Source of the DNA: Caldicellulosiruptor bescii DSM 6725
Lineage (GTDB): Bacteria > Bacillota > Thermoanaerobacteria > Caldicellulosiruptorales > Caldicellulosiruptoraceae
Direction of reading: 5' to 3'
Length of the DNA stretch: 64,000 bases
Assembly (NCBI RefSeq): GCF_000022325.1
Contig: NC_012034.1
Coordinates: 1,921,501 to 1,985,500 of the forward strand
In this document: positions 1 to 64,000 of the stretch, piece by piece
How positions within the stretch are numbered: the first letter of the stretch is position 1
Layout of the letters: the number at the start of each line of letters is the position of its first letter
Made by a program: the position numbers and the translations under genes
Notes under the pieces: model-generated
What the model was told of the DNA's origin: nothing
Databases searched by the model: none
The model's input: the letters and a program-made list of their open reading frames with translations, nothing else

Positions 1-1
1 T

Positions 2-1948
2 AGATGGCTTTATTTGAATCATCAGTTGTGCATTCAGAACAATAAGCTGTTTCTTCAAAACACTAATATAAATGCTTCAGAAATATTTTATAAAATTGTT
101 GAACACAGACTTTCTCAACTCGATAAGGAATTAATACAATTTTTGAAAATAGCTGCTGTTTTTGGACAAAGATTTAATTTACGTATAGTATTAAATGTTC
201 TAAAACCTTCAAAATCTGAAAATGATATCATCTTAACTCTTTCAAAAAGTAATTTCATTAAATTTGTTGACATAACTTATCAATCTTCAACAGCAGACAA
301 AATCTTCGAATTTGCAAATAATATTATTTTTGAAGCAGTCCTGAGATCAATACCAAAAAGTACTAAAATAAATTTTCATCTTAAAATTGCCAAATCTATT
401 GAAAAACTATTCAGAGAAAATATTAGTTATTATTACGAGCTTTTGATTTATCATTACCGTGAAGCGAACGATATAATAAATTCTTCCAAATATTGTATAT
501 CACTTGCAAATTATTACAAAAAGCAGCTTTTGTACAAGTACGCAGTAAAATACTTTAAAATTGCAATTGAAATGTTAGAAAATTACAACCAACAAAAAAA
601 CAATCTATATACAAGAGCACTTGAAGAATTATCAAGTTTAGAAAAACAAATGGGTAACTATGTTGAAGCTCTTAAGTACTTAATTATCTTAGATAGTGTA
701 GCAGATGCCGAAAAAAGTCTATTTATAAAAAGCGAAATATGTGAATCTCTCATCCTTACTGCTGACTTTGCTAAAGCGAAAGAAATACTCATAGGGCTTG
801 AAAAAAATATTGACAGGAATAGTACCTTATATTCAAAATTAGTCTACCTCAAGAGTCTATTTCAATGTTATACTGGGGCTTCAGATATTAACCATATTTT
901 GGAAGAGGCAGAAACTATAATAATGCAAGATAATGAGATTGAGAATCTTGTGAAAGTCTTTAATATAGTTGCATATACATTTTATAGAAACTATGGAGAT
1001 ATTAATAAGGCAATAAATTACTTACAAAAAGCTAAATCTGCCGCAATTAAAACTAATAATATTGCTTTACGTGTCAAACTTACCAGTAATCTTGGTATTC
1101 TTTATTTTCAAACTGGTCAAATTAATAGTGCAATACAAAATTTAACATCAGCCTTAGAAGAAAGCAAAAAAATTTCCGATAGACATACACAAATTCATAT
1201 TTTGATAAATTTAGGGATAATTTATACAAAGAAAGGACTTCTTAAAAAAGCACACGAATATCTAAACCAAGCTTATGAAAATGCTGAAAAATGGAATTTC
1301 TCGTATGAAGAATGTGCTTGCCTACTTAATATAGGCGAAATCTACATTGAAAAAGGCTTATTAATACATAGCTATGAATTGTTTTTAGCCTCACTAAATA
1401 TCAGCGAAACAAAAATGTTTACTGCCGAAAAAGCTTTGAGTTTTATAAATCTCGCAAAAGTTTTGATCCTTATGAAAAATTGGCAAGCTGCTGACGAATT
1501 TCTTAATAAAGCAACAAGTTTTATTGAAAATTTAAAAGACATAGATATATCTTATGAATATCATCTAACTAAGGCAGAGTTTTTTATGTTGTCAAACAAT
1601 TTTTTGGATGCAGAGAGAGAAATTGATATTTCATTAAAGTTTGCAGAAAAAAACATATTCAGACAAATAGAATGCATAAGAAAGAAAGGGGAAATACTTT
1701 CTGCTGCTGAAAAGTATAGTGAAGCAATAGAATGCTTCAAAAATGCAATAAAACTTAGTGAAACAAGTGGTTCTGCCTTAGAACTTGCAAAGTGCTATTT
1801 TCTCTTAGCAAAAACTTATCTAAAAACTTCGCAAAAAGACCAAGCAAAGTATTATATTGAAATGTCAGAAAAATGGAGCAAATTAATTGATGATGAGTGC
1901 AGTATCAAGACTGAAATAGCTTCATTTAAAAAGTTTTTGATAAGTTAG
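2..1948 (+). CDS. TPR-repeat regulator, C-terminal part (5' end outside window)
   Basis: The frame is open from base 2, so the gene begins before the window; a TTG at 14 could be read as a start but nothing supports it. The first 100 or so visible residues look like the helical/winged-helix segment that follows the ATPase domain in PknK/MalT-like signalling ATPases (hydrophobic segment with AAVFGQRF, then FEFANNIIFEAV and FHLKIAKSIE). About 450 residues of TPR-like helical pairs follow, with repeated patterns such as NLGILYFQTGQ, NLGIIYTKKG and LNIGEIYIEKG. No C-terminal HTH, cyclase or kinase motif is visible before the stop. The missing N-terminus probably carries an ATPase, possibly also a kinase domain. 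A role in signal-dependent regulation is inferred. No clear terminator follows; the gap to 2125 contains a TGTACAA/TTGTACA inverted repeat at 2069-2084. Confidence 0.75.
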   Translation, partial: RWLYLNHQLCIQNNKLFLQNTNINASEIFYKIVEHRLSQLDKELIQFLKIAAVFGQRFNLRIVLNVLKPSKSENDIILTLSKSNFIKFVDITYQSSTADKIFEFANNIIFEAVLRSIPKSTKINFHLKIAKSIEKLFRENISYYYELLIYHYREANDIINSSKYCISLANYYKKQLLYKYAVKYFKIAIEMLENYNQQKNNLYTRALEELSSLEKQMGNYVEALKYLIILDSVADAEKSLFIKSEICESLILTADFAKAKEILIGLEKNIDRNSTLYSKLVYLKSLFQCYTGASDINHILEEAETIIMQDNEIENLVKVFNIVAYTFYRNYGDINKAINYLQKAKSAAIKTNNIALRVKLTSNLGILYFQTGQINSAIQNLTSALEESKKISDRHTQIHILINLGIIYTKKGLLKKAHEYLNQAYENAEKWNFSYEECACLLNIGEIYIEKGLLIHSYELFLASLNISETKMFTAEKALSFINLAKVLILMKNWQAADEFLNKATSFIENLKDIDISYEYHLTKAEFFMLSNNFLDAEREIDISLKFAEKNIFRQIECIRKKGEILSAAEKYSEAIECFKNAIKLSETSGSALELAKCYFLLAKTYLKTSQKDQAKYYIEMSEKWSKLIDDECSIKTEIASFKKFLIS

Positions 1949-2124
1949 ATCAACTCTATTGTTTGAGCATAAAGTATTTTACTAATGTAACATTTCCTTA
2001 AAAAGCAGAATACAAGATATTATTTTCAATGATAAATTAAAATTCTGTTGAAAGTAGGAATATAATGATGTACAAAATTGTACATTGATATGATATCCTT
2101 TCTCATAGTGAGGAGGGATATCAA

Positions 2125-3030
2125 ATGCAGAACTTAACAGCACATTTAAACATGATAAGGGCGATGAAAATGAAACCTAACTTTTCAGAACTTGCAAGAA
2201 TATATGGGATGGATAGAAGAACAGTTAAAAAATATTATGAGGGTTATGAAGGAAAACCTAAGAATAGAAATAAACCAAGTAAATTGGACAAATACTATGA
2301 TGAGATAAAATCAAAGCTTGCTATCAAAGGAGTTACAGTCAAGGGTGTTTATGAGTATTTAAAATCAAAAGATGAGACAATAGGAACATATTCAAACTTC
2401 AATAAGTATGTTAAGAAAAAAGGATTAAAGCCAGAGAAGAAAATAAAAGGTCACCCAAGATTTGAGACAGATCCAGGTGAGCAAGCGCAAGTTGATTGGA
2501 AAGAGAATATAAAGCTTGTCTCAAGAAATGGAGAGGAGTTTATCATTAATGTTCTTGATTTTAAATTAGGTTATTCAAGGTATTGCTGCTTTGAGATAAA
2601 CAGGACAAAAACTCAAGAAGAATTAATAGAAACTCTAATAAGAATATTCAAAGATATAGGCGGAGTACCGAGAGAGATTTTATTTGACAATACAGCAGCA
2701 GTTGTTGATATAACAGGTGAGAAAATTAAAGTAAATTCAAGATTTAAAAGTTTTGCAAAAGACTTTGGGTTTGAAGTGAAACTGTGCAAACCAAGACATT
2801 CGTACACAAAAGGAAAAGTTGAAGCAGCAAACAAGTTCATAGATTGGATACTGCCATATCAGGGTGAATTTGAAACAGAAGAGGATAGAAAAAGAGTATT
2901 TACAACCCTTGCCAGACAAAAGGTTAATAGACAGTTACCTAAATTCCTACAAGTCAGTTAAAGTCCAAAAGGACTCTCTGATTTACTACAAGGGAAGTAA
3001 ATACTCTGTTCCACTTAGAATACAGGCTTA
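2125..3030 (+). pseudogene. istA: IS21-family transposase IstA, frameshifted and internally deleted
   Basis: The N-terminal 278 codons read through an HTH (ARIYGMDRRTVKKYYEGYEG) and a DDE core: first Asp in EQAQVDWKEN, second in ILFDNTAAVV, Glu in KGKVEAANKF. The frame then stops at 2961. In another frame, about 2949-3029 encodes the C-terminal IstA signature (KVQKDSLIYYKGSKYSVPLR), so a frameshift and loss of the segment that normally lies between these motifs have destroyed the gene. A GAGGAGGG ribosome binding site precedes the ATG. IstB remnants follow. The element is dead; it is distinct from the second IS21 copy at 4.4-6.9 kb, whose sequence differs strongly. Confidence 0.85.
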
Positions 3031-3059
3031 AACATTTTTCAAAATATTAAGTTTTAATA

Positions 3060-3268
3060 ATAGACGAGATAGGTTATTTGCCAATAGACAATGATGGAGC
3101 GAATTTATTTTTTCCAGTTGATATCAAGCAGAAATGAGAAGAGCAGTACAATAATAAAAACTAATGTTGTATTCTCAGAATTGGGAAAGATATTTGGTAG
3201 AGCGACAATAGCAATTGCAATTCTAGATAGGCTACTCCATCATTCTTACGTGATTTTCATAAAATGAC
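3060..3268 (+). pseudogene. istB: IS21-family helper ATPase IstB, remnant
   Basis: Two disconnected pieces of IstB are readable. Bases 3060-3137 give IDEIGYLPIDNDGANLFF, the Walker B region, and then a stop. Bases 3148-3268 give SELGKIFGRATIAIAILDRL followed by LHHSYVIFIK, the C-terminal AAA+ region. The N-terminal half with the Walker A motif is missing. Together with the preceding broken istA this is the wreck of one IS21-type element. Confidence 0.8.
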
Positions 3269-3373
3269 CTCCATACAGATTGCAGTCAAAAACAGCATAT
3301 TTTAGCAATACAAACCAGCAAAGTTAAGTTTATTTTTTGTACATTTTTATTTTCGATTTTTGTTCATTTTAAT

Positions 3374-3396
3374 GGTTCTTTCCGAAGTCAGTTGAA
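3374..3396 (+). repeat. Left terminal inverted repeat of the ISL3 element
   Basis: Begins GGTTCTTTCC and ends AGTTGAA; it pairs with the right end at 7688-7710. A TATAAT-like motif (GGCTATAATG) shortly inside at about 3412-3421 is a plausible transposase promoter. Confidence 0.85.
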
Positions 3397-3495
3397 TAAA
3401 TTTTATTTTTCGGCTATAATGAAAGGACTATTAGATCAAAGGAGAAATCAATACAATGGAGTCAATAATAAACCTAAAAGAATAATAATCTTGTC

Positions 3496-4423
3496 ATGGA
3501 GAAATACGAAATAATTGATGATACAATTTACATCTATGTTAAATCTAAAAATTCCCAAGCTACGTGTCCTTATTGCAATCAAAGTTCTAATAAAATACAT
3601 TCTTACTATTCGAGAAGTTTTCAAGATCTTCCAATACAAGATAAAAAAGTTGTTATAGTTCTCAAGAATAGGAAATTCTTTTGTAAAAATCCTGAGTGCA
3701 GAAAAAAACATTTGCTGAAAGATTTCAATTTATCTCTGATAACGCAAAAAGAACTAAAAGACTTGAAGATGAAATATTAAACATTTCAATGAATATGAGT
3801 TCTGTAGGTGCGTCAAAGATATTAAGGAGAAACATTGCAAACAAACTCAAGAGCACAATTTGTGAAATGATAAAAAAAACAATTCTAATTGACAGAGATA
3901 CAGTTAAAAGAGTCTATATTGACGATTTTGCCCTAAAGCGCAGGGAGAAATATGCAAAGTCAATGATAGATATTGAAAGCGGGAAGGTTATTGATATTTT
4001 AAATTCCAGAGACTACGACGATGTAAAACAATGGTTGGGAGAATATCCAAATATAGAGGTTGTATGTAGAGATGGTTCTGTAACTTATTCTAAAGCAATA
4101 AAAGATTCACATTGTGAAGCAATTCAAATAAGTGATAGATTTCATTTATTAAAAAATTTAACCGATTATTGCAAAGAATATATAAGAATAGAGATTAAAA
4201 ATAAGATAAAAATAGAAATGCCAATGGTAAGAGAGGCAGAAACAAAATATTCAACTGAGACAAATGTGAAATACCATTATAAGACAAAATGGGAATTAAT
4301 ACTTGCTGTGAAAGAGATGATTTCGGATGGTTGTACAATAAATGAAGTATGTAGAGTTTTAGGACTTGGGAATAAAACTGTTATAAAGTACTCAAAAATA
4401 AATGAGAGCGAAAAAGATGTTAT
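3496..4423 (+). pseudogene. ISL3-family transposase, N-terminal half, with a -1 shift at an A7 run
   Basis: Bases 3496-3708 encode the zinc-binding N-terminus (CPYCNQSS and FCKNPECRKK). At the run of seven A (3702-3708) a -1 shift continues the protein as TFAERFQF in the frame that runs to about 4423. The DDE core follows (VYIDDFALKRREKYA, VVCRDGSVTYSKAI, QISDRFHLLKNL), then an HTH-like stretch. The coding frame runs into the second IS21 element after KINESEKDVI. The A_AAA_AAA_C heptamer is a classic slippery site, so the shift may be programmed rather than a mutation. An in-frame N-terminal extension starting near 3456 (MESIINLKE) is interrupted by stops, so the extreme N-terminus may also be damaged. 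Confidence 0.85.
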
Positions 4424-4482
4424 TGTCAATACCTTTTCCCCACTTTTGATAACATTTTTTCCCCACCTGTTTTCAAAAAAAT

Positions 4483-5274
4483 TTAATTATCATTATTTAA
4501 CTGATTTGACTCATTCTTGGAATCATCTGTTAAAGCTTTTATAGCACCCTCCCTTTGCTTCATCCTATAACTTTCACCTTTGATAACTACAAAATGACAG
4601 TGATGTACAAATCTATCTAAAATCGCTGTCGCTAAAACTGGATCATAAAATATCCTCGGCCACTCTTCAAATACCTTGTTTGTAGTTATTATTATCGATC
4701 CTCTCTCATACCTCTTTGATATTATCTCATAAAAATCATCTACACTGCTTTGATTAAATTTCCTTAAGCCCAGCTCATCTATTATTAACAAATCCACATT
4801 AACATAGTTTTTTAACTTTTGTTGATACGAATTATCCGCTCTTGAAATATACAACTCTTCTAACATCTCATTTGCTGTGGTAAACAAAACTCTATATCCA
4901 AGTGCTACGGCTTTAAGTCCTATCGCTATTGCAAGATGTGTTTTTCCCGTTCCTGGCGGTCCTATGAAGGCCACATTTTCTTTCTTGCGGACAAATTCAC
5001 AGGTCGCCAAATTGTATATAAACCTCTTATTAATTGAAGGCTGATAACTAAAATTGTATTCTTCTAATGTCTTGTGCCATGGAAACCTCGCTTTGCTTAT
5101 CCTCTTTTGATTACTGTTTATTCTCCTGTTACTCACTTCATCATTTATCAATATCTCAAAAAACTCTTGATACGAAAAGTTATTCTTAATAGCTTCCTCT
5201 ACCCTTAAATCAAAACTCTTTATTACCCCAGATAATTTCAAATCCTTTAGCTTCCCCAACAAAAGATCATTCAT
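4483..5274 (-). CDS. istB: IS21-family helper ATPase IstB
   Basis: Full-length 263-aa IstB, the AAA+ ATPase that assists the IstA transposase during target capture. Walker A is GPPGTGKTHLAIAIGLKA, Walker B is VDLLIIDELG, and the C-terminal ILDRFVHHCHFVVIKGESYR matches the family end. The ATG overlaps the istA stop by four bases, the usual translational coupling in IS21. It looks intact although its partner istA is frameshifted. The last codons lie close to the left end of the element. Confidence 0.92.
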   Translation of the reverse strand: MNDLLLGKLKDLKLSGVIKSFDLRVEEAIKNNFSYQEFFEILINDEVSNRRINSNQKRISKARFPWHKTLEEYNFSYQPSINKRFIYNLATCEFVRKKENVAFIGPPGTGKTHLAIAIGLKAVALGYRVLFTTANEMLEELYISRADNSYQQKLKNYVNVDLLIIDELGLRKFNQSSVDDFYEIISKRYERGSIIITTNKVFEEWPRIFYDPVLATAILDRFVHHCHFVVIKGESYRMKQREGAIKALTDDSKNESNQLNNDN

Positions 5275-6750
5275 CTTTGCAATTCTCCCATCTCAAGCAA
5301 TTTGTCGTATTCCCTGATATCCCTGTAAAGCTCTGTACTTTCCTCATTAATATAGCTCTCATCTTCATACTCGGGCAAATCGCTTATCCCTTTTTCGCAT
5401 ATATTCTTAACAACCTTGTAGCTCAACCCTCCAAATTTTAAAGCCCTCTTACACGCATTGTCTACTGCCTCAGCTCCATATCTTTCTTTTAGTGCTATTA
5501 TCCCACTTATGCTCCTGTAATCATACTTTTTAAATCCTTCTTGCTTAATAAATTCCTCAAAAAACTTCAGCGCCCAATTGCCAATTTCTGACATTTTACC
5601 CCTCTGTCTTGACAATATATCCTCAATTGTTATATTCTTGGACGAGGGATAGTGTTCTTTGTTGGTTACGTATTTGCCCTTCTCATTGTTTTTGACAATT
5701 TGATGAAGGGCTATTTCTTTACCTTCAAAGAACACCCTCAAAAAACTGCCCATCTCAACTACCTCTACTTCATATCCTGCATACTCATATGGCACTGAAT
5801 AATAGTTCCCTTTGTATATGAGATGACTGTTAGTAGCTACTTTATGAATTGAACTCCTTGATATGTGGTATTCCTCAATAGGAAGAGCTATTAACTTTTC
5901 TTTCTCTTCTGAGATGAAAACTTCTTTGGGAACTTTCTTAGTTGTGCCATGTACTCTCACATTTGCTACATCGTCAAGCCAGTTTTTTAAATGCTCCCTC
6001 GCCTCATCAATATCCTTAAATTCTTCCCCAGAAAAACAGTTTTGCTTAACATACTTAACTGCCGATTCTACCTTGCCTTTATCAGTCGGTGTGTATACCC
6101 TGCATGGCTGAGGTAAAAATCCATAGTGGCTTGCAAAACTTGCATAGTCCTTTTGTATCTGCACATCAATAAAAATCAACGTTCAATACCCCTGCTTTTA
6201 AATTGTCTATCTTCACAACTTCTACTACTCCACCAAAATACTTAAATGCGTTCTTATGACTCTGTATAAATGTTTCAACTGTCTGGTCAAATACTATCTC
6301 TGCATACATATATCTTGAATAACTTAAAACCATTGTAAATACCCATGCTTTTTTGAATTTACCATCAACTTTTATCTTACCTATATATCCAAAATCAACT
6401 TGAGCTTCTTCTGCAGGCAGTGTTGTTAAAACCATGTACACCTTTGAATTTGCTATCTTTTGTTTTACCTTTTGGACATATCTTCTTACATTCGAGTAGC
6501 TTCCTTCAAAATCAAATTCCGCTTGTAGATCTTGATATATTTTCTTTGCTGAAAGTCCTTTATTAACCTTTGCCTCAATGAACTCCCTGTAATTATCTAA
6601 TACAGAACCTTTTGATTTTCTCTTGACTTCTCCTTTCTGTTCAATGTCATGAATTACTTTTCTAACAGTTTTTCTATCCACGTTTAACAATTTTGCTATT
6701 CGACTTTTGTTGTATCCCCGTTTGAAAAGTGTGTAGATTGTTGTGTGCAT
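5271..6750 (-). pseudogene. istA: IS21-family transposase IstA, one frameshift
   Basis: Two overlapping reading frames (6765-6166 and 6179-5271) together make one IstA. The first has an N-terminal HTH (NKSRIAKLLNVDRKTVRKVI), the first catalytic Asp (EEAQVDFGYIG) and the second (VVKIDNLKAGVLN). The second has the catalytic Glu (DKGKVESAVKYVK) and the C-terminal YKGNYYSVPYEYAG motif. They join at a five-T run around 6170-6175 only by a +1 shift, so I read it as a mutation (or a sequencing error), not programmed recoding. The start is probably the Met of MHTTIY at 6750; a Met five codons upstream at 6765 is possible. Confidence 0.85.
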
Positions 6751-6873
6751 TGCAACCCCCAACATTTTCTTGTTATCTTCTCCTTCTGTAGTTTTCCCAT
6801 ACTTTCCATTCTACACTACAGAAGGCTTCTTTTTAAGTGGCAGGTGGGGAATTTTTAGTGTCATTTCTGATGA

Positions 6874-7696
6874 TTTTATTTTATCATTAACAAAAAAGAA
6901 AAATATGACAAGGAGCTGATTGGGAAATCGAAGCAGGAAAATATTTGTAAACGAAAGGAAGAATTAATTGAACAGGCCAAATTGCTTAGAAGGAAAGGAT
7001 ATAGCATTACTGGGATATCGAGAGAATTAGGTTTAGATCGAAAAACAGTAAAAAAATATCTTGAATCAGATGGTAGATTTAATCATGCATCGAAAGGAAG
7101 AAAATTTAAAAGTAAGTTAGACAATTATAAAGAATGCATTTTAGAACTTTTTTCAAAGGGATATAGTGGCGCAAGAATTATTTGAAAAGATAAAGCAAAT
7201 GGGATACGATAGTTCATATTCGTTAGTAAGATACTTTATTGCTAATACGAATAAAGAAAGGATATTTTTAGAAGATAGAAGTGAGACAATTAAAATAGTC
7301 GAGAGAAAGAGTCTGATAAGTTTGCTTTATAGAGGGATAGAAGAAGAAAAAGCTATAACAGCGGAGGAATTGGAAAAAGTAATGGAGATTTATCCTCAAT
7401 TAAAGATAATCTACCGATTAGTCAAGCAGTTTAAAGAAATCTTATTGAATAAAGACGTGTTTAAGGTAGAGCAGTGGCTTAAAGAGAGTGAAGAGTTAGA
7501 TATTCCCGAGTTGAATAGTTTTGTTTCAGGGGTAAAGAGAGATTATGAAGCTGTAAGAAATTGTATTATGTATGAATACAGTAACGGCTTAGCAGAGGGG
7601 ATTATAAATAAGATAAAAGTTATTAAGAGAATTATGTATGGTCGCTGTAGTTTTGAAATGTTAAGAAGTAAGGTTTTATTATTTAATTTCAACTAA
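6874..7696 (+). pseudogene. ISL3-family transposase, C-terminal half, frameshifted
   Basis: Resumes the ISL3 transposase after the nested IS21: an HTH segment (YSITGISRELGLDRKTVKKY), then the C-terminal part ending in RIMYGRCSFEMLRSKVLL. The frame breaks near 7185: GYSGARII stops and the protein continues in the next frame as FEKIKQMGYD, which one lost base would explain. The stop (7694-7696) lies inside the right inverted repeat. Joined to 3496-4423, it would give a nearly complete ISL3 transposase. Confidence 0.85.
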
Positions 7697-7710
7697 GTTA
7701 GGAAAGAACC
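7688..7710 (+). repeat. Right terminal inverted repeat of the ISL3 element
   Basis: Ends GGAAAGAACC; its reverse complement matches the left end at 3374-3396 over the outer 10 and inner 7 bases. Confidence 0.85.
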
Positions 7711-7753
7711 ATTTTTATATTGACATTTACACGTTAAAACATTTTCCATATCA

Positions 7754-7814
7754 AAAAACCTCCTTCTTGGATATTTTTGTTTATATTCTGATTCTTACCA
7801 AGAAGGAGGTTTTT
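7754..7814 (-). terminator. Terminator-like long hairpin after the PL11 gene
   Basis: Perfect 17-bp arms (7754-7770 and 7798-7814) around a 27-base AT-rich loop, with a T run on the minus-strand 3' side. It lies 83 bases past the PL11 stop. The loop is long for an intrinsic terminator; a hairpin of the same geometry occurs at 54603-54653. Confidence 0.65.
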
Positions 7815-7896
7815 ATGCTTTACACAAAATTATTTACAGTCTCTTTTAATTTGCAATTAACAATTTTTTATCATTAAATAGTTTTCTATAAACCTA

Positions 7897-10398
7897 TTAT
7901 TTTGGTTCTTGCCCCCATACCAGCACCCCATCTACATACGCTGTTACCTTCACATTCTCTCCATAATTCGTCATGCTCTGCATCCATGACCAGTCATTCC
8001 CTTGATTGTAATTGCTCCAATCACTCTTGTTGAACCTTATCTGTATCTCCCCTGTGTCTTTACCAGCCTGCAACTGCCCAGCTCCACTCTTAAATCCTAT
8101 CTCTAAATAATAGTCCGCTCCACTTACGCTACTGCTCAGCTTCACAAACTTGAATGTCACATTGCTTGCTCCTATCTGTGCCCAGTCTGATATCGCACTC
8201 TGTGCCTTGTCCCCATCTACCGTGTACCAGTACCTTATCGTTACCCTGCTCAAATCTATGCTGCTACTTCCAGTGTTCACTACCTTCAACCATGGCCTTA
8301 TCGTGTTTGTTGTGCTATTTGTCTCCTTGTTAGCATACAATACCTTTATCTGTCCACCTGCTACAGGTGTGCTGCTCGGCGTCGGTGTTGGTGTTGCTGT
8401 TGGTGTCGGTGTTGGTGTTGCTGTTGCTGTTGGAGTTGGCGTAGATGTTGCAGTTGATGTTGGCAATGGAGTTGATGTAGGCGTTGGTGTTTTTGTCGGG
8501 GTTAGCGACGGTGTAACAATTGGTTGTTGCCCATAACCTTCAAAATATTGATATATGTTATTCACATTAGTCTCATACCCTAAATAAAAACTTACGTGAG
8601 GTGGTTGATTATATGCAACGTTCTGCCATGCTATAGACACCCTATATTGCCTGTTATGCATAAGCGTAGGTATCTTATAATCTGTCAATGTGGTGGTTGT
8701 ATATATCCTGATTGCATTGTTATCACTAGTCCTAAATATGACCTCTTCTCGCCAATCCCCAAGTATATCTGCACTCAAGCAAGGTGTTGCTTTTGTGCCA
8801 TTGTTTGATGAACATCCACTTGCTGTGAATATAGTATTACTCCTATTATTGTTATAATCCCATTTATAAATATATACATTATCCAACAATTCTCTACCTA
8901 AATCTCCATCCCACCATATTGCAAAATTAATTGGTGGTGTCGCATTACTGATTACATTACCTCTACAATCTCTAACACTTATTCCACCTGCCGCCCACAT
9001 TTCTAATCCTCTATATCGCGGGTTAATATCTGCCGTCAAAGCACGTCCACTATCTCCAGATGTTAAAACTCTCACTAATATCTGTCCAGTTCGTGCATCC
9101 CTTAAACTCGCTCCTGTACTTCCTTCATGACACTGCCAAACTTCTAATCCTGGCCTGTCTGGATCAATATCTGTCACATGCATTGCATCACCATGACCTA
9201 ATTTAGTTGAATATAATGGTGCTCCATTATCATCTACTACCATAGCACCATATATTATCTCATCTTTACCATCATTGTCAACATCAGCCACACTCAAATT
9301 GTGATTTCCTTGTCCTTCGTAATCATCTCTATATCCATCTCTAATCTCTCCTGTGTCAAATTGCCATAACTTTGTTAACTCACCATTTCGCCAATTCCAA
9401 GCAACTATATATGTTTTTGTGTAATATCCTCGGCACATAATTAAGCTAGGTCTATTCCCATCCAAATAAGCTACTGCTGCTAAAAACCTGTCAACCCTGT
9501 TTCCATAAGAATCACCCCATGATGAAACATTCCCTCGTGGCGGAATATAATTAACCGTCTTTATTGCTCGTCCTGTCGCACCTTCAAATATAGTCAAATA
9601 TTCAGGCCCTGATAAAATATAACCAGAGGAATTCCTCCAATCAGCATTTGGATCACCTATCACATTCCCTTGTCCATCTATTGTTCCATCAGCTGTTTTA
9701 CATGCAACTTCAGCTTTTCCGTCACCATCTAAATCATATACTATAAATTGTGTATAATGTGCTCCTGCTCTTATATTCCTACCCAAATCAATTCTCCATA
9801 AAAACTTGCCATTTAATTTGTAAGCGTCTAAATACACATTGCTTGTGTATCCAGATTGTGAGTTATCCTTTGAATCACTTGGATCCCATTTCAGAACAAT
9901 CTCATATTCCCCATCACCATCTAAATCGCCAACACTTGCATCATTTGGCGAATATGAAGCACCGAGTGGAGAATTCGCTGGTTTATTTAATCTTATTTCA
10001 ATATAATTGCTACTAAGCACACTTACTTCTTCAGATTGCTCTACCTCTACACCATTTATCACTGCTTTTACATAATACTTCGAAGCAGCTGTCCCAGCAG
10101 TATCAACATAGTTTGTGCTGTTCTGAATCGGCGTATTAGTTATCTTCACTCCATTTCTGTAAATATTAAACCCTATATTCGCTAAATCTGAACCAAACAT
10201 TCTCCAACTCAAAAATACTCCGTTGGTTACTTTTATTGCAATTAATCCTCTATTTAACTTCTCAATTTGACTTCCTGTTGCCGCCATTGCTAAATTACTT
10301 TTGCTCACATTTATCTGTCCATTTAACAATATAATAGTCATGAAAAAAATAATCGATACAAAATATACATACTCCCTAAGCTTTTTATTAGTTAACAT
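7897..10398 (-). CDS. Secreted rhamnogalacturonan lyase (PL11) with C-terminal CBM3
   Basis: Cleaves the rhamnogalacturonan I backbone of pectin by beta-elimination outside the cell. The 833-aa precursor has a signal peptide (hydrophobic stretch about 12-27, Ala-rich cleavage region about 37-42). A small beta domain with [10 protein letters not shown] and GVFLSWRM is followed by the eight-bladed PL11 propeller to about residue 625, full of DxDxDG-type calcium sites ([36 protein letters not shown]). A Pro/Thr/Ser linker of about 55 residues leads to a cellulose-binding CBM3 (about 683-833) that is nearly identical to those in the cellulases further along. GGAGGGGAG precedes the ATG. Closest characterised relatives are YesW/YesX-type lyases; endo or exo mode cannot be read from the sequence. 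Terminator-like hairpins on both sides suggest an independent transcript. Confidence 0.93.
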
Positions 10399-10472
10399 TG
10401 AAACTCCCCTCCAAAACCTTTCTCTTTATCTTCAATTATAATAATCTACAAAAGACTCATCCAAAAAGTGGC

Positions 10473-10518
10473 GTGTGATGAATTTGAGGACTTCATATAA
10501 ATATCAAATTCATCACAC
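10473..10518 (-). terminator. Hairpin between the PL3 and PL11 genes
   Basis: 15-bp perfect arms (10473-10487 and 10504-10518) with a 16-base loop, followed on the minus strand by a short T run. It lies downstream of the PL3 stop and upstream of the PL11 start. Confidence 0.65.
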
Positions 10519-10587
10519 ACACTCTCATCTACTTTTTTCTCTATTTTACTCACTAAAACGTCATTATTCCTTATCTTAAAAGAACGA

Positions 10588-11931
10588 TTAGTATTGATGT
10601 ATCTGTGATTGGGACGGAAATTCAAATAATGTTTTACAATTGTTTACATTCAAGTTATGATACCACAGTTCTGATACTGGACTATCAGATTTTGCAACAC
10701 AGCTTTTTACATTGTTTAATGTTACATCTTCAAGATAAATAACTACTTTGAAAGTAGTATTACCATTTTGTCTTACAAGCTTTCCTATATTTGTAGCTGT
10801 GAAGTTTTTTACTTTGAATGTACACGGTGCATTAAGTTGGAACACCTTGTCAGCAGCTTCTTTTGCTGAACCACCAATAACTTCCACTACCCCCTCACTT
10901 TTTACAGTCAACGCATCCTCTCCAACATCTTCCCATACAACATTTTCAACCACATTATCACCATAACAATGTATCCCGTCACAACCTGGCGCTCCAATTA
11001 TTACATTTTTCAAATTTGCCCCTTTTTCAAGTTTAAATATGGGCTTTTGATTTTCAGATTGACTTCCGTCACCCATTCCTTGAGCTATTATTTTTATTCC
11101 TTTACCATCATATGTTTGACCGGATTTTACAATTATTGTATCTGTAATAACTAAAACACCACCCGTATTTGGGGTCGGCGTCGGTGTTACTGCTGGGGTC
11201 TGTGTTGGTACTGGTGTGGAAGTTGGAGTAGGTGTTTTGGTTGGCGTTGGAGTCGATGTCGGTGTTGGTGTCACTGATGAAGTCGGTGTTGGTGTCGGAG
11301 TAGGTGCTGTACCGCTCACACTTGAATTTACAACAACATCATCAAATTCAGCAACACACCTGTCAGCTATTAAACCTGCTTTTCCTGTCGTAATCGATAA
11401 ATCACTTGCACTTAATACTTGACTCCCATTAACATATCCAACTAACTTGCTCCCATTTACTTCTAATTTCACATTATACCAGGTATCCTGATCCAACGTA
11501 AATGACTTGAACGCCAATGTACTCCAGTTACTGTTTAATTTCTTCCCTATTTCTATCTTTGAACCCCTTAGCACCAACGCATAAAAGTTACCTGAGTTTT
11601 TATATCTCACTATCACTCCCGCACCTGAACTCGAATCCTTCACATTTAATACTTTAACTTTCGCTTCAACTGTATAATCACTCCAATCAGATGAACCAGT
11701 ATATGCTCTCGCCTCAGAACCTGTGCTAGCCTGCTTTAAAACCTTGCTCCCATCCACTACTACACTCCAACTACCGTTCGATGTCGACCATCCATCTCTG
11801 TTGCCATCTTCAAAATCATCTGTTAAAAGTGTCGCTGCCTTTGCAACTTCATTACGCAACCCAATCCCTGTAAACAATGAAACAACCATTATCAAACTGA
11901 CTACAATGGCTAAAATCTTCCTGTTACTCAT
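10588..11931 (-). CDS. Secreted pectate lyase PL3 with N-terminal CBM66
   Basis: Cleaves polygalacturonate by beta-elimination. The start is taken at 11931 (MSNRKIL) because AGGAGG sits 8 bases before it; the longer reading from 11970 includes the ribosome binding site itself. Signal peptide about residues 1-34, then a beta-sandwich of about 170 residues ([29 protein letters not shown]) of the CBM66/laminin-G-like type, a Pro/Thr linker, and a compact PL3 beta-helix of about 190 residues (IIVKSGQTYDGKGIKI, GCDGIHCYGDNVVENVVWED, VGEDALTVKS). The short parallel beta-helix and the GDN/WEDVGEDA region fit PL3. The first 780 or so bases of coding and leader DNA are duplicated in the neighbouring PL9 gene. 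Confidence 0.92.
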   Translation of the reverse strand: MSNRKILAIVVSLIMVVSLFTGIGLRNEVAKAATLLTDDFEDGNRDGWSTSNGSWSVVVDGSKVLKQASTGSEARAYTGSSDWSDYTVEAKVKVLNVKDSSSGAGVIVRYKNSGNFYALVLRGSKIEIGKKLNSNWSTLAFKSFTLDQDTWYNVKLEVNGSKLVGYVNGSQVLSASDLSITTGKAGLIADRCVAEFDDVVVNSSVSGTAPTPTPTPTSSVTPTPTSTPTPTKTPTPTSTPVPTQTPAVTPTPTPNTGGVLVITDTIIVKSGQTYDGKGIKIIAQGMGDGSQSENQKPIFKLEKGANLKNVIIGAPGCDGIHCYGDNVVENVVWEDVGEDALTVKSEGVVEVIGGSAKEAADKVFQLNAPCTFKVKNFTATNIGKLVRQNGNTTFKVVIYLEDVTLNNVKSCVAKSDSPVSELWYHNLNVNNCKTLFEFPSQSQIHQY

Positions 11932-11952
11932 CACCCAAACCTCCTCTTTTTT
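11169..11952 (-). repeat. 784-bp direct duplication, copy 1 (leader, signal peptide, CBM66, linker)
   Basis: Appears identical, line by line, to 13226-14009 at an offset of 2057 bases. It covers the ribosome binding site, signal peptide, CBM66 and the start of the Pro/Thr linker. It ends in the linker on one side and just before the ribosome binding site on the other. Confidence 0.9.
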
Positions 11953-11970
11953 ATTCTTAGATTTTATCAT

Positions 11971-12020
11971 TACCCTCTCCGCTTGACCTTTCTATTTTTT
12001 GTTTTCAAGCGGAGAGGGTA
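11971..12020 (-). terminator. Hairpin between the PL9 and PL3 genes
   Basis: Perfect 16-bp GC-containing arms (11971-11986 and 12005-12020) and an 18-base loop. It begins 6 bases past the PL9 stop and ends about 40 bases before the PL3 start, so it may end PL9 transcription or attenuate read-through into PL3. No long T run follows on the minus strand. Confidence 0.6.
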
Positions 12021-12026
12021 AGGTAA

Positions 12027-13988
12027 TTACCTTGCTCCTATTCCTTCTAAACCACTACCAGGCTTTGGCTTTAAAAAGTCTCCTAAGTTTAAACCCCCAT
12101 CACTATTCCTTGTTATGGTTGGTGTTAAGCTGTAAAAGTCATTATCGGTTACCAGTTGACCATTTAGCTTTATTGCTTGCCTATTACTCCACAAAACACA
12201 ATTAATTATCGTTCCACTTACCAAATCACTCGATGCACTCTCTTTGTAGGATAAACAATTCTTCAACACGTGTGTACCTTCTTCAAAATAAAAGTTCCTT
12301 CCACTTACCTTTAAACCGTTATTATAGCCCGTACAATTTTCCACTGTTATGCTACCCGGATTACTATTATAAGTAAATCCATGTTTGTTGTTATTAAATG
12401 CTATACATCTTCTCACTGTATGATTGACCTTTATATTACTGCCTCCTAGCTTAAAGCCATTTCCATCACTGCTAGATGTGGCACTCCCGGTTGATGTTTG
12501 CCCGTGACCATATGCCACACAATCCTCAATTAATACTTCACCAATAGCTCCTGTCTCACTTTTTGTGTATAAATCCCAACCATCATCAACATTGTAGTAC
12601 GCTACACAACCTCGGAATACATTTCCTGGTCCTGCTGTTAGTTTGCATGCAAAACCATCTGCATCTTCACCGTTATCTGGATCCATATTGTCATGTGATG
12701 TACAATTCAATATCAAGTTATAACTTGGCCACTCATCTCTGGTTGCAGAACTTATATACCTGCTTATCTGCAAACCTGAATCTCTGTTATGATGAATTTC
12801 ACATTGTTCAATTATATTGTAGCTGCCTCCTACGAAGATTCCGTTGTCCGCAGCTCCCATGACTTCTAATCCTTTTATGTGCCAATAGTTCCCATTAATC
12901 TGTAATCCTCTTGGATTTGAGTCCACACTCCCATATGTTTGAGATGAAAAGTCCAATATTGGCCTTTCATTTGGAAATGCATAAATACATTTTCTTGCAT
13001 TGCTTGTACCACTATTATTTCTTTCAATTGTGATCTGCGCAGAATACTTATACGTCCCACCTCTCATGTAGATTATCTGCCCAGGTTGTACTATCGTGAT
13101 TGCTTTTTCTAATGTAGTAGGTCGATCAATGGTACCAGGATTATCTGAGCTCCCACTTGGTGCCACATAAATAGCATTCACCCCAGGTACAGGTGTCGGG
13201 GCAGGTGTTGGAACTGTCGTCGGCGTTGGGGTCGGCGTCGGTGTTACTGCTGGGGTCTGTGTTGGTACTGGTGTGGAAGTTGGAGTAGGTGTTTTGGTTG
13301 GCGTTGGAGTCGATGTCGGTGTTGGTGTCACTGATGAAGTCGGTGTTGGTGTCGGAGTAGGTGCTGTACCGCTCACACTTGAATTTACAACAACATCATC
13401 AAATTCAGCAACACACCTGTCAGCTATTAAACCTGCTTTTCCTGTCGTAATCGATAAATCACTTGCACTTAATACTTGACTCCCATTAACATATCCAACT
13501 AACTTGCTCCCATTTACTTCTAATTTCACATTATACCAGGTATCCTGATCCAACGTAAATGACTTGAACGCCAATGTACTCCAGTTACTGTTTAATTTCT
13601 TCCCTATTTCTATCTTTGAACCCCTTAGCACCAACGCATAAAAGTTACCTGAGTTTTTATATCTCACTATCACTCCCGCACCTGAACTCGAATCCTTCAC
13701 ATTTAATACTTTAACTTTCGCTTCAACTGTATAATCACTCCAATCAGATGAACCAGTATATGCTCTCGCCTCAGAACCTGTGCTAGCCTGCTTTAAAACC
13801 TTGCTCCCATCCACTACTACACTCCAACTACCGTTCGATGTCGACCATCCATCTCTGTTGCCATCTTCAAAATCATCTGTTAAAAGTGTCGCTGCCTTTG
13901 CAACTTCATTACGCAACCCAATCCCTGTAAACAATGAAACAACCATTATCAAACTGACTACAATGGCTAAAATCTTCCTGTTACTCAT
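12027..13988 (-). CDS. Secreted pectate lyase PL9 with N-terminal CBM66
   Basis: Endo-type pectate lyase family acting outside the cell. The start is set at 13988 (MSNRKIL) by the AGGAGG 8 bases upstream, as for the PL3 gene; the longer frame from 14036 reads through the ribosome binding site. Signal peptide and CBM66 are the same as in PL3, followed by a Pro/Thr linker and a PL9 right-handed beta-helix of about 375 residues. It starts [15 protein letters not shown] and contains the calcium-binding Asp-rich stretch [14 protein letters not shown] and the putative catalytic Lys in DGNGFKLGG. Right-handed-helix turns such as [16 protein letters not shown] are visible throughout. It probably forms the start of a pectinase group with PL3 and PL11. 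Confidence 0.93.
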
Positions 13989-14009
13989 CACCCAAACCTC
14001 CTCTTTTTT
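13226..14009 (-). repeat. 784-bp direct duplication, copy 2
   Basis: Counterpart of 11169-11952, in the PL9 gene. I saw no difference between the copies when comparing them by eye. Confidence 0.9.
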
Positions 14010-14333
14010 GTTATAATTATTTACGGTCTGCATCAAAAATTTGTTGAAAATAGTTCTTTAACTGTTGCTTACAAAAAATGTGCTAACAAATTCATCCCTC
14101 CCTTAGTGTTCTTATTCTTTTGAATCCACAGTATGGAGTAGAAATATTCTCTTTTACTCCTCTACTCCACTGTTATTATTAATAATAATTAATTTGATTT
14201 TTTTTTCAAGGGACACTTCTTTAGTTTTATAATATGGTTAAACAATTTTATATTACTAATTTGTTTATTTTGAATAAAGAAAATTTTAATGTGATAGGAT
14301 TTTATTAAGGTATGTTTAAATACATATGGTTCT
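14010..14333. other. Intergenic region upstream of the PL9 gene
   Basis: No gene seen. It holds the untranslated leader of PL9 and, at about 14131-14172, an inverted repeat with arms GGAGTAGA/TCTACTCC that may end the AraC-type gene, though no T run follows it on the minus strand. An AATTATAAC stretch just before the PL9 ribosome binding site resembles a -10 element but lacks a convincing -35. Confidence 0.5.
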
Positions 14334-16715
14334 CTATATATCATGTTCATTTATGTTTAAAATTTCACTGGGTAAACAACCTTTTACCCTTTTAAAAGCT
14401 CTTCTAAAGGTTTTAATGTTAGTATATCCTACCATTTTACTAATATCGTCTAAATTCCACTTTTTTTGCTTTATCAATTTATATGCTTCTTCTATTCTTA
14501 ACTTTTCTACATAATCACTGAACTTTATACCTACTGCATTTTTAAAAATATTAGAAAAATAAGATTCAGATAAATTAAATCTTTCAGCGACAAGGGATAT
14601 ACTCATGTTTGGATTAAATAAGTTTTTGTTTATAAATTCTAATATCTCCTCTATTAATTTTTCCTTAGAAGCCTTCCTGTTTCTCTTGATTTGTTCTGTT
14701 ATATTAATAAATACTTGCTTTATATCTTCAAATAACCTGTCAAAGTCATTTTCTTCAATAAAAATAAAGTTCTTAATGTCAAATAGATTGTCAATATTTA
14801 CTTTTGTCATATTTGCAATTTTAATAATTGTTCCAATTAACTCACTAATTAGCACATACTTTAAACTCAGTGATATATCTTTTTCTTCAAAGTTTTTATA
14901 ATATAATAGGTGTAGAATTTCTTCAATCTCAGATATTTTCCCAAGATTAACTAGCAACATTAATCTCTCTTCTATTTCTATTGGATACCATATATTATTA
15001 TCTTTCTTAACAACATTATAATACCACAGTATGCCATTCTCAACGTTCTCTGTTGTGATTAATTTATTAGCTTCAATAATTTCTTTTGCATCTAAAAATG
15101 AAATTCTACATTCGTCAATGTTATTAACTATACGACCAACTGCAATTAAATATTTGTGACATATTTTAATTACTAATCTATCACCTATCAATCTCAGCCA
15201 TAGATTTACATTTTGACTTACTTTTTCATCTTCATCTTCATCAAATGCTAAAATTAAAGCAAGATCACTATCTGCAAGTTGGTAAACATAATAAAATACC
15301 AAGTTAATTTTTGAGTCAACCCTAATACTTTCTAACTCATTTTTTATTATATCTCTTGTTCTAACTTGTTTGGTAAGAGAGAGCATTTTGATTATGGCAA
15401 CTAAAAATTTTTTACCTCCAATTTTTAAGCCTATACTTTGGATTTTTTCTTCTATTGCCCCTTTGCTATAAGACCAACCATAAATAAGCTTTTCTATTAT
15501 CATATCGTTTAATAATTCTTGTTTACTGGTTATTTTATTAAGAATCCTGTAACTTGTAATTTTAGTGTGTATTAACCTACGGTCTTTCTCCTTTAACTTG
15601 TTTATGCACCTAAAAGTAAGTATTTTATTCTCATTCTCCTCGTTTACATTTTTTAAGCCCTTAGTTATTTTATATGTCCTTACTTTATATAATTTGATAT
15701 AAATAGCATATAAACTTATAATAATTATGAAAAGTGTAAACTCCGTTAGATACAATGTATAAACAGTTCTTGAAATGTATATTTCACTTTTTATGCTGTT
15801 ATATGGTACTAGATAAACATAATCCCAATCATATACATTTGAAGCCAACCGTAAAAATATATACTTTTTATTTCGTATTGTTATTACATTATACAGATTA
15901 GAAATATATTTCTTATTTTTGCTAAGTTTTTCTAATATGTTATTTATTGTATTATTAATATCTGCTTTATTTGAAGTTAATATTTTTTTCTCACACCTAT
16001 CATAAATTAAAATTATTGAATCTTGGCTGTTTAATTTGTTTTCCTTTAGTAGCTTACAAAATTTAGCAACATCAATAATTACCAGAAGAATTGCCAATTG
16101 ATTTCCAATGTTATCAAATGGAAAGTAATATGTTTCATGCAATGCCAATATTCTTTGGCCACTAATTGAATATTCTTGTGATATTAACTTATTTTTGCAT
16201 TTACTGTTGTTTTTATCGAATATTTTATTGAGCCAAACGCGGCAGTTCATTCTGTCAGGTGAAAAGTAATTACAAAAATTTTCAAATCCAAATGTAAAAA
16301 AAGAGCCAAATTCTTCGGAAGCAAAATATACTATTTCTCCCTCGCGTAAAAAAAGTACAATGATAGGTTTTAACTCTCCATTAATCATGCCTATGTCTTT
16401 AAAGTGTTTATAATATTCAAAGTACTCCCATAAATCTAAAGAATTTTCTCTTAACCCCCTTAGATTCCCTACCCATTTTAATTCATCATCAGTAAGAATA
16501 CGTGTAACTATCTCATTCATTTTCTTTAGTTCATTGTCTATTTTTTCGCGAAGTTTATCTAATTGAAGTGACTTATCATTAATTATGTCTCTCAAAATAA
16601 GTTCTTTAGTCATATATAATAAGAAAACTGACATTAGAAAATGAAAAAGAAAAACCATAACTAAAAATATTAAGAACATATTTGCACTTTTTTTAATACA
16701 TATGGTTCTTCCCAT
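14334..16715 (-). CDS. Membrane-anchored AraC-family regulator (YesN/two-TM type)
   Basis: A 793-aa regulator. One transmembrane helix lies near residues 12-35 and a second near 330-350 (LTEFTLFIIIISLYAIYI). The roughly 290 residues between them form an extracytoplasmic sensor region of CACHE type (inferred from topology and length). The cytoplasmic part ends in a classic double-HTH AraC domain: SISLVAERFNLSESYFSNIF and WNLDDISKMVGYTNIKTF, then RAFKRVKGCLPSE. Such one-protein sensor-regulators usually sense extracellular sugars and control neighbouring carbohydrate genes. Its place between the pectinase trio and the GH10-GH48 gene suggests it controls one or both groups, but no operator is recognisable. 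A GGGGTTAGGGGG leader, also seen before several GH genes, lies upstream. Confidence 0.88.
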   Translation of the reverse strand: MGRTICIKKSANMFLIFLVMVFLFHFLMSVFLLYMTKELILRDIINDKSLQLDKLREKIDNELKKMNEIVTRILTDDELKWVGNLRGLRENSLDLWEYFEYYKHFKDIGMINGELKPIIVLFLREGEIVYFASEEFGSFFTFGFENFCNYFSPDRMNCRVWLNKIFDKNNSKCKNKLISQEYSISGQRILALHETYYFPFDNIGNQLAILLVIIDVAKFCKLLKENKLNSQDSIILIYDRCEKKILTSNKADINNTINNILEKLSKNKKYISNLYNVITIRNKKYIFLRLASNVYDWDYVYLVPYNSIKSEIYISRTVYTLYLTEFTLFIIIISLYAIYIKLYKVRTYKITKGLKNVNEENENKILTFRCINKLKEKDRRLIHTKITSYRILNKITSKQELLNDMIIEKLIYGWSYSKGAIEEKIQSIGLKIGGKKFLVAIIKMLSLTKQVRTRDIIKNELESIRVDSKINLVFYYVYQLADSDLALILAFDEDEDEKVSQNVNLWLRLIGDRLVIKICHKYLIAVGRIVNNIDECRISFLDAKEIIEANKLITTENVENGILWYYNVVKKDNNIWYPIEIEERLMLLVNLGKISEIEEILHLLYYKNFEEKDISLSLKYVLISELIGTIIKIANMTKVNIDNLFDIKNFIFIEENDFDRLFEDIKQVFINITEQIKRNRKASKEKLIEEILEFINKNLFNPNMSISLVAERFNLSESYFSNIFKNAVGIKFSDYVEKLRIEEAYKLIKQKKWNLDDISKMVGYTNIKTFRRAFKRVKGCLPSEILNINEHDI

Positions 16716-17047
16716 TTTCCTACATAAACCCCCTAACCCCTAATACTAAAAATGGTTGGATTTTATATGAATTTTAATTTTATCTGCTAAAGCTATTTCA
16801 CAATAAAGTTTATAACACAACTTGTCACAGTTAAAGCAAGAAAATTTTATTTTGGACAGGAAAATTTTAAGCATCTTTAAAAATAGTTTTTACCATATTA
16901 CAGCAATTTTATATGTTGGTTATTACTTTTTAATATGTATGTTATAGTAAATTCGTAGCTTAAAACATATTTCAAATTATACAACTTTATCTAAGCAATT
17001 TTACCATATATTTTTATTTACTAAAATTTATGTATTCAAACAAAAAA
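16716..17047. other. Intergenic region upstream of the AraC-type gene
   Basis: AT-rich, no coding potential seen. It should hold the promoter of the AraC-type gene; TATAAA-like boxes are present but none with a convincing -35 at proper spacing. Confidence 0.5.
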
Positions 17048-17080
17048 GGGTAGCACACCATACTTATAGTTGTGCTACCC
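17048..17080 (-). terminator. Intrinsic terminator of the GH10-GH48 gene
   Basis: 10-bp perfect arms (17048-17057 and 17071-17080, GGGTAGCACA type), 13-base loop, and six T on the minus-strand 3' side. It lies 27 bases past the stop. The same hairpin, minus the T run, follows the other two GH48 genes. Confidence 0.9.
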
Positions 17081-19324
17081 CGCTAAATTTTCATTTACCT
17101 ACTTAATTATTGATTGCCAAACAGTATTTCATATGTTGCATTAGCTATTGCTATGTCGCACTGTGCCCAGAACCTGTGATATCTGAACTCAGGTGCCTGC
17201 CCTGACTTGTATGCCGCCTCTAACTTCGGCCAATCAGGATCTTGTTTATACTTGCTCCTTATGTCTATAAACTTAACTCCACTCTTTATTACATCTCCAT
17301 TCGGCATCTTCCCTATCCATCCTGCCGGTATATATACCTCTTGCTCAAAGAACCTCTTGTAGTCCGCTCTCTTCTCTGGCGCTGACAATCCCTTCTCATC
17401 CCTGTACAACTTCCACATCCTGTCCAGCAATTCCTTCGCTAAATTCTTCGCTCCCTCATCAAATACCCCATACTTCTTCGTCCCTGCACTATAGTACAAC
17501 AACGCATTCGCCAATGACGCTGTTATTCCTAAGTCAGTACCATAGTCCACTACCTTAACATGTAAGTTGCTATTCCCTGTATACGCCCCGTTCCATGTAT
17601 CAGGTTGTCCGCTCCAATCAAGCGTCGACGGTATCGCAAACGTACCATCACTATTCAACTTCACTACACTCTTAACCCAGCTTACCCACTTCTCAAGCAG
17701 TGCTCCTGCGTCCTTATCTCCTGTCACATAGTAATACTCCGCTACCCTCTGCATCGACCATGCCTGGAATCCAAACCATGTGTTGCTCCCAGGATCATGA
17801 TATACCGGATTCGGTTCATATGCCATTCCATAAAATGTTGCTGTCCCTGCTGGATACTTCTCATATCTGCCATTCCATGAATTTGTCGCGCCTCCTGCTA
17901 TCGCTCCCTCCGCTGACTGTAACCACCTGTAAAATTCTATCTGCCTCTTCAAACTCTTTGCCCAGTCACTCGCTCCATTCGGCGACTTCGGCTTCATATC
18001 ACTATCATTCGCTAATGCCCATGCCGCCATCGGATTCTGATATCCAAAGTGCACATGGCTGCTCCCTATCTTCCATGACCATGCTCCATCCAATGCTCCA
18101 CCCCATGCATAATACCATGATAGCAGATAATGTGCACTGTCATACCCCGTTCCTCCAGCCGCATTCTTATCCTGACATCCTAATGGCTTGAAATACTTGT
18201 CAAACATCGCATACCTTAAATAGTCTCCCATCTTCGCTGCCTTCGCTACATAGCTGCTTATCTCATTAAACTTACCTTGCTCCTTCGCCCATACTTTCGC
18301 CCAATAAGTAGCCTGAATAGCTCTCGCATCAGCATCTGGTGCATCCGTATATCTCCACTGCTTCGAATAGTTCTGATCCTTAATAAACAAATCTAAAAAT
18401 CCATTCGGTCCGCCCCACTTGAATTCCTCCCAGCTCGGATGCGGCACCGTCTCCCATACAGACTCCTCAGGCCCTCTCTGGAACGTGTTGATAAATGATG
18501 CCCGACTTACTCCGTCCCCTCTCTTGCCATATCCATACCAGTTGTCTACGTCCATCAACCAGTGCATACCATACATTAATGTGCTACCATATGTGCTCAC
18601 AAGTTCATTATGCAACGGGTCTTTGCCAACAGGTACATTAAACTCCAACGGCGATGGATACTTGTCCGGTGTCTCCCACTCCCCTGCGTATGTCGCTGGC
18701 TTGTTAGGATCATATGACCTCATCGGCTGATCTTCCGCTGATGGTATCATATACTTCTCTAATGTGTCCCATGCTGTCTTAAATTTGCTCCAGTCACCCG
18801 TTAACTTACCATACACTGCCTCTAACCATACATAGTACGAAAATGCCTCACTCGTGGTCAAATGACCATAATCAGGTGCTTCGCATATCAATGTCTCTAC
18901 CGAATGATATGGTATCCCATCCTGGTTAAAATACCCGTTCGCAGGATCATGTATCTTGTTCCATAACCACATAAACCTCTGCCCATATTCGCCAAGCACA
19001 CTCGGTGTGCTGCTCGGCGTCGGTGTTGGTGTTGCTGTTACTGTTGGTGTCGCGGTTGGGGTTGGTGTTGGCGTCGGTGTTGGTGTTGGCGTTGCTGTTG
19101 GTGTAGCAGTTGGTGTTGGGGTCGGGGTTGGAGTTGGTGCTGGTGTGGGTGTCGGTGTCACTGTCGGTGCTGGTGTTGCTGTCGGTGTTGGTGTCGCTCC
19201 ACTCGGCTCCTGTCCCCATACCAATACACCATCTATATACGCTGTTACCTTCACATTCTCTCCATAACTCGTCATGCTCTGCATCCATGACCAGTCATTC
19301 CCCTGATTGTAATTGCTCCAGTCA
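17049..19324 (-). repeat. 2276-bp duplicated GH48 block, copy 1
   Basis: Appears identical to 26123-28398 at an offset of 9074 bases. It covers the terminator hairpin, the whole GH48 domain, the Pro/Thr linker and the end of the adjacent CBM3. The first difference seen is the Ser/Asp codon change at 19325 (28399). Confidence 0.88.
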
Positions 19325-21543
19325 CTCTTGTTAAACCTTATCTGTATCTCCCCTGTGTCTTTACCAGCCTGCAACTGCCCAGCTCCACTCTTAAATCCTA
19401 TCTCTAAATAATAGTCCGCTCCACTTACGCTACTGCTCAGCTTCACAAACTTGAATGTCACATTGCTTGCTCCTATCTGTGCCCAGTCTGATATCGCACT
19501 CTGTGCCTTGTCCCCATCTACCGTGTACCAGTACCTTATCGTTACCCTGCTCAAATCTATGCTGCTGCTTCCAGTGTTCACTACCTTCAACCATGGCCTT
19601 ATCGTGTTTGTTGTGCTATTTGTCTCCTTGTTAGCATACAATACCTTTATCTGTCCACCTGCTACAGGTGTGCTGCTCGGCGTCGGTGTTGGTGTTGGCG
19701 TTGCTGTTGGTGTAGCAGTTGGTGTTGACGTTGGTGTTGGTGTAGGTGTCGGTGTCACTGTCGGTGCTGGTGTTGCTGTCGGTGTTGGTGTCGCTCCACT
19801 CGGCTCCTGTCCCCATACCAATACACCATCTATATACGCTGTTACCTTCACATTCTCTCCATAATTCGTCATGCTCTGCATCCATGACCAGTCATTCCCC
19901 TGATTGTAATTGCTCCAGTCACTCTTGTTAAACCTTATCTGTATCTCCCCTGTGTCTTTACCAGCCTGCAACTGCCCAGCTCCACTCTTAAATCCTATCT
20001 CTAAATAATAGTCCGCTCCACTTACGCTACTGCTCAGCTTCACAAACTTGAATGTCACATTGCTTGCTCCTATCTGTGCCCAGTCTGATATCGCACTCTG
20101 TGCCTTGTCCCCATCTACCGTGTACCAGTACCTTATCGTTACCCTGCTCAAATCTATGCTGCTGCTTCCAGTGTTCACTACCTTCAACCATGGCCTTATC
20201 GTGTTTGTTGTGCTATTTGTCTCCTTGTTAGCATACAATACCTTTATCTGTCCACCTGCTACAGGTGTGCTGCTCGGCGTCGGTGTTGGTGTTGGCGTTG
20301 CTGTTGGTGTAGCAGTTGGTGTTGACGTTGGTGTTGGTGTAGGTGTCGGTGTTGGAGTCAGTGTTGGTGTTGGTGTTGGGGTCGGCGTAATAGTTGTAGT
20401 TGGAGCTGGTGTTGTTGATGTCCCTGATGCTTCTATTACTGCCCAATAAGCTGGTTTTGCACTGTAATCCTCAAAAAACAATAATGGCCAATCATTTTTG
20501 CCGTTAAAAGATCTTAACCATGAATAATCATCTTTTAATCCCCAAAATGTTACACATTTAACAACATTCGTATACTTCTTTAACATTGTAAATAATTCTT
20601 TGTACTTCTGAGCTTGCTTCTGAAGTAAGTCCTGTGGGGGTGTCGAATAGTTTTCGCTTGATCCGTAATTGTATAAACTCATATCAAGCTCTGTTATATG
20701 AATTTCTATGCCCGGTATTGAACTGAATAACTTTATGCTGTTCTCTATTTCGCTAACTGAAGGCCAGTTAACATTTATATGGCATTGCATTCCAATACCA
20801 TGTATTGGTATTCCTTTTGATTTTAAATTCTTAACCATGTTGTATATAAAATCTCTTTTCTTGGAAATCTCAGTATTATAGTCATTATAAAATAGCTTTG
20901 CGTTGGGATCTGCTTCATGTGCCCATATAAATGCTTTCTCAATGTATTCTGGTCCACAAATCTCATACCATGTCGACCGCCTATAACCATCAGACTGATT
21001 CTCATCAATGGCTTCATTTACAACGTCCCATGCGTATACTTTTCCCTTATACCTTCCTACAACATCATATATATATTGCTTCAATCTTGCTAACAACGCA
21101 TCCTTGGTTAACCTTTGTCCACTGCTGTCTTTAAAAAACCAATCAGGCGTCTGGCTGTGCCACACTAAAGTATGTCCTCTAATTCCTATATTGTTCGTAT
21201 TCGCAAAGTCTACAAAGGTATCAGCAGTGCTAAATCTATAATTTAAGCCTGTACTTGTTTGCCCAGCTAATAAACTTTCTGGCTTCATTTCATTCTCTGC
21301 TGTTATACTGTTAAAATGTTTCAATACCATCCTTCTGTCTGTATCGTTGCTCAAACATTTTGCAGGTATTGCTACACCTATCCTAAAATCATTCTTATAA
21401 CTCTCATATAAACTTGGAATGTTCCAGTCAGGTGCTGCTTTGGTTTCAATTGGATAATAACTCATCGTACCAAACAAACAAACACCTGCTATAAATGTAA
21501 TCAATACCACGTGAGTTATAATTTTAACTAATTTCTTCATCAT
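17107..21543 (-). CDS. Secreted bifunctional xylanase/cellulase GH10-CBM3-CBM3-GH48
   Basis: A 1478-aa exported enzyme. Signal peptide about 1-35. GH10 endoxylanase about 38-370 with acid/base Glu in [13 protein letters not shown] and nucleophile Glu in [13 protein letters not shown]. Pro/Thr linker, CBM3 about 430-585, linker, CBM3 about 630-785, long linker. GH48 reducing-end cellobiohydrolase about 850-1478, starting [15 protein letters not shown], with the proton-donor Glu in [21 protein letters not shown] precedes MMKKL. The xylanase and exocellulase activities on one chain suit xylan-coated cellulose. It is terminated independently and transcribed away from the AraC-type gene's upstream side. 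Its GH48 is a near-exact copy of that in the GH74 and CelA proteins. Confidence 0.95.
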
Positions 21544-21649
21544 ATTATCTACTAACCTCCTCTTTCTATTTTATTTTTTATTTTACATTTAGATATAATC
21601 ATTATAAATCATTATGAATAATATTTCATAAGTTCCAATAATAGCTACA

Positions 21650-22060
21650 ATTCCGCGCTATAAACTAAAGCCTGTAAAACCTAAGCTCTGGTGCCTGCCA
21701 AGATTCACACGTCAACTCTAACTGCTGCAAACTTAGATCCTGTTTTACTTTCTCCTTAATCTCTTTAAAAGCCTAATTCGTCTCTTTATTACCTTTTCAC
21801 TTGGTGTTTTTCCATTAAATCCTATCCGGTATAATTATCTCATGCTCAAAGAAACTCTTTTAGTCTACTCGATTCTCAAGCTTCGACAGTATCAACTCTC
21901 AAATAACTCCATTAAACTCTTAGTCCAGATTTCCTCTTCCCAAGCTGCACACCTGTCTCTTCATTATTTGCTGGATAAACACTGTCCTGCACTTTGTAAC
22001 GCCTATGCTTAAATACATACCATACATTGTTACATAAATCCTGACAGCCATACTACACAT
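21650..22060 (-). pseudogene. Eroded GH48 C-terminal fragment
   Basis: No open frame. Even so, the DNA aligns by eye to the 3' end of the intact GH48 modules: CTGGTGCCTGCC for CAGGTGCCTGCC, GATCCTGTTTTACTT for GATCTTGTTTATACTT, CTCATGCTCAAAGAAACTCTTTTAGTC for the segment encoding [21 protein letters not shown], and so on over about 260 bases. Further left, CATACCATACATTGTTAC resembles another GH48 segment, suggesting internal deletions. On the minus strand, fragments such as IIPDRI (for YIPAGWI) are readable between stops. It is a dead fourth GH48 copy downstream of the GH5-GH44 gene. Confidence 0.75.
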
Positions 22061-22094
22061 TCCGCTAACAATCTGGCAATGGCGCCAGAGCCAA

Positions 22095-22122
22095 CAAAAA
22101 CACCCATGCTTATGAAGGTGTC
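22095..22122 (-). terminator. Intrinsic terminator of the GH5-GH44 gene
   Basis: On the minus strand an ACACC...GGTGT hairpin with a small bulge is followed by TTTTTG. It lies about 20 bases past the GH5-GH44 stop. Confidence 0.7.
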
Positions 22123-22140
22123 TAAATACCGTTAAATGAT

Positions 22141-25100
22141 TTATTTAGTTTGTACTGAGGTTGAATATAAAACGATATGGAAAACTGTTAAATTAGGTAC
22201 CTCAAGAGTTAAAACATTGTTTTCGATATTATCCACACTTCCCATTTTTCTAACAGTAGGACTATTGCTATCAAAACCATAAATTTCTGCTTTTGTATAG
22301 TTTTTTGAACTTGTAATGCTGATCTTCGCAGGCAATTTTCTGTCATAGTTTCTGTTTATTAGTATAATATGAAGTTCAGAATCATCCTGTCCATTTATTG
22401 AAGCATAAACTGGCATATTTTCAACATCATTTGTATTAGCACCTACATTTGTATTGCCATATTTTGAGCCTTTTCCATCATAATTAAGATAAATGTTATA
22501 TGCAGCTGCTGCATAACTACCAGAATCGCCCCATCTTGCTGCAAAGTACACTCCATATTTACCAAATATACCGAGCACATCAGCTAAAGCAATTCCCCCT
22601 GAAATATGATTTCGACCGCCATAATCGAATTCGCTAATAGCAAGTTTTGTACCAGGATAATATTTCTCTATGTCCGCTTTTATGTTTGGAATTATAGGCA
22701 AATAATCTGAAAACCACTGGTTTATCCAGCTGTTCTCACCAGCTGTAATTTGCCCTTTCACTGATGTTTTGTAGGTCGGGTCCCATAGTGTTCTTGGAGC
22801 TTGCATCCTAGCTATAGCAACTTCTTTTGATGTGTCATTTTCGCCATCAAAGCACACGCGAATATTTCCACCTCGTGCTTCTGGATACCAGTGTAAATCA
22901 AGCACATCTAATAATCTTTTTCCATAACTGTCTGATGCTTTTTTCATCTGTTCCAGATACCAGCTTATAAACCATCTATGATCTCCTTTAACTTGGTTCC
23001 AATCAGGCGCATCTTGGAGACTATAATAACCCATAAACCCATATGATGCATATCCAAAAACTTCAGCTGATGGATCAAGGGTTTTTATAACTTTTGCCAG
23101 TTCAACAGATTTATCAATCAACTCTTTGCATGTGACCTTATTAGGATGTATACGGGGATGTGTTGAGACCCACAAATCAGGCTCATTATCAAGTATATAC
23201 CCTTTTATCCCGGTAGGTGAAGAAGCCATTCCGTATTTGTTTATCAAATAATTTATGAATTCATCCATATAAACAAAGTTATCATTCAAGTCTGGATTCA
23301 AAGATAAAGGAGCATCCTTCTTAAATTTTACCTCTGCCCACCTGTTAGATGGAGCTGTTTCATTTTCACTAACAGTACCATAATTATCTTTTGACACATA
23401 TCCTGCCATTTGCAAAGTTATAGCAGAATAAGCATTATTTTTAAGGGAATACTCATGAAATTTAGATACCACTGCTGCTGGAACCTTCGCATCTTCACCA
23501 GAAATTCCCATGCTCCAGCACAAATAATCGTCACTTGAATGATACCAATCGTTCCCCGCATTTGAAAAGTTGTTTTCCCAATTGTATCCTGTTAGTCTGT
23601 TTCCACCTAACCTTCTTGCAGGATGAACTACACCTCCAATATCCTGGTTTGCACCATAAATGTACGGGCTAATTGGTGACCTATCTTTATTTGTATTTAT
23701 TGCTATTTCAATAACAGCCGACGATGGTGATACTGTTGGTAATGGAATTGACGTTGCCGTGGGTGTTGGTGTAGCAGTTGGTGTTGGGGTCGGGGTTGGT
23801 GTTACTGTCGGTGTTGGCGTCGATGTCGATGTTGGTGCTGGTGTTGCTGTCGGTGTTGGTGTCGCTCCACTCGGCTCCTGTCCCCATACCAATACACCAT
23901 CTATATACGCTGTTACCTTCACATTCTCTCCATAACTCGTCATGCTCTGCATCCATGACCAGTCATTCCCCTGATTGTAATTGCTCCAGTCACTCTTGTT
24001 AAACCTTATCTGTATCTCCCCTGTGTCTTTACCAGCCTGCAACTGCCCAGCTCCACTCTTAAATCCTATCTCTAAATAATAGTCCGCTCCACTTACGCTA
24101 CTGCTCAGCTTCACAAACTTGAATGTCACATTGCTTGCTCCTATCTGTGCCCAGTCTGATATCGCACTCTGTGCCTTGTCCCCATCTACCGTGTACCAGT
24201 ACCTTATCGTTACCCTGCTCAAATCTATGCTGCTGCTTCCAGTGTTCACTACCTTCAACCATGGCCTTATCGTGTTTGTTGTGCTATTTGTCTCCTTGTT
24301 AGCATACAGTACCTTTATCTGTCCACCTGCTACAGGTGTACTGCTCGGCGTCGGTGTTGGGGTAGCAGTTGGTGTTGGTGTTGGAGTCGGTGTTGGCGTT
24401 GGTGTAGCAGTTGGTGTTGGGGTCGGGGTTGGTGTTGGTGCTGGTGTTGCTGTCGGTGTCACTGTCGGTGCTGGTGTTGCTGTCGGTGTTGGTGTCGCTC
24501 CACTCGGCTCCTGTCCCCATACCAATACACCATCTATATACGCTGTTACCTTCACATTCTCTCCATAACTCGTCATGCTCTGCATCCATGACCAGTCATT
24601 CCCCTGATTGTAATTGCTCCAGTCACTCTTGTTAAACCTTATCTGTATCTCCCCTGTGTCTTTACCAGCCTGCAACTGCCCAGCTCCACTCTTAAATCCT
24701 ATCTCTAAATAATAGTCCGCTCCACTTACGCTACTGCTCAGCTTCACAAACTTGAATGTCACATTGCTTGCTCCTATCTGTGCCCAGTCTGATATCGCAC
24801 TCTGTGCCTTGTCCCCATCTACCGTGTACCAGTACCTTATCGTTACCCTGCTCAAATCTATGCTGCTGCTTCCAGTGTTCACTACCTTCAACCATGGCCT
24901 TATCGTATTTGTTGTGCTATTTGTCTCCTTGTTAGCATACAATACCTTTATCTGTCCACCTGCTACAGGTGTGCTGCTCGGCGTCGGTGTTGGTGTTGGC
25001 GTTGCTGTTGGTGTAGCAGTTGGTGTCGGTGTTGGTGTTGAAGTAGGTACTGAAGAGGCACCAATCGCATTAGTTTTATACCATTGCCCCCATGGAGTTG

Positions 25101-26025
25101 GATTATTGGGGTCCCAATTGTTTACCATGTCCAAGTACCCTACATAGCTCGAATTGCCACACCAAGACCAGCTAAAAAGTCCTATCTTGTATTGTTTTGC
25201 ATACCTGACAATAGCTTCCTCGTCAGGGTCACCATCTGTATGCTGATGCCCAAACTCCCCAATAACTAATGGCAGCCCTTTCTCCACAAATGACTTGATA
25301 TATTCTTCTACCTTGCTCGCTGTATTGTATACACCGTACATATGAATCGAAAATACCAAATTGCGCAGCGGATCTGCTTCCATTATGCTCTGGGCATTGT
25401 CTCTCATAGTATTAGACCAATCCTGCCCCCAGTTCGGTGCATCAACCATTATCGTGTGCTTGAACCCTGCATCCCTTAGCGCTTTTATAGCATTCTTCGT
25501 GTCATTAATCCAGTTTTGATAGTTATTGTTCCCATACGGCTCATTACCAATGTTTATTATAACAAAATCCTCATTGCCTTCTAACACACTCTTTATCTCT
25601 TTCCAATATTCTACTGCTTGCGCCAATGAACATGCTGCACCGTCCTCACCATATCCTGTCGTGTCGTGAACTTCTAATACAATGGCTCTGAATCCAAGAC
25701 TTCTTGACAATGATATAATATTTGCTACTTCACTTGCTGGTATCTTCGTCCATCGATAGCCATTACTCAACACTACCCTCACAGAGTTCATACCCCATGA
25801 CCTTATTCCTCGCAATGCCGTCTCAAGTTTATCTCTGTACCAGCAATGTGCGTGATTTGTTCCTATTAATGTGCTAGTATCTATCTTCACTACTCCATCA
25901 TTAGATGTAGCCGCACCAACTTTGGGTAAATTCGTTACATTTGCTATAAACAAAATGTTCAATAAAAAAACAACTGTACATAGTATACTCAACCATTTCT
26001 TCCCCATTTTTGTTTTTACTCTCAT
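22141..26025 (-). CDS. Secreted mannanase/glucanase GH5-CBM3-CBM3-GH44
   Basis: 1294 aa. Signal peptide about 1-38 ([20 protein letters not shown]). GH5 of the mannanase (subfamily 8-like) type about 42-330, with catalytic Glu in [13 protein letters not shown] and nucleophile Glu in [14 protein letters not shown]. Pro/Thr linkers flank two CBM3 modules (about 345-500 and 562-720). GH44 endoglucanase/xyloglucanase about 775-1294, with acid/base Glu in [15 protein letters not shown] and nucleophile Glu in [13 protein letters not shown]. The ATG follows AGAGGGGGTTAGG. The GH5 half and everything upstream are duplicated exactly at 46-47 kb. It degrades mannan with the N-terminal module and beta-1,4-glucans with the C-terminal one (family knowledge). 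Confidence 0.95.
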
Positions 26026-26114
26026 CTTAAAACCTAACCCCCTCTTTTTTATGCATTTTTGCCATTATACCTCTTTATTTTTTGTACTATTTTCTAAACA
26101 CCTCCATACAGGAT
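26026..26114 (-). promoter_or_regulatory. Leader and -10 region of the GH5-GH44 gene
   Basis: On the minus strand a TATAAT (GAGGTATAATGG, about 26064-26069) lies about 40 bases before the ATG, followed by AAAAAAGAGGGGGTTAGG, the extended ribosome binding site shared by several enzyme genes here. The -35 is not convincing. An identical copy lies at 47066-47154. Confidence 0.6.
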
Positions 26115-26161
26115 TTTAGCGAGGTAGCACACCATACTTATAGTTGTGCTACCCCGCTAAA
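26115..26161 (-). terminator. Hairpin after the GH74-GH48 gene
   Basis: 17-bp arms with one G-U pair (26115-26131 and 26145-26161), 13-base loop, 20 bases past the GH48 stop. Unlike the copy at 17048 it lacks a T run, so termination may be weak and allow read-through into the GH5-GH44 gene. Confidence 0.7.
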
Positions 26162-26180
26162 TTTTCATTTACCTACTTAA

Positions 26181-29100
26181 TTATTGATTGCCAAACAGTA
26201 TTTCATATGTTGCATTAGCTATTGCTATGTCGCACTGTGCCCAGAACCTGTGATATCTGAACTCAGGTGCCTGCCCTGACTTGTATGCCGCCTCTAACTT
26301 CGGCCAATCAGGATCTTGTTTATACTTGCTCCTTATGTCTATAAACTTAACTCCACTCTTTATTACATCTCCATTCGGCATCTTCCCTATCCATCCTGCC
26401 GGTATATATACCTCTTGCTCAAAGAACCTCTTGTAGTCCGCTCTCTTCTCTGGCGCTGACAATCCCTTCTCATCCCTGTACAACTTCCACATCCTGTCCA
26501 GCAATTCCTTCGCTAAATTCTTCGCTCCCTCATCAAATACCCCATACTTCTTCGTCCCTGCACTATAGTACAACAACGCATTCGCCAATGACGCTGTTAT
26601 TCCTAAGTCAGTACCATAGTCCACTACCTTAACATGTAAGTTGCTATTCCCTGTATACGCCCCGTTCCATGTATCAGGTTGTCCGCTCCAATCAAGCGTC
26701 GACGGTATCGCAAACGTACCATCACTATTCAACTTCACTACACTCTTAACCCAGCTTACCCACTTCTCAAGCAGTGCTCCTGCGTCCTTATCTCCTGTCA
26801 CATAGTAATACTCCGCTACCCTCTGCATCGACCATGCCTGGAATCCAAACCATGTGTTGCTCCCAGGATCATGATATACCGGATTCGGTTCATATGCCAT
26901 TCCATAAAATGTTGCTGTCCCTGCTGGATACTTCTCATATCTGCCATTCCATGAATTTGTCGCGCCTCCTGCTATCGCTCCCTCCGCTGACTGTAACCAC
27001 CTGTAAAATTCTATCTGCCTCTTCAAACTCTTTGCCCAGTCACTCGCTCCATTCGGCGACTTCGGCTTCATATCACTATCATTCGCTAATGCCCATGCCG
27101 CCATCGGATTCTGATATCCAAAGTGCACATGGCTGCTCCCTATCTTCCATGACCATGCTCCATCCAATGCTCCACCCCATGCATAATACCATGATAGCAG
27201 ATAATGTGCACTGTCATACCCCGTTCCTCCAGCCGCATTCTTATCCTGACATCCTAATGGCTTGAAATACTTGTCAAACATCGCATACCTTAAATAGTCT
27301 CCCATCTTCGCTGCCTTCGCTACATAGCTGCTTATCTCATTAAACTTACCTTGCTCCTTCGCCCATACTTTCGCCCAATAAGTAGCCTGAATAGCTCTCG
27401 CATCAGCATCTGGTGCATCCGTATATCTCCACTGCTTCGAATAGTTCTGATCCTTAATAAACAAATCTAAAAATCCATTCGGTCCGCCCCACTTGAATTC
27501 CTCCCAGCTCGGATGCGGCACCGTCTCCCATACAGACTCCTCAGGCCCTCTCTGGAACGTGTTGATAAATGATGCCCGACTTACTCCGTCCCCTCTCTTG
27601 CCATATCCATACCAGTTGTCTACGTCCATCAACCAGTGCATACCATACATTAATGTGCTACCATATGTGCTCACAAGTTCATTATGCAACGGGTCTTTGC
27701 CAACAGGTACATTAAACTCCAACGGCGATGGATACTTGTCCGGTGTCTCCCACTCCCCTGCGTATGTCGCTGGCTTGTTAGGATCATATGACCTCATCGG
27801 CTGATCTTCCGCTGATGGTATCATATACTTCTCTAATGTGTCCCATGCTGTCTTAAATTTGCTCCAGTCACCCGTTAACTTACCATACACTGCCTCTAAC
27901 CATACATAGTACGAAAATGCCTCACTCGTGGTCAAATGACCATAATCAGGTGCTTCGCATATCAATGTCTCTACCGAATGATATGGTATCCCATCCTGGT
28001 TAAAATACCCGTTCGCAGGATCATGTATCTTGTTCCATAACCACATAAACCTCTGCCCATATTCGCCAAGCACACTCGGTGTGCTGCTCGGCGTCGGTGT
28101 TGGTGTTGCTGTTACTGTTGGTGTCGCGGTTGGGGTTGGTGTTGGCGTCGGTGTTGGTGTTGGCGTTGCTGTTGGTGTAGCAGTTGGTGTTGGGGTCGGG
28201 GTTGGAGTTGGTGCTGGTGTGGGTGTCGGTGTCACTGTCGGTGCTGGTGTTGCTGTCGGTGTTGGTGTCGCTCCACTCGGCTCCTGTCCCCATACCAATA
28301 CACCATCTATATACGCTGTTACCTTCACATTCTCTCCATAACTCGTCATGCTCTGCATCCATGACCAGTCATTCCCCTGATTGTAATTGCTCCAGTCATC
28401 CTTGTTAAACCTTATCTGTATCTCCCCTGTGTCTTTACCAGCCTGCAACTGCCCAGCTCCACTCTTAAATCCTATCTCTAAATAATAGTCCGCTCCACTT
28501 ACGCTACTGCTCAGCTTCACAAACTTGAATGTCACATTGCTTGCTCCTATCTGTGCCCAGTCTGATATCGCACTCTGTGCCTTGTCCCCATCTACCGTGT
28601 ACCAGTACCTTATCGTTACCCTGCTCAAATCTATGCTGCTGCTTCCAGTGTTCACTACCTTCAACCATGGCCTTATCGTATTTGTTGTGCTATTTGTCTC
28701 CTTGTTAGCATACAATACCTTTATCTGTCCACCTGCTACAGGTGTGCTGCTCGGCGTCGGTGTTGGTGTTGCTGTTACTGTTGGTGTCGCGGTTGGGGTT
28801 GGTGTTGGCGTCGGTGTTGGTGTTGGCGTTGCTGTTGGTGTAGCAGTTGGTGTTGGGGTCGGGGTTGGAGTTGGTGCTGGTGTGGGTGTCGGTGTCACTG
28901 TCGGTGCTGGTGTTGCTGTCGGTGTTGGTGTCGCTCCACTCGGCTCCTGTCCCCATACCAATACACCATCTATATACGCTGTTACCTTCACATTCTCTCC
29001 ATAACTCGTCATGCTCTGCATCCATGACCAGTCATTCCCCTGATTGTAATTGCTCCAGTCATCCTTGTTAAACCTTATCTGTATCTCCCCTGTGTCTTTA

Positions 29101-31895
29101 CCAGCCTGCAACTGCCCAGCTCCACTCTTAAATCCTATCTCTAAATAATAGTCCGCTCCACTTACGCTACTGCTCAGCTTCACAAACTTGAATGTCACAT
29201 TGCTTGCTCCTATCTGTGCCCAGTCTGATATCGCACTCTGTGCCTTGTCCCCATCTACCGTGTACCAGTACCTTATCGTTACCCTGCTCAAATCTATGCT
29301 GCTACTTCCAGTGTTCACTACCTTCAACCATGGCCTTATCGTATTTGTTGTGCTATTTGTCTCCTTGTTAGCATACAATACCTTTATCTGTCCACCTGCT
29401 ACAGGTGTGCTGCTCGGCGTCGGTGTTGGTGTTGGCGTTGCTGTTGGTGTAGCAGTTGGTGTTGACGTTGGTGTTGGTGTAGGTGTCGGTGTTGGTGTAG
29501 CAGTTGATGTTGGTGTTGGTGTTGGTGTTGGTGTTGGCGTTGGTGTAGCAGTTGGTGTTGGGGTCAGTGTAGCAGTTACTGTTGGTGCTGGCGTTGATGT
29601 TGGAATTGTAGCACTATCAGCAATTTCACCCCATTTTATTCCTAAACCATTAGTAGCAACGAATACTCTTCCATATACTCTTTGGTCTCCAGTAATGTCT
29701 GCATTAGCACAACCAAATTGATTATTATCATCATTTATTCTTACCCAACTTGCACCTGCATCATCAGATCTAAATATTCCTCTGATTCCATTTATCTTTG
29801 CATAAGTGTAGATTGCCGGATATGTTTTTCCCTCTGCAGGTTTACCAAACCCAATACTTGCTGCTTCTTCTACATTTCCAATTTTTGTAAACGTATAACC
29901 ACCATCAACCGAATGCCACATTCCATTATTGCCGACTAACCATATATCACCTTCACGACCAGGAACAGCTTTAAAGTTCCCGCTTGTTGGCAAGCCAGAA
30001 GCTGGTGATTGAACAAAGGTTTTTCCTTTGTCACTACTAATGTAGAATTTTCCATCTTTAAAAGCATAAAACTTGTTTGGATTAACTCTATCAGAGTATA
30101 CAATCGCTCCGGAAGGTACATTGGCACATTGATACCATGTATTACCATTGTCTGTGGAATAGGATACAGGAGCTCCTTTTGGTGCCCACACAACTACACT
30201 AGCATCAGCAGCTGCAGCAACTGTTCCACCTTCTGTCATTCCTTGAGGTTCTTGATTACCTTGGAACCATGATTTCCCACCATCATACGAAAAACCAATT
30301 CTATTTGTGTTTGGATTCCATGTTTTGTCAACATTCCCTACACGCACCATAAAGTTTGGATTCAATTCAGCGTAATCTATATCAGTAGTCGAACCCATAT
30401 TGGGTTGAGTATATGTCCAGTTGGGTGCTTTCTCCAAATCATCATGTCTAAACCCAGCAATATCGTATATTGCACTAAATAAATGTGGTCCGATTGGTGG
30501 GCTTACTAATGCTGCAACTGATGTTTCTTCTATTCCAATTCCTTTTACTTTAATTGTTATCTTTTCACCTTTATCCCATTTAGTTAAATCATCACACCCA
30601 TATAACGTAGCACCTGTCCCATATAACATTCTATCAGAGTTAAATGGATCAATCTCAAGGGCTGCAACCATCCAACCAAGCTTTGGACTTGTCTCGGGAG
30701 GAATTGGATTCGTAATACCAAAATTCAACCATGGAGCTGCAGAAATATCCATAGTATAGTGAAGCGTTCTGTTAGGATATCCAGCCCATTCCCATATACA
30801 CTTCCATGTTTCACCGCCATCTGTACTACGCCAAATATAAGTATCAGGCCACCATGAACTCAAAGCTGCTACCATTACCACCTTTGGATTTTGAGCATCA
30901 ACAGCTAATCCTCCATATCCAAAATAAGTATCTTTTGCTGGCATTGGACTTATGTTCTTCCATTCGCCAGTTTTAGTATTATATCTCCATACTTCTCCAT
31001 AGTCACCGTTGTAAGGGCCCTGAGTATTGCTATATGTTATATACAGCATCCCATCTGAGCTTAACTTTGCATGTTGTGGAAGTAAACCTGTAGGTTGTCC
31101 TGGTAGTGCCTCCCATGTTTGCCCACCATCTTTTGTATAGTATATGCTTGTATTTTTATCAGCTACCCCTACATAAATCACTTTGCTTCCTTCTCCGGGT
31201 TTACCGCTCGTTGGATCAAATACAACCCATACTACACCTGTAATATGATTCAAATAATCATGAGGACAATTCGGGTCTTCAACATATGTTCCTGGGTTCG
31301 GGAAGTTCTCTACTTTTTTCCACGTTACGCCATAATCTATACTTTTCCATAGTCCATTTCCTTCGCGTGTACCTAAATATAAGATATTATTGTGATTCGG
31401 ATCAATAGCTAATCTCTCTCCCATATTTCGACCAGGCATATTACCGCCCAATTTGAATGGTAAAGGAGTACGTTCAAATGTATTACCTTTATCTTTTGAA
31501 CGTAAAAGGACCCCATTCATATTTGTCCAACTATTAGTGTAAGTACCAGCAGCAATGTAGAGTCGATTTGGATCAACAGGATCTGTTGCTATACTTTCTA
31601 CGCCTAATAAATTCCACTCATCAAAACTAACCCAATTCATAAGCTGTGTCCACGTATTGCCACCATCTGTACTTCTGTAAGCACCGCCAATATCTGTTCT
31701 TACATAAACTAAGTTTTTTTCTTTAGGATTAAAAACTATTCCCGTAATAAAACCGCCGCCACCTTCAATTTTTACATTTTTCCAAATGTATTTTTGAGTG
31801 GTGACTATACTCTCTGCCTTCACTGGAAAAGTTAAGCTATACATTACTGTACATAAAAAGATAATTGCAATAAATAACGCTATACCCCTTCGCAT
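26181..31895 (-). CDS. Secreted xyloglucanase/cellulase GH74-CBM3-CBM3-GH48
   Basis: 1904 aa, the longest protein here. Signal peptide about 1-27. GH74 double seven-bladed propeller about 33-770 with repeated blade motifs ([42 protein letters not shown]) and the [19 protein letters not shown] region that holds a catalytic Asp of the family. Long Pro/Thr linkers, two CBM3 modules (about 860-1015 and 1080-1235), GH48 about 1275-1904. Both CBM3 copies read FNKDDW where the other CBM3 copies here read FNKSDW. The ATG follows AGAGGGGGTTAAG. It should cut xyloglucan with GH74 and cellulose chain ends with GH48. The GH48 DNA is identical to that of CelA. Confidence 0.95.
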
Positions 31896-32167
31896 CTTAA
31901 CCCCCTCTTTTCAATTATGGATTTAATAGTCTGAGTTGGGTAATTGAAAATTATACTTTATCTTTAGTTTCTATCACCTCACTTCTGTCTTTCGTATTGT
32001 ATTAAATTTTATACACGCTTCCTACCATGTATCATTTTATATTTTTAAGGCAAATTAATTCTATCATTATTTTGCAAATAATTATTACAATATTGCTCTT
32101 TTTTATATTAACAATTGTTGCATTTTTCCTAAACTTCTATGCAAGTAGAATCAATTTAAATTTTTGA

Positions 32168-33190
32168 TTAAAGATCTTTTGTTCTATCCTTATAAACATT
32201 GATTTTAGATAATTTTTTTAAATTTTCAATGTATAACCTAAAAGCTTCGTCTTTCTTTTGTTTCATCAACTTTGATTGAATTTCTTCTTTAACTTCATCA
32301 AGAGGCATATATTTTTCATCAAGTACTTTTACTATATGATAGCCTTTAACTGTCTTTATTACATTACTGATTTGTCCAACAGCTAATTTAAACACCTCTT
32401 CTTCAAAAACACTACCATACTCTGCTTCTTTTTCGCCTTTTCTAAAGTAATCAATTATTCCTTTTGTTGTACTCGCACTATCATCCTCTGAGTACTTTTT
32501 GACCAATTTTTCAAAATTCTCTCCTTTTTTTAATTCAGAAACTATTTTATTTGCAATTTCTCTTTTTCGAGCATCCTCCTCTTCATTCTCCACCTTTAGA
32601 AAAATGTCTATGATTTTTCTCTTTTTAAACTGATTCTTATTGGTATTATAGTAATTAACTATCTCTGAGTCACTAACAGTTGTTTTGCTTGTAATAGAAC
32701 TATATAACTTATTAATGAGTCTAGTTTTATACAGATCTCTATAAAAATGATTTTCATCAGAATCTATTTTTCGGAGATATTGGTTAAAATAACCTCTCAT
32801 TTCCTCATTTGCCTTAAGCTCTTGAATATATTTTTTTATTTCTTCTTCTTCTTGTTTTGTGAGATTAATATTTCTTTTCCTAGCTTCTTGTAGGCACAAC
32901 AATTCTTCTGTTAAAATTGTGAACAACTCATCTTTCAATAACTCTCTATATGTTTTTCCGTTAAACACCTGATCCAAGATGTCTGTACGTGATGAAAATT
33001 GAATTGCATTCTCTTTCAGGGCATTAAACCTTATTTTGTACTCTCTTTTGGTAACTTGTTCTCCATTTACCTCTAACACTACCCTATGATCATCAATTAT
33101 ACTCGCTATTTTATCCTTAAAAATAAACAACGACAAGATAATTGAAATAAGCAATATACCTACTACCAAAAATAGATTCTTTTTATTCAT
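32168..33190 (-). CDS. Membrane-anchored parvulin-type peptidyl-prolyl isomerase (PrsA/SurA-like)
   Basis: Foldase for exported proteins on the outer face of the membrane. The start is MNKKNLF at 33190, 7 bases after GAGGAGG; the TTG at 33205 overlaps that site. One N-terminal transmembrane segment (about 5-24) and no lipobox Cys, so it is a membrane-anchored protein rather than a PrsA lipoprotein. A SurA-N-like helical part starts VLEVNGEQVTKREYKIRF. The rotamase domain lies at about 190-290, with KRKIIDIFLKV, EKLVKKYSED, FEEEVFKLAVGQIS and VIKTVKGYHIVKVL. Last gene of a tight operon with the WG-repeat, polytopic and GT39 genes. Together they suggest post-translational care of the secreted enzymes: glycosylation and Pro-rich linker folding. 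Confidence 0.88.
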   Translation of the reverse strand: MNKKNLFLVVGILLISIILSLFIFKDKIASIIDDHRVVLEVNGEQVTKREYKIRFNALKENAIQFSSRTDILDQVFNGKTYRELLKDELFTILTEELLCLQEARKRNINLTKQEEEEIKKYIQELKANEEMRGYFNQYLRKIDSDENHFYRDLYKTRLINKLYSSITSKTTVSDSEIVNYYNTNKNQFKKRKIIDIFLKVENEEEDARKREIANKIVSELKKGENFEKLVKKYSEDDSASTTKGIIDYFRKGEKEAEYGSVFEEEVFKLAVGQISNVIKTVKGYHIVKVLDEKYMPLDEVKEEIQSKLMKQKKDEAFRLYIENLKKLSKINVYKDRTKDL

Positions 33191-33262
33191 AATGAACCTC
33201 CTCAATTTAAAAATTTTTTCTTACTCATTTTTTGTGGGTTAATCATTATAATTATCTCATAA

Positions 33263-34801
33263 CTATTTTTTTAGAATAATAACTTTCATACCTTTCTCTG
33301 TAGTATATGCCCAAATATTGTCATTAACTCTTATCACAGAGAACGTTTTGAATCTATAGAAATATTTTTTATTATTCTTAATTACTATGAGAAACCATGT
33401 ATCATTTTGTCTAGCAAATATATAGTTCTTTGTATGAAGTGTAATTTGATCAAATTTCGGTTTCAACAGTATCTTGCCTGTCTTTAGCATCACACCCCAT
33501 TTGCCATTTTTCAGAAATGCTACGTACCCATCTTTTACTTCGCCTATTAAATCATAGTTCAGTGGTGTTAAAGTTTCTCCGTTTATTTTCGCTAACCCCC
33601 ACTTCCCATTGAGATAAACTACAATTATGTCTTTGTCTGCTATCCAAATAGAATCATACTTTGGCTTAATAACAAACTTCCCATTTTCTGCAATCAACCC
33701 CCACTTGTCCCTAACCTTGACTGCCGCAAAACCATTGTTAAATACTGTTATATCATGTGCTTTTATATCTACTGTCTTTCGTGAATCAAGATTTACTAAA
33801 GTTATGACTCCATTATTTTGATTTATTGAAATCATTTTGTTTGAGGAAACAACTACTGAATCCCTTTTAAAAGTTTTATCTAATATTTTACCGTCAGAAA
33901 ACATAATGTACAACTTTTTATCTTTTTTAAGCTCTATCCAGCCTTCATTGTGGACCCATATTTCATCATAAATCAACGGAAAAACTTCTGATAACGTTTC
34001 AAGATTTAAAATGCTCCACTTATTGTTTCTCATAACAGGTAACATTTTCCCAATGTTTAATGAAAAGTTGCTATAGTTTTCCTTACTTTCCTTTTTATTT
34101 TTGATCGATATTATTTTGTAACTATCTTTTTCTTTAGCAACAATGACTCCCTTATAATTCAAAATTTGTATTTCTTTGTATTTATATGGTATAATTTGAT
34201 TTCCTTTCTCATCAATAATTCCCCATTTATTATACTTTTTAGTTTGAATCATTTTGTTTGGATGTATAATTATGTCTTGATACTGAGGTTTTATAGTATA
34301 TTTACCTGACTTATCTATAATTCCCCACCTGTTGTTCACACACACAGCTGCAAGCTGGTCTGTGAATGCAGTTACATTGTCAAATTGGGGTTTTATCTTA
34401 ACTTTTCCATAGATATCAATGAAGCCCCATTTATTTTTAAGCTTAACTGGAATCATTCCTTCACTTTCTAATAGTATCCTTTCATATGTAGGCTTTACTA
34501 CTATTTTTCCTTGTATATCCATTATCCCCCATTTACTATTCTTTTCAAACATAACCAATTTATTGTTAAGATATGCTACATTTTGATAATTTTCATCTGA
34601 GATTGTGAAAAAATGTTTGGCAATATTTTTTCTAATTACAATTGTTGCTGTGCTATATATTGTCGTTATCAATAAGGTCAAAATTAATACGATTATAAAA
34701 CTTTTTACAATAGGCAACCTCAAAAATTCTTTGAATTGAACTTTCGTTTGCTGTTTTTTTTGCTTGTTTTTTTTTCTTTTGTTCTTCTTTTTACTATTCA
34801 T
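33263..34801 (-). CDS. WG-repeat protein with N-terminal membrane anchor
   Basis: About 512 aa. The GTG at 34810 abuts the AGGAGGG, so the ATG at 34801 (MNSKKKN), spaced 8 bases, is the better start. A very basic N-terminus (KKKNKRKKNKQKKQQ) and one transmembrane helix (about 33-55, IVKSFIIVLILTLLITTIYS) predict a type II topology with the bulk outside. The rest is at least nine WG repeats, for example KWGIMDIQGKIVVKPTYERI, KWGFIDIYGKVKIKPQFDNV and RWGIIDKSGKYTIKPQYQDI. WG repeats are beta-rich and probably mediate binding; their exact role is unknown. The position between the glycosyltransferase genes and the foldase gene suggests a function in handling or glycosylating exported enzymes. Confidence 0.85.
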   Translation of the reverse strand: MNSKKKNKRKKNKQKKQQTKVQFKEFLRLPIVKSFIIVLILTLLITTIYSTATIVIRKNIAKHFFTISDENYQNVAYLNNKLVMFEKNSKWGIMDIQGKIVVKPTYERILLESEGMIPVKLKNKWGFIDIYGKVKIKPQFDNVTAFTDQLAAVCVNNRWGIIDKSGKYTIKPQYQDIIIHPNKMIQTKKYNKWGIIDEKGNQIIPYKYKEIQILNYKGVIVAKEKDSYKIISIKNKKESKENYSNFSLNIGKMLPVMRNNKWSILNLETLSEVFPLIYDEIWVHNEGWIELKKDKKLYIMFSDGKILDKTFKRDSVVVSSNKMISINQNNGVITLVNLDSRKTVDIKAHDITVFNNGFAAVKVRDKWGLIAENGKFVIKPKYDSIWIADKDIIVVYLNGKWGLAKINGETLTPLNYDLIGEVKDGYVAFLKNGKWGVMLKTGKILLKPKFDQITLHTKNYIFARQNDTWFLIVIKNNKKYFYRFKTFSVIRVNDNIWAYTTEKGMKVIILKK

Positions 34802-34851
34802 TTTTGCCACCCTCCTAAAGTATGTTATTTTATTTTCGAATATTCATGCTG

Positions 34852-36312
34852 TCATACTTTTGCATTATTTTTGTGCTTTAATAGGCTGTTAGTAATAATA
34901 TAAAGTGATGCAAAAAGAATGACAATATTCGCTATTGCCACTATAAAGTTCGAAAGATCTCGTTGAACAAAATAAATGTTTGAAAGAGATAGATCCAAAA
35001 CCTTCGATATATTCAGAAAGGTTAGCAAGGAAATAATCATTGATATCCTTAACCATCTTATGTCATTAATCAGTACATATACCATAAGACAAAATAACCA
35101 TGCAAATATCGAATATCTTTCATGCATACCTGTCATAAGGTTATATGAAAGTAATCCAACTAAAAAACCACCTTGCAGGAGATACCTCACTTGGATTAAA
35201 TGATCTCTTGGTTTTTCCAACCTAACACCAATCTGCGCCAAAACCAAAATGTAGGCAATTGCTAAAGCAATCATATTTATGTAATCGTACATTCCTCCTG
35301 TTTTGACCCAATTTAAGCCTCCAGCATAATAGATATTAAATGCATTTACTGTGTAATAAGGATATTCTCCTGCTATTTTTATAAAGAACTTTAGAAGCCA
35401 TAAAATTTCCTTATGAGGCATGAAAAGAAAATACAAAACGCCGCTTACAACGCAAAAAGAAATTATTTGTTTTATTATGTCCACTGTTCTATTTCTAAGC
35501 CAAAGATTGTATACCCAGTATAGTGCTATTAGTGGAAAATATAGTATAAATTGAGGTTTTGTGAATAATAAATAGGCTGTTACACATCCAGCTAAAATAT
35601 AGGTATTGTAAACTAAACCAACAAATAGCATAACCAGCAACATCAGTACAAAGCTGTCACTCTGTCCCCACAGTGATGAGAGCAAAATTAGTGCGGGATT
35701 AAACAAAATTATTGTACTTTCCTCACGAGTTGGTCGACTTCCACACTTTTGCTTAAGGCCTAACACCATTACTCCAATGGCAATGTCAGCTAAAATGTTT
35801 GGTAATTTAATAAGTAGGTCCTCTGAAATTGTACAGTGGACTACCGAAGCAATGTATTTAAATAATGCTAAGATGATTAAATATCCTGGCAGGTAGTCAA
35901 TAAAAATGTTCTTCTCGTAAATGTTGAAAATATCAGGTGAAGCAATGTTCATCCATGTCTTGAAACAATTTACATCTATCGGATGTCCTGATATTGCACC
36001 GCCTAAAGCCAATCTTACAAAAAATGCGGTAAATAGCATCCATATGAATTCTGTTCTTGAAATCTGCGATTTGTTGTTGTAAAAGTTTAAATAGTAGCTG
36101 TAAAAAATAATTCCACTTATTGTTATAATGCTCACTATTATTCTATTCGGCTGCCTGCTTTTAAACATCACTTCACCGAAATTAGCCATCCACCAGCCTA
36201 ACGGCAATATTGTAATTAGTATACTGTATATTATTATTGCTACAACTTTTTTATTTGCAACGTCAAGCTTGTTTACTGCTTCATACTTTCTATTTGACAT
36301 CTTGTTTTTCAT
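34852..36312 (-). CDS. Polytopic membrane protein, probable GT-C glycosyltransferase
   Basis: 486 aa with about ten to twelve predicted transmembrane helices. The first periplasmic-side loop carries HPIDVNCFKTWMNIASPDIF, with an acidic residue placed as in dolichol/undecaprenyl-phosphate-sugar-dependent GT-C enzymes. LLSSLWGQSDSFVLMLLVML matches the conserved WGQ.D helix of DUF2029/mannosyltransferase-like GT-C proteins. No cytoplasmic nucleotide-sugar domain is present, so a lipid-linked sugar donor is expected. It lies 28 bases downstream of the GT39 gene and 41 upstream of the WG gene, so it is in the same operon. It may extend or complete the glycan that the GT39 enzyme starts. Function inferred from fold signature and context. 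Confidence 0.78.
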   Translation of the reverse strand: MKNKMSNRKYEAVNKLDVANKKVVAIIIYSILITILPLGWWMANFGEVMFKSRQPNRIIVSIITISGIIFYSYYLNFYNNKSQISRTEFIWMLFTAFFVRLALGGAISGHPIDVNCFKTWMNIASPDIFNIYEKNIFIDYLPGYLIILALFKYIASVVHCTISEDLLIKLPNILADIAIGVMVLGLKQKCGSRPTREESTIILFNPALILLSSLWGQSDSFVLMLLVMLFVGLVYNTYILAGCVTAYLLFTKPQFILYFPLIALYWVYNLWLRNRTVDIIKQIISFCVVSGVLYFLFMPHKEILWLLKFFIKIAGEYPYYTVNAFNIYYAGGLNWVKTGGMYDYINMIALAIAYILVLAQIGVRLEKPRDHLIQVRYLLQGGFLVGLLSYNLMTGMHERYSIFAWLFCLMVYVLINDIRWLRISMIISLLTFLNISKVLDLSLSNIYFVQRDLSNFIVAIANIVILFASLYIITNSLLKHKNNAKV

Positions 36313-36340
36313 TCTCCCCTTCTCTATTTACACAACTTTG

Positions 36341-38041
36341 TTAGAATATCCAACTCTTCATTATCTTTAGCATATTAATGTATTTTGCTGACACAGTCAA
36401 ACCGCTCACAGCAGGATAGTATATGATAAGCATAATCAGAGCTAAACTACTTACTGTCATTGCAACTTTTTCTTTTAATCCCTGCTTTAGTCTTAGATTA
36501 TCAATTGCCATAGCTATCGCTATGTAAAGCCAAGGTAATGCGAGGTAATAATGATATATAAACTTAATTCTACCTATAAACATCCATGGAACAATTGAAG
36601 ATATATAGCTTGTAATTACTATAAAAGAACTCAAATTGTCTTTTGGATTTTTCAGAGCCACTATCAATAAATATGCCAGTGCTAACAACCCCAGACCCCA
36701 TATGACTGGATTCCCTAAATATGCAATAGTCGAACGTAAATTACTTGGCAACGAATTGTCATAATAAGCCCATAGTGGTTTCGTTGCCAATAACCATTGA
36801 TACCACTCAGAAGAAAATGGATGCGTTGCTACTAATGTCGAATGGTATTTCCAAATATGGTTTTGCAACATTATAAAATCACTTATAACTGCCCCTGGTA
36901 AATTATGATATGGGTATTTTATTGTTATTGGAAGGTATGTAAGATAATAAGGTATTAAAAAAGCTATGATGGATAATAATCCATTTTTGATCACCTTTAC
37001 AACCCAATTTTTGTCATTATTTTTTATAAGATTATGCACTCTATATGAGAATGAAATTGTTAAAATAGGTATAATTGAATACAAAGCATTCCATTTACAA
37101 GCAAATGCTAACCCTCCAGTTGAAAATGTCAAAAAGTATGCTAAATTCGTTTTAGATAATTTTTCTTTCTTTTTTAGTATGCTACTAATGTAAGACATTC
37201 CAAAAATTGAACATAAAAGAATAAAAAACAAACTGAATGTATCAAGGTTTGCTGTTCTCGACAAGCTATTATGCAAAAAGTCACTTGCCATCAATATTAT
37301 AATTGCTATTCCGCACCAAAATGAGGGTTTGTGTAGCTTAGTAAATAAAATTAATATAAGAACCAATGCAATTGAACCAAAAATTAAATTAACAATTCTC
37401 CATCCAAATGGGTTCACTCCCCATACTGCCATTCCAACTGATATTAGCCATTTACCTAAGGGTGGATGAACTAAATCATAAGGTGGCAGCCCTTTTAACA
37501 GTTCGTAGGCTGTTCTTGCATGATATATCTCATCAAAATATGAACTGTAACGGTAACTTACTATACTTCTCATTTTAGCTTGCTCATCAACTAAATTATA
37601 AGGATTTCCTAAATATTTGAAGCCTTTTAAAATAACAATTTCTGCTTTTGAAAAATCTATAAACTGTTTGTCATCTTTTTTTGCTGCAATTTCTCTAATC
37701 TCAAGACCATTTCCATGTGTCACGATAAGCACTTTGTCAACGACGTTATTAACTAATATTACCTTACCTTGAAAAAAGGCTGATTGGACAGATTGTTGGA
37801 ATATTACCGAGTTATCGTTCAAAAATTGTATATCAACTTTCCCGTCTCCATAACCAAAATAGATAAAGAAGTCTTTTATAAACATCTTAGGTGAAATTCT
37901 CACTTCAATTGTACTGCCCTCTTCTTTGGATGCCCAATATGTTGTTGGTATTTCTCTTGAGCCAATGGAAATAACCTGAAGAATAAAGTATCCTGTGGCA
38001 ATCAGAATTGAGAGTAATAATAATACATTTTTTCCCTTCAT
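36341..38041 (-). CDS. GT39 dolichyl-/polyprenyl-phosphate-mannose-protein mannosyltransferase-like enzyme
   Basis: 566 aa polytopic membrane enzyme of the protein O-mannosyltransferase family, which moves a sugar from a polyprenyl phosphate to Ser/Thr of proteins during export. After the first helix comes an extracytoplasmic beta-rich insertion (about 30-150), then the conserved PMT acidic pair in SSYFDEIYHARTAYELLKG and LVHPPLGKWLISVGM. About ten further helices follow. AAAGGAGTG precedes the ATG. It sits in the middle of genes whose products carry long Pro/Thr linkers, the obvious substrates. From memory, deletion of a GT39 gene in the C. bescii cellulase locus was reported to abolish glycosylation of these enzymes; this gene would be that one. 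Confidence 0.9.
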   Translation of the reverse strand: MKGKNVLLLLSILIATGYFILQVISIGSREIPTTYWASKEEGSTIEVRISPKMFIKDFFIYFGYGDGKVDIQFLNDNSVIFQQSVQSAFFQGKVILVNNVVDKVLIVTHGNGLEIREIAAKKDDKQFIDFSKAEIVILKGFKYLGNPYNLVDEQAKMRSIVSYRYSSYFDEIYHARTAYELLKGLPPYDLVHPPLGKWLISVGMAVWGVNPFGWRIVNLIFGSIALVLILILFTKLHKPSFWCGIAIIILMASDFLHNSLSRTANLDTFSLFFILLCSIFGMSYISSILKKKEKLSKTNLAYFLTFSTGGLAFACKWNALYSIIPILTISFSYRVHNLIKNNDKNWVVKVIKNGLLSIIAFLIPYYLTYLPITIKYPYHNLPGAVISDFIMLQNHIWKYHSTLVATHPFSSEWYQWLLATKPLWAYYDNSLPSNLRSTIAYLGNPVIWGLGLLALAYLLIVALKNPKDNLSSFIVITSYISSIVPWMFIGRIKFIYHYYLALPWLYIAIAMAIDNLRLKQGLKEKVAMTVSSLALIMLIIYYPAVSGLTVSAKYINMLKIMKSWIF

Positions 38042-38351
38042 TAATTTTTCACTCCTTTACTTTTACTGTATATGTCGACAATCATACCGTTTAAAAATTT
38101 TTTTAATTTTTTTATTGTTTTAGCAATTAAAAAAGCATAACATTAGTTGCACAGAGTTCTTATGATGACATTTTAGTAATTATACATTTAGCACTCTATA
38201 ATGCAACATTTTTAACAATCGATAATGCATAAAACTTTTATGGAATGGGTAATCTGGATAAATACGAATAAAAAGCATTCTATTCAGTTGTGGTTAAGTT
38301 AATGGTTCAAATTTTTGATATTTTTTGCATAATGTGTGTTTCATAAAATCA
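38042..38351. other. Intergenic region upstream of the GT39 operon
   Basis: AT-rich, no ORF seen. It should contain the promoter of the GT39 operon, but no box pair with good spacing stands out. The far side carries the terminator of the GH9-GH5 gene. Confidence 0.45.
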
Positions 38352-38382
38352 ACAGGGCGGGCGTGTAGAAAACCCACCCTGT
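38352..38382 (-). terminator. Intrinsic terminator of the GH9-GH5 gene
   Basis: 10-bp arms rich in GC (38352-38361 and 38373-38382, one G-U pair), 11-base loop, then TTGATTTTAT on the minus strand; about 70 bases past the stop. Confidence 0.8.
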
Positions 38383-38454
38383 CATTTGACTGATAATTCA
38401 TACATTAGTGCCTATTAAATTATCATACTTTTCAAATAATTTTCGCACCTCCCT

Positions 38455-41400
38455 TTATTCAGCACCAATCGCATTAGTTTTATACCATTGCCCCCATGGA
38501 GTTGGATTATTGGGGTCCCAATTGTTTACCATGTCCAAGTACCCTACATAGCTCGAATTGCCACACCAAGACCAGCTAAAAAGTCCTATCTTGTATTGTT
38601 TTGCATACCTGACAATAGCTTCCTCGTCAGGGTCACCATCTGTATGCTGATGCCCAAACTCCCCAATAACTAATGGCAGCCCTTTCTCCACAAATGACTT
38701 GATATATTCTTCTACCTTGCTCGCTGTATTGTATACACCGTACATATGAATCGAAAATACCAAATTGCGCAGCGGATCTGCTTCCATTATGCTCTGGGCA
38801 TTGTCTCTCATAGTATTAGACCAATCCTGCCCCCAGTTCGGTGCATCAACCATTATCGTGTGCTTGAACCCTGCATCCCTTAGCGCTTTTATAGCATTCT
38901 TCGTGTCATTAATCCAGTTTTGATAGTTATTGTTCCCATACGGCTCATTACCAATGTTTATTATAACAAAATCCTCATTGCCTTCTAACACACTCTTTAT
39001 CTCTTTCCAATATTCTACTGCTTGCGCCAATGAACATGCTGCACCGTCCTCACCATATCCTGTCGTGTCGTGAACTTCTAATACAATGGCTCTGAATCCA
39101 AGACTTCTTGACAATGATATAATATTTGCTACTTCACTTGCTGGTATCTTCGTCCATCGATAGCCATTACTCAACACTACCCTCACAGAGTTCATACCCC
39201 ATGACCTTATTCCTCGCAATGCCGTCTCAAGTTTATCTCTGTACCAGCAATGTGCGTGATTTGTTCCTATTAATGTGCTAGTATCTATCTTCACTATTCC
39301 ACTGCTCGGCGTTGGAGTTGGAGTTGGTGTAGGTGTAGGTGTCACTGTCGGTGCTGGTGTTGCTGTCGGTGTTGGTGTCGCTCCACTCGGCTCCTGTCCC
39401 CATACCAATACACCATCTATATACGCTGTTACCTTCACATTCTCTCCATAACTCGTCATGCTCTGCATCCATGACCAGTCATTCCCCTGATTGTAATTGC
39501 TCCAGTCACTCTTGTTAAACCTTATCTGTATCTCCCCTGTGTCTTTACCAGCCTGCAACTGCCCAGCTCCACTCTTAAATCCTATCTCTAAATAATAGTC
39601 CGCTCCACTTACGCTACTGCTCAGCTTCACAAACTTGAATGTCACATTGCTTGCTCCTATCTGTGCCCAGTCTGATATCGCACTCTGTGCCTTGTCCCCA
39701 TCTACCGTGTACCAGTACCTTATCGTTACCCTGCTTAAATCTATGCTGCTGCTTCCAGTGTTCACTACCTTCAACCATGGCCTTATCGTGTTTGTTGTGC
39801 TATTTGTCTCCTTGTTAGCATACAATACCTTTATCTGTCCACCTGCTACAGGTGTGCTGCTCGGCGTCGGTGTTGGGGTAGCAGTTGGTGTTGGTGTTGG
39901 AGTCGGTGTTGGCGTTGGTGTAGCAGTTGGTGTTGGAGTCGGGGTTGGTGTTGGTGCTGGTGTTGGTGTCGGTGTCACTGTCGGTGCTGGTGTTGCTGTC
40001 GGTGTTGGTGTCGCTCCACTCGGCTCCTGTCCCCATACCAATACACCATCTATATACGCTGTTACCTTCACATTCTCTCCATAACTCGTCATGCTCTGCA
40101 TCCATGACCAGTCATTCCCCTGATTGTAATTGCTCCAGTCACTCTTGTTAAACCTTATCTGTATCTCCCCTGTGTCTTTACCAGCCTGCAACTGCCCAGC
40201 TCCACTCTTAAATCCTATCTCTAAATAATAGTCCGCTCCACTTACGCTACTGCTCAGCTTCACAAACTTGAATGTCACATTGCTTGCTCCTATCTGTGCC
40301 CAGTCTGATATCGCACTCTGTGCCTTGTCCCCATCTACCGTGTACCAGTACCTTATCGTTACCCTGCTTAAATCTATGCTGCTGCTTCCAGTGTTCACTA
40401 CCTTCAACCATGGCCTTATCGTGTTTGTTGTGCTATTTGTCTCCTTGTTAGCATACAATACCTTTATCTGCCCGCCTGCTACAGGTGTGCTGCTCGGCGT
40501 CGGTGTTGGTGTTGGCGTTGCTGTTGGTGTAGCAGTTGGTGTTGACGTTGGTGTTGGTGTAGGTGTCGGTGTTGGTGTAGCAGTTGATGTCGGTGTTGGA
40601 GTCAGTGTTGGTGTTGGTGTTGGTGTTGGGGTTGGGGTTGAACTTGACGAACCCTCTGGTTCTTGTCCCCATACCAGCACGTTACCTTCATAAGCTGCTA
40701 TGAACTTATTTTTACTAAGTTCTTTTGTTAATCCTGCATAAGATGGGTCATTAGTTGGATCCCATGGAACACCTTGTGGCACAGATATCTTAAATTGAGC
40801 TTGTTTTTTGTGTTCTACTTCCCCACCTGGATATATTTTTGTTCCTGTAAAATCAACTAATATATAGTAAAGGTTCTTTGATGCATTCCATACGTATGGT
40901 CCAGATATTTTTCCACCTTCTGAATAATATGTCTCTACTTTAACAACATCAGGACCATACCCAGCCTTGATTAACTCACTTAGGTCAATAAAATACTTAA
41001 AGTTTAGATTATCTGTGACTCGAGGCGGCCATCCCGTTCTGTTATAAATGTATGAAATTATTTCGGTATAGTTTGTACCCTGTGAATTACCAAACTTGGA
41101 TTCAACAAAAATTTCATCATTAGTTGGCTTTTCGATAGCTTTGAAATTAGGTATTGGGTCTCCTCCATACATAAGGTACATTTTTGCCAGAGCACCTACA
41201 ATACCAGCATTGTAGTCACAAGCCACCTCGTTTTGAACATAGTCAGTAATATCATCATTGTAACTATCATCAGAGCCTGGTCCGCCTACTAATGCACCAT
41301 AAAGTATGTGTCGATGATATTCAGGTATTCGCATACTGTTCGCCCATGAACTGTGTGCATTTCTGTGATGTGGATGTTGTGGATAATTTTGCCCAAATCC

Positions 41401-42564
41401 TACCAAAAAGCTTCTTCCTGTTGAACCTAATGCATAGTTAATCTGACTCTCACCAAATTTTAGATAAGCTGTTCGCTTATTTTCTGGACATCCTGACCAA
41501 TCTGCATAAACAAACGCTAAGAAAGCTGCAGTTGTGGCATACCTAAGTGAGCCCCACCCTGTTATCCATGCAAGACCTTTAGGTGTATAGGTTATGTTAT
41601 ATGTCCAATGATCAAGATTTCTTTCAACAGCACCTTTATATATGTCTTTATTAGTAATTTTTGCTAAAAGCAATATTGCTCCGTATCTTACATCGTCCCA
41701 GCACTGTGTCCATGTATTTGTGCCACCGGCATATTCTGCCATAAGTGCCTCAGCTTTATCTAAATATGATTTGTCATTTGTCGCAAGATATAACCACACT
41801 GCTGCCCAACCAAGATCATCAATAAAACCACCTGATGTGTAAAAGCCTGTTGCTGCGGTATACCCTGCATCACTACGAGTTCTATCGGCAAAATCAAAGA
41901 GTACCATCGCATGCTGCAAATATGTGTCTGCCTTTTGACTATTTCTTTCACGTATGACGATTGAAGCTGCAGCTAAGGATGCTGCTGTTTCTGCAACAAC
42001 CGAACTTGCTGGATTATTTAAGTCACACTTGTATGCTGGTCGTTTCATTTGCATAACTTCTGCTGGACCCCAGAAGTTATGATCTTCAATTGGGTCACCA
42101 ACTTGATAGTAGTATACATACTTTGATGGATGGCATTTTACAAAGTAGTCGTTTACCCATTCAATCTGGTTAAGTATATGTTCAAGCTGACCACTTTTCT
42201 CAAATGCTGCTTTGTACTCATAAACTGCCCACGAAAGCATTGATGCACTGTATGACATTGGTAGATTAAACTTTACATGGTCGCCCGCATCATGCCAGCC
42301 ACCAGTAAGATCTAAACCTACATCTTTGCCATCATTTAGACCAGAATCCCCGCGCCAGTTGTTACGGATCCATGATGGTAGTTTACCTGACATCTGAAAT
42401 TCATAAAACATGATCGCTTTTTGAAGAGCTTCACCATAGTTAAAGGTTGTTGCTGCTTTTACTTCACTGTTATTATATCCTGAAAATAGAAAGAAAACCT
42501 GCAATAGAAATACCATAGCAACACAAAATGTAATCATTTTTATTGCTCTTTTTAGTTTAAGCAT
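38455..42564 (-). CDS. Secreted cellulase/mannanase GH9-CBM3c-CBM3-CBM3-GH5
   Basis: 1369 aa. Signal peptide about 1-38. GH9 processive endoglucanase about 40-475, with nucleophile-side Asp pair in [26 protein letters not shown] and the acid Glu in [15 protein letters not shown] fused CBM3c (about 480-640, from [16 protein letters not shown]) is the type that assists GH9 catalysis rather than anchoring. Pro/Thr linkers and two CBM3 anchoring modules follow. A C-terminal GH5 mannanase-type domain (about 1090-1369) is virtually identical to the N-terminal GH5 of two other proteins here and ends with a stop directly after NAIGAE. The ATG follows GGGGGTTAGG. It pairs cellulose and mannan attack. 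Confidence 0.95.
38462..39296 (-). repeat. 835-bp copy of the GH5 mannanase module (C-terminal position)
   Basis: Appears identical to 25058-25892 (offset 13404) and to the corresponding part of the GH5-GH5 gene. Here the module is the last domain of its protein; in the other two genes it is the first, directly after the signal peptide. Confidence 0.88.
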
Positions 42565-42820
42565 TTTTAATCCTAACCCCCTTTTTTGATCTGATAGTTA
42601 ATTTTTAATTAATCGTATTGGATGTTATGATTTCGAAACTCATACTTTGTTCCCACAAATAAATGTTTAATAGTTACTTAATATAATTACATATATTTCT
42701 ATCTGTTTTAGATCACCCCTTCTTTTTTTAAATTTACTTGTTTATAACTTCAACTTTGCAGTCCTTTACTGTCCTCAAATCTTTCTTATATATCTACAAA
42801 TTCCCATTTACCGTATTTTA

Positions 42821-45800
42821 TCATTTTGCGGCTGGAACTGGCGCTGGTTCATTATTGTTGTAGTATATTGTAATATTAATGTTTTTCCCATTTGTACCTA
42901 AGGGTCGCTTGTGATCTAATCCAACAAACCTACCTTGACTGTCTTGCCAAAGAGCCGGCTTTAAAAATGAGTATTTTTTTTCATCCCATGTCGTAAAATC
43001 GTATCCAACCATACCTCCAGTGTCACCTGAGTTAGCATTAAAGCACCAAAATGTGTGATGAATATGATTCTCTATAATATAATCTCGTAGATATCTCATC
43101 CACTTTTCGTTATCAGCTCCATCAAGATAACCACCCCATTCACCTATCAGCAGCGGCGCAATGTTTTCTTCCATGATGTAAGCCCAATTCGGACGCCAAC
43201 AATCTTGTAGTAAAGATTCTTTTGTGAAGCCTGGATAAAACCACGGCTGCTGGTAAACAGAGGGTCCGTAATCATGAGGTGAATATACTACTTTATTTTG
43301 ATATTTACCCAGATTAATAGGATACTTTTTAACACCTCGCAAGTTACCGCCCCACCATGTTGAATAGTAATCGCTATAGGATTTTGATGTCCATGTAACG
43401 TCATCTTTTGGATACGCTTCAATTCCTTCTATTACAATAAGAAGGTTTGGATTTATATTTAGTATACGTTTCGCACATGTTTCAGCCGCATATTTCCAAT
43501 TATTAATATCTGTTGAATTATCCCATTTTGCAAATGTTGTGTCTTGCCATGGTTTTCCATGTGGCTCATTTTTTAGGTCAAAAGCTATAATAGTATCATC
43601 ATTTTTATATCTATTTGTAATCCACTCACACGCCTTATAAAAATCCTCTGGAGTAAATTTATCATCATACCATACTGGATAGATATGTCCCATTGCGTCT
43701 GTTTTTATGCTGTGAATATCCAACATAATTTTCAAACCAACTTCTTTACATATTTGTACAACTATGTCAAATACTTCAAGACTGTTTTTGCCCTCAAGCT
43801 CTGGATTAACGTAGTAGTTTATATTTGGTTTTGGATAAATACCTTGCGACCAGTTCAGTATAATCTCGGCTGATATTGGAATTCTTAGCAAATTAAAGCC
43901 TCTATTGGCTATTTCAGCTAGAGTATCTTTTAGATTGCAACTCCATACACCATCAAAAACATTTGTACCTGTATTGTATCCAAACCAGTTAATACCTGTT
44001 AACCATACCGGTTTACCATCTTTATCAACTATTTTATTACCACTTACATAAAGCCAATCATCATTTGTATCATCAAGAATACTCGGTGTTGATGTTGGAT
44101 TTGGAGTTACTGTTGGCATTGGTATTACTGTCTGCACCGGTGTTGGTGTCGGTGTCGGGGTTGCCGTTACTGTTGGGGTCGGGGTTGGTGTTGGTGCTGG
44201 TGTTGCTGTCGGTGTCACTGTCGGTGCTGGTGTTGCTGTCGGTGTTGGTGTCGCTCCACTCGGCTCCTGTCCCCATACCAATACACCATCTATATACGCT
44301 GTTACCTTCACATTCTCTCCATAACTCGTCATGCTCTGCATCCATGACCAGTCATTCCCCTGATTGTAATTGCTCCAGTCACTCTTGTTAAACCTTATCT
44401 GTATCTCCCCTGTGTCTTTACCAGCCTGCAACTGCCCAGCTCCACTCTTAAATCCTATCTCTAAATAATAGTCCGCTCCACTTACGCTACTGCTCAGCTT
44501 CACAAACTTGAATGTCACATTGCTTGCTCCTATCTGTGCCCAGTCTGATATCGCACTCTGTGCCTTGTCCCCATCTACCGTGTACCAGTACCTTATCGTT
44601 ACCCTGCTCAAATCTATGCTGCTGCTTCCAGTGTTCACTACCTTCAACCATGGCCTTATCGTGTTTGTTGTGCTATTTGTCTCCTTGTTAGCATACAATA
44701 CCTTTATCTGTCCACCTGCTACAGGTGTACTGCTCGGCGTCGGTGTTGGGGTAGCAGTTGGTGTTGGTGTTGGAGTCGGTGTTGGCGTTGGTGTAGCAGT
44801 TGGTGTTGGGGTCGGGGTTGGTGTTGGTGCTGGTGTTGCTGTCGGTGTTGGTGTCGCTCCACTCGGCTCCTGTCCCCATACCAATACACCATCTATATAC
44901 GCTGTTACCTTCACATTCTCTCCATAACTCGTCATGCTCTGCATCCATGACCAGTCATTCCCCTGATTGTAATTGCTCCAGTCACTCTTGTTAAACCTTA
45001 TCTGTATCTCCCCTGTGTCTTTACCAGCCTGCAACTGCCCAGCTCCACTCTTAAATCCTATCTCTAAATAATAGTCCGCTCCACTTACGCTACTGCTCAG
45101 CTTCACAAACTTGAATGTCACATTGCTTGCTCCTATCTGTGCCCAGTCTGATATCGCACTCTGTGCCTTGTCCCCATCTACCGTGTACCAGTACCTTATC
45201 GTTACCCTGCTCAAATCTATGCTGCTGCTTCCAGTGTTCACTACCTTCAACCATGGCCTTATCGTGTTTGTTGTGCTATTTGTCTCCTTGTTAGCATACA
45301 ATACCTTTATCTGTCCACCTGCTACAGGTGTACTGCTCGGCGTCGGTGTTGGGGTAGCAGTTGGTGTTGGTGTTGGAGTCGGTGTTGGCGTTGGTGTAGC
45401 AGTTGGTGTTGGGGTCGGGGTTGGTGTTGGTGCTGGTGTTGCTGTCGGTGTTGGTGTCGCTCCACTCGGCTCCTGTCCCCATACCAATACACCATCTATA
45501 TACGCTGTTACCTTCACATTCTCTCCATAACTCGTCATGCTCTGCATCCATGACCAGTCATTCCCCTGATTGTAATTGCTCCAGTCACTCTTGTTAAACC
45601 TTATCTGTATCTCCCCTGTGTCTTTACCAGCCTGCAACTGCCCAGCTCCACTCTTAAATCCTATCTCTAAATAATAGTCCGCTCCACTTACGCTACTGCT
45701 CAGCTTCACAAACTTGAATGTCACATTGCTTGCTCCTATCTGTGCCCAGTCTGATATCGCACTCTGTGCCTTGTCCCCATCTACCGTGTACCAGTACCTT

Positions 45801-47065
45801 ATCGTTACCCTGCTCAAATCTATGCTGCTGCTTCCAGTGTTCACTACCTTCAACCATGGCCTTATCGTATTTGTTGTGCTATTTGTCTCCTTGTTAGCAT
45901 ACAATACCTTTATCTGTCCACCTGCTACAGGTGTGCTGCTCGGCGTCGGTGTTGGTGTTGGCGTTGCTGTTGGTGTAGCAGTTGGTGTTGACGTTGGTGT
46001 TGGTGTAGGTGTCGGTGTTGGAGTCAGTGTTGGTGTTGGTGTTGCTGTTGGTGTAGCAGTTGGTGTCGGTGTTGGTGTTGAAGTAGGTACTGAAGAGGCA
46101 CCAATCGCATTAGTTTTATACCATTGCCCCCATGGAGTTGGATTATTGGGGTCCCAATTGTTTACCATGTCCAAGTACCCTACATAGCTCGAATTGCCAC
46201 ACCAAGACCAGCTAAAAAGTCCTATCTTGTATTGTTTTGCATACCTGACAATAGCTTCCTCGTCAGGGTCACCATCTGTATGCTGATGCCCAAACTCCCC
46301 AATAACTAATGGCAGCCCTTTCTCCACAAATGACTTGATATATTCTTCTACCTTGCTCGCTGTATTGTATACACCGTACATATGAATCGAAAATACCAAA
46401 TTGCGCAGCGGATCTGCTTCCATTATGCTCTGGGCATTGTCTCTCATAGTATTAGACCAATCCTGCCCCCAGTTCGGTGCATCAACCATTATCGTGTGCT
46501 TGAACCCTGCATCCCTTAGCGCTTTTATAGCATTCTTCGTGTCATTAATCCAGTTTTGATAGTTATTGTTCCCATACGGCTCATTACCAATGTTTATTAT
46601 AACAAAATCCTCATTGCCTTCTAACACACTCTTTATCTCTTTCCAATATTCTACTGCTTGCGCCAATGAACATGCTGCACCGTCCTCACCATATCCTGTC
46701 GTGTCGTGAACTTCTAATACAATGGCTCTGAATCCAAGACTTCTTGACAATGATATAATATTTGCTACTTCACTTGCTGGTATCTTCGTCCATCGATAGC
46801 CATTACTCAACACTACCCTCACAGAGTTCATACCCCATGACCTTATTCCTCGCAATGCCGTCTCAAGTTTATCTCTGTACCAGCAATGTGCGTGATTTGT
46901 TCCTATTAATGTGCTAGTATCTATCTTCACTACTCCATCATTAGATGTAGCCGCACCAACTTTGGGTAAATTCGTTACATTTGCTATAAACAAAATGTTC
47001 AATAAAAAAACAACTGTACATAGTATACTCAACCATTTCTTCCCCATTTTTGTTTTTACTCTCAT
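42821..47065 (-). CDS. Secreted mannanase/cellulase GH5-CBM3-CBM3-CBM3-GH5
   Basis: 1414 aa. Signal peptide and N-terminal GH5 mannanase-type domain (about 42-330; Glu residues in [10 protein letters not shown] and [11 protein letters not shown]) are the same as in the GH5-GH44 protein. Three CBM3 modules follow, separated by Pro/Thr linkers; the second and third CBM3-linker units repeat as a 603-bp tandem. The C-terminal GH5 (about 1045-1414) is of the endoglucanase type, beginning [20 protein letters not shown], with catalytic Glu in [12 protein letters not shown] and [13 protein letters not shown]. It should combine mannan and cellulose hydrolysis. Leader and -10 region are identical to those of the GH5-GH44 gene. 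It lies between GH9-GH5 and celA, all on the minus strand. Confidence 0.95.
44733..45935 (-). repeat. Tandem 603-bp CBM3-plus-linker repeat
   Basis: Within the GH5-GH5 gene the unit ending at about 45332 and the one ending at about 45935 match base for base at a 603-base offset (compare 44508-44948 with 45111-45551). They encode the same CBM3 and the same linker. It is an in-frame tandem duplication that adds a whole binding module and should be prone to expansion or loss. Confidence 0.85.
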
Positions 47066-49187
47066 CTTAAAACCTAACCCCCTCTTTTTTATGCATTTTT
47101 GCCATTATACCTCTTTATTTTTTGTACTATTTTCTAAACACCTCCATACAGGATTTTAGCGAGGTAGCACACCATACTTATAGTTGTGCTACCCCGCTAA
47201 ATTTTCATTTACCTACTTAATTATTGATTGCCAAACAGTATTTCATATGTTGCATTAGCTATTGCTATGTCGCACTGTGCCCAGAACCTGTGATATCTGA
47301 ACTCAGGTGCCTGCCCTGACTTGTATGCCGCCTCTAACTTCGGCCAATCAGGATCTTGTTTATACTTGCTCCTTATGTCTATAAACTTAACTCCACTCTT
47401 TATTACATCTCCATTCGGCATCTTCCCTATCCATCCTGCCGGTATATATACCTCTTGCTCAAAGAACCTCTTGTAGTCCGCTCTCTTCTCTGGCGCTGAC
47501 AATCCCTTCTCATCCCTGTACAACTTCCACATCCTGTCCAGCAATTCCTTCGCTAAATTCTTCGCTCCCTCATCAAATACCCCATACTTCTTCGTCCCTG
47601 CACTATAGTACAACAACGCATTCGCCAATGACGCTGTTATTCCTAAGTCAGTACCATAGTCCACTACCTTAACATGTAAGTTGCTATTCCCTGTATACGC
47701 CCCGTTCCATGTATCAGGTTGTCCGCTCCAATCAAGCGTCGACGGTATCGCAAACGTACCATCACTATTCAACTTCACTACACTCTTAACCCAGCTTACC
47801 CACTTCTCAAGCAGTGCTCCTGCGTCCTTATCTCCTGTCACATAGTAATACTCCGCTACCCTCTGCATCGACCATGCCTGGAATCCAAACCATGTGTTGC
47901 TCCCAGGATCATGATATACCGGATTCGGTTCATATGCCATTCCATAAAATGTTGCTGTCCCTGCTGGATACTTCTCATATCTGCCATTCCATGAATTTGT
48001 CGCGCCTCCTGCTATCGCTCCCTCCGCTGACTGTAACCACCTGTAAAATTCTATCTGCCTCTTCAAACTCTTTGCCCAGTCACTCGCTCCATTCGGCGAC
48101 TTCGGCTTCATATCACTATCATTCGCTAATGCCCATGCCGCCATCGGATTCTGATATCCAAAGTGCACATGGCTGCTCCCTATCTTCCATGACCATGCTC
48201 CATCCAATGCTCCACCCCATGCATAATACCATGATAGCAGATAATGTGCACTGTCATACCCCGTTCCTCCAGCCGCATTCTTATCCTGACATCCTAATGG
48301 CTTGAAATACTTGTCAAACATCGCATACCTTAAATAGTCTCCCATCTTCGCTGCCTTCGCTACATAGCTGCTTATCTCATTAAACTTACCTTGCTCCTTC
48401 GCCCATACTTTCGCCCAATAAGTAGCCTGAATAGCTCTCGCATCAGCATCTGGTGCATCCGTATATCTCCACTGCTTCGAATAGTTCTGATCCTTAATAA
48501 ACAAATCTAAAAATCCATTCGGTCCGCCCCACTTGAATTCCTCCCAGCTCGGATGCGGCACCGTCTCCCATACAGACTCCTCAGGCCCTCTCTGGAACGT
48601 GTTGATAAATGATGCCCGACTTACTCCGTCCCCTCTCTTGCCATATCCATACCAGTTGTCTACGTCCATCAACCAGTGCATACCATACATTAATGTGCTA
48701 CCATATGTGCTCACAAGTTCATTATGCAACGGGTCTTTGCCAACAGGTACATTAAACTCCAACGGCGATGGATACTTGTCCGGTGTCTCCCACTCCCCTG
48801 CGTATGTCGCTGGCTTGTTAGGATCATATGACCTCATCGGCTGATCTTCCGCTGATGGTATCATATACTTCTCTAATGTGTCCCATGCTGTCTTAAATTT
48901 GCTCCAGTCACCCGTTAACTTACCATACACTGCCTCTAACCATACATAGTACGAAAATGCCTCACTCGTGGTCAAATGACCATAATCAGGTGCTTCGCAT
49001 ATCAATGTCTCTACCGAATGATATGGTATCCCATCCTGGTTAAAATACCCGTTCGCAGGATCATGTATCTTGTTCCATAACCACATAAACCTCTGCCCAT
49101 ATTCGCCAAGCACACTCGGTGTGCTGCTCGGCGTCGGTGTTGGTGTTGCTGTTACTGTTGGTGTCGCGGTTGGGGTTGGTGTTGGCG
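46041..49187 (-). repeat. 3147-bp duplicated block, copy 2
   Basis: Counterpart of 25001-28147; it covers the N-terminal half of the GH5-GH5 gene, its leader, the hairpin after celA and the celA GH48 module. Confidence 0.88.
47155..47201 (-). terminator. Hairpin after celA
   Basis: Same 17-bp hairpin as at 26115-26161, without a T run, 20 bases after the celA stop. Partial read-through from celA into the GH5-GH5 gene is therefore plausible. Confidence 0.7.
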
Positions 49188-52100
49188 TTGGTGTTGGTGT
49201 AGCAGTTGGTGTTGGTGTCGGGGTTGGAGTTGGTGCTGGTGTAGGTGTCGGTGTCACTGTCGGTGCTGGTGTCGCTGTCGGTGTTGGTGTCGCTCCACTC
49301 GGCTCCTGTCCCCATACCAATACACCATCTATATACGCTGTTACCTTCACATTCTCTCCATAATTCGTCATGCTCTGCATCCATGACCAGTCATTCCCCT
49401 GATTGTAATTGCTCCAGTCACTCTTGTTAAACCTTATCTGTATCTCCCCTGTGTCTTTACCAGCCTGCAACTGCCCAGCTCCACTCTTAAATCCTATCTC
49501 TAAATAATAGTCCGCTCCACTTACGCTACTGCTCAGCTTCACAAACTTGAATGTCACATTGCTTGCTCCTATCTGTGCCCAGTCTGATATCGCACTCTGT
49601 GCCTTGTCCCCATCTACCGTGTACCAGTACCTTATCGTTACCCTGCTCAAATCTATGCTGCTGCTTCCAGTGTTCACTACCTTCAACCATGGCCTTATCG
49701 TGTTTGTTGTGCTATTTGTCTCCTTGTTAGCATACAATACCTTTATCTGCCCGCCTGCTACAGGTGTGCTGCTCGGCGTCGGTGTTGGTGTTGGCGTTGC
49801 TGTTGGTGTAGCAGTTGGTGTTGACGTTGGTGTTGGTGTAGGTGTCGGTGTCACTGTCGGTGCTGGTGTCGCTGTCGGTGTTGGTGTCGCTCCACTCGGC
49901 TCCTGTCCCCATACCAATACACCATCTATATACGCTGTTACCTTCACATTCTCTCCATAATTCGTCATGCTCTGCATCCATGACCAGTCATTCCCCTGAT
50001 TGTAATTGCTCCAATCACTCTTGTTAAACCTTATCTGTATCTCCCCTGTGTCTTTGCCAGCCTGCAACTGCCCAGCTCCACTCTTAAATCCTATCTCTAA
50101 ATAATAGTCCGCTCCACTTACGCTACTGCTCAGCTTCACAAACTTGAATGTCACATTGCTTGCTCCTATCTGTGCCCAGTCTGATATCGCACTCTGTGCC
50201 TTGTCCCCATCTACCGTGTACCAGTACCTTATCGTTACCCTGCTCAAATCTATGCTGCTGCTTCCAGTGTTCACTACCTTCAACCATGGCCTTATCGTAT
50301 TAGTTGTGCTATTTGTCTCCTTGTTAGCATACAATACCTTTATCTGTCCACCTGCTACAGGTGTGCTGCTCGGCGTCGATGTTGGTGTTGGCGTTGCTGT
50401 TGGTGTAGCAGTCGGTGTCGGAGTCGGGGTTGGTGTTACTGTCGGTGTTGGTGTCGGTGTTGGTGTAGCAGTTGATGTTGGTGTTGGAGTCGGTGTTGGT
50501 GTTACTGTCGGCGTTGGTGTTGGTGTTGCTGTTGCTGTTGGTGTCGGTGTTGCTCCAGAAGTTCCTGGTTCTTCACCCCATACTTTCACATCTCCATCAT
50601 AAAGTGGAATATATTTAGTTTTAACAACTGAACCACTTGAAACTCCCTTTATATCCTGGAAAGAATAGTCGTTAGAATTATCCCACTGTACATTCTGTGG
50701 TGCTGCAATTCTGAATTGGACTTCTTTCTTATATTTGTCTTGACCACCTGGATAAATCAATGTGCCAGTAAAGTCTACTAAAATGTAGTATATATTTTTG
50801 CTTGCATCCCATACATAAGGTCCACTTACTTTTGCACCTTGATTATAATTGGTGCTCAAGGTTAATTGATTTGGTGAATATCCTGCTTTAATTAATTCAC
50901 TCAGGTCAACAAAATATCTAAATTTAAGCTTATCTGTTGCTCTGGCAGGCCAACCACTTTGGTTATTAACTATCGCTTTAATTTCAATAAAGTTAGTTCC
51001 GGATGCATTTATACCAGCTTCAACAAAGAATTCGTCGTTTGTTGGAGTTTCAATAGCTTTGAAATCTGGTATTGGATTCCCACCGTACAATTGATACATC
51101 TTTGCTAATGCACCCACAAACCCTGCATTATAATCACATGCAACCTCATTGTTCACATAGTTACTTATATCATCTGTGTAGCTATCATCAGAGCCTGGAC
51201 CACCAACAAGCGCTCCATATAATGTATGTCTGTGATATGAAGGTATACTCTGACTGTCTGCCCATGAGCTATGAGCAGTTCTGTGATGCGGTCTCTTTGG
51301 TGGATTTGTACCAAATCCAACAACAAAGCTTCTTCCAGCTGAGCCTAACGCATAATCAATCTGGCTTTCTCCAAATTTTCTATATATTTCTTTTTTTGTG
51401 CTTGGACAGCCAACCCAATCGCTATAAACAAATGCCAAAAATGCTGTAGTTGTTGCATATCTCAACGAACCCCATTGATCAAGCCATGCTAATCCTTTTG
51501 GTGTATACTTAATCCTTTCGCCATTGTATCCTGTAGTCCAGTAATCTAAGTGACTTTCAATAATTTGTTTATAAATATCCTTACCGGTAATTTTTGCTAA
51601 CAATAATGCCGCTCCATTGTGAACATCATCCCAGCAATGAGCCCACTTGTAGTCAATTGTGTTACTGCCAGAAATTTTGGGCCAATTTTGGACATATGAC
51701 TCAGCTTTTGTGAGATATGTTGAATCATTTGTTGCCAAATACAACCAAACTGCTGCCCAAGAAAGCTCATCATAGAAACCGCTCCATGAATTGTAATATC
51801 CATTTGCAGCAGTGTAACCTGCATCGCTTTTTGTTACTTCTGCAAACTCATATAATTCTTTTGCATGTTGCAGATATGTTGCTGCTTTAGTGGGATTTCT
51901 GTCTTTCAAAACAATTGAAGCTGCTGCTAAGGAAGCTGCTGTCTCTGCTACTACTGTAGATCCAGGACTGCTTTGGGTGACCTTAAATGAAGGTCTCTCC
52001 ATTTGCATAACCTCAGCAGGTCCCCACCATGCATGATCTTTACTTCCATCCCCAACCTGGTAATAGTATACATATTTGCTTGGATGACATTTTACAAAAT

Positions 52101-52500
52101 AGTCATTAACCCATTCGATTTGATTTAAGATATGTTCCAATTGACCACTCTTGACAAATGCATCTTTGTACTCATACACTGCCCATGACAACATTGTACC
52201 AGTGTATGACATTGGAAGGTTAAACTTGACGTGATCACCTGCGTCAAACCAACCACCTGTCAAATCAAGCCCATTGTCTTGACCATCCTTTAATGCTGAG
52301 TCGCCACGCCAGTTGTTGCGTACCCAATTCGGAAGTTTACCAGACATTTGAAATTCGTAAAACATGATAGCTTTTTGTAAAGCTTCCCCATAGTTAAACG
52401 AACCAGCCCTAACCTCTTGCCATGGTTTAACTCCATATACCACTCCTAAAATAAATATGAAGGTTACAACCATGGCAATAATTCTTCTGTAACGCTTCAT
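47221..52500 (-). CDS. celA: CelA: secreted cellulase GH9-CBM3c-CBM3-CBM3-GH48
   Basis: 1759 aa, the length I recall for C. bescii CelA. Signal peptide about 1-32. GH9 about 34-480, with the Asp pair in [15 protein letters not shown] and the acid Glu in [16 protein letters not shown]3c about 485-650 ([16 protein letters not shown]). Pro/Thr linkers, two CBM3 anchoring modules, then GH48 about 1130-1759 with [17 protein letters not shown]9 works as processive endoglucanase and GH48 as reducing-end exoglucanase on the same chain; CelA is the main secreted cellulase of the genus. AGGAGG is present 9 bases before the ATG and a strong sigma-A promoter lies immediately upstream. A c-di-GMP riboswitch with its own promoter lies about 0.55 kb further upstream. 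Confidence 0.97.
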
Positions 52501-52538
52501 AAATCTCTAACCTCCTCATTCAGTTTATTTCGATTTTA

Positions 52539-52567
52539 ATTATATAACTAAAATGGATAGATGACAA
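52539..52567 (-). promoter_or_regulatory. Sigma-A promoter of celA
   Basis: On the minus strand TTGTCA (complement of 52562-52567), a 17-base spacer and TATAAT (complement of 52539-52544). It predicts transcription from about 52532, a leader of about 32 bases, and the AGGAGG just before the start codon. Confidence 0.85.
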
Positions 52568-52990
52568 TTGATTTTTTTTGTCTAATTTGTTTGTTTAATT
52601 GTCTAAAATGCAGTACAGTTTAAATATTTTCGATTACTTAGATATACTCATATTTCTGATATTTTTTTTATTGCAAAATTATAGTATAAATGCCTCTAAT
52701 AATTTGTATTATTTTGCTCTATTGAAAGTCAAAAAAATACAACATGATATTAAGTTGTTAAGTGGAAACCACATAAATTTATTCGACTTGAAAATAATTG
52801 TTATATTTTATTGATTAAATTAGGAAGTGATAATAAATTTTTTGTTGTTCATACAAGGCTAAACATTGGCTGCCAATCAATGGCAGCCAATGCCTAGTGT
52901 AATGTATGTTAAAAGAGGGGGTTAGGGGATAGCTTTTTCAGTGTTACAGAAGAATATACATAATTATTTATTTTTTTAATTTTTTTACAT
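52568..52990. other. Non-coding stretch between celA promoter and riboswitch terminator
   Basis: No ORF of note on the minus strand. On the plus strand at about 52911-52928 is AAAAGAGGGGGTTAGGGG, almost the leader/ribosome-binding sequence that precedes several enzyme genes, but no start codon and gene follow it. A perfect hairpin is listed separately (52864-52892). Confidence 0.55.
52864..52892 (-). terminator. Perfect 12-bp GC-rich hairpin downstream of the riboswitch
   Basis: Arms CATTGGCTGCCA (52864-52875) and its complement (52881-52892) with a 5-base loop. On the minus strand it is followed by TTTAGCC, a weak T tract. It could terminate a short RNA that starts at the riboswitch promoter, or be a structured leader element. 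Confidence 0.5.
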
Positions 52991-52995
52991 GTACT

Positions 52996-53026
52996 AAAAA
53001 AACGGCGCCTTGCCAGACGCCGTTTT
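52996..53026 (-). terminator. Intrinsic terminator of the celA-upstream riboswitch
   Basis: On the minus strand an AACGGCG...CGCCGTT stem is followed by seven T. It begins 29 bases after the riboswitch P1 stem, the usual expression platform of a transcription-controlling riboswitch. Confidence 0.88.
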
Positions 53027-53054
53027 GAACCACTCATCAAATATTTTACACCTC

Positions 53055-53154
53055 GAGTAGTTTCGGCAGCCTGGCAACCATAGGAAGTTTTTCTTCCGAC
53101 AGGCCCATGGCTTTGCGCCCCTGCCTTTCGACAGGTTTGCCCTTTCGACTACCC
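53055..53154 (-). ncRNA. Cyclic-di-GMP-I (GEMM) riboswitch upstream of celA
   Basis: On the minus strand the hallmark segments of the class I c-di-GMP aptamer appear in order: AAAGGGCAAACC, a GNRA-type loop (GTCGAAAGGC), GGGGCGCAAAGCC, ATGGGCCT, and the second arm ending GGTTGCCAGGCTGCCG. A P1 stem can form between GGGTAGT and ACTACTC at the ends. The tetraloop/receptor arrangement and the GCGCAAAGCC core are diagnostic. It is preceded by a consensus promoter and followed by a terminator. No gene starts directly behind it; the next minus-strand ORF is celA, 490 bases past the terminator. Confidence 0.93.
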
Positions 53155-53203
53155 ACTTCATATCCAATTTTTTTATGTTTAATCCTACTTTCTTTTAGAA
53201 TGA

Positions 53204-53232
53204 ATTATATCATTAACTCAGTAATATGTCAA
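53204..53232 (-). promoter_or_regulatory. Consensus sigma-A promoter of the riboswitch
   Basis: On the minus strand TTGACA (complement of 53227-53232), 17 bases, TATAAT (complement of 53204-53209): a perfect match to both boxes with ideal spacing. Predicted start about 53197, some 40 bases before the aptamer. Confidence 0.9.
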
Positions 53233-53282
53233 CTAATCTTTTTCAACGGATAGTGTCAAGAGTTTGTAGGAAAAAATTTTTA

Positions 53283-53645
53283 TCAGAATATACCTGCATT
53301 ATAGAGGCTACAACTAATCAAAGACTTTAATGCTCTTCGTAACTGGTTAACTTTACCATTTGCTATAACTGGTATATTATTCCACTTTTCCGTACCTTTT
53401 CGTACTCTTTTCCCGTTCTTTATAATTCCTTTTGCTATTTCTTTAACTTCTTGCCTTTCTGCTTTCTTGGCTTTTATCTTCTCTAAATATACATTTATAA
53501 GTTCAAAACCATTGTATTTTAAACTCAATAACTTTACCATGGTCTCCGCTATATCTTCGCTCCATCCTCTTGGTCTTGAACTCATCCTCTCTGCTAATAC
53601 ATGACTTACATTCCCTTCTGCATTACATCCTGCTTATGTCACAAG
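53283..53645 (-). pseudogene. ISLre2/UPF0236-family transposase, C-terminal fragment
   Basis: On the minus strand CNAEGNVSHVLAERMSSRPR followed by GWSEDIAETMVKLL is the conserved C-terminal signature of UPF0236/ISLre2 transposases. The frame is open from about 53645 to the stop at 53283. The N-terminal three quarters of the protein are absent. It marks an old insertion just upstream of the celA riboswitch. Confidence 0.8.
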
Positions 53646-54602
53646 TATGTCAGCGGCAAGTGGAAAAACGGAGTACCTATTCTTAAAAAATGTTGTTACA
53701 ATATATTACATCTCTACAATATTCGCTATTGATGCGGAAACACAAAATTCTTGACAAGGTTTCCATTTACAACTAAAGATATAAACAGGTCAGTGTAGAA
53801 GCTATCCACTTGAAACCAAAGCCTTTATGTGGGAAAATAAATCTAAAAATGAAAGTTGTTTCGGTTTGTTGTTGAACATTTTGGAACTCTCCTCATAGTA
53901 GAAGATTTTTTATATAATCATATTTTACTACAACTATGAGGAGTGTGATCAGACTTTTTTGAATTTTTATAAAGCTTGATAACGCTCATCTTGAGCGTTT
54001 CTGCAAAATATTAAAAAACTATAAGGATTGTAAAATAGTTTGCTTTGTTATGTTTAAACTAAACCCACAAACTCAAGAATCTTTTATAAAAAACATGAGA
54101 ATTATTTTGAAAAGTGACAGATAGCAAATAACAAAAACATATCTAAAACTTCCAATGAATTGGGCATTTTAAAAAACTCTGTTATATTAAATATACATGG
54201 TTATTCTGAGGATACGACCAGTAAACTTACTTCTGCCCTTGAAAATCTCACCATTAAAAAAACTAGTAGAACTTTCATGAGACTATAAACGTTTATCATT
54301 CTATCTTTTTTAAATAAATAGTATAAAAATCACCATAAATAGTATAAAATCTATTCTCAAACGAAATGCTGTTTACTGAAAAACAAGAATGTGTAAATCT
54401 AAGTTAAATTTTAGCGCATAATAATTTTTAAACAATTAAAAAAGTAATTTAAGCTTACAAAGAAAAAGCAAGAAAAATATAGTAACAATCGCAAATATTT
54501 GCGGTTAACCTTCTGAATACCACTAACTGCTTCTATTTATGCTTACATTTTCAGGTTTTTTAAGTATTGTCACCGTAATTCTTGCAAATGTAAAAAATAA
54601 AC
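53646..54602. other. Gene-free region with IS-like remnants
   Basis: No convincing ORF. It contains an 11-bp inverted repeat with a 33-base spacer (53889-53899 and 53933-53943, CTCCTCATAGT/ACTATGAGGAG) and a small AACGCTCA/TGAGCGTT hairpin at about 53981-53999. Otherwise AT-rich DNA with scattered stops, probably decayed mobile-element sequence. Confidence 0.5.
53889..53943. repeat. Inverted repeat, possible IS end or bidirectional terminator
   Basis: Arms of 11 perfect bases, partly extendable through AT-rich pairing in the spacer. Confidence 0.5.
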
Positions 54603-54653
54603 GGAAGGAGACCATATGCAAAGTTTTTTAATTAAAAACTCTGGTCTCCTTCC
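54603..54653 (-). terminator. Terminator-like hairpin after the NHL-repeat gene
   Basis: Perfect 12-bp arms GGAAGGAGACCA (54603-54614) and complement (54642-54653), 27-base loop, followed on the minus strand by GTTTATTTTTT. About 100 bases past the NHL gene stop. Same layout (long perfect stem, 27-base loop) as the hairpin at 7754-7814. Confidence 0.7.
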
Positions 54654-54751
54654 TTTAATTCTATTTCCTATTTCAGTTTTCATAGTAAACAAGTCTTCAG
54701 AATATAATTATCTTAATCATTTTTTGAGAGAAATCTATTACTTGAACTTCG

Positions 54752-55675
54752 TTATTTTTTAATTACAATTTTCAATATTCTGCTATTATACGTATCTGCA
54801 AAGATAATATTTCCTTTTAAGTCAAAACACACACCAGTCGGATAATTCAAAATAAATTTGTTTTTCTCATTTTTTCCCCAGGTATAAGCTTTTTTCGTCT
54901 TTATAGAATATAAAATAATTCGATGGTAATCAGTATCCGTGATTGCGATATTCTCGCCACTTTGATCAATTGCAATACCTAATGGGTGATGAAGTTTGAA
55001 ATAATTATTGATTTTGTTATATATAGATACAACATTGCCTTTTTGGTTTATAACAACAATCCTATTGTTTCCACTATCAGCTACATATAGATTTCCAGCT
55101 GAATCAACAGCGATACCGCGAGGAAAATTTAATTTATCTCCATTTGTATTTAATTTTGTTATTTCAGACACAAATTTCCCCTCACTGTTATATTTAACAA
55201 TTTTACTTAGTGAATAATCACTAACGTAAATATAACCTTTGAGATCTACAGCAATTCCCATAGGTGCCTGTAATTTACCTTGCTTTGCTTTAACCTTTTC
55301 CCATGAAGCAATCCACTTTCCATCTGGGGATAACTTAACTAATCTTGAATTTCCTGTATCCGCTACATATATATTGCCATTCTTGTCGCATGTAACTGCT
55401 GCAGGGTATGAAAACTGATTCTTTTGATTACCCTTCATACCAATTGAAAAAACTTTCTTACCAGTATGATCAAATTTAACTATCCTACAATTGTCTGTAT
55501 CAGCTACAATTATAAACCCTTTTGAATCAACTGCCACGCTATTTGGCAAACGCAAAATCTCACTTTTGTCCTTGGTTGGTATAATTTGGAGTACACTTGC
55601 AAACACAACAACTGACATTAGCAAAACAGATATACATACAAATAAAGTCAGAGAAGCAAAAATAAGTTTTTTCAT
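54752..55675 (-). CDS. Secreted NHL-repeat beta-propeller protein
   Basis: 307 aa. Signal peptide about 1-27 (KKLIFASLTLFVCISVLLMSVVVFA), then six NHL repeats filling the rest, for example LPNSVAVDSKGFIIVADTDN, YPAAVTCDKNGNIYVADTGN, APMGIAVDLKGYIYVSDYSL and FPRGIAVDSAGNLYVADSGN. A single six-bladed propeller without a further domain is predicted, outside the cell. NHL propellers bind proteins or glycans; no catalytic motif is visible. GGAGG precedes the ATG. It stands alone between celA and the tapirins, with a terminator-like hairpin of its own. A role in surface attachment is possible from context only. Confidence 0.85.
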   Translation of the reverse strand: MKKLIFASLTLFVCISVLLMSVVVFASVLQIIPTKDKSEILRLPNSVAVDSKGFIIVADTDNCRIVKFDHTGKKVFSIGMKGNQKNQFSYPAAVTCDKNGNIYVADTGNSRLVKLSPDGKWIASWEKVKAKQGKLQAPMGIAVDLKGYIYVSDYSLSKIVKYNSEGKFVSEITKLNTNGDKLNFPRGIAVDSAGNLYVADSGNNRIVVINQKGNVVSIYNKINNYFKLHHPLGIAIDQSGENIAITDTDYHRIILYSIKTKKAYTWGKNEKNKFILNYPTGVCFDLKGNIIFADTYNSRILKIVIKK

Positions 55676-56927
55676 GTTATATATACCTCCTCTCTCACAT
55701 ATAATATAATTTAGCCACTTGCAAAAACACTCAAAATGAGCGTTTCCACACTCTTTAAAGATTTTTTAAAAAAATCCCCCCTTCTCCTTATAGGCAGTTA
55801 AAATGTAAACTCTTCACAAGAATGTTTATAATTAAACAAAAATCAAACCAAAAAACTCTCTTACAAAAAACTTTGCAAGGTCTTTAAAAATATTAATTTA
55901 GTAGTTCTCCTTCCTTAATTTGTTACATAAGTAATTTTCTAACATTCTTAACTTAATTCTATAATCTTTTTCGAAACTTTCTACACATGCTCTGCTCATC
56001 GTTAAGAATTCTCATAAGAACCTATCCTTTGCATTTCCTTTGCATAATAAGTACTATACTTAGTTTATTTTAGCCATATTTTGTAATTTTCGCATGATGT
56101 ATTTTAATAACAGTTATTCACATTTTATGAATGACTTAATCTCGAACAGCTGCATAAGCAAAGCTTATAAGTCAAAATATTATTTACTTTCGCAGTTATC
56201 AAATAAGGGGAAATAGGTGAACTTTAATGTTTCAAAAATAAAGTTTATATGGCAAAATTCGGATATAGTTTGAATTCAGTACCAATTAAAGTTTTTCAAT
56301 TCACTGAAACTTCAATGAGTAAAGATAATAATCAACTTTCTTGTATTACTATCTTCTTACAAGCAAACTATAGAATCAATAATTATTCCAAAAAAATTTC
56401 CAACTAACAACCCAATAGTCAAATCCTTGTCTGAATAGCTCAATATTTCATTACTTTTTAGTTTAGATTATTTAAACAAAATTTTCAAAACTTTTTTTTC
56501 ACATTGTGTTATATGACTAACTATATGTACTTTACTAAATTCTATTAAAATTTTGCTATAGTATCATGAGACTCAAGATAAAGGACATACTTAGTTGTTA
56601 CAAACAAAATTAAGTATGCAAAAAAATACTGTGTTCATAACTTATAATAATTATACCACAAAGATATAAAATTTAAACACTAAAATGAAATAAAAAGTGG
56701 TATTATAAAAAGTTGTATTAATCAGGTAGGGGGCAAGTGTAATTTTATATGAAGTAATACAAGTGGAAAATCCTTAGTTAATAACTAATTTAAATACGCT
56801 CGAAATGTATCTTAACAAAGACGGGAATATCAGGTAAATAAACTAAAACAACCTGTATTGGATACAGTAAATTTTTGATTTTAGATAATCCTAAAAAAAA
56901 GATATATTTTTTATTAATTCTTTTGTA
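55676..56927. other. 1.25-kb gene-free region between the NHL and tapirin genes
   Basis: Very AT-rich, stops in all frames, no ORF, RNA or repeat that I could recognise. The NHL-gene end holds its leader and a TATATT-like -10. No clear terminator for the tapirin gene was found at the other end. Confidence 0.5.
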
Positions 56928-58877
56928 TTATTTAACAACAATACTTCTTCTTACTACCCTATACAAAGTACCGCTTTGAATTGTATCCCTTCGGCTGGAA
57001 ATTGTTACAGGCGGAACATATCCAGTACTATTTGTTACCTGATTCTGAATGAGTGAACTCGGTGAGCCATATATTAATATAACACCATCAAATGGACTCC
57101 CGCCCGAACTATTTATATTAAGAGTATTGCCTAACGCAATCAATTGACCATTTAATATTCTCGTTCCCACTGAAATAGTAATGTTGTTTCTTGCAAAAAC
57201 ATGCAATTGGAGTGGACTTGGAACTGGTGAAACGCCCATGCTTGCTAACCTGTTTCGAACCTCAACTTCAATTTCACCAGCATCACAATTTTCTCCAATA
57301 ACTACAACCTGCGGAGGTGACTTTGAAATATCTGCAGCACTGTCAATTGATGCTGGTGGAACTGAGTCATGGGGTGTTATCGATGGTATACTTGTACTAT
57401 TAGGAAAATTAAAATTTCTTATATCACTTATTATTTGAGGTAAAGGTGGATATGGAATAGAAGGTGCTACATTTATAATTCCACCTGAATTAACAATCCG
57501 ACTGTAGTCAGGCGGCATCCTCGTCACAATGGTTGCGCCATTTTCTATTACCAACGTAGTTGGATTGTTCAAAAACTGAATCGAATCGCAATATACTACC
57601 GCACCAGATTTTATTGTAACTGTCCCCTGATCCTGTATTCTTAACGCACCCCTGATTACTCCTATTTTCTTTATTACAACATCTACCGCATTTGCTATAC
57701 TACCTTTAACTATGACATCCCCATCGCAGTATAACTCATCGAACTCATATCTACCTCTACCATATAATTCCGCATTTCCCCCCACGTACGTTATACCCAT
57801 CTGCAAGCTAATATTTCTATCTCCAACACCTGTTCTTCTCAAATTTGATCTAATATAAGTTACATTGTTAACTTTTACATTGTCTTCGCGAACTTGTGGA
57901 TTACCGTTCACACCCAGTGATAACTCACCCATTACCACTATATTATTAATGTCAGTTTGCAGACCACCATGTGATTGTAAATCACCACCTGTATGCACAT
58001 TCCCACCTATTATGGTAAAGTTGACATTTGCCACAAAGTTCCCATTAGTATATAGTGCATAGTCGAATAAGTTAAATATTGAAGACGCAAGAGTTGTAGT
58101 TCCGATCGATATAACACTTTCCAGACTATTAGGGCTACTTGAAAGTATTTTAAAGTCTAATCGCAATGTTCTTTTTACTTCTTTATCTGACGAAGTTACA
58201 GCTCTTGTTTTAGAAACATCAATGTAAATGGTATAACCGTCAGGTAGAGAACTTCCTGTCGCACCTGACCATGCATTAACTGTAATACCATCAAATTTAT
58301 ATCCAGTCAAACCCTCATAATGGGGTTTTATCCATAACTGCACCAAGTCAGATATCTTCTTAAACTCCATCAACGGTAAAGATTCTACCTTTACAGAAGC
58401 ATCACTGCCCACATCATTCATAAACCGACTTACCTCATCCTTTATTATCGCTTCCATACCTTTATACACCTTGTCCTTTGCTACATCTTGAGTTATCCTC
58501 CCGTGTCGCAAATCATCTAATATCTTCCCCGGTTCGTAACTCTCGTCCCCCAATAACAATCTTACTCTACCAGGACTTGTATTTTCCAGTGTCCCATCCG
58601 CTTTGTAATAATAATCATATGCTATATCCTTTGCAGCCTCCAATAATTGATTAAAATAATATAAAAACTCCTCTGCCGCACTTTCAGCTCCATAACCTGT
58701 TGCAGATTTCTGATATATAGATGTGCTCTGGTTCAGCGATGCTAACACAGCCGACATCGTCCCCAGTAATACCGTGCTCAAAATGGCAATTATTATTATT
58801 ACAACAATTAAGGTGCTTCCTCTTATATTAGTTTTTAGTATTTTTGGATTAAAAATAATTCTATTTATTTTAATCAT
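56928..58877 (-). CDS. Tapirin-type cellulose-binding adhesin 1 (riboswitch-controlled)
   Basis: About 649 aa. The start is preferred at 58877 (MIKINRI), 6 bases after AAGGGAG; an ATG at 58910 has a weaker site. After a short basic leader the sequence has a pilin/PilX-like membrane segment (G, then STLIVVIIIIAILSTVLLG), a helical region (ATGYGAESAAEEFLYYFNQL), and a beta-rich part to about residue 240. A right-handed beta-helix-like C-terminal half follows (NFTIIGGNVHTGGDLQSHGG, DELYCDGDVIVKGSI, GALRIQDQGTVTIKSGAVVY). This architecture and the position between celA and type IV pilus genes match tapirins, Caldicellulosiruptor surface proteins that bind cellulose. The c-di-GMP riboswitch and its terminator end 78 bases upstream of this start. 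Confidence 0.85.
   Translation of the reverse strand: MIKINRIIFNPKILKTNIRGSTLIVVIIIIAILSTVLLGTMSAVLASLNQSTSIYQKSATGYGAESAAEEFLYYFNQLLEAAKDIAYDYYYKADGTLENTSPGRVRLLLGDESYEPGKILDDLRHGRITQDVAKDKVYKGMEAIIKDEVSRFMNDVGSDASVKVESLPLMEFKKISDLVQLWIKPHYEGLTGYKFDGITVNAWSGATGSSLPDGYTIYIDVSKTRAVTSSDKEVKRTLRLDFKILSSSPNSLESVISIGTTTLASSIFNLFDYALYTNGNFVANVNFTIIGGNVHTGGDLQSHGGLQTDINNIVVMGELSLGVNGNPQVREDNVKVNNVTYIRSNLRRTGVGDRNISLQMGITYVGGNAELYGRGRYEFDELYCDGDVIVKGSIANAVDVVIKKIGVIRGALRIQDQGTVTIKSGAVVYCDSIQFLNNPTTLVIENGATIVTRMPPDYSRIVNSGGIINVAPSIPYPPLPQIISDIRNFNFPNSTSIPSITPHDSVPPASIDSAADISKSPPQVVVIGENCDAGEIEVEVRNRLASMGVSPVPSPLQLHVFARNNITISVGTRILNGQLIALGNTLNINSSGGSPFDGVILIYGSPSSLIQNQVTNSTGYVPPVTISSRRDTIQSGTLYRVVRRSIVVK
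58143..58808 (-). repeat. 666-bp tapirin N-terminal duplication, copy 1
   Basis: Apparently identical to 60505-61170 (offset 2362). It covers the membrane segment and the following 200 or so residues. The flanks, including the first codons and the whole C-terminal half, are unrelated at DNA level. Confidence 0.9.
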
Positions 58878-58954
58878 ACTATTCACTCCCTTTGTGCTTT
58901 TATTTTTCATTAATAACTCATTAACCCTTTAAAACCCCAAATAACAATGGATAT

Positions 58955-58984
58955 AAAAAAGGCATCTGACGGTTGCCAGATGCC
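58955..58984 (-). terminator. Intrinsic terminator of the tapirin riboswitch
   Basis: On the minus strand GGCATCTG (complement of 58977-58984), an 8-base loop and CAGATGCC, followed by six T. It starts 34 bases after the aptamer P1 stem and ends 45 bases before the first possible start codon. Confidence 0.9.
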
Positions 58985-59018
58985 ATTAGCCAAGGATTAT
59001 ATTCACAAATAATCACTC

Positions 59019-59121
59019 GGCATATCTTCGGCAGCCTGGCAACCATAGGAAGTTTTACTTCCGACAGGCCCATGGCTTTGCGCCCCTGCCTTTCGACAGG
59101 TTTGCCCTTTCGATATATGCC
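59019..59121 (-). ncRNA. Cyclic-di-GMP-I (GEMM) riboswitch upstream of tapirin 1
   Basis: Same aptamer core as at 53055-53154 with one visible base change in the apical loop: AAAGGGCAAACC, GTCGAAAGGC, GGGGCGCAAAGCC, ATGGGCCT, GGTTGCCAGGCTGCCG. The P1 stem differs (GGCATAT with ATATGCC), showing the core is conserved while P1 and the platform are not. The terminator and the tapirin gene follow directly. I found no convincing sigma-A promoter in the 190 bases between the upstream tapirin stop and the aptamer, so it may also act on read-through from the pilus/tapirin 2 operon. Confidence 0.94.
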
Positions 59122-59307
59122 ACAGCTTTTTTATTAATTTCACTTTCTTAGACTTTATTAACTCACAAAACTTGATGTTTTTCAGACATATTATTAAACT
59201 TTCGTATTATGGTGATAACTAATTTATATTAAAGCTGTTAATTGCTTCCACATCCATCTTTTTAAGTATTTTTATTGATATAAACAAATTTATTATTTTC
59301 ATACCTA

Positions 59308-61236
59308 CTACCTTGTAACCATGTTTCGTCTTAAAATGTCATATAAAGTTTTCCTTTCAATAGCATCATTTTGTGTGAATATTGCTTGAGATGGTTGAAT
59401 ACCTGTATTACTCTCAATGTCTTGCTGAATGGGTGGACTTGGCATTTGATACTTCAACGTGAGTCCTGCATATGGATTTCCCATAGTGTTAATGTTAAAA
59501 GTACTACCAAGAGAAATAATTGAACCATTCATAATGGTTAAGCCACCACCCACAAATGTAATGTTTCCTCTTGAAATTAAATGCAACTGGAGTGTTGAGA
59601 AATCAACAATTGGTAATCCCAATCTGGCTGATATCTCTATTCTTGCTTCATTATCATTAATATAGGATTCACCATATATTACTATCTGCGGAGGCGTCTG
59701 AGATGTATCTGCAGTACTGCCAAGTTGGTTACTACCTACACTATCAGCTGGCAATGGTGTTGTTAGCAAACCACTTGTATAATCCCGATTTCTTATCTCA
59801 TCTATCTCAGCTGGCGTAGGTGGATATGAAAAAGAAGAAGAATACAAAATTGTCCCACCATTATTTTGTATTGATATTATCGTGGAGGCATCGGGAGTTG
59901 TTGCTATATATAATTTTGCTCCATTTTCAAGAATCAAGCGGGAACCATTGCGTACTACCAATGAATTACAGTAAAGTACACTGTTATTTTGCAAGGTAAC
60001 TGTTGCCCCATCAGTAATCTCAAGTCTTCCTGTTATACTTGCTAATCCAGAAATTACCATATTCACTCCAGACCCAGCTAAAACGACATTATTATCTGTA
60101 AACAATTGATTAAATTCATAATTTCCTGCACCATATAATTGTATATCCTGAACAACATAAATTATTCTTGCTCGAATATTTGTCAAACGCGGATATGTTC
60201 TGTTTGTTTTTAAGTTTTTTTCTACATAAATTATGTTTCTCACATTTATATTATTGTCTCTACATCGCGAGTCACTATCTTGGTTTATCACCATCTCACC
60301 TTTTGATATCAAATTATCAATATTAAACGCCGCACCACCGTCTATCGTTAGGTCACCACCTGAATACACACTTCCATTTTCGACAGTAAGGTTTTTGTTA
60401 GTATTAAGAGCACCCTTTGAAAATATTGCGTAATCAAGCGGTGATGAAGGAACTGTAGTTGGTGAAGGATTCAAGATTATGTTTTGTGAACTTCCACTGT
60501 TACCAAGTATTTTAAAGTCTAATCGCAATGTTCTTTTTACTTCTTTATCTGACGAAGTTACAGCTCTTGTTTTAGAAACATCAATGTAAATGGTATAACC
60601 GTCAGGTAGAGAACTTCCTGTCGCACCTGACCATGCATTAACTGTAATACCATCAAATTTATATCCAGTCAAACCCTCATAATGGGGTTTTATCCATAAC
60701 TGCACCAAGTCAGATATCTTCTTAAACTCCATCAACGGTAAAGATTCTACCTTTACAGAAGCATCACTGCCCACATCATTCATAAACCGACTTACCTCAT
60801 CCTTTATTATCGCTTCCATACCTTTATACACCTTGTCCTTTGCTACATCTTGAGTTATCCTCCCGTGTCGCAAATCATCTAATATCTTCCCCGGTTCGTA
60901 ACTCTCGTCCCCCAATAACAATCTTACTCTACCAGGACTTGTATTTTCCAGTGTCCCATCCGCTTTGTAATAATAATCATATGCTATATCCTTTGCAGCC
61001 TCCAATAATTGATTAAAATAATATAAAAACTCCTCTGCCGCACTTTCAGCTCCATAACCTGTTGCAGATTTCTGATATATAGATGTGCTCTGGTTCAGCG
61101 ATGCTAACACAGCCGACATCGTCCCCAGTAATACCGTGCTCAAAATGGCAATTATTATTATTACAACAATCAAAACAGACCCGTTAACCTTTTTAACAAA
61201 TAATCTTTCCTTTAACCCGATAAATTTTTGTGGCAT
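59308..61236 (-). CDS. Tapirin-type cellulose-binding adhesin 2
   Basis: 642 aa. After 19 unique residues comes the same membrane segment and helical/beta region as in tapirin 1 (about 20-235). The C-terminal half is a different beta-helix-like domain (LTVENGSVYSGGDLTIDGGA, TGRLEITDGATVTLQNNSVL, GSRLILENGAKLYI). Both proteins share a Pro-rich segment and QPPQIV/TPPQIVIYGE-type motifs, so the halves are distant homologues. The start lies 6 bases after the stop of the prepilin-like gene, within GGGGGTAAAAGGAGATG, so it belongs to the pilus operon. Expected on the cell surface, possibly with the pili, binding cellulose. Confidence 0.85.
   Translation of the reverse strand: MPQKFIGLKERLFVKKVNGSVLIVVIIIIAILSTVLLGTMSAVLASLNQSTSIYQKSATGYGAESAAEEFLYYFNQLLEAAKDIAYDYYYKADGTLENTSPGRVRLLLGDESYEPGKILDDLRHGRITQDVAKDKVYKGMEAIIKDEVSRFMNDVGSDASVKVESLPLMEFKKISDLVQLWIKPHYEGLTGYKFDGITVNAWSGATGSSLPDGYTIYIDVSKTRAVTSSDKEVKRTLRLDFKILGNSGSSQNIILNPSPTTVPSSPLDYAIFSKGALNTNKNLTVENGSVYSGGDLTIDGGAAFNIDNLISKGEMVINQDSDSRCRDNNINVRNIIYVEKNLKTNRTYPRLTNIRARIIYVVQDIQLYGAGNYEFNQLFTDNNVVLAGSGVNMVISGLASITGRLEITDGATVTLQNNSVLYCNSLVVRNGSRLILENGAKLYIATTPDASTIISIQNNGGTILYSSSFSYPPTPAEIDEIRNRDYTSGLLTTPLPADSVGSNQLGSTADTSQTPPQIVIYGESYINDNEARIEISARLGLPIVDFSTLQLHLISRGNITFVGGGLTIMNGSIISLGSTFNINTMGNPYAGLTLKYQMPSPPIQQDIESNTGIQPSQAIFTQNDAIERKTLYDILRRNMVTR
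60505..61170 (-). repeat. 666-bp tapirin N-terminal duplication, copy 2
   Basis: Counterpart of 58143-58808; no difference found on comparison by eye. Confidence 0.9.
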
Positions 61237-61242
61237 CTCCTT

Positions 61243-62091
61243 TTACCCCCTCACCATAAATTTATAATCTCTCACTTTTCTATTCCTTTTTTCGTCCCAA
61301 ATCTCCATTGTTACTTCAAAAAGCTGATGGTAAAACTTTGAATCATTGTACGAAATAAATCTTACAGTGGTCCTCTGCGTTGTAAAATTAATAGCAGAAC
61401 TTGCTGTCGGACTTGGTAGAGGAGATGCCGCAGAACTTACTGAAAAGCTCTTAGACCATACCTCTAAACTTTGAGCGGTATAATTTGATGTAAGAACACC
61501 TCCACTCATCTCAAATACGCCATTAATATTACAATTAACCGCAGATGAGTTGTCAATAAAATATATCTTAAAATTGGGTCTTTCAATTATTAATGGTATA
61601 TTATTGAATTTGTACTCTGCCCGGTTCACTCCGCTTGTTTCTTTATAAACTTCTATATTCACTATCCCGCTTAAACCTGATGGAAGAGAAAACCTATAGT
61701 CATATCTTACTCCACCATATGTTGCATCATAAACTTTTTGATATACTGATACTGTATTTGAAGAGTCAGCTGTAAGAATTAAGTCGAAATCACTTTCTAA
61801 CCTTTTAACTGTATACTTTACTCTATATCTATCATTGCCATATTGCAGTTCATTGCCACTATAATCTGGCAAAAAATATACTGTATCTGTAAAATGACTA
61901 ACATCATTTGCCATTTCAGCATACATTTTTTCCATTGCTTTGTTCAAAACCTGAGCAATATCCATATTCTCTTTTGACTTTGAGGTTACCCTTATCGACT
62001 GGTTAAATGCAATTCCAATTGGAACCAATATTATAGCAAATATAGCAACAGCAACTATAGCCTCTATTAACGAAAAACCCTTTAGCTTCAT
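61243..62091 (-). CDS. Type IV prepilin-like protein (minor pilin)
   Basis: 282 aa. The N-terminus MKLKGFSLIEAIVAVAIFAI has a canonical type III prepilin signal: short basic leader, Gly/Phe cleavage site, Glu at +5 and a hydrophobic helix. The rest is a beta-rich globular part of about 240 residues, long for a major pilin, so a minor pilin (PilV/PilW-like) is likely. It is co-transcribed with pilM-pilN-pilO upstream (11 bases after pilO) and tapirin 2 downstream. It probably helps initiate or tip the pilus; a partner role with the tapirins is inferred from the spacing. Confidence 0.88.
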   Translation of the reverse strand: MKLKGFSLIEAIVAVAIFAIILVPIGIAFNQSIRVTSKSKENMDIAQVLNKAMEKMYAEMANDVSHFTDTVYFLPDYSGNELQYGNDRYRVKYTVKRLESDFDLILTADSSNTVSVYQKVYDATYGGVRYDYRFSLPSGLSGIVNIEVYKETSGVNRAEYKFNNIPLIIERPNFKIYFIDNSSAVNCNINGVFEMSGGVLTSNYTAQSLEVWSKSFSVSSAASPLPSPTASSAINFTTQRTTVRFISYNDSKFYHQLFEVTMEIWDEKRNRKVRDYKFMVRG

Positions 62092-62102
62092 GTTAACTCA
62101 CC

Positions 62103-62747
62103 TTATTTAAATAAATTATTTTTTCCACTTGGACTTTTCTTAATTGTCTTATTCAAAACAAACTCACGCGCTGGGCTTTGCGGGTCGTTAAATCCATAAA
62201 ATTTTATCACTGCATTTACCATTAACTTGTTTTCTGCCTTTGTCATGTTCAGAGAATCAATGGTAAATAAAGGCGCAAAATTCGGTTGTTTATCAAGAAT
62301 TGTGTGTATATTTTCATATTCACAATTCCATGTTTGCCGTGATGACAAATAATATGGATAAAACTGGTCACCCATATTTTTTGTATTTCCAAGCTCAATT
62401 TTCTGTGAAGGCTCAAACATATATGAAGAAGTACTAATCTTCACTGTTTCTAATAGTCTTTTTAAATCTACAACACAAAACAAAGCATTCTGATTTGGCG
62501 GAATAATATCTTTTAATTTAGCATACTCCTTTTTTGCATTTTCTATTTCTCCCTTGTGTGCGTTATAATTGTTTATTATCATATTCAACCTTGAAAGCTC
62601 TGCAGTAAGGGTTTCATACTGTGTTTTTAAATTCTCTAATCTTTGAGACAAGTTACTATATACAAATGAATAAAAAACAAATCCAATTATCACTATTAAC
62701 CCAATAATCAGTAAATTTTTTTCTCTACGGCTCAATTTATAACTCAT
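62103..62747 (-). CDS. pilO: Type IV pilus assembly protein PilO-like
   Basis: 214 aa. Short cytoplasmic N-terminus, one transmembrane helix (about 12-30, LLIIGLIVIIGFVFYSFVYS), a coiled coil (about 33-80, RLENLKTQYETLTAELSRLN) and a small alpha/beta domain. This is the PilO architecture: it pairs with PilN to form the inner-membrane alignment complex of the pilus machine. Order pilM-pilN-pilO is conserved here. Sequence identity to characterised PilO is low, so the call rests on architecture and order. Confidence 0.82.
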   Translation of the reverse strand: MSYKLSRREKNLLIIGLIVIIGFVFYSFVYSNLSQRLENLKTQYETLTAELSRLNMIINNYNAHKGEIENAKKEYAKLKDIIPPNQNALFCVVDLKRLLETVKISTSSYMFEPSQKIELGNTKNMGDQFYPYYLSSRQTWNCEYENIHTILDKQPNFAPLFTIDSLNMTKAENKLMVNAVIKFYGFNDPQSPAREFVLNKTIKKSPSGKNNLFK

Positions 62748-62798
62748 TGCTACCTTTCACCACCTTCATTAAATTGATCTTAAAATTCTTAAAACTTC

Positions 62799-63332
62799 TT
62801 ATCTTATATCAGCACTCACATCAGCTTTTTTGATACCTTCTACATCATTTGCACCATTAAATACTACATTTGCAAAGTGTGGATCATTAGATAGGCTGTA
62901 AACAAACTGAACCACACTCTCAACATTCTTGCTTGCTACTCTGCAATTAAGTTTGTTATTTTCTATCTGCAGCATCTCAAATGTCAGATCTATTGGGGTT
63001 AACTTTTCAAGAGTTGTAAGTAATTCCTTTAATTTGAGGTTTTCATTCTTCTTTTGATTAATAAACCCAATTTTCATATCATATGCCTCTTTTATCCTTA
63101 AATCTTTTTGTATCTTGTTTACAATTATTTTTTTAGAGTTAATCTCGGTTATAGTGCTGCTGATCTTCATAGAATATGAAATTATCTGAATAAAGATAAA
63201 TACTGATATTAAAACACATATCCCAATTACCGATAATAAAGTAATTATCAATACACCGCTTACTTTTTCATTGTCTACTTTATATTGCTTACTATATGCC
63301 TCTAATAAATTTATATCTTTTAAAACTGGCAC
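62799..63332 (-). CDS. pilN: Type IV pilus assembly protein PilN-like
   Basis: 177 aa. It begins MPVLKDINLLEAYSKQY, containing the DINLL motif by which PilN docks to PilM. A transmembrane helix (about 26-50), a coiled coil and a ferredoxin-like C-terminal domain (about 100-177, LEKLTPIDLTFEMLQIENNK) follow. It links cytoplasmic PilM to PilO. It is 45 bases downstream of pilM. Confidence 0.87.
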   Translation of the reverse strand: MPVLKDINLLEAYSKQYKVDNEKVSGVLIITLLSVIGICVLISVFIFIQIISYSMKISSTITEINSKKIIVNKIQKDLRIKEAYDMKIGFINQKKNENLKLKELLTTLEKLTPIDLTFEMLQIENNKLNCRVASKNVESVVQFVYSLSNDPHFANVVFNGANDVEGIKKADVSADIR

Positions 63333-63377
63333 TACTTCTTGCCTCCTTTACCATATAATATCCATACCTTGTGTCTT

Positions 63378-64000
63378 TTAGATTAACCCACTGAAAACTG
63401 TTACATAACTAAACATTACACTTTTTTCTTGTGTTCCAATTTTCTTGATAGACTTAAACCCGCTTACAAGTTCTACATCCATATTAATTCTCTTTTTTAA
63501 AATATCACTGATATCAATATGTTGACATACCTCTCCTGTTAGATATACTTTTTTAATATTCGTTATCGGTTCTTCTCTCGTTCGTACAAAGTCATAAAAC
63601 TTGATTATACTTTCAGAAATAAGATCCTCAATATAGCTAAATTCATAATCATAAGATTGTTCTGAATTTTCCTTAAACATCTCTTCGAGCTGAACAAGCG
63701 GAAAAAGTTTTGTGGCACAGAGCTCGTTATTTGCAACAACTGATGTAGAAACCCCGTTTCGGGTGATATTTGCTATTAAATATGAATTATCATCTGTTTG
63801 TTTATTCAGCTTTCTTTCAATTTTGAATAATTTGACAATAGAATTTGGTTCAATATCAATCTTAGATATTTTTATTCCTGAATTTCTAAAAGCATTTATT
63901 ACTCCTTCGATTAAGAATCTATGTACACCAACAATTAGTACCTTTTGCTTTTTAATTTTTCCTTCATCAAATATTCTTAATTGCTTATAATCAAGTACAT
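63378..64000 (-). CDS. pilM: Type IV pilus assembly ATPase-fold protein PilM (5' end outside window)
   Basis: The minus-strand frame is open from the window edge to the stop at 63378, about 207 codons. It contains KKQKVLIVGVHRFLIEGVIN, KISKIDIEPNSIVKLF, LIANITRNGVSTSVV and VYLTGEVCQHIDISDIL, the pattern of the second half of the actin/FtsA-like PilM. The N-terminal half lies beyond 64000. An internal Met at 63680 is not the real start. PilM is the cytoplasmic member of the PilMNO complex. Confidence 0.88.
   Translation of the reverse strand, partial: VLDYKQLRIFDEGKIKKQKVLIVGVHRFLIEGVINAFRNSGIKISKIDIEPNSIVKLFKIERKLNKQTDDNSYLIANITRNGVSTSVVANNELCATKLFPLVQLEEMFKENSEQSYDYEFSYIEDLISESIIKFYDFVRTREEPITNIKKVYLTGEVCQHIDISDILKKRINMDVELVSGFKSIKKIGTQEKSVMFSYVTVFSGLI

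Follow-up and report, generated by a model that had tools for sequence, protein, structure and literature searches.

The window analysed here is the whole stretch of 64,000 nucleotides (bases 1921501-1985500 of contig C1) from the genome of a thermophilic, plant-degrading bacterium, which comprises 2.93 Mb in 3 contigs. By Pfam matches and the locus description in PMC5865380, the gene set agrees with the glucan degradation locus of Caldicellulosiruptor (now Anaerocellum) bescii. In that description, Athe_1857 is CelF (GH10-2CBM-GH48), Athe_1859 is GH5-2CBM3-GH44, Athe_1860 is GH74-2CBM-GH48, Athe_1866 is GH5-3CBM3-GH5 and Athe_1867 is CelA. The cellulase genes of the locus are encoded on the minus strand and, in the direction of transcription, are ordered as CelA, GH5-GH5, GH9-GH5, four other genes, GH74-GH48, GH5-GH44, a spacer of 597 bp (21544-22140) and GH10-GH48. 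Thirteen CBM3 copies were found in the region searched. For the gene at 26181-31895, the Pfam scan gave repeat families for the N-terminal part and the name GH74 was taken from PMC5865380, which was also the source of the name GH9 in CelA. The features needed for the analysis are the following.

17107-21543, minus strand: GH10-CBM3-CBM3-GH48 gene (celF), downstream of the relic, with a living GH48 copy (Pfam)
21544-21590, minus strand: leader of celF with a stretch resembling a ribosome-binding site; within the spacer, this part is conserved in both clades
21582-21901, minus strand: GH48 relic, C-terminal piece, the last ~97 codons and ~19 bp past the stop position (blastn)
21876-22044, minus strand: GH48 relic, upstream piece, ~170-231 codons before the module stop (blastn)
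22045-22140, minus strand: 3′ flank of the GH5-GH44 gene, from the stop codon to the relic, without a GH module match
22141-26025, minus strand: GH5-CBM3-CBM3-GH44 gene, whose end module is the proposed replacement of GH48 (Pfam GH5, two CBM3, GH44)
23753-25048, minus strand: two CBM3 modules with their linkers in the GH5-GH44 gene, the proposed homologous anchor (identity to the blocks of the GH48 genes)
26181-31895, minus strand: GH74-CBM3-CBM3-GH48 gene, upstream of GH5-GH44, with a living GH48 copy (Pfam GH48 and CBM3)
47221-52500, minus strand: CelA (GH9-CBM3-GH48), with the third living GH48 copy (GH48 by PF02011)

The spacer 21544-22140 was compared with the remaining window by blastn (scoring 1/-1), and two matches to the 3′ end of a GH48 module were found. 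Positions 21582-21901 matched 17088-17398 at 66.7% identity over 321 columns (E 4.5e-33), and positions 21876-22044 matched 17618-17800 at 63.4% over 186 columns (E 1.5e-8). Both matches recurred at the other two GH48 copies on the same strand and in the same order, and the same co-linear pair was present in G006, one of the 12 genomes of the genus that were compared (G000 is the window's own genome). About 220 bp of the GH48 module (17399-17617) is missing between the two pieces. A Smith-Waterman alignment of 21650-22060 with 17100-18000 scored 228.5, and none of 100 dinucleotide shuffles reached this score (76.8 ± 6.4); on the wrong strand the score was 30.0, at the shuffle level of 29.2. 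The shuffles and the wrong-strand control rule out a chance or low-complexity match as the source of the likeness to GH48.

These results bear on an earlier note on this DNA, which had claimed that the spacer aligns to the GH48 3′ end over a few hundred bases and had proposed the comparison with 17100-18000 against shuffled controls. A score no higher than those controls, named there as the refuting outcome, was not observed. The alignment was recovered as two co-linear blocks spanning 463 bp. The note had placed the relic at 21650-22060, but its true extent is 21582-22044, with about 220 bp of the module skipped. The further claim that a GH48-type C-terminus once ended here is supported by the homology, which extends ~19 bp beyond the stop position. 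In the spacer, positions 21582-22044 are the defunct 3′ terminus of a GH48 module.

The relic has drifted without protein constraint, because its alignment with GH48 contained 22 gaps, 15 of which were frameshifting, and because identity was flat over codon positions 1, 2 and 3 (76/69/69%, and 70/69/71% in the G006 homologue). The three sense frames of the spacer held 13, 17 and 20 stops, so the earlier description of this DNA as full of stops and indels was accurate. The G000 and G006 spacers differed by ~8-10%, and the GH44 and GH10 modules on either side differed by 4.3-4.6% at their 4-fold sites. The spacer thus changes at least as fast as the 4-fold sites of its neighbours, and nothing visible holds it back. 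In a GH48 tree, the relic was found on a very long branch nearest to the clade I copies, a position that was not used for dating. Two small open reading frames of 56 and 46 codons lie inside the relic, at 21842-22012 (plus strand) and 21920-22060 (minus strand), and one of them may, as a guess, account for the tag missing between Athe_1857 and Athe_1859. By class, the object is an ordinary gene relic, a GH48 pseudogene, and an unusually legible record of module exchange. It has the stops, frameshifts, internal deletion and lack of a codon-position signal that are generally known from bacterial pseudogene fragments, but differs from these in that its edges suggest an exchanged module and in that it probably sits where the following gene has its promoter region.

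The three living GH48 copies in G000 showed 0 mismatches over 1890 bp and are therefore identical, as had been claimed. Within genomes the GH48 copies differed at 0-10 of 1890 positions, and between genomes at 9-263, with an overlap of the two ranges only for the close pair G000 and G006. The copies, being more alike within than between genomes, undergo concerted evolution (gene conversion), which agrees with the earlier view that they are kept uniform. Identical GH48 and GH5 copies in the locus are also recorded in the part of PMC4892530 that treats it. At about 67% identity, the relic would no longer join in this homogenisation. The match of the celF GH48 copy to its two counterparts continued for 58 bp into the 3′ flank, showing that homogenisation extends beyond the stop codon. 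These homogenised flanks (17049-17106, 26123-26180 and 47163-47220) contain a strong terminator-like hairpin, and 17030-17106 folds with a z of -5.4.

A repeated constant region that could be used as an anchor upstream of an exchanged module is present in the GH5-GH44 gene. Its CBM3 block (25048-23753) was 94-95% identical to its counterpart in each of the three GH48 genes, a similarity that stops at 23753, before GH44. On the other side of GH44, the relic begins about 97 bp after the stop codon, and the putative right join would lie between 22045 and 22140, where the hairpin was weak (z -1.64). The GH44 3′ flank in this interval was unlike the GH44 3′ flanks in G007, and as a candidate donor for GH44, G007 gave a negative result, its GH44 3′ flanks being alike to each other and not to this spacer. 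When the spacer 21544-22140 was scanned for modules, only GH48 was found, with no CBM3, linker or N-terminal GH48. A scan for similar scars in the 10 window spacers over 80 bp found a module relic in 21544-22140 only, and when 46 spacers of relatives were included, module relics appeared only in the G000 and G006 spacers; the G009 relic fell just under the threshold, though it was detected by direct comparison with GH48. In three further spacers, parts of intact genes were hit at 94-100%, along with weaker copies of these.

A GH5-CBM3-GH48 gene probably exchanged its terminal GH48 for GH44, leaving ~230 GH48 codons behind that decayed. The order of events that we infer starts from an ancestral gene at this place that would have ended in CBM3-GH48, so that GH48 would have been the former end of this same gene. 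An incoming DNA piece carrying CBM3-GH44-stop would have recombined into the ancestral gene by a mechanism of one-sided homology, with the left side of the exchange passing through the near-identical CBM3 repeats and the right side formed by a non-homologous join inside GH48. The gene would have become GH5-CBM3-CBM3-GH44, and the last ~230 GH48 codons would have been stranded behind the new stop codon. A deletion of ~220 bp and further decay, free of protein constraint, would have followed in the stranded tail, and homogenisation would have continued among the intact GH48 copies of each genome.

Among the 12 genomes of the genus, GH48 was found in eight and a GH44 match above the family cut-off in seven. 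A scan for additional named relatives gave 80 loci, none of them from this genus, and the comparison leaves these loci aside. The order CelA, GH5-...-X, GH10 is kept in six of the eight GH48-bearing genomes, where X is GH44 in G006, G002, G003, G008 and G011 and GH48 in G007. The gene between CelA and the GH10 gene is GH5-CBM3-CBM3-GH44 in the first five. In G007, an intact gene with one GH12, one GH5, three CBM3 and a terminal GH48 lies between CelA and a GH10-CBM3x3-GH48 gene, and its GH5 is the same module, at 87% identity. The GH12-GH5-CBM3x3-GH48 architecture is given for three other named species in PMC7142884. The G007 gene supports replacement, because it has the arrangement predicted for the ancestor. 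Against this, G007 is not a clear outgroup and its GH48 state may be a later remodelling; the extra GH12 and the different surroundings also speak against G007 as a model of the ancestor. At the position in related species that the earlier note had singled out for inspection, GH48 stands at the gene end in G007, and a separate gene between GH5-GH44 and GH10 was found in 0 of 8 genomes.

A full-length match to the spacer was found only in G000 and G006 (90%), with a partial match in G009, and these were the three genomes of the 12 in which direct homology of the spacer to GH48 exceeded the shuffles. G009 is without the GH5-GH44 gene; here CelA, its 3′ flank, the GH5 leader and the first ~13 codons join the relic at window position ~21722, and the relic is followed by a GH10-CBM3-CBM3-GH5 gene. 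The G009 junction (L029, 5890-6423) is a deletion join to the relic, apparently at a few shared bases.

In G002, G003, G008 and G011, 585-652 bp separate the GH5-GH44 gene from the GH10 gene, and this spacer can be aligned with those of G000 and G006. With the celF leader and the GH44 flank removed, the comparisons between clade II-type and clade I-type spacers were matched by 0/200 shuffles in seven of eight cases and by 3/200 in the eighth, and in a second version of the test by 0/200 in all eight. By direct alignment, the likeness to GH48 in the G002, G003, G008 and G011 spacers was at or near shuffle level, and their homology to the clade I spacer thus implies a GH48 origin there by transitivity only. 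The spacer thus predates the split of the two spacer types, with its GH48 origin legible only in the first, G000-like type. Decay shared between the clades was also sought by column counts, but shuffled controls were nearly as high and no conclusion was drawn. The clearest cross-clade conservation was in the last ~46 bp of the spacer, and the celF leader (21544-21590) matched at 84-86% in G002, G003, G008 and G011. Between G000 and clade II, identity was 78-99% in GH44, fell to 54-65% over the spacer and rose again to 80-89% in GH10, and the alignment of the G011 and G000 spacers starts within 22045-22140.

Two observations were made further along the locus in relatives. In G008 (L034, 10036-15225), a GH10-CBM3-CBM3-GH12-GH48 gene has GH12 between CBM3 and GH48, a further indication that modules move about at the junction with CBM3. 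In G002 (L030, 412-4148), the gene that follows GH10-GH48 seems broken, while G008 has it intact; 302 bp from its 5′ end are not covered by the open reading frames found in G002, and the remainder is spread over two of them; it seems to be either a pseudogene or an assembly error.

Between the two spacer types, the GH10 modules showed differences at 57-60% of their 4-fold sites. In these pairs, the rpoB difference at 4-fold sites was 46-49% where the species clades differ and 24.5% for G003, and the GH44, CelA-GH9, GH48 and GH5 modules differed at 16-35%. The rpoB trees placed G003 in clade I and G007 as sister to G008 inside clade II, and a GH10 DNA tree did not separate the branching order of G007, clade I and clade II. 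The G003 (L031) and G008 (L034) spacers were about 96% identical to that of G002 (L030), and their GH10 modules showed only a 5-7% 4-fold difference from G002. A G002-like spacer and GH10 in G003 and G008, against their rpoB placement, indicate that parts of the locus were exchanged across species, and thus the species tree alone cannot polarise the locus.

The relic could also be the by-product of an insertion. One crossover in GH48, as when a plasmid integrates, would then have placed the GH5-GH44 gene between CelA and the GH10 gene, and a partial second copy of the CelA GH48 end would have stayed behind the insert. This would fit with GH5-GH44 directly following CelA in five of the six genomes that have it, with the GH48 end of CelA immediately upstream, and for rhs tips, PMC2935791 proposes a model in which a circle is inserted by a single crossover. 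We nevertheless consider such a partial duplication unlikely. It leaves the G007 GH5 gene ending in GH48 at that place unexplained, and it predicts a GH48 terminator after the relic. Remains of the terminator behind the relic were not above shuffles in G000, G006 and G009 and were weak in G011 (11-33/300 shuffles), although it may have decayed.

The earlier note had left two possibilities, namely that GH44 replaced GH48 or that a whole GH48 gene died. The latter, in which an entire GH48 gene of its own would have stood between GH5-GH44 and the GH10 gene and decayed there until only its 3′ end was left, appears distinctly improbable. Large deletions do occur here, as in G009, but the deletion would need to end within ~97 bp of the GH44 stop and leave GH44 untouched, and none of the eight genomes examined has a gene there. 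Replacement is favoured over death in place because of this short distance, because no CBM3, linker or GH48 N-terminus is left and because the gene order is kept in six of eight genomes. That the spacer is instead a functional element (small RNA, leader or promoter) with incidental likeness to GH48 would fit with its place as the promoter region of celF but is barely credible, since the likeness is co-linear over 463 bp and so far above shuffles that an incidental origin is refuted, no Rfam covariance model matched up to E 0.5 and 21560-21660 folded like shuffles (z 0.16), both of which dispose of a conserved small RNA, a simple promoter scan gave 6 sites compared to 3.5 ± 1.8 in shuffles, and the spacer has the rapid change described above.

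The position of the relic has a bearing on celF. The promoter region of celF shares motifs with celA1 according to PMC8579813 and PMC5865380, and judging from the gene order, this region would be the spacer 21544-22140 or part of it. In the start-site data presented in PMC8579813, most mapped start sites are at most 180 bp from the start codon, with a median of 50 bp. The edge of the relic (21582) is only 38 bp from the celF start codon, and with such start-site distances the celF promoter probably overlaps dead GH48. A sigma-A-type promoter with its -35 box more than 38 bp from the celF start and downstream of 22044 would overlap the relic, and the sites in the promoter scan were not clearly above chance. 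It is conceivable, though we put it forward tentatively, that a separate promoter for celF (GH10-GH48) evolved inside or across the stranded GH48 tail and that the tail became regulatory DNA. If true, a single module swap altered one enzyme and also placed the gene downstream under separate control.

Comparable exchanges have been described elsewhere. The account of rhs loci in PMC2935791 reports C-terminal exchange with the old end displaced downstream, and the likeness to the locus studied here lies in a constant core that serves as anchor, a variable end that is exchanged and an old end located downstream of the new one. However, each dissociated rhs tip is preceded by a fragment of the core in that account, whereas the GH48 relic has no preceding CBM3 copy; the relic also consists of a single eroded tail, not of arrayed tips, and secreted cellulases are the proteins concerned. 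For Vibrio T6SS clusters, effector displacement by homology-facilitated illegitimate recombination is proposed (PMC5361080, PMC3240628). One-sided homology, a non-homologous join on the opposite side and a downstream remnant (PMC5361080) would be shared with the present case, where the right join is presumed. The Vibrio clusters keep an intact immunity gene according to PMC5361080, in contrast to the truncated, dead module end found here. For the Caldicellulosiruptor glucan degradation locus itself, PMC7142884 proposes post-duplication gene recombination and module reshuffling to explain its diversity. This is the locus studied here, and the relic adds a physical trace of one event. In the parts of the papers returned by a literature search, no published description of the relic at this place was found.

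This genus has multi-module cellulases that serve as industrial models, and in general terms recombination has been named as the source of their diversity. The two-sided scar makes one such event concrete, with a module out, a module in, a probable anchor repeat and a downstream side without homology. The relic also offers a reason for the long spacer before celF and suggests a way for a gene at the end of a row to gain separate control. Should one-sided homology be a general route of module exchange, it would be worth seeking comparable scars behind other modular enzyme genes.

Follow-up and report, generated by a model that had tools for sequence, protein, structure and literature searches.

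A c-di-GMP-I riboswitch upstream of celA in Caldicellulosiruptor bescii as a candidate OFF switch for an antisense RNA against the cellulase locus

Between the tapirin and type IV pilus genes of Caldicellulosiruptor bescii and celA, with which the glucan degradation locus begins, lies a riboswitch with no gene immediately behind it. The question is what this riboswitch controls. The window is the 64,000-nucleotide stretch of the C. bescii DSM 6725 genome that was analysed; all positions refer to it, and the features of interest are collected in Table 1. A complete GEMM-I aptamer, a consensus promoter and an intrinsic terminator had been predicted here, and all three are found. The covariance-model score of the aptamer is far above the gathering score (E-value 1.4e-14 in the whole window, 1.7e-16 in the 760-base interval), and the promoter matches the consensus at every position. 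The terminator was not listed by the automated terminator scan and is plain by eye in the sequence. The original prediction of an ORF-free gap of about 490 bases is also confirmed, as celA starts approximately 495 nt past the terminator and no open reading frame of at least 80 aa was found between the two. The separate promoter proposed for celA is present as well. Just upstream of it, at 52605-52568, is the strongly conserved sequence ACAATTAAACAAACAAATTAGACAAAAAAAATCAATTG, likely a regulator binding site.

Table 1. Window positions of the riboswitch, the conserved block behind it and the sites complementary to the block
Feature	Position	Strand	Remarks
Promoter TTGACA-17-TATAAT	53204..53232	-	12/12 consensus; sole 12/12 match within 2.2 kb
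c-di-GMP-I aptamer, class A	53062..53151	-	RF01051, 81.9 bits vs gathering score 35
Antiterminator 5' strand = aptamer 3' end TTGCCAGGCTGCC	53065..53077	-	Complementary to terminator 5' arm
Apical antiterminator helix AACTACTC / GAGTGGTT	53028..53062	-	Also engages P1 3' strand
Intrinsic terminator AACGGCGTC-TGGCAA-GGCGCCGTT-T5	52996..53024	-	Read from sequence; kept in 7 genomes
Terminator 5' arm GGCGTCTGGCAA	53010-53021	-	Sequence
Anti-translation-start block AUUCUUCUGUAACACUGAAAAAGCUAUCCCCUAACCCCCUCUUUU, 45 nt	52911..52955	-	Single copy; complementary to locus translation starts
Hairpin 2 CTAGGCATTGGCTGCC-N7-GGCAGCCAATGTTTAG	52859..52897	-	Single copy in same 7 genomes as block
Proximal celA promoter	52539..52567	-	11/12 consensus
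celA (GH9-CBM3-GH48)	47221..52500	-	Pfam
celA target: SD + codons 1-7	gene 47221..52500	-	Duplex -34.6 kcal/mol at 37 °C, -8.6 at 75 °C
SD of gene 42821-47065	47073..47088	-	16/16 complementary to block
SD of gene 38455-42564	42572..42587	-	15/16 complementary
SD of gene 26181-31895	31898..31911	-	14/14 complementary
SD of gene 22141-26025	26033..26048	-	16/16 complementary
SD of gene 17107-21543	21552..21565	-	13/14 complementary
Site upstream of gene 14334-16715	16730..16740	-	GGGGTTAGGGG, 11/11, different register

The aptamer upstream of celA, designated class A, spans the complete RF01051 model (1-87). The GAAA tetraloop, the receptor side, the two-helix junction and the closing helix P1, with a stability of -8.8 kcal/mol, are all present in the alignment. 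The ligand could be 3',3'-cGAMP instead of c-di-GMP: the aptamer position that we take to be 20 is G here, whereas the G003 ortholog has A. Genomes of the genus contain 6-11 GGDEF matches each, so a supply of c-di-GMP is plausible. Transcription from the riboswitch promoter is predicted to start near 53197. Just upstream of this promoter, at 53283-53585, an ISLre2 transposase is represented by a C-terminal fragment (NF033529, E 7e-13, under the family cut-off), and a comparable fragment is present in genome G002.

Aptamers of the c-di-GMP-I family are present in all 12 genomes of the genus (30 in total), and the window's genome (2.93 Mb, 3 contigs) contains three, which represent classes A, B and C. 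A synteny comparison across Caldicellulosiruptor genomes, as proposed with the original prediction, places the class A element directly upstream of celA with no intervening gene in seven of them (G000, G002, G003, G006, G008, G009 and G011). This adjacency survives replacement of the tapirins, the NHL gene or the upstream flank, and the element is not an orphan. It is missing from the other five genomes, among them G007, with GH48 genes and cellulases elsewhere. The class A aptamer is 97-100% identical among the seven genomes. By comparison, identity at celA four-fold sites is 70-75% in most pairs and reaches 91% between the two closest genomes; in distant pairs the middle part of the leader is 67-72% identical. 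The riboswitch promoter is retained in six of the seven genomes; in G002 the class C promoter takes its place. The riboswitch before celA in that genome (L034, near rc position 11322) is a recombinant in which the class C promoter and P1 5' side are joined to the class A 3' side. P1 is lost there (-0.4 kcal/mol), in this genome only among the seven, so ligand control should be weakened and may be gone.

The class B aptamer (59115-59026) precedes the tapirin gene 56928-58910, and the class C aptamer lies just left of the window before a gene for a 139-aa secreted protein. Class B is identical to class A at 86 of 87 positions and has unrelated flanks. Aptamers are near-identical across riboswitch classes and species, which, given the unrelated flanks, suggests gene conversion or a very strong constraint on the aptamer. 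A GGDEF gene adjoining the class C riboswitch (G000:C1:1918638-1919109) is broken by stops or a frameshift, and its orthologs are intact in several relatives. In class D (L021 and L028, in G010 and G009), the sequence after P1 can pair with the Shine-Dalgarno (SD) sequence AAGGAGG of a secreted protein gene and there is no terminator; this class seems to act on translation.

In the class A leader, the terminator and an antiterminator are mutually exclusive, and the antiterminator draws on aptamer sequence. A second antiterminator helix is formed by the segment just before the terminator, which pairs with the P1 3' strand. The apical helix is maintained in the seven genomes with changed pairs, and CTGGC ends the terminator 5' arm in classes A, B and C despite their differing stems. 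When the transcript extends as far as the terminator loop, its minimum free energy structure is the antiterminator in 24 of 24 leaders from three classes, at both 37 and 75 °C. With the full terminator present, the energies of the two states differ little in most of these leaders. When the platform was shuffled in six leaders, between 0 and 3 of 200 shuffles were equally good. Because the antiterminator uses the 3' end of the aptamer, a ligand-stabilised aptamer should mean termination. The folding models point to a transcription-terminating OFF switch.

Behind the terminator, a 45-nt block is nearly invariant in the seven genomes while its surroundings diverge. A 22-nt part of it, GCTATCCCCTAACCCCCTCTTT, is invariant and occurs once in each. 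The block is absent from the other five genomes of the genus and from one other genus searched in the order. It has no match in the genome collection, which may lack close relatives of this genome. Its single copy rules out a dispersed repeat. A role as part of a small peptide is rejected, as the frame is broken by a 1-nt indel and the peptide MYILL-stop is not conserved. The reverse complement of the block reads as a translation start. A mere inverted duplication of the celA start is unlikely, since the 3' half suits the SDs of other genes better and the middle suits the codons of gene 26181-31895. No other promoter with at least 9/12 consensus positions occurs on the minus strand from 53204 to the block, which makes the riboswitch promoter the expected source of block transcription. 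The riboswitch is thus followed by a non-coding effector region without an open reading frame, as in RNAs of the EutX/Rli55 kind. Hairpin 2, farther downstream, has an invariant core, a variable loop and a covarying lower stem, with no U run. It is a possible 3' end or stabilising hairpin of the read-through RNA.

Three registers of the block match translation starts in the locus. The 5' part is antisense to codons 3-7 of celA, with 17 nt exact where CelA starts MQRYRRI. A second segment, AGCUAUCCCC, pairs with codons 3-6 of gene 26181-31895 (AGGGGTATAGC); these codons are identical in the seven genomes and the later ones vary. The 3' part is antisense to SDs of locus genes (Table 1). A block-complementary sequence, GAGGGGGTAA, also occurs at 61244-61258, upstream of the start of the tapirin gene 59308-61236, and is kept in six of the seven genomes; by this match, the tapirin may belong to the same regulon as the cellulases.

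The pairing is specific to the locus. In the seven genomes the extended SD motif RAGRGGRGGTTAG has 27 occurrences, always at a locus SD or inverted in the block (once per genome); the other five genomes of the genus contain it once. A ranking of 150 translation starts, drawn from the window and nine further regions, by pairing energy with the block puts locus enzymes or the tapirin 59308-61236 in the top nine places. Locus genes also top the ranking in the six further block-bearing genomes and do not lead it in G007, which has cellulases and no block. The mean locus-minus-background energy is -14.0 kcal/mol, versus -4.5 +/- 1.5 for shuffled blocks, and the block has an AUC of 0.985, versus 0.78 for the anti-SD tail of 16S rRNA. 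The 16S-tail control and the shuffles together rule out generic strong SDs as the source of the complementarity. Conserved pairing with SD and start regions therefore exceeds both chance and a generic anti-SD effect, as is characteristic of an antisense sRNA. At 75 °C with accessibility costs included, seven of eight targets have energies of -3.2 to -11.6 kcal/mol, compared with a best of -3.6 and a median of +0.3 for the background. The pairing of the celA SD alone is weak under these conditions (-1.4 kcal/mol); the strength of celA as a target comes from the second seed.

The aptamer, the switch pairing, the conservation and the locus-specific complementarity were computed directly, and a mechanism can be proposed that connects them. 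Transcription would begin near 53197. At low c-di-GMP, the 3' end of the aptamer would pair with the terminator 5' arm, and polymerase would read through into the block. The resulting RNA would pair with celA and at least five further locus genes at their SD and start regions, thereby blocking translation. At high c-di-GMP, the bound aptamer would retain its 3' end, the terminator would form, the block would not be made and the cellulases would be translated. From the computed features we infer ligand binding in the cell, the existence of the read-through RNA, its action in trans (or additionally in cis, within a long celA transcript) and the repression itself. An anti-SD block in the RNA behind the terminator means that this RNA would silence celA rather than express it. 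Since the block matches other cellulase genes too, a regulatory RNA is favoured, and the multi-gene fit favours action in trans over action in cis.

This model, an antisense RNA that targets the cellulase locus and is gated by a c-di-GMP-I OFF switch, is given a probability of roughly 0.58. The fuller version, in which one riboswitch-gated RNA acts in trans on the SDs of celA, at least five other locus genes and perhaps a tapirin, so that c-di-GMP releases a brake on crystalline cellulose degradation, has about an even chance. Cellulases would be expected to rise in surface life, and such a brake agrees with this. The C. bescii glucan degradation locus responds to cellulose and xylan and has no known dedicated regulator (PMC8579813), and the model fits this published response. 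Several observations count against it. In the predicted read-through RNA, part of the anti-SD segment is taken up by pairing (unpaired probability 0.47-0.74 at 75 °C), and compensatory changes are almost absent, because neither the block nor its targets vary much. The missing U run of hairpin 2 and the loss of P1 in G002 also weigh against the model. The originally suggested link of c-di-GMP to cellulose degradation is supported; its sign, a double negative, had not been foreseen.

An alternative that we consider unlikely is that the block acts in cis only. Read-through would then continue into celA as a long untranslated transcript, the block would fold onto celA's own SD and start codon, and there would be no targets in trans; read-through would perhaps also interfere with the proximal celA promoter. 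There is no strong terminator between the block and celA, the celA SD pairs with the block in cis with a probability of 0.59-0.95 at 75 °C, and the 5' half of the block matches celA codons alone. However, the 3' part fits the SDs of other genes (16/16) better than that of celA, one segment matches codons of gene 26181-31895, and the motif is locus-wide.

It is improbable that the riboswitch promoter is a plain c-di-GMP-gated second promoter for celA and the genes downstream, with a long translatable leader in which the block is incidental. The conserved order of promoter, riboswitch and celA agrees with such an arrangement, but the leader would contain an invariant anti-SD block. In addition, the longest mapped 5' UTR in C. 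bescii carbohydrate operons is 329 nt (PMC8579813), so no start near 53197 has been assigned to celA, which argues against the riboswitch start as its main start. About as improbable is a DNA operator, in which the block and the shared GRGGGGGTTAG motif are bound by a transcription factor and the riboswitch makes only a short terminated RNA. The locus has no known dedicated regulator, unknown motifs have been proposed at celA and celF (PMC8579813), and an operator could work in either orientation. Yet internal genes have the motif exactly at their SDs, and coding codons, too, match the block, in three registers. The remaining reading, that the riboswitch's former gene (originally suggested to be perhaps another tapirin) was lost and the remainder is drift, has no gene within 490 nt and the adjacent ISLre2 fragment in its favour and is very improbable, as it is already contradicted by sequence conservation: the aptamer (97-100%), the terminator and the block are conserved across seven species, compared with about 72% at neutral sites, and celA is the next gene in 7/7 element-bearing genomes. 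The lost gene thus falls away from the three options first offered, and a c-di-GMP-gated long celA leader and a free-standing regulatory RNA both stand as candidates.

The element is a concrete candidate regulator of the glucan degradation locus, tied to c-di-GMP. If the antisense reading is true, deleting the 45-nt block would be a simple route to more cellulase from an industrial thermophile, and we know of no earlier case in which a riboswitch gates an antisense RNA directed at several ribosome-binding sites together. Among the papers searched, none joins Caldicellulosiruptor, c-di-GMP and a riboswitch.

Among related systems, the class B and C riboswitches, which in the same genomes precede genes for a tapirin and for a small secreted protein, have a near-identical aptamer and share the antiterminator logic. 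Unlike class A, most of them are directly followed by a coding gene. In Vibrio cholerae, Vc1 lies before gbpA, which encodes a chitin-binding protein, and ties c-di-GMP-I control to growth on an insoluble polysaccharide; its target is an adhesin gene in cis, and an antisense block is not described there (PMC3971182). Cdi1_3 of Clostridioides difficile, before flgB, belongs to the same aptamer family, and c-di-GMP causes premature termination (PMC7602753). It controls a downstream coding operon in cis, whereas here there is no coding gene within the likely RNA. The nearest precedents are EutX of Enterococcus faecalis and Rli55 of Listeria, trans-acting sRNAs controlled by B12 riboswitches (PMC7602753). 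They too have an OFF riboswitch, whose ligand stops transcription ahead of the effector region in an RNA that is not translated, and they share the double-negative logic, in which the RNA is made without ligand and the pathway is repressed (PMC7602753). In EutX and Rli55 the ligand is B12 and an ANTAR element sequesters EutV (PMC7602753), whereas here the ligand would be c-di-GMP, the effector a candidate antisense block and the targets extracellular cellulases.

Follow-up and report, generated by a model that had tools for sequence, protein, structure and literature searches.

Tapirins serve in attachment to cellulose and are known from Caldicellulosiruptor, which is a candidate for consolidated bioprocessing; the locus considered here raises the question of whether c-di-GMP controls a tapirin gene through a riboswitch and, if so, with which sign. 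The window, i.e. the whole stretch of 64,000 nucleotides that was analyzed, corresponds to C1:1921501-1985500 of the genome G000 (2.93 Mb); coordinates below are those of the window except where a contig is named, and the window features described all lie on the minus strand. The locus contains a series of type IV pilus genes, two tapirin genes, a gene for a GH9-CBM3-GH48 protein and genes for more multidomain cellulases, in an order that fits C. bescii. On the minus strand, the pilus genes are followed by the first tapirin gene (tapirin A), an aptamer, a terminator and the second tapirin gene (tapirin B) and, continuing past tapirin B, by a gene for an NHL-repeat protein, another aptamer (53151..53062) and CelA (52500..47221).

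Tapirin A (59308..61236; phmmer match to PDB 4wa0, 1.1e-202) is the last gene of the type IV pilus cluster, lies 6 bp from the gene for an N_methyl-motif protein (62091..61243) and has its own leader without an aptamer. Tapirin B (56928..58877, 649 aa) is the gene after the switch and matches PDB 6n2b 'Tapirin' (phmmer, 1.3e-82), over residues 68-660 and thus most of the protein, as well as 4wa0 (1.7e-61). The mechanically called ORF begins at 58910, the first ATG, but the ATG at 58877 is the likelier start because a Shine-Dalgarno motif, GGGAG, is found 8 nt 5' of it (58890..58886). Because the closest relative of 4WA0 at this locus is tapirin A, upstream of the aptamer, the gene predicted to be under control of the switch is its paralogue; of the two tapirins, only tapirin B has the switch in its leader, and the 4WA0-like tapirin A in the pilus cluster does not. 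Cellulose binding has been reported for tapirins as a group (PMC7142884), to which tapirin B belongs by sequence. The counterpart of tapirin A in G006 matches 4WA0 with 764.9 bits and more closely than tapirin A of G000, which makes it likely that 4WA0 came from the species of G006 (presumably C. kronotskyensis).

The two tapirin genes share an identical stretch of 666 bp in their 5' parts. Within a genome, the 5' parts are 0.97-0.98 identical in G000, G003 and G011 and 0.91 in G006; between orthologues the corresponding identity is 0.85-0.99 and often below the within-genome value. Since the 5' parts are near-identical within a genome while the 3' parts are only ~64% alike, the N-terminal parts look like products of gene conversion.

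The aptamer (59019..59121), delineated by cmscan and hand-built helices, comprises P1 (GGCATAT 59121..59115 paired with ATATGCC 59025..59019), P2 with a GAAA tetraloop, and P3. A covariance-model search, proposed as a check in the original prediction, places it in class I of the c-di-GMP riboswitches (GEMM-I), with scores above the gathering threshold for two families: cmscan matched c-di-GMP-I-GGC (RF03167) at 59115..59026 with 70.7 bits against a gathering threshold of 59 (E 1e-14), and the whole-genome search with RF01051 gave 82.3 bits against a threshold of 35 (59116..59027). A search of this genome for c-di-GMP-II gave no match, but its controls were likewise empty and the result is therefore uninformative. 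The parts expected of GEMM-I are present, namely the GGCAAAC core, P1, the GAAA-capped P2, and P3. The aptamer core had been described as nearly identical to that of the aptamer upstream of CelA, and 86 of 87 bases are indeed the same. A plasmid search returned one aptamer-sized match of 80%, from Alicyclobacillus.

How firmly is this aptamer tied to tapirin B? A search of the wider genome contigs with the tapirin found no relative, in a set from which near records may be absent, and therefore all comparison rests on 12 genomes of the genus, which are few and related. RF01051 matched in 12/12 Caldicellulosiruptor genomes and in 0/14 control genomes, and 30 aptamers are listed in the 12. Three contexts recur among them: T, before tapirin B (G000, G003, G006, G008, G009 and G011); C, before CelA, in seven genomes; and S, found in most genomes, before an ORF for a small secreted product (about 140-160 aa). 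The T aptamer lies in the intergenic region before tapirin B in 6/6 genomes with an orthologue, complete or broken; the orthologues are 86-97% identical in G003, G006, G009 and G011, and that of G008 is broken by a transposon. The six genomes without tapirin B carry distant tapirin-like genes (27-35% identity) and have a T aptamer in 0/6. In G009, a transposase-bearing stretch parts tapirin A from the rest, leaving promoter, aptamer and tapirin B intact, and in G008 an insertion splits the tapirin gene behind an undamaged leader. On these two arrangements, the leader and tapirin B behave as a self-standing unit. A second aptamer of G008 (L054, G008:C1:10755-10820) is itself truncated, and the one in the tapirin leader (L044) is intact.

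Several aptamers in other settings deserve mention. A third aptamer of G000 (L032, C1:1919748-1919845) lies just outside the window, before a secreted ORF of 139 aa without a Pfam match, and near it is a convergent GAF-GGDEF gene that is broken in G000 (295-aa ORF) and whole in G002 (401 aa). In G011, a class I aptamer (L053, G011:C1:912799-912898) precedes a gene whose product carries an HD-GYP-like HD_5 domain, an arrangement that may provide feedback on c-di-GMP breakdown. In G005, an orphan aptamer with a terminator (L039, G005:C1:943671-943760) lies directly 3' of a highly diverged tapirin-like gene, and no co-directional gene was found beyond the aptamer; the likeness of its P1 to that of the small-ORF class suggests that the pilus locus and the small-ORF locus may once have been neighbours.

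In agreement with the expected order of aptamer, terminator and tapirin gene, the aptamer is followed by an intrinsic terminator (58955..58984), with tapirin B next and no gene between. The terminator has a 10-pair stem, an AACC loop and a T6 tract (GGCATCTGGCAACCGTCAGATGCC followed by TTTTTT at 58984..58961), is 100% canonical in the six genomes and is the sole terminator-like site in a scan of 58800..59420 (0.1 expected). Given the positions of aptamer and terminator, the interval 58955..59121 therefore covers the leader from P1 to the U-tract. In the ligand-free minimum free energy fold of the G000 leader, whether computed for 37 or for 70 °C, GGUUGCCAG in the 3' strand of P3 and the bases that follow pair with GGCAUCUGGCAACC, forming a predicted antiterminator that joins P3 to the terminator 5' arm (CUGGCAACC). 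Its 5' strand is the ATGGTTGCCAGGCTGCC region (59029..59046), its 3' strand is the terminator 5' arm with the loop (GGCATCTGGCAACC, 58969..58985), and its 17 pairs are 95% canonical, counted in cells across the six genomes. Inside it, a linker hairpin, GCCGAG...CTTGGC (58990..59021), is predicted; it overlaps the 3' end of P1 and is canonical in 90% of cells, with one two-sided change. The aptamer helices are 100% canonical in the six tapirin leaders, also with one two-sided change; such changes are few because the six leaders are closely related.

Folding of the six leaders separates the two states. At 37 °C, the unconstrained fold gave terminator probabilities of 0.00-0.05 and antiterminator probabilities of 0.94-1.00, and with the aptamer enforced the terminator reached 0.78-1.00; at 75 °C, the terminator had a probability of 0.01-0.58 in the free leader versus 0.91-0.95 with the aptamer enforced. 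In G008, G009 and G011 the ligand-free terminator was at 0.50-0.58 at the higher temperature and the antiterminator only partly favoured. Since the antiterminator is excluded by construction once the aptamer is enforced, what carries information is the low ligand-free termination. Shuffled self-complementary stems of the same composition had mean terminator probabilities of 0.92-0.97, and at both temperatures none was as low as the real terminator (0/60 per leader, 0/360 in total). Folds of growing prefixes had the antiterminator formed before the terminator 3' arm is transcribed. All of these folds are equilibrium predictions with parameters derived at 37 °C and extrapolated, for an organism that grows at 70-80 °C.

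Conservation across the genus points in the same direction as the folds. CUGGC, the complement of the aptamer GCCAG, is invariant in 26/26 leaders in the three gene contexts, the 26 being the T, C and S platforms and the four further aptamers, which precede other genes or are truncated and lack a platform, being uncounted. The bases that face CUGGC in the terminator vary among these 26 leaders, and the CelA leaders have UGGC in the loop of the terminator, a position at which the hairpin does not depend on it. The best explanation for the invariance of CUGGC is for these reasons that it pairs with the aptamer in the antiterminator.

On the strength of the predicted structures, we consider it probable that the class I c-di-GMP riboswitch is a transcriptional OFF-switch on tapirin B. 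There is no overlap between aptamer and terminator, so that both can be present together, as has been described for the Cd1 OFF-switch, and in the predicted structures the terminator is compatible with the aptamer and the antiterminator is the competitor. At low c-di-GMP, the P3 3' strand would pair with the terminator 5' arm, and this antiterminator would block the terminator, allowing transcription of tapirin B. At high c-di-GMP, the aptamer would be stabilized and would hold the P3 3' strand, the terminator (58984..58961) would form, and transcription would stop before tapirin B. The switch would receive transcripts from a predicted promoter (about 59185..59157), perhaps also by read-through from the pilus cluster. 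Tapirin B would be made in a low-c-di-GMP, fibre-feeding state and reduced as c-di-GMP rises. We infer ligand binding and OFF polarity in the cell from this architecture. Covariance score, comparative anatomy and co-occurrence give good support to a class I riboswitch with a terminator directly on a tapirin gene, as originally proposed; the predicted OFF sign disfavours the simple idea that c-di-GMP makes cells attach.

The supply of transcripts bears on a variant of the OFF reading in which the main role of the switch is to gate transcripts that read through from the pilus genes and tapirin A, c-di-GMP deciding whether the second tapirin is added, with the local promoter in a minor role. The promoter, recognized by alignment, consists of a -35 CTGAAA (59185..59180), a 17-nt spacer and a TG-extended -10 GTTAAT (59162..59157); it is weak in G000 (8/12 consensus plus TGN) and absent from the promoter scan listing, and we infer its use. 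The scan of 58800..59420 found no terminator between tapirin A (59308) and the aptamer, and pilus-cluster read-through may therefore feed the switch. Both observations favour gating of read-through. However, the aligned promoter is stronger in three relatives, G008, G009 and G011 (TTGAAA-17-TGA-GATAAT), and in G009, where the DNA just 5' of the -35 is unrelated to that of the other genomes, foreign DNA parts tapirin A from the unit, with promoter, aptamer and tapirin B intact. The two routes can coexist, and read-through as the main route strikes us as possible but rather doubtful.

The opposite polarity, an ON-switch in which c-di-GMP promotes read-through so that tapirin and attachment rise as for V. 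cholerae gbpA or B. thuringiensis cap, has precedents in class I ON switches on adhesins (PMC4744006, PMC6366702), and the high c-di-GMP that accompanies biofilm in C. owensensis co-cultures (PMC4342205) could fit an ON adhesin. Nevertheless, we consider it very unlikely. The aptamer and the terminator of Cd1 can form together and have an antiterminator as their competitor, while in the ON-switch pilM aptamer and terminator are mutually exclusive (PMC9262584); in the tapirin leader the competitor of the aptamer is likewise the antiterminator and not the terminator. In C. difficile, OFF is the polarity of all seven class I switches that are functional, and the same report warns that polarity is not transferable between species and must be tested (PMC6366702). 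Our prediction of OFF for tapirin B is made because the leader is of the Cd1 type and because the C. difficile switches are uniformly OFF. Cd1 (Cdi-1-3), an OFF-switch on the flgB operon, shares with the tapirin switch the aptamer class, antiterminator competition and intrinsic termination (PMC9262584, PMC6366702); it differs in that its target is flagella, its host is a mesophile and it has been tested experimentally.

Could the aptamer sense another cyclic dinucleotide, e.g. cyclic AMP-GMP, or be degenerate and no longer switch? Sequence alone cannot prove binding, and in P3, where the UAUGG half of the tetraloop-receptor is present, the opposite side reads CUGU versus CUAA in the Rfam consensus, a deviation common to the genus that adjoins the likely tetraloop receptor. 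Against this, the equivalent of Vc2 G20, two bases before the C of GGCAAAC and assigned by our own alignment, is G in 26/26 leaders; this position has been described by one source as a selectivity factor (PMC9262584). GGCAAAC itself is found in 26/26 leaders, the core is almost invariant while the flanks diverge, and the G000 genome encodes ordinary GGDEF domains (eight hits, of which one broken gene accounts for two) and EAL domains (four), besides several domains of HD-GYP type, and we give a changed ligand or loss of switching little credence. That the hairpin is simply a constitutive terminator, as its location where the pilus gene cluster ends might suggest, with an aptamer that has no effect on tapirin, is highly improbable, given that shuffled terminators of the same composition reach a probability of about 0.95 in the model and the real one does not, and that CUGGC is conserved beyond the needs of the hairpin.

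The CelA leader provides a contrast from the same locus. Its aptamer (53062..53151) belongs to the same family (RF01051, 81.9 bits), occurs in 7/12 genomes and lies behind a perfect distal promoter found in the promoter scan (TTGACA-17-TATAAT, 53232..53204) and before a terminator at about 53025..53000. Like the aptamer before the 139-aa ORF, it has the same core as the tapirin leader and a CUGGC-bearing terminator. The CelA leader differs from the tapirin leader in having a proximal promoter 3' of the riboswitch terminator (TTGTCA-17-TATAAT, 52567..52539), kept in 7/7 genomes, and c-di-GMP control of CelA can therefore be only partial. Start-site mapping found the longest 5' UTR among carbohydrate genes to be 329 nt (PMC8579813), which fits use of the proximal CelA promoter. 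The scan listed no promoter-like site between the terminator and tapirin B, and tapirin B is for this reason a cleaner riboswitch target than CelA.

Published measurements touch on the proposed sign. Levels of c-di-GMP were low in pure cultures of C. kronotskyensis and C. saccharolyticus and higher in C. owensensis, which forms biofilm (PMC9933333, PMC4342205); with units inconsistent between the papers, these values agree weakly with an OFF-switch that stays open in the cellulolytic species. On C5 substrates, C. bescii had more Athe_1870, beside which Athe_1871 is named (p = 0.013), and CelA showed no variation (PMC5865380); Athe_1870 and Athe_1871 are presumably the two tapirins.

Class I c-di-GMP riboswitches on adhesins are already known with both signs. 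In C. difficile, Cdi-1-2 precedes CD630_27970, which encodes a calcium-binding adhesion protein and whose transcript is lowered by c-di-GMP (-7.15 fold; PMC6200980); this adhesin is unrelated to tapirins and no cellulose binding is described for it. Vc1 of V. cholerae also has a class I aptamer and precedes gbpA, for a polysaccharide-binding (GlcNAc/chitin) surface-attachment protein (PMC4744006), but regulates positively and not by transcription termination (PMC6366702). Bc2 of B. thuringiensis, before cap (collagen adhesion protein), shares the aptamer class, control of read-through and an adhesin as target, but is an ON-switch (PMC6366702). In the open-access literature searched, we found no description of a tapirin or other Caldicellulosiruptor gene with a c-di-GMP riboswitch, and no account of signalling in tapirin expression. 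Because the regulatory kind itself is well known, interest rests on the target and the predicted sign: what would be new is the tapirin target, the thermophilic cellulolytic setting and the negative sign predicted for a cellulose adhesin.

An OFF-switch at this position would constitute a specific link, testable by single-base changes, from a second messenger to cellulose attachment, with a predicted sign that reverses the usual 'c-di-GMP means stick', and the tapirin switch may be a thermostable natural OFF-switch part. We speculate, tentatively, that on plant fibre the use of c-di-GMP could be inverted: low c-di-GMP would mark the cellulose-attached feeding state, with tapirin B on and the distal CelA promoter open, and rising c-di-GMP would terminate both leaders as cells leave the fibre or turn towards other biofilm. 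If so, because only one of the two gene-converted tapirins responds, c-di-GMP would also change which adhesin the cells display.
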